Shown piece after piece: positions 1 to 64,000 of a DNA stretch of 64,000 nt; within the stretch, counting starts at the first letter, position 1, and every line of letters starts with the position of its first letter. Location: positions 3,491,404-3,555,403 of the forward strand of contig NC_037271.1 of the NCBI RefSeq assembly GCF_000002425.4, in the 5' to 3' direction. Position numbers and translations under genes: made by a program. Origin of the DNA: Physcomitrium patens (Eukaryota; Streptophyta; Bryopsida; Funariales; Funariaceae). The notes below the pieces were generated by a model, which saw only the letters and a program-made list of their open reading frames with translations, made no database searches and was not told the DNA's origin.

Positions 1-470
1 TCGGAGAATGAGGAAGCGGAGGATGCCCAAATGTAGCGCATCGATAGTTTTTCGTATTAGCTGTAATGTGCTTATCACCACAGCAGAAGTTTCCTCACTG
101 CAACCGGGTACGAGATTCAGAACTATTTCAAATCTAGTGTTCTTGTATCATTTCAATGGTTCCTGTTGATTTTGTGTCGGGTTTTCTAATATGCTGATGT
201 TGTTGTTTTTCGTTTCCTTCTTCTCAAGCTCAAGATTTGTTCCGTAATACGTCTAATGCAATTTCATGTGTTTCAGTCCTATTTGTTGAGATAACAAGAA
301 CATTGTATTGACCTTGTCTTGTTACGTTGAGGTGCATCTTTTCTTGCTGGAAACGATTTATTTTTATTTTTTATTTTCTCACTTTATTTACATTTATTTA
401 CAAGATGGGCAAGGAACTTGTTTCGAAAAATTCTTGCTCAATTCGTGTGCCCATGTGTTGTCATAAAAGC
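1..470. other. Intergenic or gene-tail sequence at the left edge
   Basis: The first 36 bases are an open frame of eleven codons rich in Glu and Asp, ending at a TAG (34-36). They could be the C-terminal codons of a plus-strand gene that starts outside the window, but so short a run proves nothing. The rest is T-rich with no convincing coding signal and could be a 3' untranslated region or intron material. A strong 3' splice-like tract lies near 275-285. Confidence 0.3.
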
Positions 471-1362
471 TATCCAGGTCCTGATGTGGGTTTTGTAGTA
501 GCAGAGGTCACGTCTAGGATATTAAGGTACATAGAAAGTCTTGAATACCGGGAGACTTATACTCCTGTTTTTCGGGCATTTTGTTTCATGCTTTCATCCT
601 TCAGAACCTACCATGCTTTTCTTTCGAACAGTTTGTATAATTGAGTTAAAGCGAGTGTGTCTGACAACCTTATTCTTTAGGCCTATTCGTCGAACCATAT
701 CTTTGAACAACTCATCCCATCTCCCTTTGCGTCGAGTGGGAGCTTAACTGATGCTGAAAATATCTCTCCACTTGCAGCAGCTGCCGAGTATGTAAGGGCC
801 CAGGTCGACACTGCCTTTGGTAGCGCTAAAAATGACGCTTATGAGATTGATACAGATGAAGACTTCGTAACTGCGTTGGAATATGTGATGCCTCCAACTC
901 CTGAAATGGTGAGAAGTTCGACTTAGAAATTAAGCAATTTCTACACCTTTTCCCTATTAAAATAGTGTAATCATCCGTTTCTTTTCCACGTGTCTTATCT
1001 GCTGGTAAAAGCTGTGTGTTGAATCCATTCTTGTGAGTGTTTTGGATCAGTTCTGGATCAGCAATGAAATCAGAAGAGTGAGGTTTTATAATTGGCTACA
1101 TAAGTGGACAGCTGTACTGGATTGTAATTGCCAGGCCATTTATATCAATGCTAAATTGCATCTTGATCTGGAAGAAGACACTCACCATATTATAGTCTCG
1201 AACATTTTGGCAGTGGAAGGATGGGCAATACATAGCATCTGCATGGATGTGGTGGGTACGTTCAATATTCTGCAGGGAATCGGAATCATCCGTTTGGTGA
1301 TGCTTTTGATTGATACTACAAGCATTCAGAGTGCAATCGCTTTTCCTGTGCTGAATTCTTAA
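471..1362 (+). pseudogene. Partial lysyl-tRNA synthetase (bacterial/organellar type), core missing
   Basis: Class II lysyl-tRNA synthetases charge tRNA-Lys; plants carry a bacterial-type copy for plastids and mitochondria. Three pieces resemble that family, in order. Bases 475-582 read PDVGFVVAEVTSRILRYIES and on to ETYTPVF, like the segment leading into class II motif 1. An open exon at 681-908 ends in EDFVTALEY and MPP, as at the family's C-terminus. A last exon at 1276-1362 gives GIGIIRLVMLL then IAFPVLNS and TAA. This keeps the motif 3 pattern G-x-G-x-x-R, but the usual Asp before Arg is Ile. The intron 909-1275 has GT and AG ends and is phase 0 on both sides. Motif 2 and most of the catalytic domain are absent between 582 and 681, so it cannot be a working synthetase. 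It is a gene remnant or a partial duplicate whose last two exons stayed open. Confidence 0.6.
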
Positions 1363-2640
1363 TTTTGATTTTTCCAATCTGAACGACAGGATTTCAATTT
1401 TGTCCTATTCAGTTTCTGAAACACAGATAAATTGAAAGTCACCGTATTGAGATAGGGAGAGCCTGTCCATAGCGATGGGTCCTGACACAGAAAGTAGTTT
1501 CAAACAAGGGTCAGTCGGCTTGGTTTTTAAGTGCAGAATACTTTGTTGATATTGGTGCCACCAACTAATACGAGACCATTCTTTGAGTAAGTGTTTTGTT
1601 TTACTTTTAAATGACGGCCCTTCCAGTGAAAGAAGACTCTGCATACTACTCTAAGTTATCTTCAAGAAATGAACTGCTTTATCGTTGTTCTAGGAACGAC
1701 GCGTAATAATCATCACCACTTGTAGACAAAATAATAATTTTGAAATTGTTTCGTAAGGAAATCTAAACGAGAGCTCCGTGTCTTTTTATTCAATGTCTGG
1801 TTGAACAAAAGGGCACACAGAGGACTTGTTTGGATTCCTTCGTGAAGCAATCTCAATGGCATTGATATTGCAAAGTCGACGCAGTTACGAAGGGATAAGC
1901 AGAAGTCACTCGAGGATATGCATTAGGCCAGGTGTGGTTGCGTTGTGGTATCTCTGCTCAAGGTTTGGATCAATTTATGGAAAGTACACGTAAGGCTGTG
2001 GAGAAGGAGCCATCAGCCTTTCTATTTCAGCCGAGGTCGCTCCATACGCATGCAGTTAAATACTGTTCCTGGTCATCACGTCTGTTGAATACTAGTAAAT
2101 GACAACTTGATGACTTCACGTTTAAAAGAAGTTTCCTTCCAGGAACGAGGAGTAGGCTTCGTTTTCAAACGTGGTCCCATTCAACACATGCGAAACCTTT
2201 TCAAATGGGACCACGTTTTCATAGACAATTGTATAATTTAGTCGAGGATACAAGGTTGAACTATTATGCTGTTTCCACTAACACTACAGGATCTAAGGAC
2301 ACGAAGCCAGGCCTCTCCATTTGAAAAGGTTTCGCACGTGTTGTGAATGCAACATGAATACAGTGCCTATGCACAACATATGTTTACCAACTCAAGTGCA
2401 CTCCCTCCAATTTTCTACGCTTCGACACCTTCCTGGTAAACAATAGAAGTTTTCTCTGCGATCCAAGATAGCAGGTTAAAATTTGTGAAAACGTGGCCCA
2501 ATTTGACAGATTTTCGTCGAGATTGGGCACCGTAATCGAGGGAAGACAACTTGAAACTATGTCGACTTATCCTTCAAGAAATTACCCTTCGCCATTTCCG
2601 CCGTTCTTTTTGCTAGCTGCATTGTCACTTTAACCCTGGT
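1363..2640. other. Non-coding intergenic stretch
   Basis: Moderate GC content and no convincing reading frame. It contains a foldback repeat (listed separately) and presumably the upstream regulatory region of the SH3-like gene. No other structure was recognised. Confidence 0.5.
2167..2343. repeat. Nested inverted repeat (MITE-like foldback)
   Basis: Two overlapping inverted repeats share sequence. A perfect 15-bp pair (2167-2181 with 2204-2218) closes on a 22-base loop. The loop plus part of the second arm (2182-2208) is repeated in reverse complement at 2317-2343 with one mismatch in 27. The outer arms are about 108 bp apart. The size and terminal inverted arms resemble a small non-autonomous foldback transposon. 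No clear target-site duplication was found, and a role as a hairpin in RNA cannot be excluded. Confidence 0.6.
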
Positions 2641-2645
2641 ACAAG

Positions 2646-2653
2646 TATAAATA
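2646..2653 (+). promoter_or_regulatory. TATA box of the SH3-like secreted protein gene
   Basis: TATAAATA lies 105-112 bases upstream of the first ATG. Transcription should start around 2675-2685, which gives a leader of about 75-80 bases without an upstream ATG. Confidence 0.6.
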
Positions 2654-2757
2654 TCGGCTTTCGACAGGGTTCAGATCATCACATCCAGCTCCATTGCTCT
2701 CTGACGCTTCCTACAACCCACGGTTCTGTGCCAGCAGCAGCACATACACTTTCTAAG

Positions 2758-3266
2758 ATGACGTCTCTACACCAAGCCAGGTTTGCAGCACGATCAATTA
2801 CCTTGTTGCATGGGCAAGGACACTCTTCTCTGATTCTAATAAAGCACGCTTCTTCTCTTACGCAATGAATCTCGTCGCATTCATATGACACTTGCTGAAT
2901 GTGAGATGACTATATTCTCAATGCAGGTCCCCTAGGTTCGCAGCCCTGATCATACTCATCTTGGCGCTCGGTGCGCTGTCCTTCTTCGCTGCTCCTGCAG
3001 ACGCTTGCGCTTGCACCAGTGGCAGAATGAAATCATCAGCCCCATGCTGGTACGGTGGCCCAGGATCAGGATCCCACGTAACAGTGCCACCAGGAGGCAT
3101 CTATTCCATCGGCTGCCAAGCCGTGGGCAGAAGTGTGGGTGGCAACAACTACTGGAACAGAATCCATTATAACGGACAATGGTGCTACATAAACGACTAC
3201 TACATGACCACCGGGTGCCCGACCAAGTGCAGCAACCTTGGTTGCTGCAACGGTTACAGTTGTTAG
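2758..3266 (+). CDS. Small secreted cysteine-rich protein with bacterial-type SH3-like fold (two exons)
   Basis: Predicted exons are 2758-2780 and 2927-3266, giving 120 residues. The ATG at 2758 is the first after the TATA box. The 146-bp intron has GT and AG ends; a second AG nine bases downstream (exon from 2936) would drop Ser-Pro-Arg in frame. Joining the exons builds a classic signal peptide: Arg8 and Arg11, a hydrophobic run of about 18 residues, then ADA before Cys35, the likely cleavage site. The mature part has ten cysteines. Residues 48-104 follow the pattern of secreted bacterial SH3 domains: a GGPGSGS turn, then CQAVGRSVGGN, W84, NGQ and YINDYYMTTG. The tail after Cys105 has five more cysteines and ends on Cys120. 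It is probably an apoplastic or cell-wall protein, but no ligand or activity can be read from the sequence. The SH3 assignment is by pattern only. Confidence 0.75.
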
Positions 3267-3358
3267 CCGGGGAATCTGAGCAATGATACCCACCGCAGCG
3301 CCTGAAACGTCGCTGCCCTTCAGTTCAAAAATCTTTGACTGCTCTTCGGGATGATATA

Positions 3359-3364
3359 AATAAA
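3359..3364 (+). promoter_or_regulatory. Poly(A) signal of the SH3-like gene
   Basis: AATAAA lies 93 bases after the stop codon, in an otherwise GC-balanced 3' flank. It is followed by a T/G-rich stretch, as expected for a plant 3' end. Confidence 0.5.
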
Positions 3365-3725
3365 TGATGTTTGTACAGCTGAATTCTCGCGATGTGCTAG
3401 TGCATGCTAGTGAAGTCGTTTAACAATAATCTGAGGTCCGAGTGAGTTTCTCCAGTTGGGGTGCTCGCGTTGCCTGGTCTATCGATCTAGGCACGGCGTT
3501 GTCGATCGGCGTCGGCCGACAGCGTAGCGGACTTCGCTGTTTCTAGTCTGTGTGTTTTCAATCGCCGGGTAGCTGCTTTAGTGGTTCTAAAGCCCAGATC
3601 CAGGCATGGTCTGGTAACTGTGAGGGCGTTTGAGTTTTAATAAATTAAAATCCGGTCCAGAATATTTTAAATAAACCAATTATTTAATTCGCTACTCATG
3701 TTCTGACTTGGTAATTATCTGATCC

Positions 3726-3750
3726 CACACACACACACAAACAAACAAAC
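3726..3750. repeat. Microsatellite (CA)n followed by (CAAA)n
   Basis: About seven CA units run straight into three CAAA units. Confidence 0.85.
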
Positions 3751-3825
3751 CAAAATATGCATGACCTTGTTTGTGAATTTTTGGGACGTTTTTGAGAAGA
3801 TCTTATTCATGAGCTACTGCAAGCT

Positions 3826-3903
3826 ATGGCATACACTACAATGGTTTTTTTACACATTCTATTTATGGCATATACCACAATGGGTTTTTTACACATTCTA
3901 TTG
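3826..3903. repeat. Tandem repeat, two units of 39 bp
   Basis: The unit beginning ATGGCATA at 3826 is repeated exactly in phase at 3865, with a handful of substitutions between the two. Both contain a T-run followed by ACACATTCTATT. A small local duplication with no coding role visible. Confidence 0.85.
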
Positions 3904-4299
3904 ATGCATTGATTTTGGTTTTTGTAGATAGTTTGCTGAAACTCACTTGTTTGTATTTGTTTATTTGTGTACTGATGATATTGATTTCTTGTTCATAAAA
4001 TTCTTTATTTTTGGTTTCTTTTAAATAATCAATTATCACATGGAATGGCTTGAGGAATAAATTGTTTTAAATTTTTTACTTTCAGTATTGTTTATAACAA
4101 ATCTTTGATATTGTCTTTCAATCCATATCAAAATTGATTGATAAGGCCTTTGTCATTTCAATATTTGTCTTAAATAAGGTATTAGAATTAATTAGCATAA
4201 ATGTTGGTTGACCGTGATCCTTATCATAAAAATAAGAGCTTAGTCTTTGCTATTCTTTTTATTATTATTATTTTTTAATATGACCGTGAATACTTTTAG

Positions 4300-5586
4300 G
4301 AATGATTTCAAATCATAAAAGAGTTGTGAATCTTTTTCCATTAAAGGTACAAATCAAATGAGAGCTCTTCTTAATAGAAGTGCACCTATAAACCCAACTC
4401 AAGTAAATCCATTAAGATATAGGAAAGAATGCAACCTTAAGTAGAGCTTGAGCTGTTGCAAAAATATTCAAAATTTTGATCTTGTTTCGTCAATTTTTTG
4501 AGGCATACTAATCCTTGTTCTTAATGCACTTGTAAAAGTAAAACTTTCTTGGATTTGGTTGTGAAGTTAATCTACTTACTTCCTTCAACTTCATAATTTC
4601 TTGAAACAGATTTTGAATTTTTTCCATAGGCATAGGATTAATATTTCCTTGGTTGGTACTAATAATGCATGAAATTTCCATCTTAAGAGTATTGAAAAGT
4701 TTGTAAAGATCTACAATAGTTGCAAATCTATTTTCACTTTTGTCAAGTATAACATCTATAATTTTTTATTCTATTTCAAAAAACTTGACAAACTTACAAG
4801 TTAAATTAGAGGAAGATAATCTATAACCTTTAATATCAAATAAAAATTTCTACAAAGAAAGATAATCTTCTCTATTTAAGAAAAAAATGAATGTTGAAAA
4901 GTAAATAATTTGTTTAAAAGTGGATAATCTTCAACCTTCAAAATTCAACAATAGAAGTGAGATAATTCATTCACTTCTAAAATAAGACAAAAATAATGAG
5001 TTAGAACTCTTATCAAACTATCAAGGATATAAACTTCAAAGAACTAAAATATCAATACACTCTTGTGTTACTCAAAAAGACTAAAAAATCACTGAAAGAT
5101 GATATTATATTATATTAGAATGACTATTGTTAAAGACAAAAAGACTAGAAAGTCTTAAAATAAGACCAAAGAATAGAAAGGCATTGATAAGAGTGAAAAA
5201 GGCTTCACTCTTGCTTCCATATATATTCTTAACTAAGAGCTATATAACAATATCTTTTAGGACCTTCAAAACATGTTGACTTTGTAAAATATATATTTTA
5301 ATTTGCAAGGTAAGTTTTCTATATGAGTGCTTTATAGTTAGCTTGTTTTGCAAGCTACCAATATATGCTTATGTTTTTGACCAAGTTTCTAACTTAATAA
5401 TCAATTATATGTAAAGTCAACATATGTAAAGTTGACACATATAAAGCCAATACATGTAAAGTCAATGGAGCATCTATAAAGCTTTTAAAAAAATTATCTA
5501 AAAAATATTATGAAATAAATCTACTTTTATGTATTTCTATTTAATTATGTAGGAAAATATTAGAATAAATATGTACATTTGTGACA
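4300..5586 (-). mobile_element. Truncated LTR-retrotransposon fossil (family D) with one LTR
   Basis: 5019-5586 is an LTR of about 568 bp. It is related to the LTR at 44343-44901 and to the LTR that begins at 63855, whose 5' end starts TGTCA. Just left of 5019 the reverse strand shows a weak primer-binding-like sequence, which suggests the LTR is read leftward and that 4300-5018 is the start of the internal region. That part is open only in short pieces and resembles gag very weakly. It abuts the polymerase region of the neighbouring gypsy fossil, so it probably inserted there. The element is old and broken; its left limit is not clear. Confidence 0.5.
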
Positions 5587-6612
5587 AGAAGTAGTACAAA
5601 GATAAAATTATTTTAGCTTCAAGAGAGTAATATATTATTGATCAAATACTATTTTTTTGGTCTTTGGAATAAAATATGATCTCTTTAGTAAAGCGTTTGA
5701 TAGTCCTTGCTACTTTATTAGCCAATATATAATTATCTAAATTAAAATAAGATAATAATATATTCCAATAAATTTGGCTATAATTCAAAATCTGAGTTGA
5801 TATGAAATATTTCAAATTTTTGTGATTTGTACATATAATTATAGGATATTTAAAGCCTTCCAACAAGTGATACTATTCTTTGAAAGAGTCTATAATTACA
5901 AAAAGTTCTTTATTGTGAATTTCGTAATTGATCTTTGCAATTAAAAACTTTTTAGAATAAAATAAAATTAAGTGGAGTTTTCTATTCTTTCCTATCTATG
6001 ATAATATAGCTTCTAATACAAAGCCAGAAGTATCAGTTTTTAAATACAAGACCTTTGTGAAACCTAGATGTATTAATCTTAGAGCTATAATAAAAATTGC
6101 CTTCAAATCTTGAAAAACTTTTTGTACTTGAGGTCCTCATTTCAATTTGTCTTTGAATGTCAATTTAGTCAAAAGAGTAGCAAATTAAAAATAATTTTTT
6201 ATAAATATACAATAGAAATAAGAAATTTTAAGGAAATATTATATATTCCATATTATTTTTGGAATTGTCGACTCTGTTATAGCTTGAATTTTCTTCAAGT
6301 CTATCAATAATTCTTCATTGAATATAATATATCCAAAAAAATTCTATTTTTAATTGATAGAATACATATTATTTTAATTAGACATATAATCTTATATCTC
6401 ATAACTTTTGCAAGATTAATCTCATATGATATTCATGTTCTTCAAGAATCTTGGAATAGATTAAGATATTATTATGATAATAAATAATAAAATTATTTAA
6501 GAATTCTTAAAAAATATTATTCATGAAATGCTTCAATATAACTAGAGCTGTTATCAATCTAGAAGGCATGAAATTATATTCAAAATATCCATATCTTGTC
6601 TAAAAAAAGTTA

Positions 6613-7412
6613 TATATTTCTCATTTTGTTCTGGGTTTTAAACCTTAAGTTGCGAGTTTAATCAACTAGATGGAACCAAATCTTCTGATACATTTTTTCC
6701 ATAAGCCCATGTAATCCATTGACCAAAGCATCATTCTATTTGATCTACATCACCACCCCTCACATTAGTTGCTTGATACTACTTACTTTTTTGAACCACC
6801 TCAATATGCTATATATAAATATGGAGTATGCTATATGCAAACATGGAGTATTTCAACAAAGGATAAAATTGAGTTAATTCTACTCATTGTTTTTGACTTA
6901 TCAATATATTAATTAGTCTAGTTAGGACATTCTTCCAATAATGCATACCACATATGTTGCCAATGGTTGTAGGATTTGATATTGTGATGTGCTCAGTTTG
7001 AGGTATGAGCATTTGGAGGATATGGCTTCACCATTGCCAAGCTTTCTTCATAGATTTGTACTTCCAGAATCTGTATATGATTGTTTCTTATATCTTTGTT
7101 AAATACACTTAGCAACATTATTTTATTTCCTACTCTACTATCCCTAGCCATTCATTTATCACTGTTGCATAATACTGTGCTAGTCATATAAGTCCTATTT
7201 CTTTTAATATGTGCTCTTTATCCCAAAAATTTAACTATTTTATTTTGAATATTGAATATAATACTCTATTTTATTTTTAGACTATAATATTTTATATCAC
7301 ATGTTACTATTGTAGTAGATTGTGGCCTCATTTGGTAGTGTAGGTTACGAGAAAGATTTGTCTTGTCTAGTGGAACCTCTATAGATTTCATATCAATATA
7401 TTTATTCTTTGA
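6613..7412 (-). repeat. Copy of the LINE-associated repeat of 19063-19803
   Basis: About 800 bp aligned in the same orientation with 19063-19803, around nine bases in ten identical by eye. A 20-odd-bp stretch near 6800-6850 is duplicated here only. At 19 kb the sequence lies at the 3' side of a minus-strand LINE, so this is probably a 5'-truncated LINE copy that landed in the gypsy fossil. No reverse transcriptase motif is inside the shared part, so the LINE origin is inferred from context. Confidence 0.5.
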
Positions 7413-8330
7413 GTTAGCTTCAAGTTGATTCTAGAAGTGTAAGACTTATTTTCAGAGGGTTTGAAATGACTTTGCAATTGTTGTTCAAAGTTAAGATTTG
7501 TATTGGTGATTTGGAATTTATATAAAATAATTAGAACTAGCAGTCTCAGCTAATTCGAGCAATTGGGATGACATCTATTATTCAAAATTCGATAATGCTT
7601 AGTTAATTAGATGTGCTAAGTGTGTGTAAAATTTTGTATTAATCTAATGGTACATTTGGAAGATATCTAGGTTTTTCTATAAGAAGGTATTAGAAGTTGG
7701 CAATTTGGAGTTGAATAGGGCTTCTATGATATCTAAAGATCTACAAGTTGGATCAGGGTGAAATATGGCATGGTAGTAGAAGACTTCAAGATCAAGGTAC
7801 TTACCAATTTTGAGTTGGAGTTAATAATTGGAGAAGGAAAAATTGCTATTGAAACATTTGCATCAACTTTCAAGTTAGCAGTCAAATAATATCAGTGCAC
7901 TTTTTAGGCTTTTTCTCACAATTTGTAAGTTGGATTGGATTGAATTTTTTTTGAGCATATAGAAGACTTACAGTGACATTGGTATGCTAAATTTTTACTA
8001 AATAGATAATTAAATTAGAAGTTATAGTTTGCTAAAATTTTCTAATTAAAATTAGGGCTTCCAAGGAGAAATCAAAATTATCTAATTATAAAAGTAATAA
8101 TTCAATTGGAATTTGTGTATGCTTGAGGTTAATAAGAAAAGTGTTTTTGAGCACTTTGTATTAGCTTTAAGCTCTTTTGAATTGAAATTCGAATTACTTT
8201 GTATTTAAATGATTGAAACCTATTAGAGTTTCTTATATATTTATAAAATATAACTTCATCTTCTACAGCCAAGTGCCCTATGCATTCCCAAACAAGAAAA
8301 TATGTATTATAATAATGTATTGGTACACCT
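7413..8330 (+). mobile_element. LTR fragment of Ty3/gypsy family C
   Basis: This segment matches the 3' two thirds of the LTR at 60684-62027, including the stretch before the LTR end containing CCCTATGCATTCCC. It lies beside the LINE-like fragment, and both together split the reverse transcriptase region of the surrounding gypsy fossil. A fossil fragment. Confidence 0.6.
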
Positions 8331-10108
8331 ACTAGAGATTTGAAATGCCAAATAAAGCTTTTGCAAGATTGCTATCAATGTAATCATTTAATGTCAAAAA
8401 CTTGTCTTATAATAGGTTATAAATTGGACCAAATAGTGGTTGAGACATTTTTTAAAGATTAACAATACAACCATATGGTTGATGCTCTAGTAATATGTGA
8501 GCATTTTTATTTTTGAAGACATCTTGAAATTCCTTATACTACTTTGAGATAGCTACTAGCAAGCTTGCTTCTTCACAAGCTGGAGTTGTATAAATAACAA
8601 ATAGCATTTTTTCTTAGCCATCTTCATGAAAGCCATGGCTTCAAAAAATAAAGGCTTTATTATTAATAACTTCTTAAAAGTTTTTGCCCAAAAGAATTCT
8701 ATAAAAAATTCAATCTTATAAAACCTCCAATCTATAGATGGATTATATCTTTCTAACTACAAAAGTCCTAAAATGATAAAATTAGATAAGATTCTAATAA
8801 TATTCAATATTATTTTACTATTATGGCTCTCAATTGATATTTCTAGTGATATGGTCTCATGAGTAATATTACCTAAAGATAAAAGTCAACCAACTATTAT
8901 TTCTACATATATAGATTTTGACTTCTATATTCAAAGAATTTTATGAAGTTTAAAAAAATCTTCATCTAAAAAGCAAGAAAATACTTTTGAATCTAATAAA
9001 GCATTTGTTTGAAGTTTTTATAGGCTAAGAAATTATGATATAATAAAACAACAAGAAAGTTGGATAAAACGAGAGGGACCTTGATAATTTTGAGGTATTG
9101 AAATGTATAGCCACATAGTCCTTATTATGGCTGAGCTTCTTTATTTTCCTAAATAATTACACTTCTAATATTTTTTGTATGTTGTTTTTTTGAACAACTC
9201 TTAGTTTTGTGACCTTCTTCACCACAATATGAGCATAGACCTTGTTAAAATCAACGTTTCTTCTCTTCTACTATAAGAAGTTTAAATTGTTTTATATCAA
9301 TTTGCATAGTTTTAGCTCTAGAGTGTGGAAATAATATATTTGTTGAAGTAATAGAGTACAAATTTTTAGTGTGTTTCTTTATCAAATTCCATAAGTATTG
9401 ATATTGACAATGTTGAAATAATTGATTATTGTACTTCACAACTTAGCTGATAGCTTTATTAAGTATTTGAAGATTAAATAACGATAGTAATAAATCTTTC
9501 ACATCATTCTTTCTTCTCCAATAAAATCGGCTCATAAGAGCTTATTCATCTTAATTGATGTTATTATCTAATTACCTAAAATCAAATGCATAAATTGATG
9601 TAAAGCATAATCTTTGACATAGTGAGTAAATTTTTATTGTTGTTCATTAAGCCTTATCATGTTCTCCGAATGCCTTTGCAAATCCTTCTAAGAAAGCTTC
9701 AAAGTTGCTGAAGATTGGAGATCTCTTCTTAAAAATAAAATAAAAAAATAACTAAAATAAGGCTTATCTTATAAGCAAAGATTCAACTAAACCAACTTGC
9801 AACTCTTCAATTAGATAGTGCTCAAGTTGTAAAAAAGTTACCAATCAAATTTGATTAACAAATCCTCAAAACTTTAAGCGTGTGCCATCAAATATTTTTA
9901 GAAGACTAATTTAAGGTTGTTTATGTTATTGAATAGGACTTTTTTTTTATTGAAGTATAGATGCCATTGCTTCTTTGGATGTAGAAGCTTAAGGAAGTGG
10001 TTGCATCATAAGTTAATTTACTTCAGGTCTTGCATCATCATAAAAACTTACAAAAAGTTTCTTAATTTTAGCAATTCTATGAATAAAGTATTCAAAGTAA
10101 TCATAATA

Positions 10109-10258
10109 ATATCTAACTTGGACTCAGAAGACTTAACCACACTAACATCTAAGCAGGACTTTAGAGATTCAACCATATCAATATCTAACTTGGATTTAGG
10201 AGATTCAACCATATTAATATCTAACTTGGACTTAGGATATTCAATCATACTAATATCT
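10109..10258. repeat. Minisatellite, four units of 36 bp
   Basis: Four consecutive 36-bp units, with a partial fifth, built on ATATCTAACTTGGA. Because 36 is a multiple of three, the reverse strand stays open and reads as a 12-residue repeat like ESPKSKLDIDMV. It lies in the gag part of the left gypsy fossil and falls in the stretch missing from the right-arm copy. Confidence 0.85.
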
Positions 10259-10280
10259 TCACTTTTTAGCTATCTTAAAA

Positions 10281-10310
10281 AATAAATAAATAAATAAATA
10301 AATAAATAAA
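10281..10310. repeat. Microsatellite (AAAT)n
   Basis: Seven perfect four-base units in a row. A second, less regular tract of the same motif lies at about 10665-10700. Confidence 0.9.
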
Positions 10311-10425
10311 CCAATATTAATTTCAAAGAAAATACTCCACAACCTCTAAATTGCTTAGATGCCTTCAAGAAGAAAGATAATTTACTCTCTATTGAAAAGG
10401 ATCAAGCTCTAATATTGATAAGAGA

Positions 10426-13035
10426 GAAGTTTCAAATTTCTTTTACAAATATACTATATATGAGACCAAACAAGAATTTGAACGAAAGAGTTTCAATAAA
10501 AAACTAACAAAAATTTCATTAAACTTAATGACTATATAATCAATACTAAGAAAGGTGAGCTTAAGCTCAAAGAAATATATTATCAAGATTGAAGATCCTC
10601 TTAGCCTCGACTCCAATATATACTAGATATTAGGAAACTTATTAAGAAGTTTTTATATTGCTTGAAAATAAATAAATAAATAAATAATAAATAAATAAAA
10701 AAAAAACCTTAAAAAGCTCCGTGAGATGTTTTTATGTTGCCTGAAGATTAAGTAATCTTAGAAAGATTCTCCAATAACTTCTTTCATCTTCTTAGAACTT
10801 TTTAAAATCTATTAGAATATTCTAATTTTTTTCTAAAAACTTCTAAAAATTCTTTTTGAAATCTTTTTAAATCTTCTAAAATATAATAGAATATTCTTAA
10901 TATATTCCTAAAATCTTCTTATTGGATGTGTTTAATAAAATTTATAAATAATTTTTAGATAAAAAATTAAAATATTTTTATTTTAATAGAAGTTAAATAT
11001 CAAATTTATATATTTTAAACCAATAAATTCAATGTAAGCTAAAAAACAATTTCCATCTAATACAATAAGATTGATAATTTGATTTATATAATAAATAATG
11101 TGATACTTTTATATCCAAGCTTGTGTAGATTTTGAAAAGGTTTCTCATTCTATTATTGTTTAGAATTGCTATTTTAGATCTTTTGTAAAATTATCAAATT
11201 TTATTCTATTATTTATTAATAACATATTTCTACTAATAAACAAATTATAGGCACTTGTAAAGATTCAAAATCTACATAAAGATGATGGCCAAATCTGTTT
11301 AAAATCTATACAAAGATAATAATGAAGTCTACACAAAATCTATATAGAAATGAAAAAATCTACACAAAGACTACATCTTGGGAAGATTGCTACAAAGAAA
11401 TTCTCAACTTAGAGTCAATTGTTGCATAGCTATCTCAAAATTTTGTAACTTGATTAAAATGCAAAACTGCCTCATACCTATCAACTAGAGATTTTAAACC
11501 AAGTATTACAGAAGCTTTATAACAGTCTTTAATATGATATTTTTGGTATCTAAAATTAAGATAGGATCATCAAGTATTAATTGGAAGCTTAATTCTAGCA
11601 CTAGTAAGGTTAAAATAAGCTTTGAATTTACTAAGATGTAAATTTGTCTAAATCCAAAATTAACATTTGTTATGACAAAGCCTTCAAACACAATCCATTC
11701 ATATTATCAATAATCACTCATATGAGTAGCCATACAATGAGGATGTATCACTTCTGATAATACATCAAGAAGAAGACTTAACAAAATTATCACCCTTGTT
11801 TAAAACACAAGTATAATTGCCAATAATGAAAATCTTAAGAAATACACAAATTAATTTGCAACTATCACCAAACTAATAATGTCTTTAGAGTTTCTTATCA
11901 GTCATGATTGTTGCATAAATAATACAAGTTAGATTTTTTTTACATATCATTTGAAGAAATTTGACATAAAATTTTAAAACCAAAGATGAAGATGAATAAA
12001 AAAATATTATCAATAATTGTAATAATGATTATTTATTCATATAGTGCAATTAGTTAATCATTCCAATTTTTAAAAATTCTAAACTCTTTCTATTACATAA
12101 ACTTAAAACTTTTTTTTATAAGTCCAAGTCAAAAAGTAGTGAAATTAGTTCTTATTGAAAGAAGTGTCATTATGCTCAAAAATGAAAAATAGTTGATTTT
12201 ATGGAACCACCTTCAATCACAATAATAATTAATGCCAAAAAAAATGGCAGCTAAGATCTATGACTCATGATTATAAATTATAATAGAGCACCTTATGCTT
12301 GTATTTTTCCAGCAAAACTATGATACTTTACTTAAGATCATGTATAATACAACAATCTTTTAGTCCATTACAAATCCAAGCATTGGTTTATTGGATGGAA
12401 TTAAACTCTATCTTTTTATTATTTTGAACTATTATTAATAAACAATTATAGCTAATTATTAAATCCAAAAATATCTAAAAATAGATAATTTATTGGATGC
12501 TTCTTTAGAATATTGCCACAAACTTGTCATTGAAATATACATCAAGTATTTAAAGTTTTTAATCATGGCATTGGAACAATCTTAAAATTAAATCATACAA
12601 TGGAGTAGTATAACAACTTTAAAGAAGTCATCTAATAAAAACTTCATCTTGAACTTAGAATTGATTAAACCAAAAAAAAAAAAAAATAATAATAAAAGTC
12701 ATACCAAATTAATATTGTGATCAATTAAAAACCAAAAACCTATGCTAAACTCACAATCATCTTACTTACAAGTATATGGGGCAAAGAAAATACAAATATG
12801 TATTATAAAAGAAAACAAAAGTATACATGGATTTTTGCATCAATAATTAGTGCACTAGGCTATGCCTCATCATGGACTATGTAATCATTAGCATAGTCAA
12901 AGATAGAAATCATGCATAAGTTTTCTTTGTATATTTTTTTCTTTAAAACGACACACATATCTCATGTTCATCTTAAATAATGTAGCAATCAATATATCAA
13001 TTACTTTGATTTTTGACTCAATTTTGATATAAACA
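10426..13035. other. AT-rich stretch present only in the left arm
   Basis: No gene is visible. The left part, beyond the primer-binding-like sequence near 10410, is probably the upstream LTR of the minus-strand gypsy fossil, but without a second copy its ends cannot be set. The right arm lacks the whole of about 10045-13035: its sequence jumps between the two flanking homologous parts near 33960. The gag continues across the jump, so a deletion in the right arm is likelier than an insertion here. Confidence 0.4.
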
Positions 13036-13188
13036 ATGAAAAATCCTACAAATTAGAAAGGTTTTTATTTCCTTTTATTTATGCCTTGTATTTATCTCCA
13101 ATGAATTTTTTCAAATAAAAGATAATTTCTATAAATAAATAAAAACAATTAATATTTACATATTAATATATTTTTATTAAAAAATATC

Positions 13189-13212
13189 TATATATATATA
13201 TATATATATATA
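13189..13212. repeat. Microsatellite (TA)n
   Basis: Twelve TA units. The tract at 33789-33811 lies at the mirror position of the right arm, so both descend from one ancestral tract. Confidence 0.9.
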
Positions 13213-15849
13213 CATTTATGCATATACATTCATTATAAAACTTTTAACTACATCAAAAGTTTTTGCCTTCTTATATTCATTAATCAATAAAAAGTTATAA
13301 AATTTGAAATAGATCCAATTTAAAAATTCATAGATGTTATAATAGAATCTTCATTAATGTTACTTACTCTTCTATTCTAAATTTGATATAGACTTTCAAA
13401 GACTTTATTTTCTTATTCATTTATTAACTTTGGCAAAGACTAAGTATACACCTTAATTTTGATATCTTTGAATTTGGTTTTGACAAAAATTAAGTTTTTT
13501 GCTTTATCCAATATATAGATACTTAAAAGTATGAAAAAATTGATTTAACCTCAATTTTCTAACTTTTGATACATCTTTTCATACATAATCAAATACCTCC
13601 AAATTTCTTTGAAAAAATAACTTAATACTTAATAAGCATACAACTTATTGATATAATCATAAAATTTCAAGGATTAAACTATAAATCAAGCACAAATACA
13701 AAATAAGAAATCTTAACTTAATACTAAATTTATATATTGTAATATTTTAACTTCTAAGCAAAAGCAACAAAATAAAATGAATAGAAATCATAGCATCCAA
13801 CATAAATATGATAATTTTATACATCATGTCGTCTTCTCTTATATAAACTCAAGATTATCATATTTACCATCCATCTTTGCTTATGCCTTGTGAAATTGAC
13901 CTATTCATGATCAATTTTTTTACACAAAAGTTTTGCAATGATAGAACTTAATCAAAGTTCTTATCTTCTGGATTCAAAGTAAGGCAAAAATTAATCCCTA
14001 CAATTCATTTCAAAGGGATCACTGATTCTTTTACCATAGAAAATTTGACATGCATACTTGATGTGATTGTTGTGATTATAGATTGATATTCTACTACAAA
14101 AATTGCATCAAGTAACAACTTCTCCAACCATTATTGTAGTAAGATTAGTTGCTTTAGAAAAACATAAGATTTATAATTGTAATTAGATATGATCTGATAC
14201 TAGCTTTGATTCAAAAAAATTCCACTACTTCATATTCAAAATAATATATAAGAGTTATTACTTGATCTTCACTCAACTAGGTGCCATAGTTCCATATTTC
14301 ATTAGATTTATAGATGTGATGACTCTTTAGAAAGCTTCTCAATCCATATATATATACATCAAATTTTACCTCTTAAATTTTTTAAAACATATTTAATGAA
14401 CAAATAAAGTTAATGATCATATTAGTACAAGGCAATTGACTCAACTTTAACCAAAAAATTTATGCCTTTTTAATCCTAAATCTTCTTAAAGCAAGTGAGA
14501 GCTTTTTGAAAAGTTCACAAAGTAAGGAATTGCTCTTCAAAATCTCCAAATAAAATACTAAAAACACTAAAAAACAATTGCCAAAACAAAATGGTCAAAC
14601 AATTCCTAAAGAGTGATTAGCTCCCTATTTCTTCTACAACACATCCCATCTTTATAACTAGCTAGAAAGCATGTGAAATTAGATGGCAACAAACCATCTC
14701 AAATTTGTATAAAATACTTACTATTCAACTTCTTATCCATATACTTTTTTAAATCCGGAGGTTGCCTTAACTTGCTAATGTTGACAACAAGTAGAACCTA
14801 AGTTATTGTAATCACCAATTCACAGTACCTTGGTGAGAAATCATAGACCTCTACTTCAATACACATATGTAAACTTCAACACTTGAGAAGAACATATCCA
14901 TGGCAAAAAAAAATGTCCATGGTGAAAACTAGTTATCGACTTCTTTTTCAAAACAAAAACGTCCATGCTGAAAACTAATTATCAACTTTCTTTTCAAAAC
15001 ATGATTCTAATACGTCATACTATAATATATTCCGTAAAATGCATTATAATATACCACATGTGGGTACACAACTCATTAAATCACTAGCTTGTCAATCCTT
15101 CCACAAAATTCTAAAGACATTCAATACAATACATACACAATGTAAACAAAGACAGACATGAGAACAAAATCAACTAAGTTAGTTCCATAGATGAAAACAA
15201 ACTAGCAATTGACTTGAACCAAAACTCTATTTAATACTACAAGTACCACAAGATATCACCAAGGATAGATTATTGCAAGCCCACTTATAATAAGCGTCAG
15301 AACCTACCTACTACACAAGCATTTCTCCACTCTAGTCTTACTTCAGCTTTGCTCGACAAAGCCCTAAGGCAATCCTTGGGTGTACAAATGAAGCAACTAT
15401 ATCATCCATATAAATTCTAATTATAGGAACATCTTCTAAATGGCGGCTTCATTAATCCAAATGGAGCAATGATCTTCAATGTGGTGAAACATGTACAACC
15501 CTCAAAACGATGAAGGTCGATTTTGACAATCAATGCAAACATCATTCTTACGCAATTTCTGATAAATATGATCAAAAGGTCAAATAAAACAATAATCCAT
15601 AAAAAGTTGACATTCAAATGACAACATAGGTAGCATTCCTTTGGAATGAAACAAAACAAATAAAGCCATGCCACAAAATAACGCATAGAACTAGCAAATT
15701 CAAACAAAAAATACGAGACCCTAAACACTTGAAAACTACTCCACCACCAACATATCTTAGAAAATTCACAACTACAAACCTCTTTGCCTACAAGCTCAGA
15801 AATTCCATCTCCCAATTTCAACTAAATTCAACACTTAAAAATATTTAAA
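13213..15849. other. Diverged outer part of the left arm, no gene recognised
   Basis: Matches 29036-33788 in reverse complement with many substitutions, mostly of the C-to-T and G-to-A kind. Near 14200 the reverse strand contains TAGTATCAGA, reminiscent of an initiator-Met primer binding site, so 14.2-15.4 kb may be an old LTR, but no partner LTR was found. The open frame at 15417-15821 is not conserved in its right-arm counterpart and is probably not a gene. Confidence 0.4.
14905..15000. repeat. Two-copy tandem repeat of about 47 bp
   Basis: The segment with GTCCATGGTGAAAACTAGTT is repeated immediately as GTCCATGCTGAAAACTAATT, each with a TTTTCAAAAC tail. The right arm has only one unit (about 31100-31150), so the duplication or loss followed the arm duplication. 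Confidence 0.75.
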
Positions 15850-16850
15850 TTCAACTAAATTCAACGCTTCAAAATACTTAAATGTACATTCATACAAATT
15901 TATTGCCATCAACTTGACACACCAATTTCTTTAGATAGTGCCTTTGTATCATCTATGTAGCACCCTAATATCACAAAGTTTGTATGATTTCATCCATTTG
16001 TTTTGGATTTCAACCAAGAATTTAGAAATTTCATTTTGTTGATTCTATACTAGATGTTGAATCTCCCTCCCCATACATGACTAGATCTCAAATGCCAGAA
16101 ATTTCATTAATCTATGTTTCATTGCCATCGAGGTTCTAAGAGAAGCACCCCTATCAATTACCCACCAAATCCACGTCATGTTCAAGTGGATGAACCCCCT
16201 ATCCAACATATCAATCTCTGTGAAAGAACACATCAATGCAACACCCAATTCTGAACCATAAAAGTTGTACAAGCACACAGACGTGGCATAATGAAAAATA
16301 TGCAATGTGCATCATAGAATCATCGCAGAATAATACATTGGACACAAGATATGTTATGCTCATGCAGCCTTGCCAGCAGAGCACTTGTCTGTGCCCAGTT
16401 TGATCTAAAGCTCCACCTAAATATACACTACACCGAATCCTTTGTGCAACGAAATTTTGCTCCTGCTCCAGCAAAATCACGGCCACTGCAACGACTTCGA
16501 ACATGACAACAACAACCGTCAAAAGCTTGAAAACCAGAGCTTTCAGGAGCTAGTCCATATCGCCGAAACAATATCTGTCAAACTCTTTCCTTTGCGGTGT
16601 TGCATGTTACACTTTGGGCCTCGGCTTCACATCCATCCGCTTGGATGCTACCCGGGGGACGTCCGTGTCCGTAGCGCCTCCGCATCTGCTCACCGACGAG
16701 CGGCTCCATGTCCAGCGGCTGGTCGCACGGCTCGCTGCTGATCTGAATCATGCACGGCGAAGGAGCGTGGTCCACACCCGCACCCGGCCACCGCCCCTGC
16801 ACACACCCTGTCCCTCATCCGATGCGTTTCTCGCGCCCTGCTTCCCCCAT

Positions 16851-18092
16851 TTACACGTTCGCGGCGGCGCGAAGCACCAGCACCTCCAACGTCAGCCCCG
16901 GCCCGAAGCCGATGAAGAACCCGAAGTCGCTCCCCTCTCCCAGCGTGGACGCCCCCATCTTCACCGACCTCTGCCGAATCTGATCCAGCACGAACAACAC
17001 CGACGAGCTCGACATGTTGCCGTACTCCGACAGGATGTCCCTGCTCCCCTGCATCTTGTCCTTGGTCAGCTTCAGTTTCGCCTCGACCTGGTCCAGGATG
17101 GCCGGGCCTCCTGGGTGCACAGCCCAGAACATTTCGTTCCACTCCGGCGACCCAACGCACTTCCTGGCCTCGTTCAAGAACTTCTCGATGTTCTTGGAGA
17201 TCAGCCCTGGCACGTCCTTCATGAGGTGGAAGATGAGCCCCGCCTCCGTGAGGTGCCCGTCGATGGCGCCGTCGCTCTCCGGCAAGATCGACTCGCCCGC
17301 CCAGTGCACCTCGAACAACGCCTTCTCCGCCTCGGGCTTGGGGTCGGATCCCACCACGTACACGCCGGCGCCATCGCCGAACAGCGCCGATCCCACCAGG
17401 CCGTCCAAGTGGTTCTCGCTCGGGGCGCGGTAGGTGACGGCCGTGACCTCGCTGCACACCGCCAGCACCCTGGCGCCCTTGTTGTTCTCGGCCAGATCCT
17501 TGGCCACCCGGAGCACGGACGCGCCGCCGAAGCACCCGGTCTGGTACATCATCACCCGCTTCACGGTGGGCTTCAACCCCAGCAGCTTGGCCAGGGCGTG
17601 GTCGGCTCCGGGCATGTTCACGCCGCTGGTGGTGGCGAACACGATGTGTGTGATGTCGGACTTGCGGCCGCCCCACTCCTTGATGGCCTTCTGCGCGGCC
17701 TCGGCAGCCAGCTTGGGCACCTGGACGACGACGATGTCGTGGCGGACGTTCAGGGAGGGCTCCATGTACGTGCACATGCTGGGGTTGGCCTTGAGCACCT
17801 CCTCCGTGAGGAACATGTGGCGCTTCCTGATGCCAGACTTGTCGCAGATGCGCTTGAATTTGGCGTGCAGGGCCTCCTTCTCGCTGGTGTTGGTGATGTT
17901 GAAGAAGAAGTCGGGGTACTCGCTCTGCAGGAACTCGGTGGGAGGCACAGCAGTGCCGATGCCGAGCACGCACGCCGGACCCTCCGCACGGGGCTGACCC
18001 CTGGGAATTGGCGCATGCATCCTCACGAGGGGGGCGGCGGCAACCTGCTCATCGGAGGCGGCGACGTCAAGCTCTCCGGCTCGCGGTGCCAT
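16851..18092 (-). CDS. CHS: Chalcone synthase (naringenin-chalcone synthase), left copy
   Basis: A type III polyketide synthase that condenses p-coumaroyl-CoA with three malonyl-CoA units to naringenin chalcone, the first step of flavonoid synthesis, in the cytosol. The single exon encodes 413 residues, identical to the right copy. The catalytic triad is Cys187 (in QTGCFGG), His326 and Asn359, each exactly 23 later than alfalfa CHS2 numbering because of a longer N-terminus. The gatekeepers Phe238 and Phe288, and the substrate-pocket residues Thr155, Ser156, Met160, Thr220, Gly279 and Ser361, match the chalcone synthase set rather than stilbene synthase or pyrone-type relatives. GFGPG is at 395-399. 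The ATG at 18092 is the first in-frame one; the frame stays open about 140 bases upstream without another ATG. It lacks the intron typical of seed-plant CHS genes. It is transcribed away from its twin, with start codons 8.7 kb apart. Confidence 0.93.
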
Positions 18093-18819
18093 TGCTGCCA
18101 ACGGATGTGCTAGAGCCTGCGACGTGAATCCCAAACTAGGTCGTCTGCACAGAAACTTCGGAATGGATAGGCACCCGAGCGAGCAACAAGCGACACGCTT
18201 TGCAAACGTTTTCGGGTCGAGAACTACAACCAAAACTCTTATGCTCGCTGAATCGGGAAAAGGGGTCTGAATCGGCAGCGACGCTGCGATGTGCGAACCT
18301 TGAGTGGATGGATTGCCTGTGTGAGGATTGAGGATCGGTGGGCTTTAAGAAGTACTCCCCCTGCAACCTAGTAGCCGAGAAGAGAGTTGCGACGACTGGA
18401 GCTTCTGTTGTGGTGAGGGGTTCATGGCGCACTGCGTCACATTCTGCACGGGTCCACCTGCTTGGAAAGGGGGGCTGTGGCGTTCGGAAACGAGTCTGCG
18501 AGGAGGCGTTGAATTGTTGAAAGTCGGGCTCCTTTTGGACTCCTGGACCATGGTGGTGGATGATTGGCTTGAAACCAGGCTGCTGTTTGTGATGAATCTG
18601 AATGCCAATCGCATATGTGGATGATGATTTATGGTTCGTGTTCGGTCATTTTCTTCGCTTGCCGGCTGTCGCAGGTCCTATTTACACCACGCCCCTGGTC
18701 AAACCTTCTTTTGGTTGATGGAATTTGAAGGAACATAATATCTGGATGTTCCTGAGTTGGCTTGGAATGTCATGTCGTGTCGATAGGCTGACTGGTTTAA
18801 TTTTTGCTCTGAATAGTGT
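18093..18819. other. Upstream region of the left CHS gene
   Basis: 18093-18485 is part of the near-identical core and should hold the 5' untranslated region and proximal promoter. 18486-18555 still aligns with 26315-26400 but poorly. Beyond about 18560 no match to the right arm is seen, so the two genes have different distal promoters. No clear TATA box or CACGTG G-box was found close to the start. Confidence 0.5.
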
Positions 18820-21800
18820 TTTATTTTTTATTTTGTTTTAACACAAATAGAGATTGTTCTCTATTGCAGAAAGTTAAAACACAAGAACCTAGCCAGGTCC
18901 GGGCAGAGAGACACTCGAAACCTACGCCCTATAAATAAAGTTATTACCACCACCAACTAGTTTCCATTCTGGGTTAGTATGTTTCCACTCCGCTAGCACA
19001 TTGTTTGTACACTATTGTGTGCAAAATTGGTTGATGTATTCCTTTGCTCAAAGTTGCGTACTTCTCATTTTGTTCTGGGTTTTAAACCTTGAGTTGCGAG
19101 TGTAATCAACTAGATGGAACCAAATCTTCTGATATATTTTTTCTATAAGCCCCTATAGTCCATTGACCAAAGCATCGTTTTACTTGATCTACATCACCAC
19201 CCTTCACATTAGTTGCTCGGTACTACTTACCTTTTTGAAGTGCCTTAATATGCTATATACAAACATGGAGTATTTCAAAGAAGGATAAAATTGAGTTAAT
19301 CCTACCCGTTGATTTTGACTTATCAATTTATTAGTTGGTCTAGTTAGGACATTCTTCCAACAATGCATACCACATATATTGCCAATGGTTGTAGGATTTG
19401 GTCTTGTGATGTGCTTAGTTTGAGGTATGAGTATTTGGAGGATATGGCTTCACCATTGCCAAGCTTTCCTCATAGATTTGCACTCCCAGAATCTGTACAT
19501 GATTGTTTCTTGTATCTTTGTTAAACACACTTAGTAACATTATTTTATTTCCTTCTCCAATGTCCCTAGCCATACATTTATCACTGTTGTATAATACCCT
19601 GGTAGTCATATAAGTCCTATTTCTTTTAACATGCACTCTTTATTCCAAAAATTTGATTATTTTATTTTTAGACTATAATATTTTATATCACTTGATACTA
19701 TTGTAGTAGATTGTGGTCTCATTTGGTAGTATAGGTTATGAAAAAGATTTTCCTTGTCTAGTGGAACCTCTATGGATTTCATATCAATATATTTATTCTT
19801 TAATAACATAAGATTTTAGGTTTTTTTTTCCTTGATTTTATAATTAACAATATTATAATTCTTTTGAGCACCTCCCTTAGAAATGTGGAGTGATGGCTTT
19901 GTTGCTCACATTGATGGTTCTATCTTGATCTACTTTCTTATGACATTTTAACAAGGCAACTTGTTACAATATTAAAGATGTATACCTTGATCTAAGGTGG
20001 GATCCAAAATTTGATGGCTTGTGATCCTACTTGGCAGCCTGTAGTAGCTTGCTAGATCAACAATGATATAAGAAACTATATGTCTTAGAATACTTTTGTC
20101 AATTCAATGTTTTCTATCTTAAAGTCTAATTTCAAGAGGATCTATTGCTAATGGTCCTCAAAGGTAGCCACTAGAACTTCCTATGGTCCAATCTCTCATT
20201 TTTTTAGGTCAAATTTGGCCTTGGGACTTTAAAGATTAAAAATATTTGCTTCAATTCATATATCATTATACTTTTGTAAACCACATTTATATAACAAAGT
20301 TGCTATTGGATGGAAGAAGTCCAAACCAATGCTAGGAAAATTAAAGTAGTACCACACAATGTAGTCGAGTCATATTTCTTGACACAATGACAAAAAGATT
20401 GGCAATTCTAGAAGAAAGACTTTCTATGTTGATGTAATTCTATTCCAAATTAGAAAGCCGTTTTTGCTTTGATGTTTTGTGTTGGTGAAGAATTTATGAC
20501 TTGGTTGCTATGCTTCCCTTGTATATGATTGAAACTATTGAAGAAAATAATACAGCATTAAGTACAAATTAAAGCTACTTCAATTTGAATGCCTCTAACT
20601 ACCTATTTAATCAATAGAGTCATTATTACATTTATGGAATTAATAAGATTGATGCCTTCTTTATATACACATTGGTATTATTGAGGCCATGCCATTTTCA
20701 TGAATGTCCTTTAGATTGTTTGCCATATAAGATAATTAGTTGGAAAAGCTTTGATTTTTATAATATTCTTTTTTGTGCTTTTTCATAATAAGATGAAAAA
20801 AAACATCATAAATAATATAATACTATTCACTATCATCTTTTTATCAATAGAATTAATCATGGTTGAATATCAATAGTTTAAATTTTTTAAAATTGATTTC
20901 TTTTAAAAAGGTGTCAATATCTTTGAATGTTAGAGAGAAACCAAAAGAAGCTCCTAATAACTTACTCATTGATTCTTTTTCTGCCCATGTAACTTTCAAC
21001 TTATTTTTTTAAAGTGAGTGGATTGAAACTTGATTGCTTTTCTAGTGATCACTTAATTTAGATCAATTTAATATCAAACTTGATCCCTTGTAGAATATTT
21101 TTAATGTATAGATAATATTTTTTTACACTTATTGCTTCACCAAGCAAGATCAAAGATATATCATCTGTGTATTAAACTAGAATTTTTTGTCGTTGTACTA
21201 TAGATAGTTGCATTTCTTTAATGTATCTATTTTTTGCTTCTTTCATGAATATTTCATTAAAGACCTTAGTTACAATTATATTATATGAATGAATTCTATG
21301 GAGAGTCCTATAGTATCTAAAGTTTTAAAGAAAAAAATTCCACTCAATTATATCATAGGCCTTTAAAAAATCAAGCCTTAAAAAGAAGATAAAGATAAAT
21401 TGATCTTTATTAATAATCTTCACAAAACTTAGTTGGAGACGTAGTTGTAGTACCTTTGTATAGATTGTGTAGCTTATATTTAAGAGAATAATTGGCTTCC
21501 AATTAATAAGGTTGCTTCTTATTCTCTTTTTATAGAATAATGCTATCATACCTTGTATCATATTTGGTAGGAAGCATCCTTTGTTGATGCTTTCATTTAA
21601 CATATTTAAGAACTTATGGTTGATTATATTCTAAAATAATTTGTAAAATTCTAAAATCACTCCATGAAGTCTTAGAGACTTTTTTATATTCATATTTTAT
21701 GTTATTATTATGAATCCACCAAGGATTAGTAGTACCTTTAATTTGTATATTTTTTCTTGTTCCAACCTACCTCTTATGCAATCCATTACTTATTAAGTGG

Positions 21801-24800
21801 CTTGCCACGTTTTTGAAATGATCTTTTGGACCTACTATTGTTGCTTGTAAAAATTTAGAAAAATATTTGTCATGCTATCTAGGTTGTGATATAGATGCTT
21901 ACTTTTATTCTCTATTTTGATGATGTAGGCTATTGTTGCACCTTTCTATGAACCTAAAAAACTCTTGAGTGCATTGGTCTACTATTCATTGCCACTTTAG
22001 TCTAGATCTAATGTTCTGATCCTTTGCCTTCAATGCTTTAAGTTTTTGGATTTGATCAATGCAGTTGGTCAATTACGCATGCTTGACTTTGTTCTCTATG
22101 TTTTTCTATAGCATCATAATTGCATCTACAAGCTCGTTGCTGACTTGCTTTTCAAATCTTTTCCTTCTTTGAACCTTGTTCATGTAATGGATCTTGTAAA
22201 ACTTAGTGTATCTATGGAGTTTGCTAAAGAATAATAAGTTGGAGTGAGATTGCTAAATCAACTTTACTTGCATTAAAATCAACTCTTATTTTAAAAACTA
22301 AGAACTCTTCATATACATTGATTTGTGGTGGAGGTAAATTGAAGGTGGATTTATCTCGACATGGCCAAATGATCTAAGAATGTATTGTCACTCGGGATTA
22401 TATATTCTAGATTTAAAGAACAAGCTCTAAGTATTTTGAACACATGAATTTTTTCTAATTAGGCTAAAATGCGCAAGCCATTCATTCTTCTATTATATCA
22501 ATTATATCAAATCTTTCTTAATGTTAGAAAGTTATTTTTGACTTACAACATATTTCTTTGTTAGTAAAAAAAAAAAACTTACATTCTTTATCTAAAATGA
22601 TTACTTTATGAAGGTTAGATTTGTTGCATATATTTTCAACTCCATTCTAGTCTCTTGTGATTATCCATCGACAATCTATGGATAACATATTCAACAACTC
22701 TAACCATAATGTACATCGCTTTCTTTGGTGTAAGTTGTGTACACATTTAAAACCTTTATATTATCACCCACAAGCCTTTTGAATCTTATCTAATACTTTC
22801 AACTTAAATTAGAGAACCCAATCAATTCTATTAGGTGTAACATATAGAAAGTGATCCATATATCAACCCCTCTTCTTTGTCCTACCTTTATGCATTGAGT
22901 AGTTATAAGCTACTACAACTTCATAATAGAAAAAACTAGTATTTGGCCATATCATATTTTTCAAGGCCATTAATTTATCTCCACACAATTTGTATTCATG
23001 TCTCCAAAGAATATTAATCTTCTAAATATATTACCAAAAATAATTCTTAACTACTTTAATTTTTGTTGGATCATAAAATCCTTACTATTTTGTATCAAAA
23101 TATAAATTTTCATTGTTCAAGAGAAGATAATGGAGTAATTTGATCTTAAGAGTTTTTATTAGTATATTCCAAAAGTCAATTGATTTTTCTTTACTGCATG
23201 AGATCAAGAGAACATTGCCTCCTTAATATCTCTAAATGTTGATTTTGCTACTCATTGTCTGATTGGTTAATCTATTTTGTATATTCAAGTTGGTGAAATT
23301 GCTTATTATTCTTTGCCTTCTTAATCATTCAATTAAGAATAAGATTGAAAATATGAAGATATCTTTATTTGTTTTCTATAATATCTTTAGTAAAAAGTTA
23401 AAGGATTGAAATTTCTCCTTCAATCTTAGCTTATTATATCTTAGGTTTGCAAGATGTGAGGTCCTAGCTATATCTTAGAAGTTAATTTTGTAGACTTTCA
23501 TTGATACCAAACACATTGAATATCTTCTATTAAAGTCAATATCAAGCTACATTACCTTATAATCAAATTATTCACTTGGACGGATGTGAAATATCCTACT
23601 TATCATGTTAAATTGTACTTTTCTATCCTTGTTCATTTTTTTAATTGCAATATCATTTATTTAGTTTATTTGGCTAATAATTATGTGTAGTTTGTTGTTT
23701 AGTGCACCCATTTCTTTAACCAACGTACATTCAATTTGAGATCCTAACCATGACACAATAGTCATTTTTTTTTAAGAATTTTGCTAGAAATTATGATGTT
23801 CTTAAATTTGAAGATCCATCTTAATGATGGACTTTTCTTTAGTGGATGCTGAGAAGAAATTTGGAGCTTCTTTTGTTCTTCTTTTTTGCACATTTTTTGA
23901 ATTAGTTACTATTTTGATTGAATCACTACATGATTGTCCCATCCAAACATTTTTTGCTTTATTAAATTTATTTATATCTGTGATTTAACTTATATTATAA
24001 GATGATTTCTACCTTCTTTGTTGTTTTTTACTTAGCTCAATTTTCTACTCTAGGCTTCTATCATGTAATTGGTTGGATGAACTTCGTTTCTTTATTTGGA
24101 TTTTTTCTTATTGAGCTTGTAAATCCATGGAAGAAATCTTGAACTTGCACTTGATTTTGTGGTTGAAAAATAGATTTAAGATCCCATTACCTTGTTCAAG
24201 AGATGAGGCAATAGGAAGGGAGGGGAGATTTTTTACTAGCAATGAATATTAATTGATTTTTATTTCTTGATAAGTTTATTTCTTCTAATAGAACTACTTG
24301 ATTTGTAAGGGATTTACTTTGTCTTGATCCACCTTTTTAAGTCGGTTTTTTTATGTGTGGGATTGATGAATATTCTTATACTAGAAGTTTTGTTGATAAG
24401 TAGTATGAGCACCTGTTTAATAAATAGTCATAGTCAATTTAGATATACTTTTTTCTTCTTGTTGTCAAATTTGTTGCTTTAATGGCTAAGTATATGGATA
24501 TCTATTTGTTAATGCAACACAAAATTATTTCTCTATCCCACTATATTTATCTCTATTTTTATCTAATTTTTGGTTGAGACCTTATACTAATTTGTAAGCG
24601 CTACTTAACATCTCATCATGGACAAACTTAAGTGTCACTCAAGTCACTATTTTCATATCAATTAAGAGACATGGAATGAACTTTGCCATCTACAACTGAT
24701 AGATGCAAGTCTCCCATTAAAAAATGTATGGAGTCTTCATCAAAACCTTTTACGATGTTGCTTTGTCTTTGCTTACCAACTAAAAGAAAACCATGACTTC

Positions 24801-25000
24801 TATCTTGTTTCAATTGGAGGTCTTCTTCAACTTCCATTCTCAAATGATACAACCAAGTTTCTAACAATTTTGTTGACGGTCTTCCTTCTACAAAATATGC
24901 TATTACCACAAATTATTGTAAATAGTCAATTTATTTATTTATTTTTCATTTCCATGGATTTCTACAACTTTTGTACTCAACAAAAAACTAATACAAATAT
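18820..25000 (-). mobile_element. Decayed L1-type LINE filling the spacer between the two CHS genes
   Basis: Read leftward the order is that of plant L1 elements. 24658-24909 resembles the ORF1 nucleic-acid-binding domain (FVEGRPSTKLLETWL, later LMGDLHLSVVDGKVHSM). About 22600-22750 resembles the endonuclease domain. 21325-21603 is reverse transcriptase with IALFYKK, NWKPIILLNISY and LDFLKAYDIIEWNF, and the Y-x-D-D box lies near 21165 as YTDD in the context LILLGE. The segment that should carry GVRQGCPLAPYLF between KAYD and YTDD is missing, and several frames and stops intervene, so it is inactive. The 3' side (19063-19803) has a second copy at 6613-7412. An A-rich tail on the reverse strand at about 18820-18840 may mark the 3' end. 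Total length of about 6 kb fits a nearly full-length L1. Confidence 0.65.
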
Positions 25001-26314
25001 GAGTTAGCTTGTTCATGAATTTTTCACCTAGAGTTGCTTAAATAGGATTGATGGCCGCAAATCTTTGAAGATTAGTTGTTGCAACTATCAATTTTGGCTC
25101 CACCATATTGCCCTTCAATGCTTGTTTGACCATCCTATTTCTAATGCTATGGGGGCTATCGACACTTGCCCTAGACTTGTCATTAGTGCGCATCCACATA
25201 CAATGCCATGATCAGTCTGATGACACATTCACTCGATGTGTTAGTTGTATGGTCAATTACTACTATCTTAATTATAAATCCTAAGTTGCAATATAGCCCT
25301 GCAATTGAACAATTTTACTTGGTGGACAAAATGAATGCACTGTGCAACTATTCTTGTGGTTTCTGCCTGTCATGCAATAAAGCTCTCTCGAGTGTCATAG
25401 TGTCCAACCAGCTTCCTAGTTCTTTTGTTTGAAACCATTTGTTCTTTTTGGTGTCATGGATATTACCATGAATGTAAGTTATCTGTTACAATAAGAATTT
25501 CAAATGAAATTCGAAATTCGGCTTTAATAAGATTAGTGCTTGTACCAGTGTAAAAAAAATATTACAATGTTTCGACAGTTTGCAGTTTGGAACAATTAGA
25601 TACCGATGTACTTTTGCTAAATCTTCCTCCAAACAATGTTGCTGTTATTGCTTAATAAAAGCTCAGATGGTGTAGTCTTTTCGTACATCCAATGAATGAA
25701 TCACATCACATGTACCGTCTTTGCGTCAAAAATGAGTCGCTCCTGACATTCTGAACGGCCTCTTTTCTCTTTGTGGAATTTTAAAGACTGACCATGGAAA
25801 GGACCAAAAGCTATGTATTGTAATGTCTCCCCAGTTGGACTACTTCTCACGCGAACGTTGACCCAATCATCAAAACCTGTTCCTCGTTTCTTCAAACGGA
25901 GACAAACTAATAAATAAATTTCAAAAAGTGCGGTGGGCCCAAAATACGATCTTCGAATCCTCCATGACGCAATCCAAAAGAACATACAGTCAACCATTGA
26001 CGCATCCAAATATTACGGGCTAGAATATTCTATTCTTGAACAGTCGTTGAACCAAACCAAATCCAAAAAAGGCACATAATGATCACACGGTCACCCCTAA
26101 GTCTACTGAAACTTACAGACATGTCCCACTACCAAATAAACATTTACCTGAAATCAAACCGATCATATCAACGCGGCCAAACCCGTTGGACAAAAACAAA
26201 ACACGTACAACGAACTCACTCAACCCACAAACCAGCCGCCAACATTGAGGCAAACAAAGTCCTCTTAACCCATAGAAAAGGAACTGTTGCTCCATCTGCA
26301 CAGGGAACCTGCAT
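25001..26314. other. Intergenic sequence upstream of the right CHS gene
   Basis: GC content rises gradually toward the gene and the sequence is not repeated elsewhere in the window. A minus-strand open frame of 102 codons (25701-26009) resembles nothing I recognise. This should be the distal promoter of the right CHS copy, different in sequence from that of the left copy. Confidence 0.45.
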
Positions 26315-26792
26315 AATTCAAGGTCCAAAAGCGCCAAACATTCCACAATTCAACGCCTCCGCAGATACTTTTCCTAAAGTCTTTCGCAAACTCGATTCTG
26401 AACGCCACAGACCCCCTTTCCAAGCAGGTGGACCCGTGCAGAATGTGACGCAGTGCGCCATGAACCCCTCACCACAACAGAAGCTCCAGTCGTCGCAACT
26501 CTCTTCTCGGCTACCAGGTTGCAGGGGGAGTACTTCTTAAAGCCCACCGATCCTCAATCCTCACACAGGCAATCCATCCACTCAAGGTTCGCACATCGCA
26601 GCGTCGCTGCCGATTCAGACCCCTTTTCCCGATTCAGCGAGCATAAGAGTTTTGGTTGTAGTTCTCGACCCGAAAACGTTTGCAAAGCGTGTCGCTTGTT
26701 GCTCGCTCGGGTGCCTATCCATTCCGAAGTTTCTGTGCAGACGACCTAGTTTGGGATTCACGTCGCAGGCTCTAGCACATCCGTTGGCAGCA

Positions 26793-28034
26793 ATGGCACC
26801 GCGAGCCGGAGAGCTTGACGTCGCCGCCTCCGATGAGCAGGTTGCCGCCGCCCCCCTCGTGAGGATGCATGCGCCAATTCCCAGGGGTCAGCCCCGTGCG
26901 GAGGGTCCGGCGTGCGTGCTCGGCATCGGCACTGCTGTGCCTCCCACCGAGTTCCTGCAGAGCGAGTACCCCGACTTCTTCTTCAACATCACCAACACCA
27001 GCGAGAAGGAGGCCCTGCACGCCAAATTCAAGCGCATCTGCGACAAGTCTGGCATCAGGAAGCGCCACATGTTCCTCACGGAGGAGGTGCTCAAGGCCAA
27101 CCCCAGCATGTGCACGTACATGGAGCCCTCCCTGAACGTCCGCCACGACATCGTCGTCGTCCAGGTGCCCAAGCTGGCTGCCGAGGCCGCGCAGAAGGCC
27201 ATCAAGGAGTGGGGCGGCCGCAAGTCCGACATCACACACATCGTGTTCGCCACCACCAGCGGCGTGAACATGCCCGGAGCCGACCACGCCCTGGCCAAGC
27301 TGCTGGGGTTGAAGCCCACCGTGAAGCGGGTGATGATGTACCAGACCGGGTGCTTCGGCGGCGCGTCCGTGCTCCGGGTGGCCAAGGATCTGGCCGAGAA
27401 CAACAAGGGCGCCAGGGTGCTGGCGGTGTGCAGCGAGGTCACGGCCGTCACCTACCGCGCCCCGAGCGAGAACCACTTGGACGGCCTGGTGGGATCGGCG
27501 CTGTTCGGCGATGGCGCCGGCGTGTACGTGGTGGGATCCGACCCCAAGCCCGAGGCGGAGAAGGCGTTGTTCGAGGTGCACTGGGCGGGCGAGTCGATCT
27601 TGCCGGAGAGCGACGGCGCCATCGACGGGCACCTCACGGAGGCGGGGCTCATCTTCCACCTCATGAAGGACGTGCCAGGGCTGATCTCCAAGAACATCGA
27701 GAAGTTCTTGAACGAGGCCAGGAAGTGCGTTGGGTCGCCGGAGTGGAACGAAATGTTCTGGGCTGTGCACCCAGGAGGCCCGGCCATCCTGGACCAGGTC
27801 GAGGCGAAACTGAAGCTGACCAAGGACAAGATGCAGGGGAGCAGGGACATCCTGTCGGAGTACGGCAACATGTCGAGCTCGTCGGTGTTGTTCGTGCTGG
27901 ATCAGATTCGGCAGAGGTCGGTGAAGATGGGGGCGTCCACGCTGGGAGAGGGGAGCGACTTCGGGTTCTTCATCGGCTTCGGGCCGGGGCTGACGTTGGA
28001 GGTGCTGGTGCTTCGCGCCGCCGCGAACGTGTAA
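26793..28034 (+). CDS. CHS: Chalcone synthase (naringenin-chalcone synthase), right copy
   Basis: Same 413-residue product as the minus-strand copy, with no amino-acid difference: catalytic Cys187, His326 and Asn359, Phe238 and Phe288 gatekeepers, and GFGPG near the C-terminus. The condensation reaction feeds the flavonoid pathway. The first in-frame ATG is at 26793; a short upstream open frame starts at the ATG at 26460 (26 codons) if transcription begins before it. Codons are strongly G/C-ending, in sharp contrast to the AT-rich surroundings, which marks a maintained gene island. The distal promoter beyond about 26315 is not shared with the other copy, so the two genes could be regulated differently while making the same enzyme. 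Both copies look intact; which one is expressed cannot be told from sequence. Confidence 0.93.
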
Positions 28035-29345
28035 ATGGGGGAAGCAGGGCGCGAGAAACGCATCGGATGAGGGACAGGGTGTGTGCAGGGGCGGTGGCCG
28101 GGTGCGGGTGTGGACCACGCTCCTTCGCCGTGCATGATTCAGATCAGCAGCGAGCCGTGCGACCAGCCGCTGGACATGGAGCCGCTCGTCGGTGAGCAGA
28201 TGCGGAGGCGCTACGGACACGGACGTCCCCCGGGTAGCATCCAAGCGGATGGATGTGAAGCCGAGGCCCAAAGTGTAACATGCAACACCGCAAAGGAAAG
28301 AGTTTGACAGATATTGTTTCGGCGATATGGACTAGCTCCTGAAAGCTCTGGTTTTCAAGCTTTTGACGGTTGTTGTTGTCATGTTCGAAGTCGTTGCAGT
28401 GGCCGTGATTTTGCTGGAGCAGGAGCAAAATTTCGTTGCACAAAGGATTCGGTGTAGTGTATATTTAGGTGGAGCTTTAGATCAAACTGGGCACAGACAA
28501 GTGCTCTGCTGGCAAGGCTGCATGAGCATAACATATCTTGTGTCCAATGTATTATTCTGCGATGATTCTATGATGCACATTGCATATTTTTCATTATGCC
28601 ACGTCTGTGTGCTTGTACAACTTTTATGGTTCAGAATTGGGTGTTGCATTGATGTGTTCTTTCACAGAGATTGATATGTTGGATAGGGGGTTCATCCACT
28701 TGAACATGACGTGGATTTGGTGGGTAATTGATAGGGGTGCTTCTCTTAGAACCTCGATGGCAATGAAACATAGATTAATGAAATTTCTGGCATTTGAGAT
28801 CTAGTCATGTATGGGGAGGGAGATTCAACATCTAGTATAGAATCAACAAAATGAAATTTCTAAATTCTTGGTTGAAATCCAAAACAAATGGATGAAATCA
28901 TACAAACTTTGTGATATTAGGGTGCTACATAGATGATACAAAGGCACTATCTAAAGAAATTGGTGTGTCAAGTTGATGGCAATAAATTTGTATGAATGTA
29001 CATTTAAGTATTTTGAAGCGTTGAATTTAGTTGAAATTGGGAAATGGAATTTCTGAGCTTATCCACAAAGAGGTTTGTAGTTGTGAATTGTCTAAAATAT
29101 GTTTGTGGTGGAGTAGTTTTCGAGTCTTGAGGGTCTCGTATTTTTTGTTTGAATATGCTAGTACTATGCATAATTTTGTTTTGTGGCTTTATTCGTTTTG
29201 TTGCATTCTAGAAGAATGCTACCAATGTTGTCATTTGAATTTCATCTTTCAATGGATTATTGTTTTATTTAACCTTTTGATCATGTTTATCAAAATTTGC
29301 ATGATAGTGATGTTTGCATTGACCATCAAAATCTATTTTTGCCAT
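28035..29345. other. 3' flank of the right CHS gene
   Basis: Up to 29035 this is nearly identical to 15850-16850 in reverse complement and must include the 3' untranslated region and terminator. From 29036 the similarity falls at once to roughly 85-88%. Open frames here are antisense-type or short and not conserved in the diverged part. Confidence 0.6.
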
Positions 29346-29434
29346 TGTTGGGATTAAGAAAGTTTGCCTCAAGAAAGCGTTGGACTTTCTGTTGGAATTA
29401 ATTGCTCTATAAAGTCTAAGATATTTAACTTCCA

Positions 29435-29480
<46 letters not shown>

Positions 29481-30624
29481 TTTCTCTTTTAGGTTAAATA
29501 CATCAATACATAAGCCAGAGTTTAATATAAAATACCCAAATATATAATAAAATATCTTAAAACATTATATATCCTTGTAGGAAAATTTTTCCAAGCTTCA
29601 ACAGTTCTTATCTCTTGATCTAATTGTCCAAACAAATTAAAAGTTTAAATGAAATATTGATATACTTTCAACAACTACCAAAAAAAAATTTAATTGCAAA
29701 TTCGTTACAGATCTTGAGATATCTCCAAAATCCTTACCATATCTTTAAACCCTTGCTTAAACACACCTGCATGCAATTTTTTTCATATCTCACAAAATAA
29801 ATATTCAAATACCCTGAAACTTTGATCTATAGTTTTTTAACCTAATAACACACACTTATGGAAATTTTGGGCCAAAACTTTGTCGAGAAACTCAAGATAT
29901 GGCTGTAAACATTACTACCAACCAAACGACTCACTTACTATCTTTGAATTTCTTGTGCTGTCTTCAACGTCCTATAATCCGTGCATTCTGATTTTGAATT
30001 CATTAAGAAGTATATGAAAAGTATAGCTGAAAATGGACTCTCTCGAATCCTAGTCCTTGATCCTTTGTTGATATGTGTAAGCATATGGTATGCTCCAAAG
30101 AGTGATAGTAGGTACAAAATTAACACCTTAATTTTGAGCGGCTATAAATCCTTTGTAAATATTCCAAATCACATAAAATTTGCATCCACATCATATCCAA
30201 AAATCTAAACTTATTGACCTTAGCCTCAAAAGCTCAAAATACCTCGAAAGAGAAACCCTTATCCCTCATAAGACATCAAGCAATCTCCTTGAAGCTCATT
30301 GGGCATGACATTCAACTAACAGGGATGAAGATCTTCACCCCTTGCCTTCATCCAACCATACCTTGCTTTCATCCTTCTCAATAAACTTCTTAATAGTTTA
30401 GAATTTCATCTTTAGATTCCAACCTTCTCTTAAGCTTTATACTAAATTTATAAATCTTACATAATATAAACACTATAATCAAAATAGATAAATCTCCAAA
30501 TAAATTTTTTTATATCAATTCTCTTTAAATTCACTTACTAATCATTCTAATCCACATTAAGATTTATAAATATAATATATATTTTAATTAATTTTTATAT
30601 AGTATAAGAAACTATAATACAATA
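29346..30624 (-). mobile_element. Solo LTR of Ty3/gypsy family C in the right arm
   Basis: About 1.28 kb, aligned with the LTR at 52442-53771 in the same orientation, for example around AAAGAGTGATAGTAGGT (30100) versus AAAGAGTGACAGTAGGT (53130). It interrupts the homology with the left arm precisely: left-arm sequence is continuous across this point. No internal region is present, as after LTR-LTR recombination. A target-site duplication was not recognisable. A (TA)n tract occupies 29439-29474. Inserted after the arm duplication; a moderately old fossil. Confidence 0.7.
29439..29474. repeat. Microsatellite (TA)n
   Basis: About eighteen TA units inside the solo LTR; the related LTR at 52442-53771 has no such expansion. 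Confidence 0.9.
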
Positions 30625-33600
30625 TTATTTTGATGGCTACACATGCATTACCACAATGAAGGTCATTGCCCCATTTGGATTTACAAAGTCACCAATTGGA
30701 AGATGTTTCTATAATTAAAATTTATATGGATGATATCATTGCTTCATTTGTACAACCAAAGATTTTCTTAGGACTTTGTTGAGTAAAGCTTAAGTAAGAC
30801 TAGAGTGGAGAACTACTTGTGTAGTAGTTAGGTTCTGATGCTTATTGTAAGTGGACTCACGATAATCTCCCTTTGATTTAGGTCAATTACTCGTTTGTTC
30901 TCATCTATAGAATTGACTTGGTTGAGTTTGTGCTTATGTTTGTCTTTGTTTATACTCTGTGTGGGTTGTGTTGTAATGTCTTTAGAAATTTGTGGAAAGA
31001 TTGAGAAGCTAGTGATTATAGAGTTGTGTACCCACAAGGGATATAATGCATTATATTATACTAATTATATTACAGTGTAACATACTAGAATCATGTTTTG
31101 AAAAGGAAGTCAATAACTAGTTTTTAGCATGGACATTTTTGTTTGCCATAGATATACTCCTCTTAAGTGTCGAAGTTTATATATGTGTATTGGCGTATGG
31201 ATCTATGATTTTTGACTAAGGTTCGTGAACTGGTAATTACAAGAACTTAGATTCTACTTATTGTCAACATAAGCACGTCAGGGTAATTTCTAAATTTGAA
31301 AAAGTACATGGACAAGAAGTTGAACAGGAAGCATTTTTTGCCAATTTGAGATGGTTTGCTGCCTTTTATTTTCACATGCTTTCTAGCAAGTTATAAATGA
31401 ATGTTTTTTCATTTAAAAACGTACTCATACGTAAGTAAAATTGCGATTTGTTAAGAGTATTTAAAAAAGAACTTAGAATTTTCAGCAATTTCAATTTCTC
31501 AAAGATCATGTGATAACTATTTACTAAGATTTACCAATTTCCAAATGAACCAAGGTATGTAAGATTTTTAAATTTTGTAAAAATATTTAATCAAGAAATT
31601 TTATTATTGATGTTTTGTCATAAAGTTCAACACTCAGAAGAATGTCATTGGAGTTTTGCATGGGTTTGATTAGATCATGAACCTTGTGCTTGATAATACG
31701 ATTGAATTAAAAAAAGTATAAGAGCTCCATCTTAACACCCACAAAAAAGTCCCATCCTTTTTTTTAGGTCTTGGAATAATAGTCAATTAGGAAAGTAGCA
31801 TAGGTAAGCTTCTTAAAATTAGGGCTTTTGTCAAAATTATTCTGTATATCTTTAGATTAGATTAATTAGATGTCCTAAAATAAGGCTCCTTTGATATCTT
31901 TTTACATGATGTAGTAGTAGAAGTGATATAATGTGTAAAAATATGAAACAATATTATAAAAATTATATTTTTAGTATAAGAATAAAAGAAAAAAAAAGAA
32001 AAAAATAAAAAAAATATATAATTACAAATATTGATAGTTTATCTTTAAAGATAAGTCAAGATAGATTGGTATAGAATTGAGATGGATTGGTATGGTGTTA
32101 AGGTAAAGAGACATGGGCTAAGGTGGAGTGACATGGATTTGTGTTGATTTTTGGATTCTTTTTTGTTTTTTTCTTTGCTTGGATTTTTTCTCCTTTGCTA
32201 TAGTCAATTATTCTTTTGTATATTTTTCATAGTGTTTTTAGTATTTTTTTCAATGATTTTGAAAAGTGGTTTTTTTTTCTTTGTAAGCTTTTCTAAAAGC
32301 TCTTACTTGCTTTAAAAGGAATTATTATAAAGATGAAATATATTTTAGAAGAAATAGGGAGCTAGTTACTCTTTAAGATCTCTTTGACCATTTTGTTTTG
32401 CCAATTTTTTCTTAGTTTTATTAGTATTTTATTTGGAAATTTTGAAGAGTAATTCTTTACATTGTAAACTTTTCAAAAAGTTCTGACTTACTTCAAGAAG
32501 ATTTAGGATTAAGAAGGAGTGAGTTTTTTGATTAAAATTGAGTCAATTGCCTTGTATTAATATGATTATTAAATTTTTTTGTTCATTAAATATGTTTTAA
32601 AAAGTTTAAGAGGTAAAATTTGATATGTATATATGGATTGAGAAGCTTTCTAAAGAGTCATCATATGTTGAAATCTAATGAAGTATGGAACTATGGCACC
32701 TAATTGAATGAAGATCAAGTGACAACTTTTACATATTATTTTGAACATGAAGTAGTGGAATTTATTCAAATAAAAGGTAGTATTAGATTATATCTAATTG
32801 CAACCATAAATCTTGTGTTTTTCTAAATCAAATACTCTTACAACAAAAATGGTTAGAGACGTTGCTACTTGATGTGATTTGTTTAGTAGAATATCAATCT
32901 ATAGTTACAACAATCACTTCAAGTAGGCATATTAAAATTTTCTACGGTGAAGGAATTTGTGATTCCCTTAAAAATATTTGTGGTGGCAGAGTTTTGTCTT
33001 TTATTGAGTCCGCAAGATGAGAACATTGATTAAATTCTATCACTATAGAACTTCTTTGTAATAAATTAGATTATAAAGAGGTCAATTTTATAAGGCATAA
33101 GAGGAAGTAGATGGTGAATGTGATAATTCTAAATTCATGTGAAAAGAGAAGATATGATGTATAAAATACTTATATTAATCTTAGATGCTATGATTTTAAT
33201 TCATTTTATTTTTGTTGTTTTGATTTGAAATTAAAATATTACAACAAATAGATTAAGTATTAAGTTAAGATTTCTTATTTCTTAATTATACTTGATTTGT
33301 GGTTGAGTCCTTAAAATTATATAATTATATCAATAAATTATATGCTTATTAAGTACTATGCTTGATTTTCGTTGAAGTTATTTTTTCAAAGGAATTTGGA
33401 GGTATTTGATCATATATAAAAAGATGTATCAAAAATTAAAAAATTGAGGTTAAATCAAATTTTTCATGCTCATAAGTATCTATGTATCAAATAAAGCAAA
33501 AAAATAAATTGTTATCAAAATTAAGTTAAAAGATGTCAAAATTAGGCTATATACTTAGTCTTTGATAAAGTTAATAGTTGAATAAGAAAGTCAAGTCTTT

Positions 33601-33959
33601 AAAAGTCTATAACAAATTTAGAATAGAAGAACAAGTAACATTAATAGAGATTCTATTATAACATCTATGAATTTTTAAGTTGGACCTATTTCAAATTTTA
33701 TAACTTTGTAATTGTCTCATGAATACAAGAATGTAAAAACTTTGGATGTAGTTAAACGTTTTATAATGAATGTATATTCATAAATATGTATATATATATA
33801 TATATATATATGAATAGATTTTTTTTAATAAAAATATATTAATATGTGAATATTATAGTTTTATTTATTTGTAGAAATAATCTTTTATATAAGAAAATTC
33901 ATTAGAAATAAATAAAAGGCATAAATACAAAGAAATAAAAACATTCTTTAATTTTTTGC
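30625..33959. other. Diverged outer part of the right arm, no gene recognised
   Basis: Reverse-complement match of about 13040-15450. AT-rich, with no conserved reading frame. The primer-binding-like sequence of the left arm is here only as TAGTATTAGA near 32785. Confidence 0.45.
33789..33811. repeat. Microsatellite (TA)n, mirror of 13189-13212
   Basis: About eleven TA units at the position symmetrical to the tract in the left arm. Confidence 0.9.
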
Positions 33960-36120
33960 ATGCTTCTTTGTTTTTATCAAAATTAAACCTAGAACAGGTC
34001 AACATATGATTCAATTATTTTTTTAAGCTTCTAAATCTAAAGAGGTAGTGATACCTATACTTCAACAAAAAAAATCACCTATTCAACAACATAAGGAGCC
34101 TTGAATTAGTCTTCTAAAAGGTTTGATGGCACATATTCAAAGTTTCAAGGATTTTTTAATCATATTTAATTTTTAACTTTTCTACAACTTAAGCACTATT
34201 CAATAAAAGAGTCACAATTTGATTTAATTGAAACATTACTCATAATACAAGTGTTATTCTAGTTTTTTCTTTTATTTAAGAAGAGATTTTGAATCTTAAG
34301 CAAATTTAAAGCTTTCTTAGAAGTATTTTCAGAGGCATTTGAAGAACATAACAAGTCTTGATAGGCAACAATAAAGATTTGCTCATTAAATTAAAGATCA
34401 TGCTATACACAAATTTATGTATTTTATTTTAAGTAATTAGCTTATAACATCAATCGGAATGAATAAGCTCTTATGAGCCGATTTTATTGGAGACTAAAAG
34501 ATGATGTGAAAGACTTATTACTATTCTTATATAATTTTTAGATACTCAATAAAATCATTAGCTAAGTTGTGAAGTATAATAAATGATTACTTCAATACCG
34601 TGAAGATCAACATTTATGGATTTTGACAAAGCAATGTACTAAAAATTTGTACTTTATTGCTTCAACAAATATATTATTTCTATTCTTTGGAGCTAAAGAT
34701 ATGCAAATTGATATGAGATGGTTCAAATATCTTATAATAGAAGAGAAGAAATATCAATTTTAACAAGGCCTATGCTTATACTATAGTGAAGGTCATAAAT
34801 CTAAAAATTATTCAAAAAAAAATATTCAATAGGTACTAAGAGTATAATTATTTAAGAAAATAAAAAACCTAGTTGCAATAAGGATTGTGTGGTTAGACAT
34901 TTCAACACCTCAAATTCATCAAGGTTTGTGTTACTCTACTCAACCTGCTTGTTGTTTTATTATACCATTATTTCTTGGCCTACAAAAACTTCAAACAAAT
35001 GCCTTCTTAGATTCAGTAGCATTTGCTTGTTTTTAGATGAGATTTTTTTTAAATTTCATAAAATTCTTTTAATATAGAAATTAAAACCTATACATATAGA
35101 AGTACTAGATGGTAGATATCTTTAGATAATATTATTCATGAAATCATACTATTAGAAATATCAATTGAGAATCATAATGGAAAAATAATATTCAATATTA
35201 TTAAAAACTTATCCAATTCTATTATTTTAGGACTTTTGTAGTTAATAAGATATAATCCATCTACAGATTAGAGGTTTAATAAGATTGAATTTTATATAGA
35301 ATTCTTTTTGGTAGAACCTATTAAAAAATTATTAATAATAAAGTCTTTATTTTTTAAAGCAATGGCTTTTATAAAGATAGCTGAGAAAGAAATATCATTT
35401 TTTATTTATATAATTCCAGCTTGTAAAGAAGCAAGTTTGTTAGTAACTATTCTAAAGTAATATAAGGAATTTTAAGATATCTTCAAAAAGAAGAATATTG
35501 ATATATTGCCGAAATATCAATCATATGATTGTGTCTTTGATCTTTAAGAAAGGACTCAACTACCATATGACCTAATCTACAACCTATCATAGAGAAATTT
35601 TTTGGCATTAAAGGATTACATTAATAAAAATCTTGCAAAGAACTTTATTTGGCATTCCAAATTTCTAGCAAGTACATCAATACATTTTATGAAGAAAAAA
35701 GAAGGATCTTTCAAAATATATATTGATTATTGTAGCCTCAATAAAATAATGATAAAAAATTATTATCCATTATCATTGATATCATGGCTTTTGAAGCAAC
35801 TAGATCAAACTAAGATCTATACCAAAATAGGTCTCCATGGAGCATACAAGTTTGTGCAGATTAAAGAAACTGATGAATAGAAGACAACATTTTGGATAAG
35901 GTATAGATATTTTGAATATAATGTCATGTCTTTTGAATTGATTAATAATCCAGCTATATTTTAGCATTTGATGAATGATATTTTTTAAGAATTCTCAGAC
36001 AAGTTTATTGTTTGCTATCTTGATAACATTTTAATCTTTTCCAAGATTCCTAAAGAATATGAAGAATATGTAAGATTAATCTTGAAAAAATTATAAGATA
36101 TAGGATTATATGCCAAATTA

Positions 36121-36161
<41 letters not shown>

Positions 36162-36649
36162 TATTAATTAAAAGTAATTTTTTTTAATATATTATATTCA
36201 ATGAAAGGTTGTTGATGGACCTAAAGAAAGTTCAAGCTATTATGGAATAGACAACTCCAAAGATAGTATAAAATGTATAATGTTTCCTTAAATTTGTTAA
36301 TTTCTATCAAATATTTATGAAAAAATATTTCCAAGCTGCTACTCTTCGTATTTGGTTGACATCTAAAGATAAGTTAAAATGATGAACTCAAGCACAAAAG
36401 GCTTTTTAAGATATGAAGGCAACTTTTATTATAGCTTCAGTCTTAATACATTCAAATTTTATGAAGGCCTTCTATTTGAAGACTGATGCTTTTAACTTTG
36501 TATTAAAAGTTATATTATCTTAGATAGAAAATGATATATAGTTTCATCTAATTGCTTTTTATTCTAAATATTTTTAAGCTATAGAGATCCATTATGAGAT
36601 TTACAATAAAGAGCTTTTTACAATTATAGAATTTTTTTAAAAATGATAT
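33960..36649 (+). mobile_element. Ty3/gypsy (chromovirus-like) fossil, right-arm copy
   Basis: Mirror partner of the 5587-10425 fossil. Seen in order on the plus strand: gag from about 33970, a zinc-knuckle remnant near 34760, protease region at about 35100-35400, reverse transcriptase at 35602-36150 (ALKDYINKNLAK, then KKKEGSFKIYIDYCSLNKI) and RNase H at about 36400-36649, where it is cut by the LTR of the next element. A (TA)n tract of 36 bp expanded inside it at 36124-36159 is not found in the left copy. Old, with dozens of breaks. Confidence 0.7.
36124..36159. repeat. Microsatellite (TA)n
   Basis: About eighteen AT units within the gypsy fossil of the right arm only. Confidence 0.9.
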
Positions 36650-38234
36650 TGTTGTGATATAACATAATTAATAGATGAAAGAGTAAAAAAATATAATATT
36701 TTAGAAGATCTTATTTTAAAATACTTTAGAAAATTATCTTAAAAGTATACATTATAGTCAAAGGATAATAAACTAAAAGTATAAATGTTGTTATTTACAA
36801 AATAGGCTTCTATTTATTTTGTAGGACCATAAATAAAGTAAAATAAGTTAGTTTAGAAAAATAAAGAATATAGGCATATGTAGAAAATAATTAGGAGTTG
36901 ATTTTAACAACAATTATTTCAAGAAGACAAAAATTGATACCTAGAGAAGATCAATTGTCATTTTGGATCAAAATCAAATCTTGAAGTATAAAACCATACA
37001 CCTATGGCAATTCTGGCATTTTTTTGCAATTCAAGGAATGGAGTGAGGTAGAAGCTTTTATAGGATTTTTTTAAGCATTAGATTTGAAAAATTTGAATCT
37101 ATAATAACTTCATAAGAGCTTTGCAAAGTTATGATTGTTTTAAGTGAGTCTAGATTTTGTGAAATAAAATAGGATTTACAATTTGAACAATTTTGTGAAT
37201 TGTAGCAAATTTATAAGTGAAATTTTGTGAGATTGTTTGTATAGTTTTGCCAAATATATATATTTTGAATTTTAGCTTAATGGGATGGTTGGATTAGAGG
37301 TTATTGAAGTTCAAATGGATTAGGATCTCAAAAATTAGATTTTTAGGTCTAGTAAGGTTATTTAAGATTTGCAACAATTTGCTAGTTAGATTTTGGTGAT
37401 TTTTATTAGAACTAATAGTTGACTTGAATTCTAATACTTGTATAAAATTTGAGATTAAATTAGTGATTTAATTAGGAACAATTGTTAATGAAATATCAAC
37501 ATTAAGGTCAAAGATGGAGGCTAGCTGATATACAAGTACATTATGACATTTTTTTTCTAATTTTGTAAGTTTGATTTTCTTCAAATTTATTATACTTGTT
37601 TTTAATTCAAAAATTCATAGATATAAAAAATTTTAAGCAAGATAAATGGAATATTCAATCGATATTGATGTTCTAAAATTATTTTAAGATCAATTAAAAT
37701 TAATTAGGTTTTGATTAGGATTTGTTTAAGAATTAATTAGGATTTGGTTTAGGATTTTAAAAATTATTAGGATTGATTTGGGATTTTGGATCTAATTAGG
37801 ATTTTTTTAGGATTTAGATTTTTTTTAGAATTTCTCAAAGATTTTTATAAGATTCTTGTAGAATTTTTACGGATTTCTTTCAGATTTTTATAAGATTTCT
37901 TTTAGATTTCTTTAAGATTTTTTTAGCATTTATTAGGATTTTTTTAATATTTCCTTAAGACTTCTTTTGGAATTTCTTTATTATTTTTTTATAACCTTTC
38001 TAGAAGTTCTTTAGAATTTTTTTGTATTTTTTTTATAATTTTTATAAAAATTTGATTTTATTTGATTAATATTTGATTATATTTATTAAACATTAATTAT
38101 ATTTTATTTATGATTCTATTAGAGTTGTTAAGACTTGTTATCACAATTTTCTTTTATCTTCTACAGCCAAGTGTTTAGTGCATTTTCAAACAAGATTTCA
38201 TGTAATACAATATATTTGATAAATTTAATATAAA
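36650..38234 (+). repeat. 5' LTR of C1
   Basis: Aligned along its length with the LTR at 60684-62027, including the end region with AGCCAAGTG and CATTTTCAAACAAG. It is much more AT-rich than that copy, so it is older or was methylated longer. The extra length lies in a run of TTAGGATTT-like repeats. Confidence 0.65.
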
Positions 38235-39256
38235 AAGCTTGAAGTTGAAGGTATTTGATTTTTTTTTTGATTTATTTGAAATATAGAAAAAGAAGACAAG
38301 AGAATAGAAGGAAAAGCTTTTGATGGTACTTCAATTGGTCCTTCAAGAAGAATTGAAAATAAAACTATAAGCAAAGGACAAGATATGTATTTTAATCTCA
38401 ATTTTGTAAGCATGTTTAAAAATTTTGTCCTATTTATGCAATAGCAATAGATTAAAGATAGCAAAGAAGATTTGACAAACAAAGCATCACAAGCGATTGT
38501 TGACAAAATTGATCAATTTGAAAAGAAGGATATTACAAAATATTTAAAGTGTTATGTAAAAATAATGGAATTGAAGCATGCTTCAGAAAAGGAGATGGTT
38601 CGATTATTTGAATTGGCTACTATATCAGAGATAAAAAATCATGTAAGGTCCATTATAAGACATTTTGGAGGTTCATGGGAAAAATTATTTCAAGTATTAA
38701 AGGATGAATTTTTTTTGAAAGAGGGTGACAAAAATACAAAGAAGTCATTTTTAAATGGATTGAAAGGTATAAAAAGGATCTTTTGGCAATAAAATTACTA
38801 AAAAAGTTTAAAAAGTAATATTCTAATTTATCAAAGAAAGATAGGCAATTATTAGATTAAAATAAAGTAGAGGTTTTTCTTCAAGTGGTTGATAGAAAGT
38901 TGCAAGTAAAGTTAGAAATCTTATTTGAAAGTAAAGACGAAGATGAAGAATTGACAACAAATTATAAAGAAATAGAAGAAGGCTTAGGATTGCTTGAAAA
39001 AAGAAAAAATAAATAAATAATAGGATGGATATTTAAAGACCATTACAAGCATTTAAAGAAAAAATACCTATTATCTATCTTACATCTATGATTCAATCTT
39101 TAATGGCTATATCAAAGAAAGAAAAAATGAATATTGATGAAATCATATGAAAGATGAAAGTTTTATAAATAATTTTTTTAAAACTTGAAGATAATGGTCA
39201 ATCATCAAGAGTATCAATAAGACAAAATTTAAGACCAATGGAAGATGTAGTACATA

Positions 39257-41170
39257 CAATGATTCAAAAAACTATTTTAATATTGATATATTTTAAAAAA
39301 AATGATGTATTATAAATGAATTGTAATAAATAATGACACATGGTTTATATAACAAATAAAATACTCTTTTACAACTACCAAATGAGTCCAAATTGAAAAA
39401 AATCCATTAAATAATTGTGGAGCTATAACCAATCTAATTTGAAATAGTATTGAAATATTTTTTTGAGTAAAGTATCCAATTATATATCAATACTTTGTAG
39501 AATCTTTTTACGCCTTGGAAAGTGCTTTCAACCTCTTAAGCATTACTTTCTATTAACTTTTGGCACAAAATTACTTCAATATTATTTCATTTTGCAGCTA
39601 TTCTTTTCCATAATTTCCAAACTTCTTTTGGGTTTTATCTTCCAAGTATTGAGCTGGCGTTTGAGGTACTCCCAAAGATGTTCAATGGAATTAAGATCAA
39701 GAGATTAAATAGGCCAATGCATTACTTTAATGCCATGATGATCAAATCGCTTCCATGTTAGTTTTGATTTATGCTTGAAATTATTATCTTGTTGAAAAAT
39801 CACTTCCTTCTTAGAAATACCAGATTCTTTAATATTAAGGAATAAGTTTTTTTCAAGTATTTCTATAAATTTCTTGGCATCCATCCTCCCCTAAACCTTT
39901 GCTATCTTTCTAATTCCATTCCATTCTATACAATCTCATACAATTATATTTTTATTCCCATACTTAACTATTTTTTAGATCTTTTTATTAAGTAAGAACT
40001 GACTCTTCTGTTTCTATATCCAATTTTTGCCATCTAATCCAAATCTATTGATTTTTATCTCATTTGACTAAATAATCCTCTTTCAATCCTCTATATTCCA
40101 TTCTTTATACTTCAAAGCAGAATCCATGCATTGTTTTTGATGGCAGGTAGATTGTAGTGGTTTTTTATTTTTTCTTCACCACAACTTTCATATTCCATTT
40201 CTTCAAAATATTTTGAATTTTTTTGATTGATACAGGATTATTAAAATATTTTTAAGATTTTTAACAATCTCACAACATTTATAGCCTTCTTAGTGTTGAT
40301 TTGGCAAATGATTGTTCTTTCATCTACTACAATGAGTTTCTTTGGTTTGCCTAATTTAAGGTTTTTTCTATTAAAAGTGATATTTTTTACTAACTTAGAG
40401 ATAATAACTTTATTGCAGCCAAGTTCAAAAGTAATTTGGCCATAAGGTTTTTGAGAATGAAGAAGAGCATAGTTGATGTTGTTTTGGAGAGAGTGGAAAA
40501 TGGAACTCATAGTTGTTCAAAGAATTATTAAGAATATAAAAATTTGACAAAAAAAAGATGTCAAGATTAAAGACAAATAATAAAATTGATAGCAAAAGTG
40601 GTTCCAAAGACTCATATTTATATTATAATAAAGGTCACAGAAGTCTGGTACTTTCTATGGAAGTTTCTAAAAGTCTAAAGAAGCTTCTAAAAGCCTATGG
40701 AACTTTTTAAAAGATTGTAGAAGATTCTATAAATATTTAAAATATTCTAGAAATTTATAGAAGATTTTAGAAGATACTAGAATTTAATAATTTGGAATAT
40801 GTCTATGCCAAAAATTGTGATTAAGAATGGTGCTTTTATAGCTCCTAATAAGTATTAGTAATGTCATTAGAGTAGTAACAATATTTTCATAATAAATCTG
40901 ATGATGATAGAATGTTATAATGTTGAATAATTAATAGAATTCAAAAATTAGACACCACACTCAAAAAATTGTTTCGATACTATTCCAAATTAGATTGGTC
41001 ATAGCTTTGCAATTACCTTATAGATTCTTTTTAACTTGGGCTCATTTGGTAGTTGTAAAGGAATACTTTATTTACAATATAAACAACATATCATTATTCA
41101 CTAGAATTCATCTATAATATATCATTCTTTCTAAAATATGTCAACATGAAAATAGTTTTTTGAGTCACTG
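39257..41170 (-). mobile_element. Tc1/mariner-type DNA transposon with long terminal inverted repeats
   Basis: The element is 1914 bp, flanked by TA on both sides (39255-39256 and 41171-41172), the target-site duplication of Tc1/mariner. The right end read inward starts CAGTGACTCAAAAAACTA and the left CAATGATTCAAAAAACTA. The inverted repeats are about 220-225 bp (39257 to about 39480, and about 40945 to 41170), long for the superfamily. It carries a decayed transposase on the minus strand and lies inside the gag region of the C1 gypsy fossil, so it arrived after C1. Confidence 0.88.
39463..40510 (-). pseudogene. Tc1/mariner transposase remnant (DD34E type)
   Basis: Transposases of this family bind the inverted repeats and cut and paste the element into TA sites. 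The N-terminal piece at 40241-40510 has a helix-turn-helix-like segment (YGQITFELGCNKVIISKLVK) followed by the linker-like KPKKLIVVDERTI. The first catalytic Asp context reads SNEIKINRFG near 40060, where relatives have SDE, so Asp is replaced by Asn. The second Asp is in FQQDN (39786-39788) and the Glu in LNSIEHLWE (39681-39683), 34 residues apart. An in-frame stop lies between the last two in the W-P-I-stop-S-L-D context, others follow at the C-terminus, and frameshifts separate the N-terminal piece from the catalytic part. Not functional. Confidence 0.85.
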
Positions 41171-44100
41171 TAGGTGTATGTGGTATTATAGCACAACTTA
41201 TTTAAGAAAAGAATGTAAGGATTTTATACAGGGGCTAGGTAAAAGAATTTTTTTCAAAGATGGTATAATACATTTAATAGAAAGTAAAAAAAAAATTAGA
41301 AATAAATTTTGATAAAAGAAGAATAAAGCTATTTATAAAAGATACTTTTAGAGTGCATATAATCGCAAGCAATGAAACATCAATATATTAGATGGAAGAA
41401 AATTCAGATAAATATTTAAGCATAAATTTAGAATTTCTAGGAGAATTTAATTTTTAAGTAACTGTAATAAATTATGTTAAAAAAAATTACTAGAATTGAT
41501 TTAAAACATGTAGGCATTAACATTTGGCAAATTATTCAATGGAATAGTATAGAAGATGGAATATTGATGCATACTCATATTGCAAGGAGTCAATATGAAG
41601 CATTAAAAAATAAAAAAAATGAACAAGAGATGAAAATAATAAAGGGCCATTAAAAAAAACTACAAGAAGAGAAAAAATATAACAACGAAAAAATCCTATA
41701 CATGAAGAAAGAAAAATGAATATTTTTATAAAAGAAAGAAAAATTATAAAAAAAGAAGCAAAGACTCTTGCTTATAAATTATAATCAAATGTTGAAAGTT
41801 ACTATAGATTTGAAGAAAGTATTGAAAGAGTAGATTTTAAATGAAAAGTTTGAATTTACAATTGGTGAAATTTTAGAAATTACAAAGTATAAATTTTAAG
41901 AAATTATTATTGATATGATAAAGAAAAAATGAAAAACTATAAGAGATACTATGACATCAAATGCATAAGGAACAAAAACAATCAAAAGCAATGAAAATAA
42001 AAAAAATGAAATATAATTTTTTAAAAATGTCTTATAAGTAAGATTTATAAAATAAAAGATGTGATTTAAGCTTCTAGTCATTATTCTTGAATTCATTGAG
42101 CAAGAGCTACTACAAAAACTTTGATAAAATTAGAAGATTTAAAAGAATCTGTTGTAGCATTGATTGATCATGGTTCTGAAATTAATTTGATATCAAAAGA
42201 ATTGTATCAAAGGAAAAAATGGCATATTGATATTAAACATGGGTAGATAATAAGAGTAGCAAATAATTCAAAGAAAGTTTTGTATGGAGCTTGTCCAAAT
42301 ATCAAGGTAATAATATGAGATATTATTCATAAATAATTTTTTTTTTGTGCAAGATATGTCTATATATCCTATCATATTAAGAAAACTATATATTATTGCT
42401 ACATAAATAAAAACAAAGATAATAGATGATGGTTCAACCTATGGAAGGATAAGAAATGAAGACAAAAAGAGAGCAATGTAATTTTTAAAGGTTTGTGAAA
42501 ATCATGAAAAAAATTAAGATAGTTTGAAGAAGCATCTTTTGCCAAGGTTATACAAAGAATTTGAAGATCTTAATAATTCAAAGTATTTTTACCAAAGGCC
42601 ATTATAAAGTGAAGTTGCAATAGTAGAAGGAGTGATGGCTTCTCATCTAATTAAAAAAATGAAGCTATTATAGGATTATCATGAGATAAATATATTTTAT
42701 TTAAAATTATAGATAATTTTAGATAGATAGAGAAGAAAAAGGTTAAAAATATGAAACATGAGTTGAAGAAATGTAGAGTGATTGATGAAGATAAATACAT
42801 ATCAAGAATATTTAAAGAATCTTACTTTAATGATATTATGGATACTTTAAAAATGTTATTGGATTTAAATTTCAAAGGTTGAGATAAGGTAATAAATTTA
42901 TATTCTAAGTAAATTTATAATGGAATGAAAGAATATATAAATGAGTATGAAATAAAGGTGAATACAAAATATAAGACCATTGTAAGAAGGTTAAATCAAT
43001 GGCATTATTGCTATCATTGGATTTTGAAGAAAGGATTGAGAAGGCTTCTATACAATTAAATTTAAGAGATCTAAAAAAAATAGATCATGAATTCAAGGGT
43101 GAATTGACATTAGATGGTTTAAAAATTAGATAAGAGGAATTTTTAATAAAAAATGAGGAGAGATACTTCAAAGAAATGCTTTCACAACATGGTTAGGTAT
43201 TTTCATTTGAATCACATAAGATAGAATGCATTGATCCAAGTATTGTAGTATCTATGGTTATTTTCACAATTCTACATGAACCATAAAATTTGAGACCAAT
43301 TCTAATTCTAAAGATCCATTTGCCAAAGCTAATTGAATGACTTAATAAAAAGATTAGGATGGAAATTTTAGAACCATCTATTGCACCATATTCTAATTGA
43401 TGGTTCATAGTACTTAAAATAAATAAAACATTGAGGTTTATAGAAGATATATAATCAATAAATAAAATAATTATTAGAAATATGGATTCAAGTCCAATTG
43501 TGGATGAATTTATAGAGGCATTTGCAAAGAGAGCAATTTATTCTATGAAGGATCTTTATTTAAGATATGATCAATTTCAATTGGCAATGTAAAGTAGAAA
43601 TTTAACAACTTTAAAGTCACCATTAGGATTGATCAAAATGTGTACTTTATCACAAAGGACTACAAATTTTGTGGTATACATGATGAATAGAATGTATAAG
43701 ATATTAAGAAATTTTATTTTGAATATAATAACACCTTTCCTAAATGATGTGCCAATTAAAGGATGTGAAGAAGAAAAAAAAGATGAAATGTTGAATTCAA
43801 AGAAATGTAAGAAGTTTGTGGTAGATCATATTGATGATTGTGAGAAGATTTTGATAAGGTTAGAAGAATTTTATTTAACCTTATCAAGGCCAAAATCAAT
43901 ATTTAGAATAAAAAATAATTTGGTGGTAGGACATATATGTGGATTATATAGACATAAATAAAGTATGGAAAATATTGATATTATTAAAAAAAATAAAAGA
44001 ATGTACAAATACAAAAAAAATTAAAAGATTTTTAAAAACATGTATTTTCTATCATATATGGATACTTCATTTTATACATGCAATAGATTCATTGTATGAG

Positions 44101-44342
44101 TTATTAAGAAAGAATCAAAAATTCCAATAAAATAAAAATAAACAAAAGCTATGAAAAAATTGAAAGAATTTCTTTGTTTATTTACAACTTTGAAGAAAGT
44201 AAATCATGAATATAAAAGACTACTGATATTAATGATCAATATAAGTCTAATTGGAATAAGTTAGATAATTGGACAAGAAAATGAACAAAGAAATAGACAT
44301 GTAATAAGGTTTAGAGCAAAGATTTTGAATGCTAGGCAAAGG

Positions 44343-44901
44343 TGTCAAGGACAAGAACTTGATGAAAAAAAATAAATAAGTGAGACTTTTCTCAAAGAAA
44401 AATAATAAAATAGAAACAACTAAATATGTATATTAAGAAAGAAACTGGAATGGCTATTGTCAAAAGACAAGAAAACTAGAGATCCTTAAAACTAGACTAT
44501 AAGGAAGAAAGGAGTTGGCAAGAGTGAAGAGGGCTTCACTTTTCTCTCTATATATACTATTTAACTAGGAATTACATGGCAATGTTCTATAGGACCTCCT
44601 ATATGTGTTGACTTTGTGGGACACGTGCCTTGACTTATAAGGTAAGGTTTTTTTATGTGTAGGCTACATACTTAGCTTATCCTTCAAGCTAAAAATATGT
44701 GTGGTATATGGCCAACTTGTTGACCTCGTTTCTAATCCAAAAAGTCAATTAAAGATACCTATAAAGTCAAAGAAATATCTTTGAAGCTCCTAGAAAGCTT
44801 CGATAGAAGTTATTATAGAATTAACTTACTTTTACCTACTTTTTCTTACTTCTACCTATTTATTCAAGTAATTACTAGTTTACATGTATATGTCTATGAT
44901 A
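44343..44901 (-). mobile_element. Solo LTR of family D
   Basis: About 559 bp. Begins TGTCAAGGACAAG; the other end is a decayed form of the TGACA terminus seen in the copy starting at 63855. The reverse strand corresponds to the orientation of the LTR at the window's right edge. It splits the RNase H region of C1: the sequence on both sides belongs to the same polymerase domain. The flanks AAAGG and AAAAG may be a worn target-site duplication. Confidence 0.7.
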
Positions 44902-45545
44902 AAAAGATACATGTATAAATCAAAAAAAAATTATGAGATATAGTAATAGCTATAAAAAATAAAAAAGAATACTTGATTGGTCTATTAGTAGTTATAAAAA
45001 AAAATCTAACTTTATTGAATATGATTACAAGTTATTTAATTCTTGATATTGCTATGTTAAAGTGAATAGTATACATCGAATCTATGAATCTAAAATTTAA
45101 GTATATTGCATGAAAAGAAAACTCAATGACACATATGTTATCAAGAAGAAGGTCTTATATTGAAGAAGATATGATTGTTTTGGAAGATGATATAGGTAAA
45201 ATATTTTATACTAATGCCTTATCAAAGAAAGAAGGTATATGTTTGAATATATTCTTGAAAATATTTTTAAGAGATTTATGTAAAAGAGAATAGAAAGATA
45301 TTGGAGAGTATTTAAGTACATTAAAGTAAAAAGAAAGTAAATCCATAAGAAAGCCTATAGATATATTTTATATAATGGATATTTATGAAAGCATCCAAAG
45401 AAGAAAGAAAAAGTATCACAACAGATTGTATATGGTTTAGAAGCTCAAAAAAGATTATTAAGGAATTTCATGAAAATTTATGAGTAGGACCTTAAGATAT
45501 TTGGAAAAAATTTACTAAGTTAAAAGAAAAATAATTGTGAAAAGG

Positions 45546-46248
45546 CATGCACTGAAACATGACCAAACTATCTCAAAAATCTAAAACCTTTCTAAACTAC
45601 AATAATGTAAATTCCATCACAACATAAGGCATAGTAGAATATAATAAAAAATAATAGAATAAAATTGAATAGGAAGATGCAAAATCAAACTTTATTAAAA
45701 GAAAGGGTCCAAAACCATACTTGTTAAATTGCCTAAATGTCCTTGGCTAGTCTTATTTATACCTTATTCAATCATTCTAGAACTTTTTAGAATGTTCTTA
45801 ATAGTGGATTTCATCTTGATAATCACCTTAAAACATTTTTTGAATATTCTATGGTAGCCTTCATCTAAAAAACTGCCCTAAGTTCTTTTAGAATGTTCTA
45901 TAGTGGATTCTATATAATCCACTAAATTAGTTCTAATTATAAAAACTCCTATAAACTTCTCAAACATGGCTCCAACTATCCATTCCTATACATCATCAAT
46001 AAAAATATCTTATCTATATTTTGTTACAATTAATCTTCCTCTACTAATGTGAAACATCCTTGTTTTTCTCTTGATGGTATTTCTAAGTTGTTTTTTGGCA
46101 ATGGATGAGATTTTGTGTAAGTTTTTATGTTGCATCATAGATGCAATAACCTTTCTAGAGGACTTTGTATTAAAATTATAGACATCCATTGCCTGATAAA
46201 AGTATCAATGCTTTAAAATACTATCTACTTTATATTTTTGTTGATCAT
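45546..46248. other. Unassigned AT-rich segment between two retroelement fossils
   Basis: About 700 bp. A piece running from TGTGAAAAGG (about 45537) to GTTACA (46028) has TG and CA ends and similar flanks (AATAAT and ATTAAT), so it could be a solo LTR of another family, but no second copy is in the window. The remaining 220 bp show nothing recognisable. Confidence 0.35.
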
Positions 46249-46954
46249 TGTAGAATGGATAGAAATTGGTTTTTGTAGGATATTGGTTCAATATTGATAA
46301 AATTGATTAACCATCTATAGAGCAATTAATTTAGAAGGTAAGATGGATGATTTAGTTAAAAAGAAGTGATTAAATAAGAAATATTGGTTGAAATCTCTAT
46401 TTTGGGATAAGTATAAATTGGTTGAAGAAGAAGTAAACAAGGCCAAACTAAGATAGTCATGAGCCGAGGTGAGCTTGGTGCTACCTTTTGTTTTTATTTT
46501 CTTTATAGAAAAAAAGAAATACATAGAATTTGAATAATATAAAGTAAAATTTTGTAATAAAAGAAAGATTTGATTTGTATGATGTCAAATGAGAAATTGA
46601 ATTTATTGCATGTTGAATTATAAGTTGAGAATTAGAAAGTCCAAAATTGAAGAAATTTGTGGAGTCTAGAATTGTGTGAAGTAGATTATTGGAAATGACA
46701 CCTAATTTTGGAGAATTCTAGTGATTGGATTATGGAATATTTTATGCAGTCTTTGAAGATAGTGCAATATTACATATTATTGTCATAAGTTTGGAGAAGA
46801 AAAGAGACAGTGAATGCATAAGATAGAATTATCAATTGTAATATTTTAATTATTAGAAGATGAATTGATAGAATGTGAAAGGTATTGTAGCTTTTTTGGG
46901 TATTTTTAGCAGATTAGAAGACAATTAATTATGTAATCTTAATGTATAAATTCA
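46249..46954 (+). repeat. LTR-like direct repeat at the left end of element B
   Basis: 706 bp from TGTAGAATGG to TATAAATTCA, nearly colinear with 59839-60542 at roughly nine bases in ten. The flanks of the pair do not show an obvious target-site duplication, so LTR status is likely but not proven. Confidence 0.55.
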
Positions 46955-49900
46955 TGAAGATAGTCATTCCTTGTATTTGAATTCTTTTTTATAGATTTAT
47001 TCTAGGAAGGTATTTGAAAAATAAGTAAAATGACAATTATATTTTGACGTTGTAACGAGATTTCACAATAGTATTGAATATTAGGAATTAACTATCAAAC
47101 AAGTGGTTTTGGATGTTACACAAAGAGGTTATAAAATAAATGTTAGTTGAAAAGTGAAACCAAATTTGTAGTTAGATTGGAAATAGAAATTAATTTTAGT
47201 ATTATATGATGAAAGATTATGGTTAATAAGAATGAGAGCATTGTACTAAAAAAAACATTCTAATTGAAAGGAAGAAATGAAAGAGTATAAGCAAGAAATT
47301 TGTTGTGAGACAAGCAAGAACATAATCTAAAAAAGAAGCATCAATAAAGTTGGATTAAATCATAGTTGCATATTTGTTGGCATATTCGAGCATACCTAGA
47401 ACTTGACAGATCTTTAATATTTCAGACATATATACCATTAAGAAAATTTCCAAGAGCACTCAAAGAAAATTGTGTCAACAGTCCAACGTATTCCTTAAGC
47501 TTGTTAACTGAAAGTAAAAGAAGTACAAAAGAATTAGATACTTTATTGGGTACTTTTTTTTTGTGGATACAATCAATTTTAGCAAGATTGGTTTTGTAGA
47601 ATGGCATAAATTTCTTGCCAATAAGGGCCAATTTAGTGTGTTTCAAAATCCATCATTTTTACCTCTAATTCAACTAATAAAATTATTTGTGGATAATAAA
47701 AGTAACTTGAGGTGGCCTGAAAGTTTAAAAAAGATAATTAAAGAAGGTAATGTTTATTTTAATAAAGAATTAAGTGAAACATTGTCATCTTCAATGGCGA
47801 CGGGGAGTCTAGCTGTTCCAATTGTGGTCCAAATAGATGTGGTGGATGATCATACAACTAGCATAGCTCCATTACTTACTTTAAGAGGTTTGCCAAGTGC
47901 AGATTTAGATCAACATTTGTCTCAGTTCTTGAATGAATGTGTAGCCAATAATGATAGAATTGAAGATATTTGATTGAAATAGTTGCCAACAATCAAAAGC
48001 CCTCTTATACATTAAAGAATCTTTTTATAGATAAATATTTTTAAAAAAATCATTCAGCTATTCTACATCCAAATTTTGTAAAGAAAGATATATTATCTCA
48101 AGGAATTAAGTTGAAATCTACAAAAAAGAAGAAGGCCTTCAAAATCACTGCCAATATAGAATTGTATGATATTTTGAAAGATTTGGATGCAATTCAGCCC
48201 TCTATTACAATGAAGCAACTTTTGGCAATAGCCTTGAAAAGTTGTTCTACATTGAATTCCTCATTAATAAAATATAGATCCCGTAATAGAAAAATTTATG
48301 AAAGTAGTTTAAATCTCGATCGAAGAGCACCAACTTTTGATGTATCCATCGATGGTGTTCTTATTTTTGGAGTTCAGGTAAATGGTGGCTCTAGTGTAAA
48401 TCTAATAAATGCCGATACAATAGAGGACTTGGACTTAAAACAATTATTATCCATGACATTGATATTGAAAATGGTAGATCATAGTCAGATGAAATCAATG
48501 GATATCTTACACAATATTGACACTATAATCATTGGAAACATATATAAGATTGATTATATTATTTTTTGATTATAAAATTCTACATTATCTTATCTAAACT
48601 TATTGGATCAATCGTGGCTATATCAAGCTAAAGCTAAAAATTATTGGAGCCGTAGAACGTTGACTATTAAGAAAGAAAAAGACAAGATTGTGTTATAAAT
48701 ATATGCAATTCAATATCAAGAAGAATCTCAAATTTTGGATTCAGAGGCAACATCTGACAATGAGGGTCAATCTGATACAAAATATGATGAAGTTATCAAT
48801 GCAATGCAAGTTATTGATGAACCACTTCACATGCAAAAGCAAGGCGTGTTATACTAATGTCGAGGACCTAAAAAATATTTATTATATTTGGAGGATACAG
48901 TGAACTGTGATCATGCTATTGTTAATTGAATGAATAATTCCATGATTAATGAAGTCAGTGTATTAAAACTAGAATTGGATAGTTCTAATTTATCAGATTA
49001 TATGAAAGATTACAAGCCAAAGAAAAAAATCAAACTAGATGTTGTCAAGGAATCTATGTGCCAATCCTTCAATTTAGGCACCAATGAAACATCAATGATT
49101 ATCAAAATATACAATGAGATTATAGATATCGAGTTGAAAAACTAGAAGGCTTTTTTCTTAAATCATAAATCTCCTTTTGTGTGATCATATGTGGATTTGA
49201 AAGGCATTCCTAGTCAAGTTTGTGAGCATCAAATTATTTTGGAAGAGAATGCTACACCAGTTTGTAGAAGACAACATCAACTCAATTCAAAATATTTTCT
49301 TATGATAAGAGAGGAATTATACAAATTTTTGATGTCGATTTTATTTATCCAGTTTTATAAAGTGAATGGATTTCACTAATTATAATAATTTCAAAGAAGA
49401 ATGGAAAAATTCAAATTTGGTAAGATTTTCATAAATTAAATGTCGCTATCAAGAAGGATTATTTTTCTTTATCTTTTATGGATAGTATCCTAAATGTGGT
49501 AGCTGGGCATAAATTTTATTCCTTTTTGGATGGATTTTTGGATTACAATCAAGTTAAAATTGTAAGAGAAGACCAATTAAAGACTACTTTTATTATAGAC
49601 TGGAAGATCTTTACTTATAAAGTTATGCCATTTGAGTTATGTAATGTCCTAGCCACATTTCAGAGGATAATGACCTAAGCTTTTCAAGATCATTTGTAAC
49701 ATTCAATGGAGATATTTTTAAATAATTTTTACACATTTAGTATGAAGGCCAATCATTTGGAATATCTTGATAAGTATTTGGATCGCTGTGGGCATTACGA
49801 GATCTCTTTGAATTTAAAGAAATACCAATTTGGAATATCGTTTGGTAAATTATTAGAAAATATGATCTTGTTGGTTGATATTACTACTAGCTTGGATAAA

Positions 49901-52441
49901 GTTCCTTGTATATTGGCTTTCTCAAAGCCAAAAATAGTATCAAGTATTTATGGTTTTGTCAGCCATGTTAATTATTATTAACAATTTATTCATTTATTTG
50001 TAGTCATATATCAGCCTTTAACTAATTTCTTAAAAAAATCCACATCAAATGGATCTAATCTAATTTGAACTGAGGAATATATAATTGTATTTGAAGGATT
50101 GAAATAAAAATTGATATTTGCACCAGTACTGATTGCACTTTGTTGGAAAAAACTATTTTATATTTACGTTGATATATCTAATGTTGCTATTGGATCCGTA
50201 TTAAGTGAGAAAGTTGAAAAGGATTTAGATCATGCAATATAGTATGCTAGTCGACAATTGGTTGCAGTTGACTAAAATTATATTACGATTGAATGAGAAG
50301 CTTTGAAAATGATTTATTTTGTTCAAAAATATTGGCATTTTTTACTTGATTATGCATTTTTGTTTCATATAAATCACGATGTTCTTAAGTATATAGTTAA
50401 TAAACTTCAATTGAGTGGATACATTACTCAATGGATGTTACTACTTCAAAAATTTAACTTTACTATCAATGTCAGACTAGGAAAGAAATGTGCCAATACA
50501 GACCCATGTTCCATTTATCCAATATATTAGGTAATGAGCCTATCAATGATGCCTTACTTGATACAAAATTATTTGCCATCAATGTGATTATACCCAAATA
50601 TAATGAATTGATTTACTACCTAAAATTTCAAACATTTCCACCTACATATAGTGAAAAACTTAAAAAATGCTTGATTTTAAAAAGTGCGCCATATACAATG
50701 ATTAGTAATGCCTTGTATAAGTAAGGGTGGGATGGAATTTTATGTTGCTGTATCTTTCAATGTGAAGTGCATAGCATATTAGAAGACTGCCATTTGGATA
50801 GTTATGGTCGGTATTTTTCCAATGATAGTACTGCTCATAAACTTTTAATGGTTGGATATTAGTGGCCAATAATGTTTTCAGATGCACACTAATATGGTTG
50901 ATGTTGTGATCCTTATCAATAAATTGGTCAACTTACTAGAACTTCTGCCATGCTATTAATACCAATTTTGGCACAAGCATTGTTGAAAAAATTGGATATT
51001 GATTTTATTAGACAAAAAGATATATTTTGATAGCGACCAATTATGTAACAAAATGGGTTGAAGCAATGGCAATGAAAACTGATACTATAAATACAATAGC
51101 CACATATTTATATGAGAATATTATCACTTGATTTGAATGTTCCAAAGAATTTACTAGTGATAAAAAAAATCTATTTTATTAATTCTATAATTATAGCCTT
51201 GATGGATAAATATGAAATCAAACATCAAAAAATAATCCCATATCACCCTCAAGTCAATGGACAAACTAAAAAGACTAATGGTATTTTGTGCAAAGTTTTA
51301 ACTAAGATCTTGTCTAATACGGGCTTGGATTGGGATACAAAATTGTTTGCAGCTTTGTCAGCTTATCATACTGCATGTAAAGTGACTATCAATTCTACAC
51401 CATTCCAATTGGTGTACGAGCAATATTATTAATTGAATTGGAAGTTCAAAGTTTAAAAATTGCATTGAATGAATATCTTAGCGATAAGAAATTCCTTCAA
51501 TATTGATTCGCATAATTGAAAAAATTAGATGAAGTTATGGCTATGGATCTTTTAACTATGGAAGCTACACAATATTGCCATAAGAGTTATTATGATAGTA
51601 AATTACATCCCAAATCTTTTTTGTCTAATAATCTAGTACTTCTTTATGATAGTCAATTTCACAATTTTTTAGAAATCGACTATTATATTGAACCAATGAA
51701 GTTAGAAATCTACTATTCTTCAAAAAAGCAAAGAGATTTTAGAAATATTCAGTTATATCAATTTAATGAGGGTCAAATAATTTGCCGCCAATTGATGTGG
51801 AATTGATGGAGGAGTATATAGCATATTATGATGTAGAGGATGGTTTGAATATTGACAAGGATAACATTATTGGAATCAATGAGACTACCTTATAAAAGAA
51901 ATTGAACCTTCTAATTGGTGAGCTTGTGGTGGATATTGAAGTGTTTAGTGATTTTAAATCAAGATATTATTTCAAAGGTGGCATGTTGTCATTTGAGCAA
52001 AGTGAAAGTTGGCAAATGGCAGAAGCACTTACTACAAAGCTTATGGAGTGGATGCGTTTCATTCAAAAGTGGTTGGGCTTGAATTGACATACCATGTATA
52101 TGTCCAAACAGCTATTTTTTGTTGTGATAGGAATGCTTGAAGGTATGGTGTTTAATTAGGTAGCTTTTGTAGCAATTAGAATCCATGTAGAGATGGGAGC
52201 TAAGCAAAAGACAAAGAAATTTGTATCTTTGCTCTGCTCCAATTATGTGCACTCCATAATTGCATGTATATTGAATCAAATAATATCAGTAAGAGAGAAA
52301 AATATATCGTCTCCAATATCTCAATGATGTATTTGAAGTTTAACATCATTGACAACTAGTCTAGAGGTAGTGATATATAAAATTGGAGAATCAAGTAACT
52401 CGTTGGAACAGGAGGTTATATTAGAGATTATACTAGAATAG

Positions 52442-53771
52442 TGTTGTATAGCATGATTTACTATTTGGGAATACACCAGGTATCTAACTGTAGAGAGTTT
52501 AGGTTTCACTTGTATATTATGCCTTAGCTCCCAAAAATCCTCTTTTCTTTGTATAAAAACTCAAAATATATTAAAATCCTTCAAAACATTTTTCTTCCTG
52601 CAAAGACCTTTTTACATTAGACTTTAGGATCTCATATATCTCAATCCAACCGTTCAGTTTGTTTCAAATTTCTACATAAGATAGATACTATTCTTAATCC
52701 TTACCACAACAAAAATGAATTGTACATCTATAACCGATCTTTCAGCATCTTAGAAACCCTAGCAAGTACACAAAATCCTAACTTACAAGCACCCAAAAAC
52801 TATTTTTTCTATATCTCAAAAATCCAAACTCCAAATTCTACAAAACTTATGTGGAAAGCTTAATAACAAGATTATACACAATCTTGGAAATTTTGAGTCA
52901 AAATCTCATCAAATTGTCTAAGATATAGCTCAAATCACAAGTACAAGTAAATCGGGCTAATTACTACCTTAAGATTCCAAGCACTAACTTCAACTGCCAA
53001 TAACTCCTTCATCAAAGCTTGGAATTTGATAAAAAGTAGACATTAATTGTAGCCGAAAAAGTGCTCTCTGCAATTATAGTCGCCGATCCTCGTTTGCTAT
53101 TTGTATGCATGCGAAATGCCCCAAAGAGTGACAGTAGGTCCAAAAACTAACACCTTAACTTTGAGCACCCATAACTTCTTCATACAAACCCCAAATGACA
53201 CAAAACTTACACCAAAACCATAGCAAAAAACCTAAATCTTCTGACCCTGGCTTCAAAATTCTAATGGCTTTGAGAAACTAACCCTAATCCCTAATATGGC
53301 CTCGGGCAGCCTCCTCAAAGCCCATTGGTCATGATTTTTGACCAATAGGAATGGAGATTTTCATTATTCATCTCCATTCATCTATATTGGTGCCCTAATT
53401 ACTCCCTTTGCTACCAAAATCCTTCTTCAATCCTTTTTCTTATAATATTTACATAATTTATGCTCTAAACACCAAATAGAACAACTAAAAGAAGTTTTCA
53501 AAGGTCACTAATGTCTAACAAAGGTGATTCTAAATGTTTAGAAGTCACTATCAACCAAAACCAAACTTAGAAGCCACTATCAAAAGAAAATTAAAGTTAT
53601 ACAAATTCTATAGTAATCTTTTTAAACAACTTCTTCTCAAGGTAATAATCAAATTATATTCTAAAACCAACTAAAATCTATTAACATGGCTTTCACCATG
53701 TTACTTAATAAATTATATATTAAGTACATAATTACATTATTTTCATATAGTAGCAGAACCACAACACGACA
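52442..53771 (-). repeat. Complete LTR of C3
   Basis: Same family as 60684-62027 and as the solo LTR 29346-30624. Its outermost 109 bp recur as a direct repeat at 58792-58900, at the other end of the element. Confidence 0.7.
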
Positions 53772-56700
53772 TCCACTCCTTCTAAACCTGTGCATCCTCC
53801 GGTTTGTACCAAGAAGAACCAAAGTTGTGGTCGAGATCATATTACCTCCTCAGTAATGTCTTCTTCAAAATCCAATTTTTCTTCTTTATAACTAGATAGA
53901 TCAAATTCTTCTTCAACATCTTCGAGGACTAGTTCTTGATTCCGTTGTTTGAAAAGTTTTATATGTTTTTCTGCAATTAGAATTTTGACTCTTGTTTTAT
54001 CTAATTTCCTTAATGCATATGTAGAAATATCTAAAACATGTACAATCACATAAGAACTAAACCAATACTTAGATATCTTTTTAAGAGTACTATGTTGGTT
54101 ATCCAAGTTGTTATCATATACCAAAATCCAATCACCTTCTTGAATATCTTTTGGCCTCAACCTGTGTCGCTTATCAAATCTATCTTTATTCTTCAAGCAC
54201 GACTCTTTCAGCCTTATAATTGCTTTTTTCACATCTTCAGGTCTTCTTTCTAGTTGACGAATTCGAAGTACAAGAAGTTCTTCTTTAGATATATTGTCTT
54301 GCCAAGGCAAGATATTCCAAGTAGATATTTGCTCTTCAATGGGCATAATGGGCTTCTATCCTTACATTAAATTTTTTCGCATATATCTTGTCACTAAACT
54401 GTGAGTAGTACGATCAGTCCAAAGAGCAAATGGTAATAATCTTGGCCATTCTCTTATTCTTCCTTTGCAAGTTTTAACAATGGCCTTTACAATAGGAGGA
54501 TGACCTCTCTCACTCTTAACATTACCTTCTGGATTATAAGATGTAGTAAGTGCTAGCTTAACTCCACATCTCTCAAAGAACTGTCTAGCCTCAAGTGCAT
54601 CCAATTCCCCACAAGCAGCAATAATTTTTCCAATACATCCATATCTACAAATCACATCTTGCAATAAAAATCTACAAACTCCTTCAGTGGATTTTGTTCG
54701 TAGAGCTCTTCCTTCTACTTGGTTACATAAATCTTCTCGTGCCAGAGCCAAGTATCGCATTTTCCATATCCCCATAGGCATAGTAACTAGGTCCACAACC
54801 CATTTATAATGTATCGTAAGTAGATATGTAGGATGCAATCTATCTCTATGTCGAATCTTCGAGTATATCTGACAGGTTTGGCATGATTCTATGAACTTCA
54901 TCACATCCCTATATGTATTATGCGACCAATATTTTTCTTTGAGCTTGTTAAAGGTGGCATAAATACCTCTATGTCTAGTCCACAAACTATCATGAAATTC
55001 ATCAATTAACTGTTCTTGCAAATTACTCTTTGTGGCATTCCACTACTCCGTTTGCATTGCTTTCATAGGTAACCACCTTATAAGAGGTAGTTATAAGCCT
55101 TTCATCTAATTTATTTGAAATGAATATCACTCCATCTTGATTGTCTTGATAATGTGCTTAAATAGTGTCCAATATCAATCTATTCTTCTTCATACAATTC
55201 TTTTGTAAATGGTCTTGAATATTCATCTTCTCCTTGTTGTGTCCTAGAATAAAAGATAGTACCTATATCTTTAGTATCTTCAATCAAATCTTCTTCTTGT
55301 TCATATCTGGCTCGGTATAGCATATCTGCTACAAGATTATCCTTACCTGCTATATGCCTAAATTCAAAATTCAAAGACTTAATATATGCAATCCATCTTA
55401 ACATAGCTATTGGACTAGTATCAATTGTAAGTATCACTGATTTGCCATCTTCATAACTTATCCTTCGCAATACAGGTGGAAAAGATAATAATTGCTTTAG
55501 CTTTTGAATTATTTCTGTATGTTTTTTTTCCCATTTAAATCTCTTCCCTTTTCGTAGCAAACTATAAAGAGGATCAGCTACATGTGCATAATGAGGAATC
55601 CATACACAATAAAATATGCAAGCTCCTAAAATCCTCCGTACCTTTGTTTGTGAGCTATAAATATTCTTCATTCGTTGTATGGCATCTACCTTATTAGGAT
55701 CAGGTTTGCGACCAAACCATCCACATAAATGCCGTACAATAATAACTTCTCGAACTCCAAAGGTAGATTTTGCTCCTGATAGTGTCAAGTGAACCTCCTC
55801 AAGTCGAGATAAAATTTTTTCACAGTGTGAAATATAATTAGATACAAATTTACGGTATCCCTTCTGATCCATTGTTTCATTTTTTTTTTCTTCCATGCAC
55901 CTTTTTCTTTGAATATCATCCAAGAAGGGCATAGTCTTTTCTGGAACAAAATCACGAAGAACCTTATTCATCCCATTCATCATGTGAGCTATTGAATTTG
56001 TTGCTCCCTGTGGCAATGTACACATCTTAACCAATCCTAAAGGTGTCCTCATAGTAGTAATATCTTTGCTTCCTTCAGCTAGTTGAAATTGATCATATCT
56101 AGAATAAAGATCTCCAATAGAGTAAATAGCTCTACCAACAAATACCTCAGTAAATTCTCTAATAATTGGTCCAACTCCAATATTTCTAATAGTTACTTGA
56201 TTCTCTGATTGCATATCTTGAATGAACCGTAGTGTTCCATTTTTCTTTGGTACTAAAAATCAACGGTTGGAATATAGTACAAACGATGGCTCGAGGATCT
56301 TCATTTGCATCTTTTCTTTTAAAAGCTCCATAAGTTTAGGTAGATGTGCTTTAGGCACCGAAATTGGTCTTAAATCCCAAGGAACATGTGGAACTATAAA
56401 TATAATCATTGGTGCTACAATACTTGGATCGACACATCCAATTTTTGAAGGTTCAAAAGCAAAAGACTTTCCATGCATACTTAACATATTTTTAAATTCT
56501 ATTTCTTCAACAAGCAATAGAAAATTTGTAGATCCTATTTTCAACTCATTGAGTATTTTTTAAGTAAACTTATGGCCAATTTGTTTAGGATCCCATAAGT
56601 CCTTCTCCTTCAAAGCTTGTTGAACTTGATGATTGGAATCACTAGGTAATAGTATAGCTACAGATTTTATTTTCCTCTCCACAGTCTTGTACTTAGTTTC

Positions 56701-58791
56701 AACTTTGACTTCATAATCTTGAAATGCTTGTATAGCTGAGTAGAGCTCTCTTGAATATATTTGCATCACTTGATCTTCATTTCTTTGTTCAACCTCTAAA
56801 AGTTCTTCTATAAAAACTTCTAAACTAGTCTCCATATATACACCTACTATTTTATCATCTCCATCAAGTACACCCACTCTTTCTAGGTCTTTTTTAGATT
56901 TTTGTATAACTTTTTTCTCCCACTTTGGTAGATCATTAAGTTGTGTATAGATAGCAAATCCATTCTTAGATAATTCTACAATACCTGTACAAAAGGTATT
57001 TTTTTTTTCATGTGAGAGTACCTTCTTTGATGTACCACTACATTCCCGCTCTATAGTGGTATCCTGTAAAAATCCGTAAACTCTTCACTAATCTTTGGTA
57101 ATAAATCACTTCATAAATAATCTTGATTGTGCTTATGGTTTGCAGGTACTGTTAGAAATTACATTGCCCTTTTTCCATCTTGACTTCTAATACGGGCACA
57201 TATTGATCCATCATCTAAAACTTTGATCTCCATCCTCACAGCTATAATATATGGTTTACCAAGAATTACTGGGTATGAAGTAGTGTCTTGAAAAAAAAAA
57301 ATTTGTTCTATGGTCACATCTCCAACCTTTACCTTCACATTGAGGCAAGCACCATAAAGATCTCCTCGTGTATTATTTACTACCTGAATCACCCATCCAT
57401 GGTTAATATCAATAGGCCACCTTCCACGTTTATAGACTTCTTTTGACATAATATTAATTTCAGATCCATGGTCAATGAGAGCAATTACTGGTTCTTCCAA
57501 GTCTTCTATTTTTACTAAAGTCTCCGTGGTGGCTCTTGTCCAATGTTCCTTGGTATAGTATCCAGGGCCCTTATCATCATCTTTGTATTCATCTAAATCA
57601 AATTGTCCCTTTTTATTGATACAACATTTTATCAATTCATATTCCTCTTCTTTAGTCAAGATTATATCCAAAGCATTAGATACAGTAGATTCTCCTGTCA
57701 AGTGCCTCTTTCGCTTAATAGTGTCTATGATGACTTCATGAAACTCTCTCTTTGCAATACTTAAAATTTTTCATAGAATAAATTCAATTTTGGCATTCAA
57801 TACTCTTTCTTCCAAGACTCCTTTCAAATCTGTGGTTGCCTCAATATCAGATTGAAGCTTATAAGTAACATGCTTACTCTTCCCTTTGTCTTTATTAACG
57901 TCCATTCTTTCTTCTTATTTTTCTTTTGGTAGTGAAGCATTTCTAGGATGTAATATTGATGGCCTAGCCTTGGATGGTCTATTAGCATGTGATATAGGTA
58001 TTTCTTTATTTTGTGTTGTTTCTAAATGCCTTTGAGATCTCCTCTTGTTTGTTGGCTCTTCTAGATTTTCTTCTATTTCATTTCTTTCCCTTTTCACCTC
58101 CATTAGGACTTCATGTTGAGACTTTGCCAAATAAGCATGTACAGACATAGTATCTATAGGGTCATCCCATCTTATGGCATTTCTAACTATTATGGCTGTA
58201 TTAAATAATTCGTGCCTTGTTATTTTTTCTTTATTCATGCTGATAATAGGATGATTCCATAGATCCCTTGTGTTTACATGCTTATCAAAAACATCTTCCT
58301 TCTGTCTTACAGCCTCAATGCCATAAGTAATAGTTTCTCTTGATGCTATAGTTTATTGAGATAAATGCTCTTCCAAAACCTTCTTCATTCCTCCCTTTCC
58401 AAAATTGGTTTTGAAAAATTCACCTATATCTTGCAACGCAATTTTTCCATCTTTCCATAAAATTACTCCCTGTCGCAAAATATTAGCAAAATCTCCACAC
58501 TCCCTTCGAGGATGTTCCATACTATTGCACCAAATACATCGTTGTATATATCTTGGCTTTGATACAAATTTGCTCTCAGATAATCCTTCTTTCTCCTCTA
58601 GCTTTATTAGTTTGATTTGTAAGTCTTTCATTCCTTTTACCGACTCATCAATTGCATCTTTTTGTGGTGCAATTGTAGATATAGGAATTGGAATAGTACT
58701 TACTGATATAGCAAGTTTTGGCATTTACCTACGAGATATTGTAGTTGGTAGAGGTCTCATTTCTTACCTTACTATCACTTTTCTCCTTATT

Positions 58792-58900
58792 AAAATCAAC
58801 TAAAATCTATTAACATGGCTCTCACCATTTTACTTAATAAATTATATATTAAATACATAATTATATTATTTTCATATAGTAGCTGAACCACAATACAACA
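58792..58900 (-). repeat. Short LTR remnant at the right end of C3
   Basis: About 109 bp from ATCAACTAAAATCTATTAAC to CAATACAACA, matching 53663-53771. It marks the right boundary of the nested element. Confidence 0.65.
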
Positions 58901-59838
58901 ACGGATTCTAATTTGTTTGGCAATCAATATAGAGACTTAAGTCTCAATTTTGATGGATATGAAGTAATTAACATTTCCATAAGGTAGAATACTGAAAAGA
59001 GTGAATATCAAGGAAGTTATATTGGCTCAGATTTTTCAATTATAGATCATGGTGAGTAAATTGGATAGAGAAGGAAATTTAAGGCAACAATTGGAGGCAA
59101 GTAAGAAAGAAATATTAGAGCAAAATTTTCAAATTAAAGAACAAAATCAAATTATTTAAAAAAATGAGGAATCTAAGTTGCTATTGGAACATAAATTTGG
59201 AGAAAAATAGAAAGCTTAGGCAAAAGAAAATGAACACACTCAACGTCCCTTAGAAGAACAAAGACAAGAACTATTACAAAATTATAAGATATAGGGTTTG
59301 GAATAAGAAGAGATAAAGTATCAATTGAAAGTAGAACAAAAGAAGGTAGAATTATTAGAATAAGAAAAAAATAAATAGATGACTAATATAGAATTGAAAT
59401 GGAAAAGTTACAAGTAGAAATTGAAACCTTGAAAGTTGTAGGGATAAAATTGGAGGGTGATTTAGGTAGTATTAGTTGGTCATAGATGTTTGTCCTACTA
59501 GTTTCAATAATAGATAAATTGGAGGAGAAGATGAAGCAACATCATCACCATTTGGAAGCAAAAGGTGTCAGGATTTTATAATTGGAGGTTCAAGTTTGTG
59601 AATTGAGAGCGTATAATGAGGACTTATCAATTCAATGAGAAAGAGAACCAATGAAAGTATCAGAAGAGGATAGGGACTTATCATTAGAATCAAAATCAAT
59701 AGAACCACATACCGAAAATGTTGAGATAAATCAATCTAGCAAGCCAAAAGATAAAAACTTTGTAAGGATTTTGTTAAAGAAGTTTTTTTTTACCAATTTT
59801 GTGTTTGCCAAGACACTGCATAATAAGGAGCAAGGCTA

Positions 59839-60542
59839 TGTAGAATGGATAGAAATTGATTTTTATAGGACATTAGTTCAATATTAATAAAATTGATTAA
59901 TCATCCACAAGGCAATCAATTTAGAAGATAGGATGGATGATTTAGTTAAGAAAAGTGATTAAGTAAGAAATATTGGTTGAAATCTCTATTTTGAGGTAAA
60001 GTATAAATGAGTTGAAGAAGAAGTAGACAATGCCAAAGTGTGATAGTCATAAGCCGGGGTGAGGTTGGTGCTACCTTTTGTTTTTATTTTCTTTATAGAA
60101 AAAAAAATACATAGAATTTGAATAATGTGACGTAAAATTTTGTAATGAAAGAAAGATTTGATTTATATGATGTCAAATGAGAAATTGAATTTATTGCATA
60201 TTGAATTATAAGTTGAAAATTAGAGAGTCTAAAATTAAAGAAGTTTGTGGAGTCAAGAATTGTATGAAGTAGATTATTGGAAATGGCATCTAATTTTGGA
60301 AAATTCTAGTGATTAGATTATGGAATGTTTTATATAGTCTTTGAAGATAGTGTAATATTACATATTATTGTCATAAGTTTAGAGAAGAGAAGAGATAGTG
60401 AATGCATAAGATAGAATTATCAATTATAATATTTTAATTGTTAGAAGAGGAATTGATAGAATGTGGAAGGCATTGTAGCTTTTTTCGGTGTTTTTAGCAG
60501 ATCAAAAGATAATTAATTATGTGATCTTAATGTATAAACTCA
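59839..60542 (+). repeat. LTR-like direct repeat at the right end of element B
   Basis: 704 bp, partner of 46249-46954. A purine-rich stretch (AAGGAGCAAGG) lies just before it, as expected upstream of a 3' LTR. An open frame from the internal side runs about 50 bases into it. Confidence 0.55.
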
Positions 60543-60543
60543 T

Positions 60544-60595
60544 ATGGACTGACATCAACAACAATTAGTAGTTGTGGTAGTTGATGTTGGTCCAT
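60544..60595. repeat. Hairpin-forming inverted repeat
   Basis: 16-bp arms (60544-60559 and 60580-60595, two mismatches) around a 20-base loop that itself contains AACAA and TTGTGG. It lies directly after the right repeat of element B. Confidence 0.65.
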
Positions 60596-60683
60596 AAAGT
60601 GCCTTGATTCATTATGAAATTCCTTGAGCTACAAAACATTAAAGACCAAATAGATCCAAAGATGTGGAGGAAGCTTGAGTGGA

Positions 60684-63600
60684 TGTCGTGATGTAATATG
60701 ACTATATAGTGAAATTATAATCAAAATTAAATTTCTAATTAATATCTAATTATCTTAGTTTAATTATAATTTGAGGTATCTAAACATGGCTTTTATAAAA
60801 GCCTCTTAGGTTATTTTCTTATCTTAATAGTTAGTAGGTTGAAGGTTAGTTAGTAATTTTACCTTCTAGGTTGTAGAGATTCTTCTACTACCTTAGAAAG
60901 ACCATAAATTGATAAAATCAGGTCAAAAGAGGTAAATAATTAGTATAGTTGGTACTAGGATTAAGTTGAGAGTAGGATTGGGCTAAAAAATCTTTAGGAT
61001 AGGTTATATTGATACCCAGGGGTCGACCGTTTATGAGACAAGGTCAAAATCAGACCTTTAGCCAATAAAATGATGACCTAGGGCAAAATAGGGATTCACT
61101 CGAAGATCAGAGGATAGGATTTGAAAGCTAGCTTGAAGTTCTTTTGAGAGGCATAAGGATTGTTTTTGGAGGATTTTTGAAGTCTTAGCAATTGTTATTC
61201 AAAGTCAAGGTTTGTATTCATGATTTGGATTTTATATAATATAATTAAAGCTAGCAATTTTGGCTAGTTCGTACAATTAGTGAAACATCTATAATTAAAA
61301 ATTTGACACTGTTTGGATTATTGGGTATGCTAAGTATATACAAAATTTTGTAATAATCTAATAGCATGGTTTAGAGATATCTGGTAGTAGCACAAGAAGA
61401 TTTCAAAAGTTGGCAGTTTGAGGTTGGATAGGATTTCTATGATATCTAGAGATCTATTCGTCGGATCAAAGTGAAATTTGGCTTAGTGTTGAAGGACTTG
61501 AAGATCAAGCTACACACCAATTTTGAGTCAAAGTTAATAGTTGGAAAGGAAGAAATCACTGTTGGGATTTTTACTTCACTTTTCAAGTTGGCAGCCAAGT
61601 GACATTAGTGCAATTTTTGGAGGTTTTCTCACAATTTGTACGTTGGATTGGCCTAAAAATTCTTGAGCATATAGAAGAATTATATTGAAAATTGCATGCA
61701 AAATTTTACATCAAGTGGATGGTCGGATTCGATGCTACAGCTTGTTAAAGCTCAGTGATTAAAATTGAGACTTACAAGAAAAATCTAAATTGCTTAAATA
61801 TGAAAGTAACAAGGTAATTGGGATTTATGTATGGTTAAGGCTACTAAGAAGAGTATTTTAGCACTTTTGAATTGAAATTCAGATTATATTCTTCTCGTAT
61901 GGATGAAATCTATTAGGGTTTCTTGGATACTTGTGAAATACAACCTCACCTTCCACAACTAGGTGCCCGATGCATTCCCGAGCAAGACAATACATAATAC
62001 AATATAAGTGGTGAATCCGACGTGACAATTAGGAGTAGAAGGTATTGGATTATATTTGTGGTTATTTGAAATTGAAGGCGCAAGAAGGCAAGAAGGTTGA
62101 ATTTGAACTTTTAGATGGAGTTTTGGGTGGAGCTTCATGTAGATCTTCAAGTAGAGCTTCAAGTGGGATTTCTATTAGTGAACAAGATATGTACTTTGAT
62201 CCAAACACTACAAATATGTTTCAATTATTTACATTATTTATGCAACAATAACAGGGCATTGATCACAAAGAGGCTTTGGCAACTAAAGCATTGCATGCAG
62301 TGATTAACAAGATTGACCAATTTGATGGGAGGGATATTTTCAAATATTTAAGTTGTTATGTGCGGAAAATAGAATTGAATCGCATTTCAATTATGATGAT
62401 TTAATTATTTGAGCTTGCTCTGATATCAAAGATAAGAGAGCATATAAGGTCTATTCTGAGGCAATTTGAAAGTTCAGGGGAGGTATTTTCACATGCGTTG
62501 AAGGATGAGTATTTTTTGAAAGATACTGATTGAGTTATCAAGAAATCATTCTTGGAATGGATTGAATGACTTAAAATAAATTTACAAGCTACAAAATTAT
62601 TAAAAGAATTTGAAAGGTGATTTTTTTGATTATCAAAAATAGAAAAGTTAACATTGGAATCAAACAAGGTTGAATTGTTTCTTCAAGCTGTTGATGGAGA
62701 ATTACAAAAGAAGTTAGAGGTTCTTCTTGAAGGCAAAGAAGAAGAAAAAGGATTGACAATAAAGTGGAGAGCTATTGAAGATTCTATTAGATTACTTACT
62801 AAAAAAGAAAAGAGAAAAGTTAGGTTTAGTACTCGAAGAGTGGTATAGGTACCAAAGACTCCAATGCCTATTATACAATTGATTGTATCTATTGTCCAAT
62901 TTCTATTAACTACACCAAAGAAAGAAGATATGAGACTTGAGGAGATTATATGAGGGATGCGAGATCTTCAAATCAAACTTGCAAGGCTTGAAAAAAAGAC
63001 TTCTACAATAAGTTCAAATGCTACTTTTAAACAAGGATATGTGCTAAGATGTATTTGGTATGATGATGATTTTCATTCTTGAAAAGATTGTAGTGAATTT
63101 GATGAGATGGTACAATAAGGCATTATTTATTGAAAAGGTGGGAAGGTTGTATTGAAAGATATTGGTGATCTTCTCCAAACCAACTTTAGTAAAAGAGATA
63201 TAAAATCATTGGTTAAAGATTATTTGATAACACATGGAATTGCGGCAATGGAAGCTACAAGTTATCAAACTAACGTGGATAATGATGGCATACAGAATTT
63301 TATTGGAAATGTTCAATTAAGTGGACTTTGGTCTTCTTCTATTTCTACAATGTAAAAAGAAAAGATGCCATGGGAAACTTTATTGAGAACTATTGCAACA
63401 ATTTGTGGTGCTACAAATTGACAGGATGCTGTAGAAGCTTTGTTAATACATGCATATATTGCTAAAAGCCAACATGAAGCTTTAATAGAAGAAAAGAAGA
63501 GAAAAAATTTTGATGATTCAAGAGAAAAAAATTCTTCTAAGAGGCAAATTCAAAGATATAAGGCTCGTGCAGTAGCTTCACAAGAATTGCCTACAAAAGA

Positions 63601-63854
63601 TGTTTCAATAATATCAAAAGAAAAAGTAAAAGAGATGAAAGATAAAGGTAAATTGACAACTTATAAATTACTCTCTGATATTGAAGTGGCAAAAGATTTA
63701 AAGGAAGAGCTTGAAGAATGTGTGTTCAATGCTAAGGTTGAATTTACATTGAAAGAAATTTTAGGAATGGCAAGAAAGAATTCTATGATGTCATTATTGA
63801 CAATATTAAACAAAAGAGGCAATCAATGGGAGAAGTTCAATTGAATCATACTAT
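60684..63854 (+). mobile_element. Ty3/gypsy family C fossil (C2): LTR plus gag
   Basis: 60684-62027 is a 1344-bp LTR from TGTCGTG to CGTGACA. It is followed by gag: 62045-62250, 62654-62848 (FLQAVDGELQKKLEVLLEG), a zinc-knuckle region around 63040-63090, and 63152-63844, colinear with the gag of C1 and of C3. It is less decayed than C1 and ends at 63855, where another LTR begins. The bases just before 60684 (GAGTGGA) are the same as those preceding the LTR of C3, so part of an older copy's internal end may lie at 60543-60683. Broken in several places. Confidence 0.7.
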
Positions 63855-64000
63855 TGTCACGGCCATAATCATGTAAGCTAATAATCACATATAGAAATAG
63901 GTAGAAGTAAATAAAAATATATAAAAGTAACTTAATTCTATAATATTTAATATGGAAGCTTCTTAGAAACTTCTTAGATACTGCTTTGACTTCATAGGTA
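63855..64000 (+). mobile_element. Start of a family D LTR, cut by the window edge
   Basis: Begins TGTCACGGCC directly after C2 gag sequence, and is the reverse complement of the right part of 44343-44901 and of 5019-5586. It retains CG dinucleotides lost in the other two copies, so it is the youngest family D copy seen. Whether a full element follows lies outside the window. Confidence 0.7.

What the first reader, a model, noticed from the sequence alone, without database searches (positions are those of the whole stretch)
15850..29035. Two head-to-head chalcone synthase genes kept identical inside an otherwise diverged inverted duplication
The 2636-bp blocks 15850-18485 and 26400-29035 are colinear without any indel I can find. 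By eye I found only two differences (18370 against 26515, and 18474 against 26411), both near the inner edge, and the 413-residue products are identical. Just outside, in the same duplication, similarity drops at once to about 85-88% with indels. Selection on protein cannot explain identical introns-free flanks and about 1 kb of 3' non-coding sequence. A recent gene-conversion tract is the simplest reading; inverted repeats can pair in cis.
Basis: partly seen in the sequence, partly recalled or inferred. Interest (0 to 1): 0.7.

Follow-up and report, generated by a model that had tools for sequence, protein, structure and literature searches.

The report
Moss chalcone synthase copies kept identical
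A moss carries at least six near-identical copies of its flavonoid-making chalcone synthase gene on two chromosomes, and the DNA around them indicates that the copies have been overwriting one another, a known process (gene conversion) seen here unusually clearly.

Summary
In detail: 15850-18485 and the reverse complement of 26400-29035 differ at 2 of 2636 bases, without gaps. It is only part of the picture. The genome, almost certainly Physcomitrium patens, holds at least four such cores on this chromosome and two more (98-99%, one cut short) on another.

Gene conversion is well supported, but not as a private exchange within this pair. The clearest tract joins window copy 1 to a directly oriented copy 120 kb away: 4/3423 mismatches, with homologous flanks diverged 15.3% and 19.5% on either side. 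Core and 5' flanks give conflicting relationships. Between chromosomes Ks is 0.007, while the colinear spacer differs by 12-13%. A second chalcone synthase cluster shows similar mosaic blocks.

Corrections: the left edge is a 33-bp insertion private to copy 1; on the inner side the flanks are two unlike sequences, not an 85% duplicate. The copy 2/copy 3 likeness may be plain duplication. No reads or other accessions were available, and a long run of N lies between copies 3 and 4, so consensus mixing cannot be fully excluded. New member of a known kind.

The parts
15810..18473 (-). Copy 1 core: tract homogenised with copy 2 (1/2631 mismatches in aligned columns)
   Evidence: change-point fit; alignment
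15697..19152 (-). Longer copy 1 tract homogenised with copy 4 (C19:3627731-, 120 kb away): 4/3423 mismatches, flanks 49/320 and 73/374
16851..18092 (-). Copy 1 chalcone synthase gene, one uninterrupted frame, 413 aa
26412..29042 (+). Copy 2 core, partner of 15810-18473 (coordinates converted from the copy 1 change-point, allowing for the 33-bp insertion)
26793..28034 (+). Copy 2 chalcone synthase gene, one uninterrupted frame, 413 aa, identical to copy 1
15833..15865 (.). 33-bp imperfect tandem insertion in copy 1, absent from copies 2-5; makes the apparent left edge
18474..19482 (.). Type A upstream flank, shared in full only with copy 4 (18502-19482: 95% over 981 bp; nearly identical up to about 19152)
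21743..29179 (+). 7.4-kb block 99.88% identical (reverse complement) to C19:3588187-3595623 (copy 3)
22256..26383 (.). Head-to-head spacer and type B upstream flank of copy 2, colinear in pieces (about 86-90%) with C24:12083664-12101197 between copies 6 and 5
13020..14657 (.). Outer arm of the older inverted duplication (15% diverged); its 14127-14657 part also matches many dispersed places at 70-76%
32325..33984 (.). Partner of the outer arm 13020-14657
8309..10014 (.). Outer arm of the inverted duplication (19% diverged)
34001..35690 (.). Partner of the outer arm 8309-10014
15315..15809. 3' flank of the CHS unit, 84-88% alike: most of it beside copies 4 and 5, parts beside copies 2 and 3; its 15315-15494 part also at C19:3.479 Mb without a CHS core. 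One search scored 40 of 179 candidates, so other places may exist

Best explanation
The two window genes belong to a set of at least six chalcone synthase copies that evolve in concert by ectopic gene conversion. Shown: an older duplication (flanks, spacers and arms 9-20% diverged) carries gene-centred blocks that are 99.9-100% identical among copies 1-4 and between copies 5 and 6, and about 99% identical between the two chromosomes. Shown: within C19 the identical blocks have sharp ends, include non-coding sequence, differ in extent from pair to pair, and conflict with the relationships given by the 5' flanks. Inferred: a broken copy is repaired by synthesis from another copy (synthesis-dependent strand annealing, or a double Holliday junction without crossover), with the copied tract ending where homology falls to about 85% or is lost. 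Inferred: this has happened repeatedly, most recently within chromosome C19 and within C24, less recently between them.
For: Copy 1/copy 4: 4/3423 mismatches in the tract against 49/320 and 73/374 in colinear homologous flanks on both sides, log-likelihood gain 210.7. Copy 1/copy 2: 1/2631 against 41/293 on the outer side. Copy 5/copy 6: 0/2756. Incongruence: on the 5' side copies 2, 3, 5 and 6 share one flank and copies 1 and 4 another; at rel 11637-11805, 8 of 23 variable sites group copies 2, 3 and 5 against 1 and 4, and 3 more group 2 and 3; in the core (rel 9029-11636) 35 of 37 variable sites set copy 5 apart from 1-4 and none groups 2 and 3. C19/C24: Ks 0.007 (2 differences in 295 synonymous sites), 843 identical bases in a row, against 174/1419 and 159/1202 mismatches in two pieces of the colinear spacer. 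Synonymous sites are not frozen in this family: Ks 0.69-0.74 from copy 1 to four other CHS genes, two of which have the same coding sequence. A second cluster on C2 (5 copies, both orientations) has a best shared block of 99.65-99.93% in 8 of 10 pairs, with identity continuing on different sides in different pairs.
Against: No second accession, outgroup or sequencing reads could be examined, so 'changing together' is untested and an assembly consensus error remains possible. The inner edge of the copy 1/copy 2 tract is a loss of homology, which a duplication breakpoint would also give. Copy 2/copy 3 (7.4 kb, 9 differences) fits plain duplication: no homology beyond the 3' edge, and beyond the 5' edge only 67 bases of copy 3 are readable before a run of N. 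Outside the copy 1/copy 4 tract (rel 11806-11985) the 3' flanks give no clear grouping: 3 sites for copies 2+5, 3 for 2+4, 1 for 4+5. Between C19 and C24 the 5' side is a ramp rather than a step (copy 2/copy 5, 100-bp windows 87, 90, 95, 96, 99, 100%). One study of LTR retrotransposons reports a low proportion with conversion signs (up to 20%) in P. patens (PMC7251063, passages).
Confidence: 0.85

Rival explanations
1. Only recent segmental duplications: young copies pasted into the region, without conversion of existing copies.
For: Copy 2/copy 3 share 7.4 kb at 99.88%, with no homology outside the 3' edge and only 67 readable bases outside the 5' edge of copy 3; the region is rich in repeats, including a 3.7-kb block 99.5% identical at C19:3480269 and C19:3625308.
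Against: Copies 1 and 4 have colinear homologous flanks diverged 15.3% and 19.5% on both sides of the identical tract, and copies 1, 2, 4 and 5 share a diverged 3' flank; a pasted young copy would carry equally young flanks.
Confidence: 0.07
2. Assembly artefact: reads of several slightly different cores were merged into one consensus and laid down at each locus, or one locus is duplicated in the assembly.
For: A long run of N (an assembly gap or a withheld stretch; I cannot tell which) lies between copies 3 and 4 and begins 67 bases past the end of the 7.4-kb block; copy 4 lies about 6 kb beyond it; the fifth copy of the C2 cluster is interrupted by 100 N.
Against: The window itself holds no N. 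The same assembly keeps C19 and C24 cores apart at 27 of 2538 sites (copies 1/5), keeps single core differences (18370 in copy 1; 16402, where copy 4 differs from 1-3), and gives copies their own flanks. By that yardstick only differences below about 1% could be hidden, far below the 14-20% of the flanks.
Confidence: 0.06
3. Nucleotide-level selection or a very low mutation rate in the gene keeps the copies alike.
For: The core is gene-centred and richer in G+C than its surroundings.
Against: Identity among copies 1-4 holds over nearly 1 kb of 3' non-coding sequence; synonymous divergence to other CHS genes is 0.69-0.74; the edges within C19 are steps; flank and core relationships conflict.
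Confidence: 0.01
4. Conversion templated by cDNA (retro-conversion), which would also fit genes without introns.
For: The window genes are one uninterrupted frame, while matches in the C2 cluster are split by about 260 bp, read here as an intron.
Against: Tract ends differ between pairs and run far upstream: to about 1.06 kb before the ATG for copies 1/4 and 0.79 kb for copies 5/6. Transcript ends are not known to me.
Confidence: 0.02
5. The inverted pair is kept as a source of double-stranded RNA that silences chalcone synthase, as at the soybean I locus (recalled; only titles in the reference list of PMC4942065 seen).
For: Inverted identical CHS copies occur in both systems.
Against: Here the genes are head to head with about 8.7 kb between start codons, so transcription diverges; identity extends to directly oriented and interchromosomal copies, which such a role does not need. 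No RNA data were available.
Confidence: 0.02

Closest known systems
Concerted evolution of tandemly arrayed and dispersed genes in Physcomitrella (PMC3045890, passages read, citing Lang 2008, not seen)
   Same: Near-identical paralogues in the same species, conversion proposed, including between chromosomes.
   Different: In the passages seen it is proposed from similarity and relatedness; here a tract with diverged homologous flanks on both sides and a core/flank conflict are shown.
Physcomitrella CHS superfamily (17 putative genes cited in PMC3431822, passages; the original by Koduri et al. was not met in my searches and not looked up; that some of its genes exist in multiple copies is recalled)
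   Same: Same gene family and, by recall, multi-copy members known.
   Different: No account of conversion tracts or of the two flank classes was met in the listings and passages of my searches; most subscription papers are not in that library.
Drosophila hsp70 inverted gene pairs (recalled, no call)
   Same: Inverted duplicate genes homogenised by conversion with diverged surroundings.
   Different: Here at least six copies, both orientations, two chromosomes, a plant.
Soybean I locus, inverted CHS cluster (recalled; reference titles seen)
   Same: Inverted repeat of CHS genes.
   Different: The soybean locus acts through small RNAs (recalled); nothing here points to that, and no RNA data were available.

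Membership tests
Ectopic gene conversion tract | Step from near-identity to diverged homologous sequence on both sides | tested here: met
   Copy 1/copy 4: 49/320, 4/3423, 73/374. For copy 1/copy 2 met on the outer side only; the inner side loses homology. Between C19 and C24 the 5' side is a ramp.
Ectopic gene conversion tract | Non-coding and synonymous sites included | tested here: met
   0 synonymous differences among copies 1-4; 3' non-coding included.
Ectopic gene conversion tract | Core relationships conflict with flank relationships | tested here: met
   5' flank classes and site patterns at rel 11637-11805 against the core; the outer 3' flank, rel 11806-11985, was inconclusive.
Ectopic gene conversion tract | Copies change together in other accessions or species | not testable with these tools
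   Only one genome of this plant was available.
Ectopic gene conversion tract | Copies are physically real and separately assembled | tested here: inconclusive
   Own flanks and single core differences speak for it; a long run of N lies between copies 3 and 4 and no reads were available.
Chalcone synthase (type III polyketide synthase) | Both chalcone/stilbene synthase domains | tested here: met
   PF00195 E 5.9e-98, PF02797 E 1.2e-60.
Chalcone synthase (type III polyketide synthase) | Cys-His-Asn catalytic motifs and GFGPG motif (motif strings recalled; the triad is named in the abstract of PMC3431822) | tested here: met
   TGCFGG at 185, AVHPGG at 324, GNMSS at 358, GFGPG at 395.
Chalcone synthase (type III polyketide synthase) | Makes naringenin chalcone | not testable with these tools
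   No assay. The three nearest solved chains are named chalcone synthase.

The most novel reading that the evidence does not exclude
The moss runs a gene-centred conversion network: six or more chalcone synthase copies on two chromosomes share one enzyme, proximal promoter region and 3' region, kept alike by recurrent conversion, while two unlike classes of distal upstream sequence (type A: copies 1 and 4; type B: copies 2, 3, 5 and 6) lie outside the block common to all and are free to diverge. Conversion would thus separate evolution of the protein from evolution of its regulation.
Probability: 0.3. Interest if true: 0.55.

Novelty: new member of a known kind. Interest (0 to 1): 0.4.

Why it matters
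P. [quoted passage not shown] This locus gives mapped tract ends, possible partners at 8 kb, 18 kb, 120 kb and on another chromosome, both orientations, and diverged internal controls. It could be used to measure natural tract length, distance dependence and the homology limit of ectopic conversion in a moss. It also warns that ages of CHS duplicates read from coding sequence (Ks 0 to 0.007) would be far too young.

Tried and rejected
Transposition of the core as an element: a search for inverted repeats of 18 bases or more around the two window cores listed 10 and 7 pairs, A+T-rich simple sequence or imperfect 18-34-nt pairs, none at the core edges, and tract ends differ by pair; rejected. 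A smooth decline instead of steps: for copies 1/4 the slopes within the tract were not significant (p 0.46 and 0.64, with only 2 mismatches each, so low power) and the change-point fit was strong; rejected for that pair. For C19 against C24, slopes inside the core were not significant (p 0.28 and 0.6), while three ranges that run past a fitted edge were (p 3e-11, 3e-19, 2e-18); on the 5' side the windows look like a ramp, so I leave step or gradient open there. Selection alone: rejected by Ks to other family members and by the non-coding identity. Methylation-driven decay as the reason for the diverged flanks: transitions/transversions in the six flank pieces counted were 36/13, 48/25, 22/19, 44/30, 15/21 and 28/39, so C-to-T decay alone does not explain them. 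Paper searches on CHS copy number and conversion in this moss gave nothing specific to these tracts in the listings and passages seen. The original CHS family paper was not looked up; the moss UV-B paper is not held.
Full report
WHERE IT IS. The window is C19:3491404-3555403 of a 470.4-Mb genome.

OBSERVATION. Confirmed to the base: 2 differences in 2636, no gap. Each core holds one uninterrupted 413-residue chalcone synthase frame (16851-18092 minus; 26793-28034 plus), identical in protein and in codons. The genes are head to head: transcription runs outward.

MORE COPIES. A search of the whole genome with the core found four near-identical full-length copies on C19 and two on C24, one of which lacks the outermost 3' part. 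The tool calls its counts lower bounds. I call them c1 (window copy 1), c2 (window copy 2), c3 (C19:3588331, minus gene strand), c4 (C19:3627731, minus), c5 (C24:12101600, plus) and c6 (C24:12081272, minus). 'Rel' numbers below count along c1 in gene sense; rel 9001 is window 18501, the ATG is rel 9410 and the stop ends at rel 10651. A protein search gave 65 matches, many of them fragments or other family members.

TRACTS. A three-segment fit on the six-copy alignment (ten pairs fitted, all given here) gave: c1/c4, rel 8350-11805 (window 19152-15697), 4/3423 mismatches, flanked by 49/320 and 73/374; c1/c2, rel 9029-11692, 1/2631, outer flank 41/293, inner flank 4/26 before homology is lost; c2/c4, 1/2608, outer flank 48/316; c3/c4, 1/2631, outer flank 15/148; c1/c3, 1/2608, outer flank 19/171; c5/c6, 0/2756 with 4/6 and 1/21 at the ends; c1/c5, 27/2538 with outer flank 87/581; c4/c5, 25/2538 with outer flank 107/580; c2/c5, 36/2767 with 29/179 and 51/392. 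For c2/c6 the fit split differently: 33/66, 70/787 in the upstream part and 25/2361 in the gene part.

TWO FLANK CLASSES AND CONFLICTING HISTORIES. Upstream of about rel 9000, c1 and c4 share one sequence (type A) and c2, c3, c5 and c6 another (type B); right at the border (rel 8960-9005) the two classes still resemble each other. Type A over window 18502-19482 has only one other full-length match in the genome, at c4 (95%), plus partial, more distant ones. At rel 11637-11805, among 23 variable ungapped sites of c1-c5, 8 group c2, c3 and c5 against c1 and c4, 2 group c2 and c3 against the rest, 1 groups c2 and c3 with c5 showing a third base, and 12 are of other kinds (9 of them c5 alone). In the core, rel 9029-11636, 37 sites vary: 35 set c5 apart from c1-c4, 1 is private to c1, and 1 groups c4 with c5 (c6 was left out of these counts because it ends at rel 11393). 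Further out, rel 11806-11985, the sites of c1, c2, c4 and c5 give no clear grouping (3 for c2+c5, 3 for c2+c4, 1 for c4+c5). So by the 5' flank and the zone next to the 3' edge c2 and c3 go with the copy on the other chromosome, and by core they go with c1 and c4; the outer 3' flank is silent. Exchange of the core explains this simply.

THE HEAD-TO-HEAD PAIR IS OLD. The spacer beside c2 (window 22256-25300) is colinear in pieces, at about 86%, with C24 between c6 and c5, interrupted there by other sequence. Two pieces give 174/1419 and 159/1202 mismatches. I infer that the head-to-head arrangement existed before the C19/C24 duplication and that each pair was homogenised afterwards. C19 and C24 coding sequences differ at 2 of 295 synonymous sites (Ks 0.007) and 5 nonsynonymous sites, with 843 identical bases in a row. 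Against the spacer this points to conversion between chromosomes as well; there the 5' side is a ramp (c2/c5, 100-bp windows 87, 90, 95, 96, 99, 100%) rather than a step. Four other CHS genes, two of them with the same coding sequence, give Ks 0.69-0.74 to c1, so synonymous sites are free to change.

WHAT MAY NOT BE CONVERSION. c2 and c3 share 7.4 kb with 9 differences. No homology was found beyond the 3' edge; beyond the 5' edge only 67 bases of c3 can be read before a run of N. Plain duplication of that block is at least as good. The end of c6 at rel 11393 lies beside an LTR-type element (direct repeats of 552 bp, 98.2%, at C24:12074881 and 12080711).

GENERALITY. Five CHS copies on C2 (24508, 24643 plus; 24613, 24696, 24813 minus; kb) were compared in ten pairs: the best block is 99.65-99.93% identical in 8, and 98.9-99.0% in the two others, both with 24813, which is itself interrupted by 100 N. 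Some further blocks with 24813 are 95-99%. The sides on which identity continues differ by pair: 24508 and 24643 agree downstream, 24643 and 24696 upstream, 24613 and 24696 downstream. A pair at C2:21.35/21.43 Mb is 99.95% identical over 1846 bp.

MECHANISM. Most likely: repair of a break in one copy by copying from another, without crossover, repeated over time. The inferred steps are the repair route and the frequency. c1/c4 are in direct orientation 120 kb apart, c1/c2 inverted 8 kb apart, c5/c6 inverted about 18 kb apart, so hairpin pairing in cis is not required.

LIMITS. No reads, second accession or outgroup could be examined. A long run of N (assembly gap or withheld stretch) lies between c3 and c4. 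Merging of reads from different cores could hide a few differences, but the same assembly kept c1 and c5 apart at 27 of 2538 sites.

LITERATURE. PMC3045890 (passages) states that tandemly arrayed genes in this moss are highly similar and may undergo concerted evolution by conversion, citing Lang 2008, and proposes ectopic conversion for hexokinases. PMC3729371 (passages) links conversion and efficient recombination repair to intron loss. PMC3431822 (passages) cites 17 putative CHS superfamily genes. PMC7251063 (passages) reports a low proportion of conversion signs in P. patens LTR elements, which speaks against a generally high rate.

VERDICT. A clear, well-bounded case of a known process in a known multi-copy family. 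The two flank classes outside the shared block are the most interesting lead.

Noticed in passing
L028:4496-5603 (C18:4782496-4783603): A 379-bp piece of the CHS 5' region (92%), ending at the ATG, sits with a piece matching C18:13955312 (89%) between 34-bp inverted repeats (94%) that also match C20:10438203-10438256; it looks like a captured or patchwork-repair insert.
   Followed up: partly
C19:3473314-3480269 (L020): Sequence 81-92% like the 3' flanks of CHS copies 2, 3 and 4, in pieces, with no match to the CHS core: perhaps a site that lost its gene.
   Followed up: no
C19, between copies 3 and 4: A long run of N (assembly gap or withheld stretch); if a gap, more copies may lie in it.
   Followed up: no
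C24:12074881-12081262: LTR-type element (552-bp direct repeats, 98.2%) ending 10 bases from the truncated 3' side of copy 6.
   Followed up: partly
C19:3480269-3483946 and C19:3621631-3625308: 3.7-kb inverted repeat, 99.5% identical, near copy 4 and left of the window; another young duplicate or mobile element.
   Followed up: no
window:16614-18113 and 26772-28271: The strand opposite each CHS gene is open for 499 codons; the gene has GC3 of 0.91, higher than four other CHS genes (0.76-0.81), which would fit biased conversion but was not tested.
   Followed up: no
window:53837-57701: Reading frames on the minus strand that look like retrotransposon polyprotein pieces (judged by eye, no family search made).
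   Followed up: no
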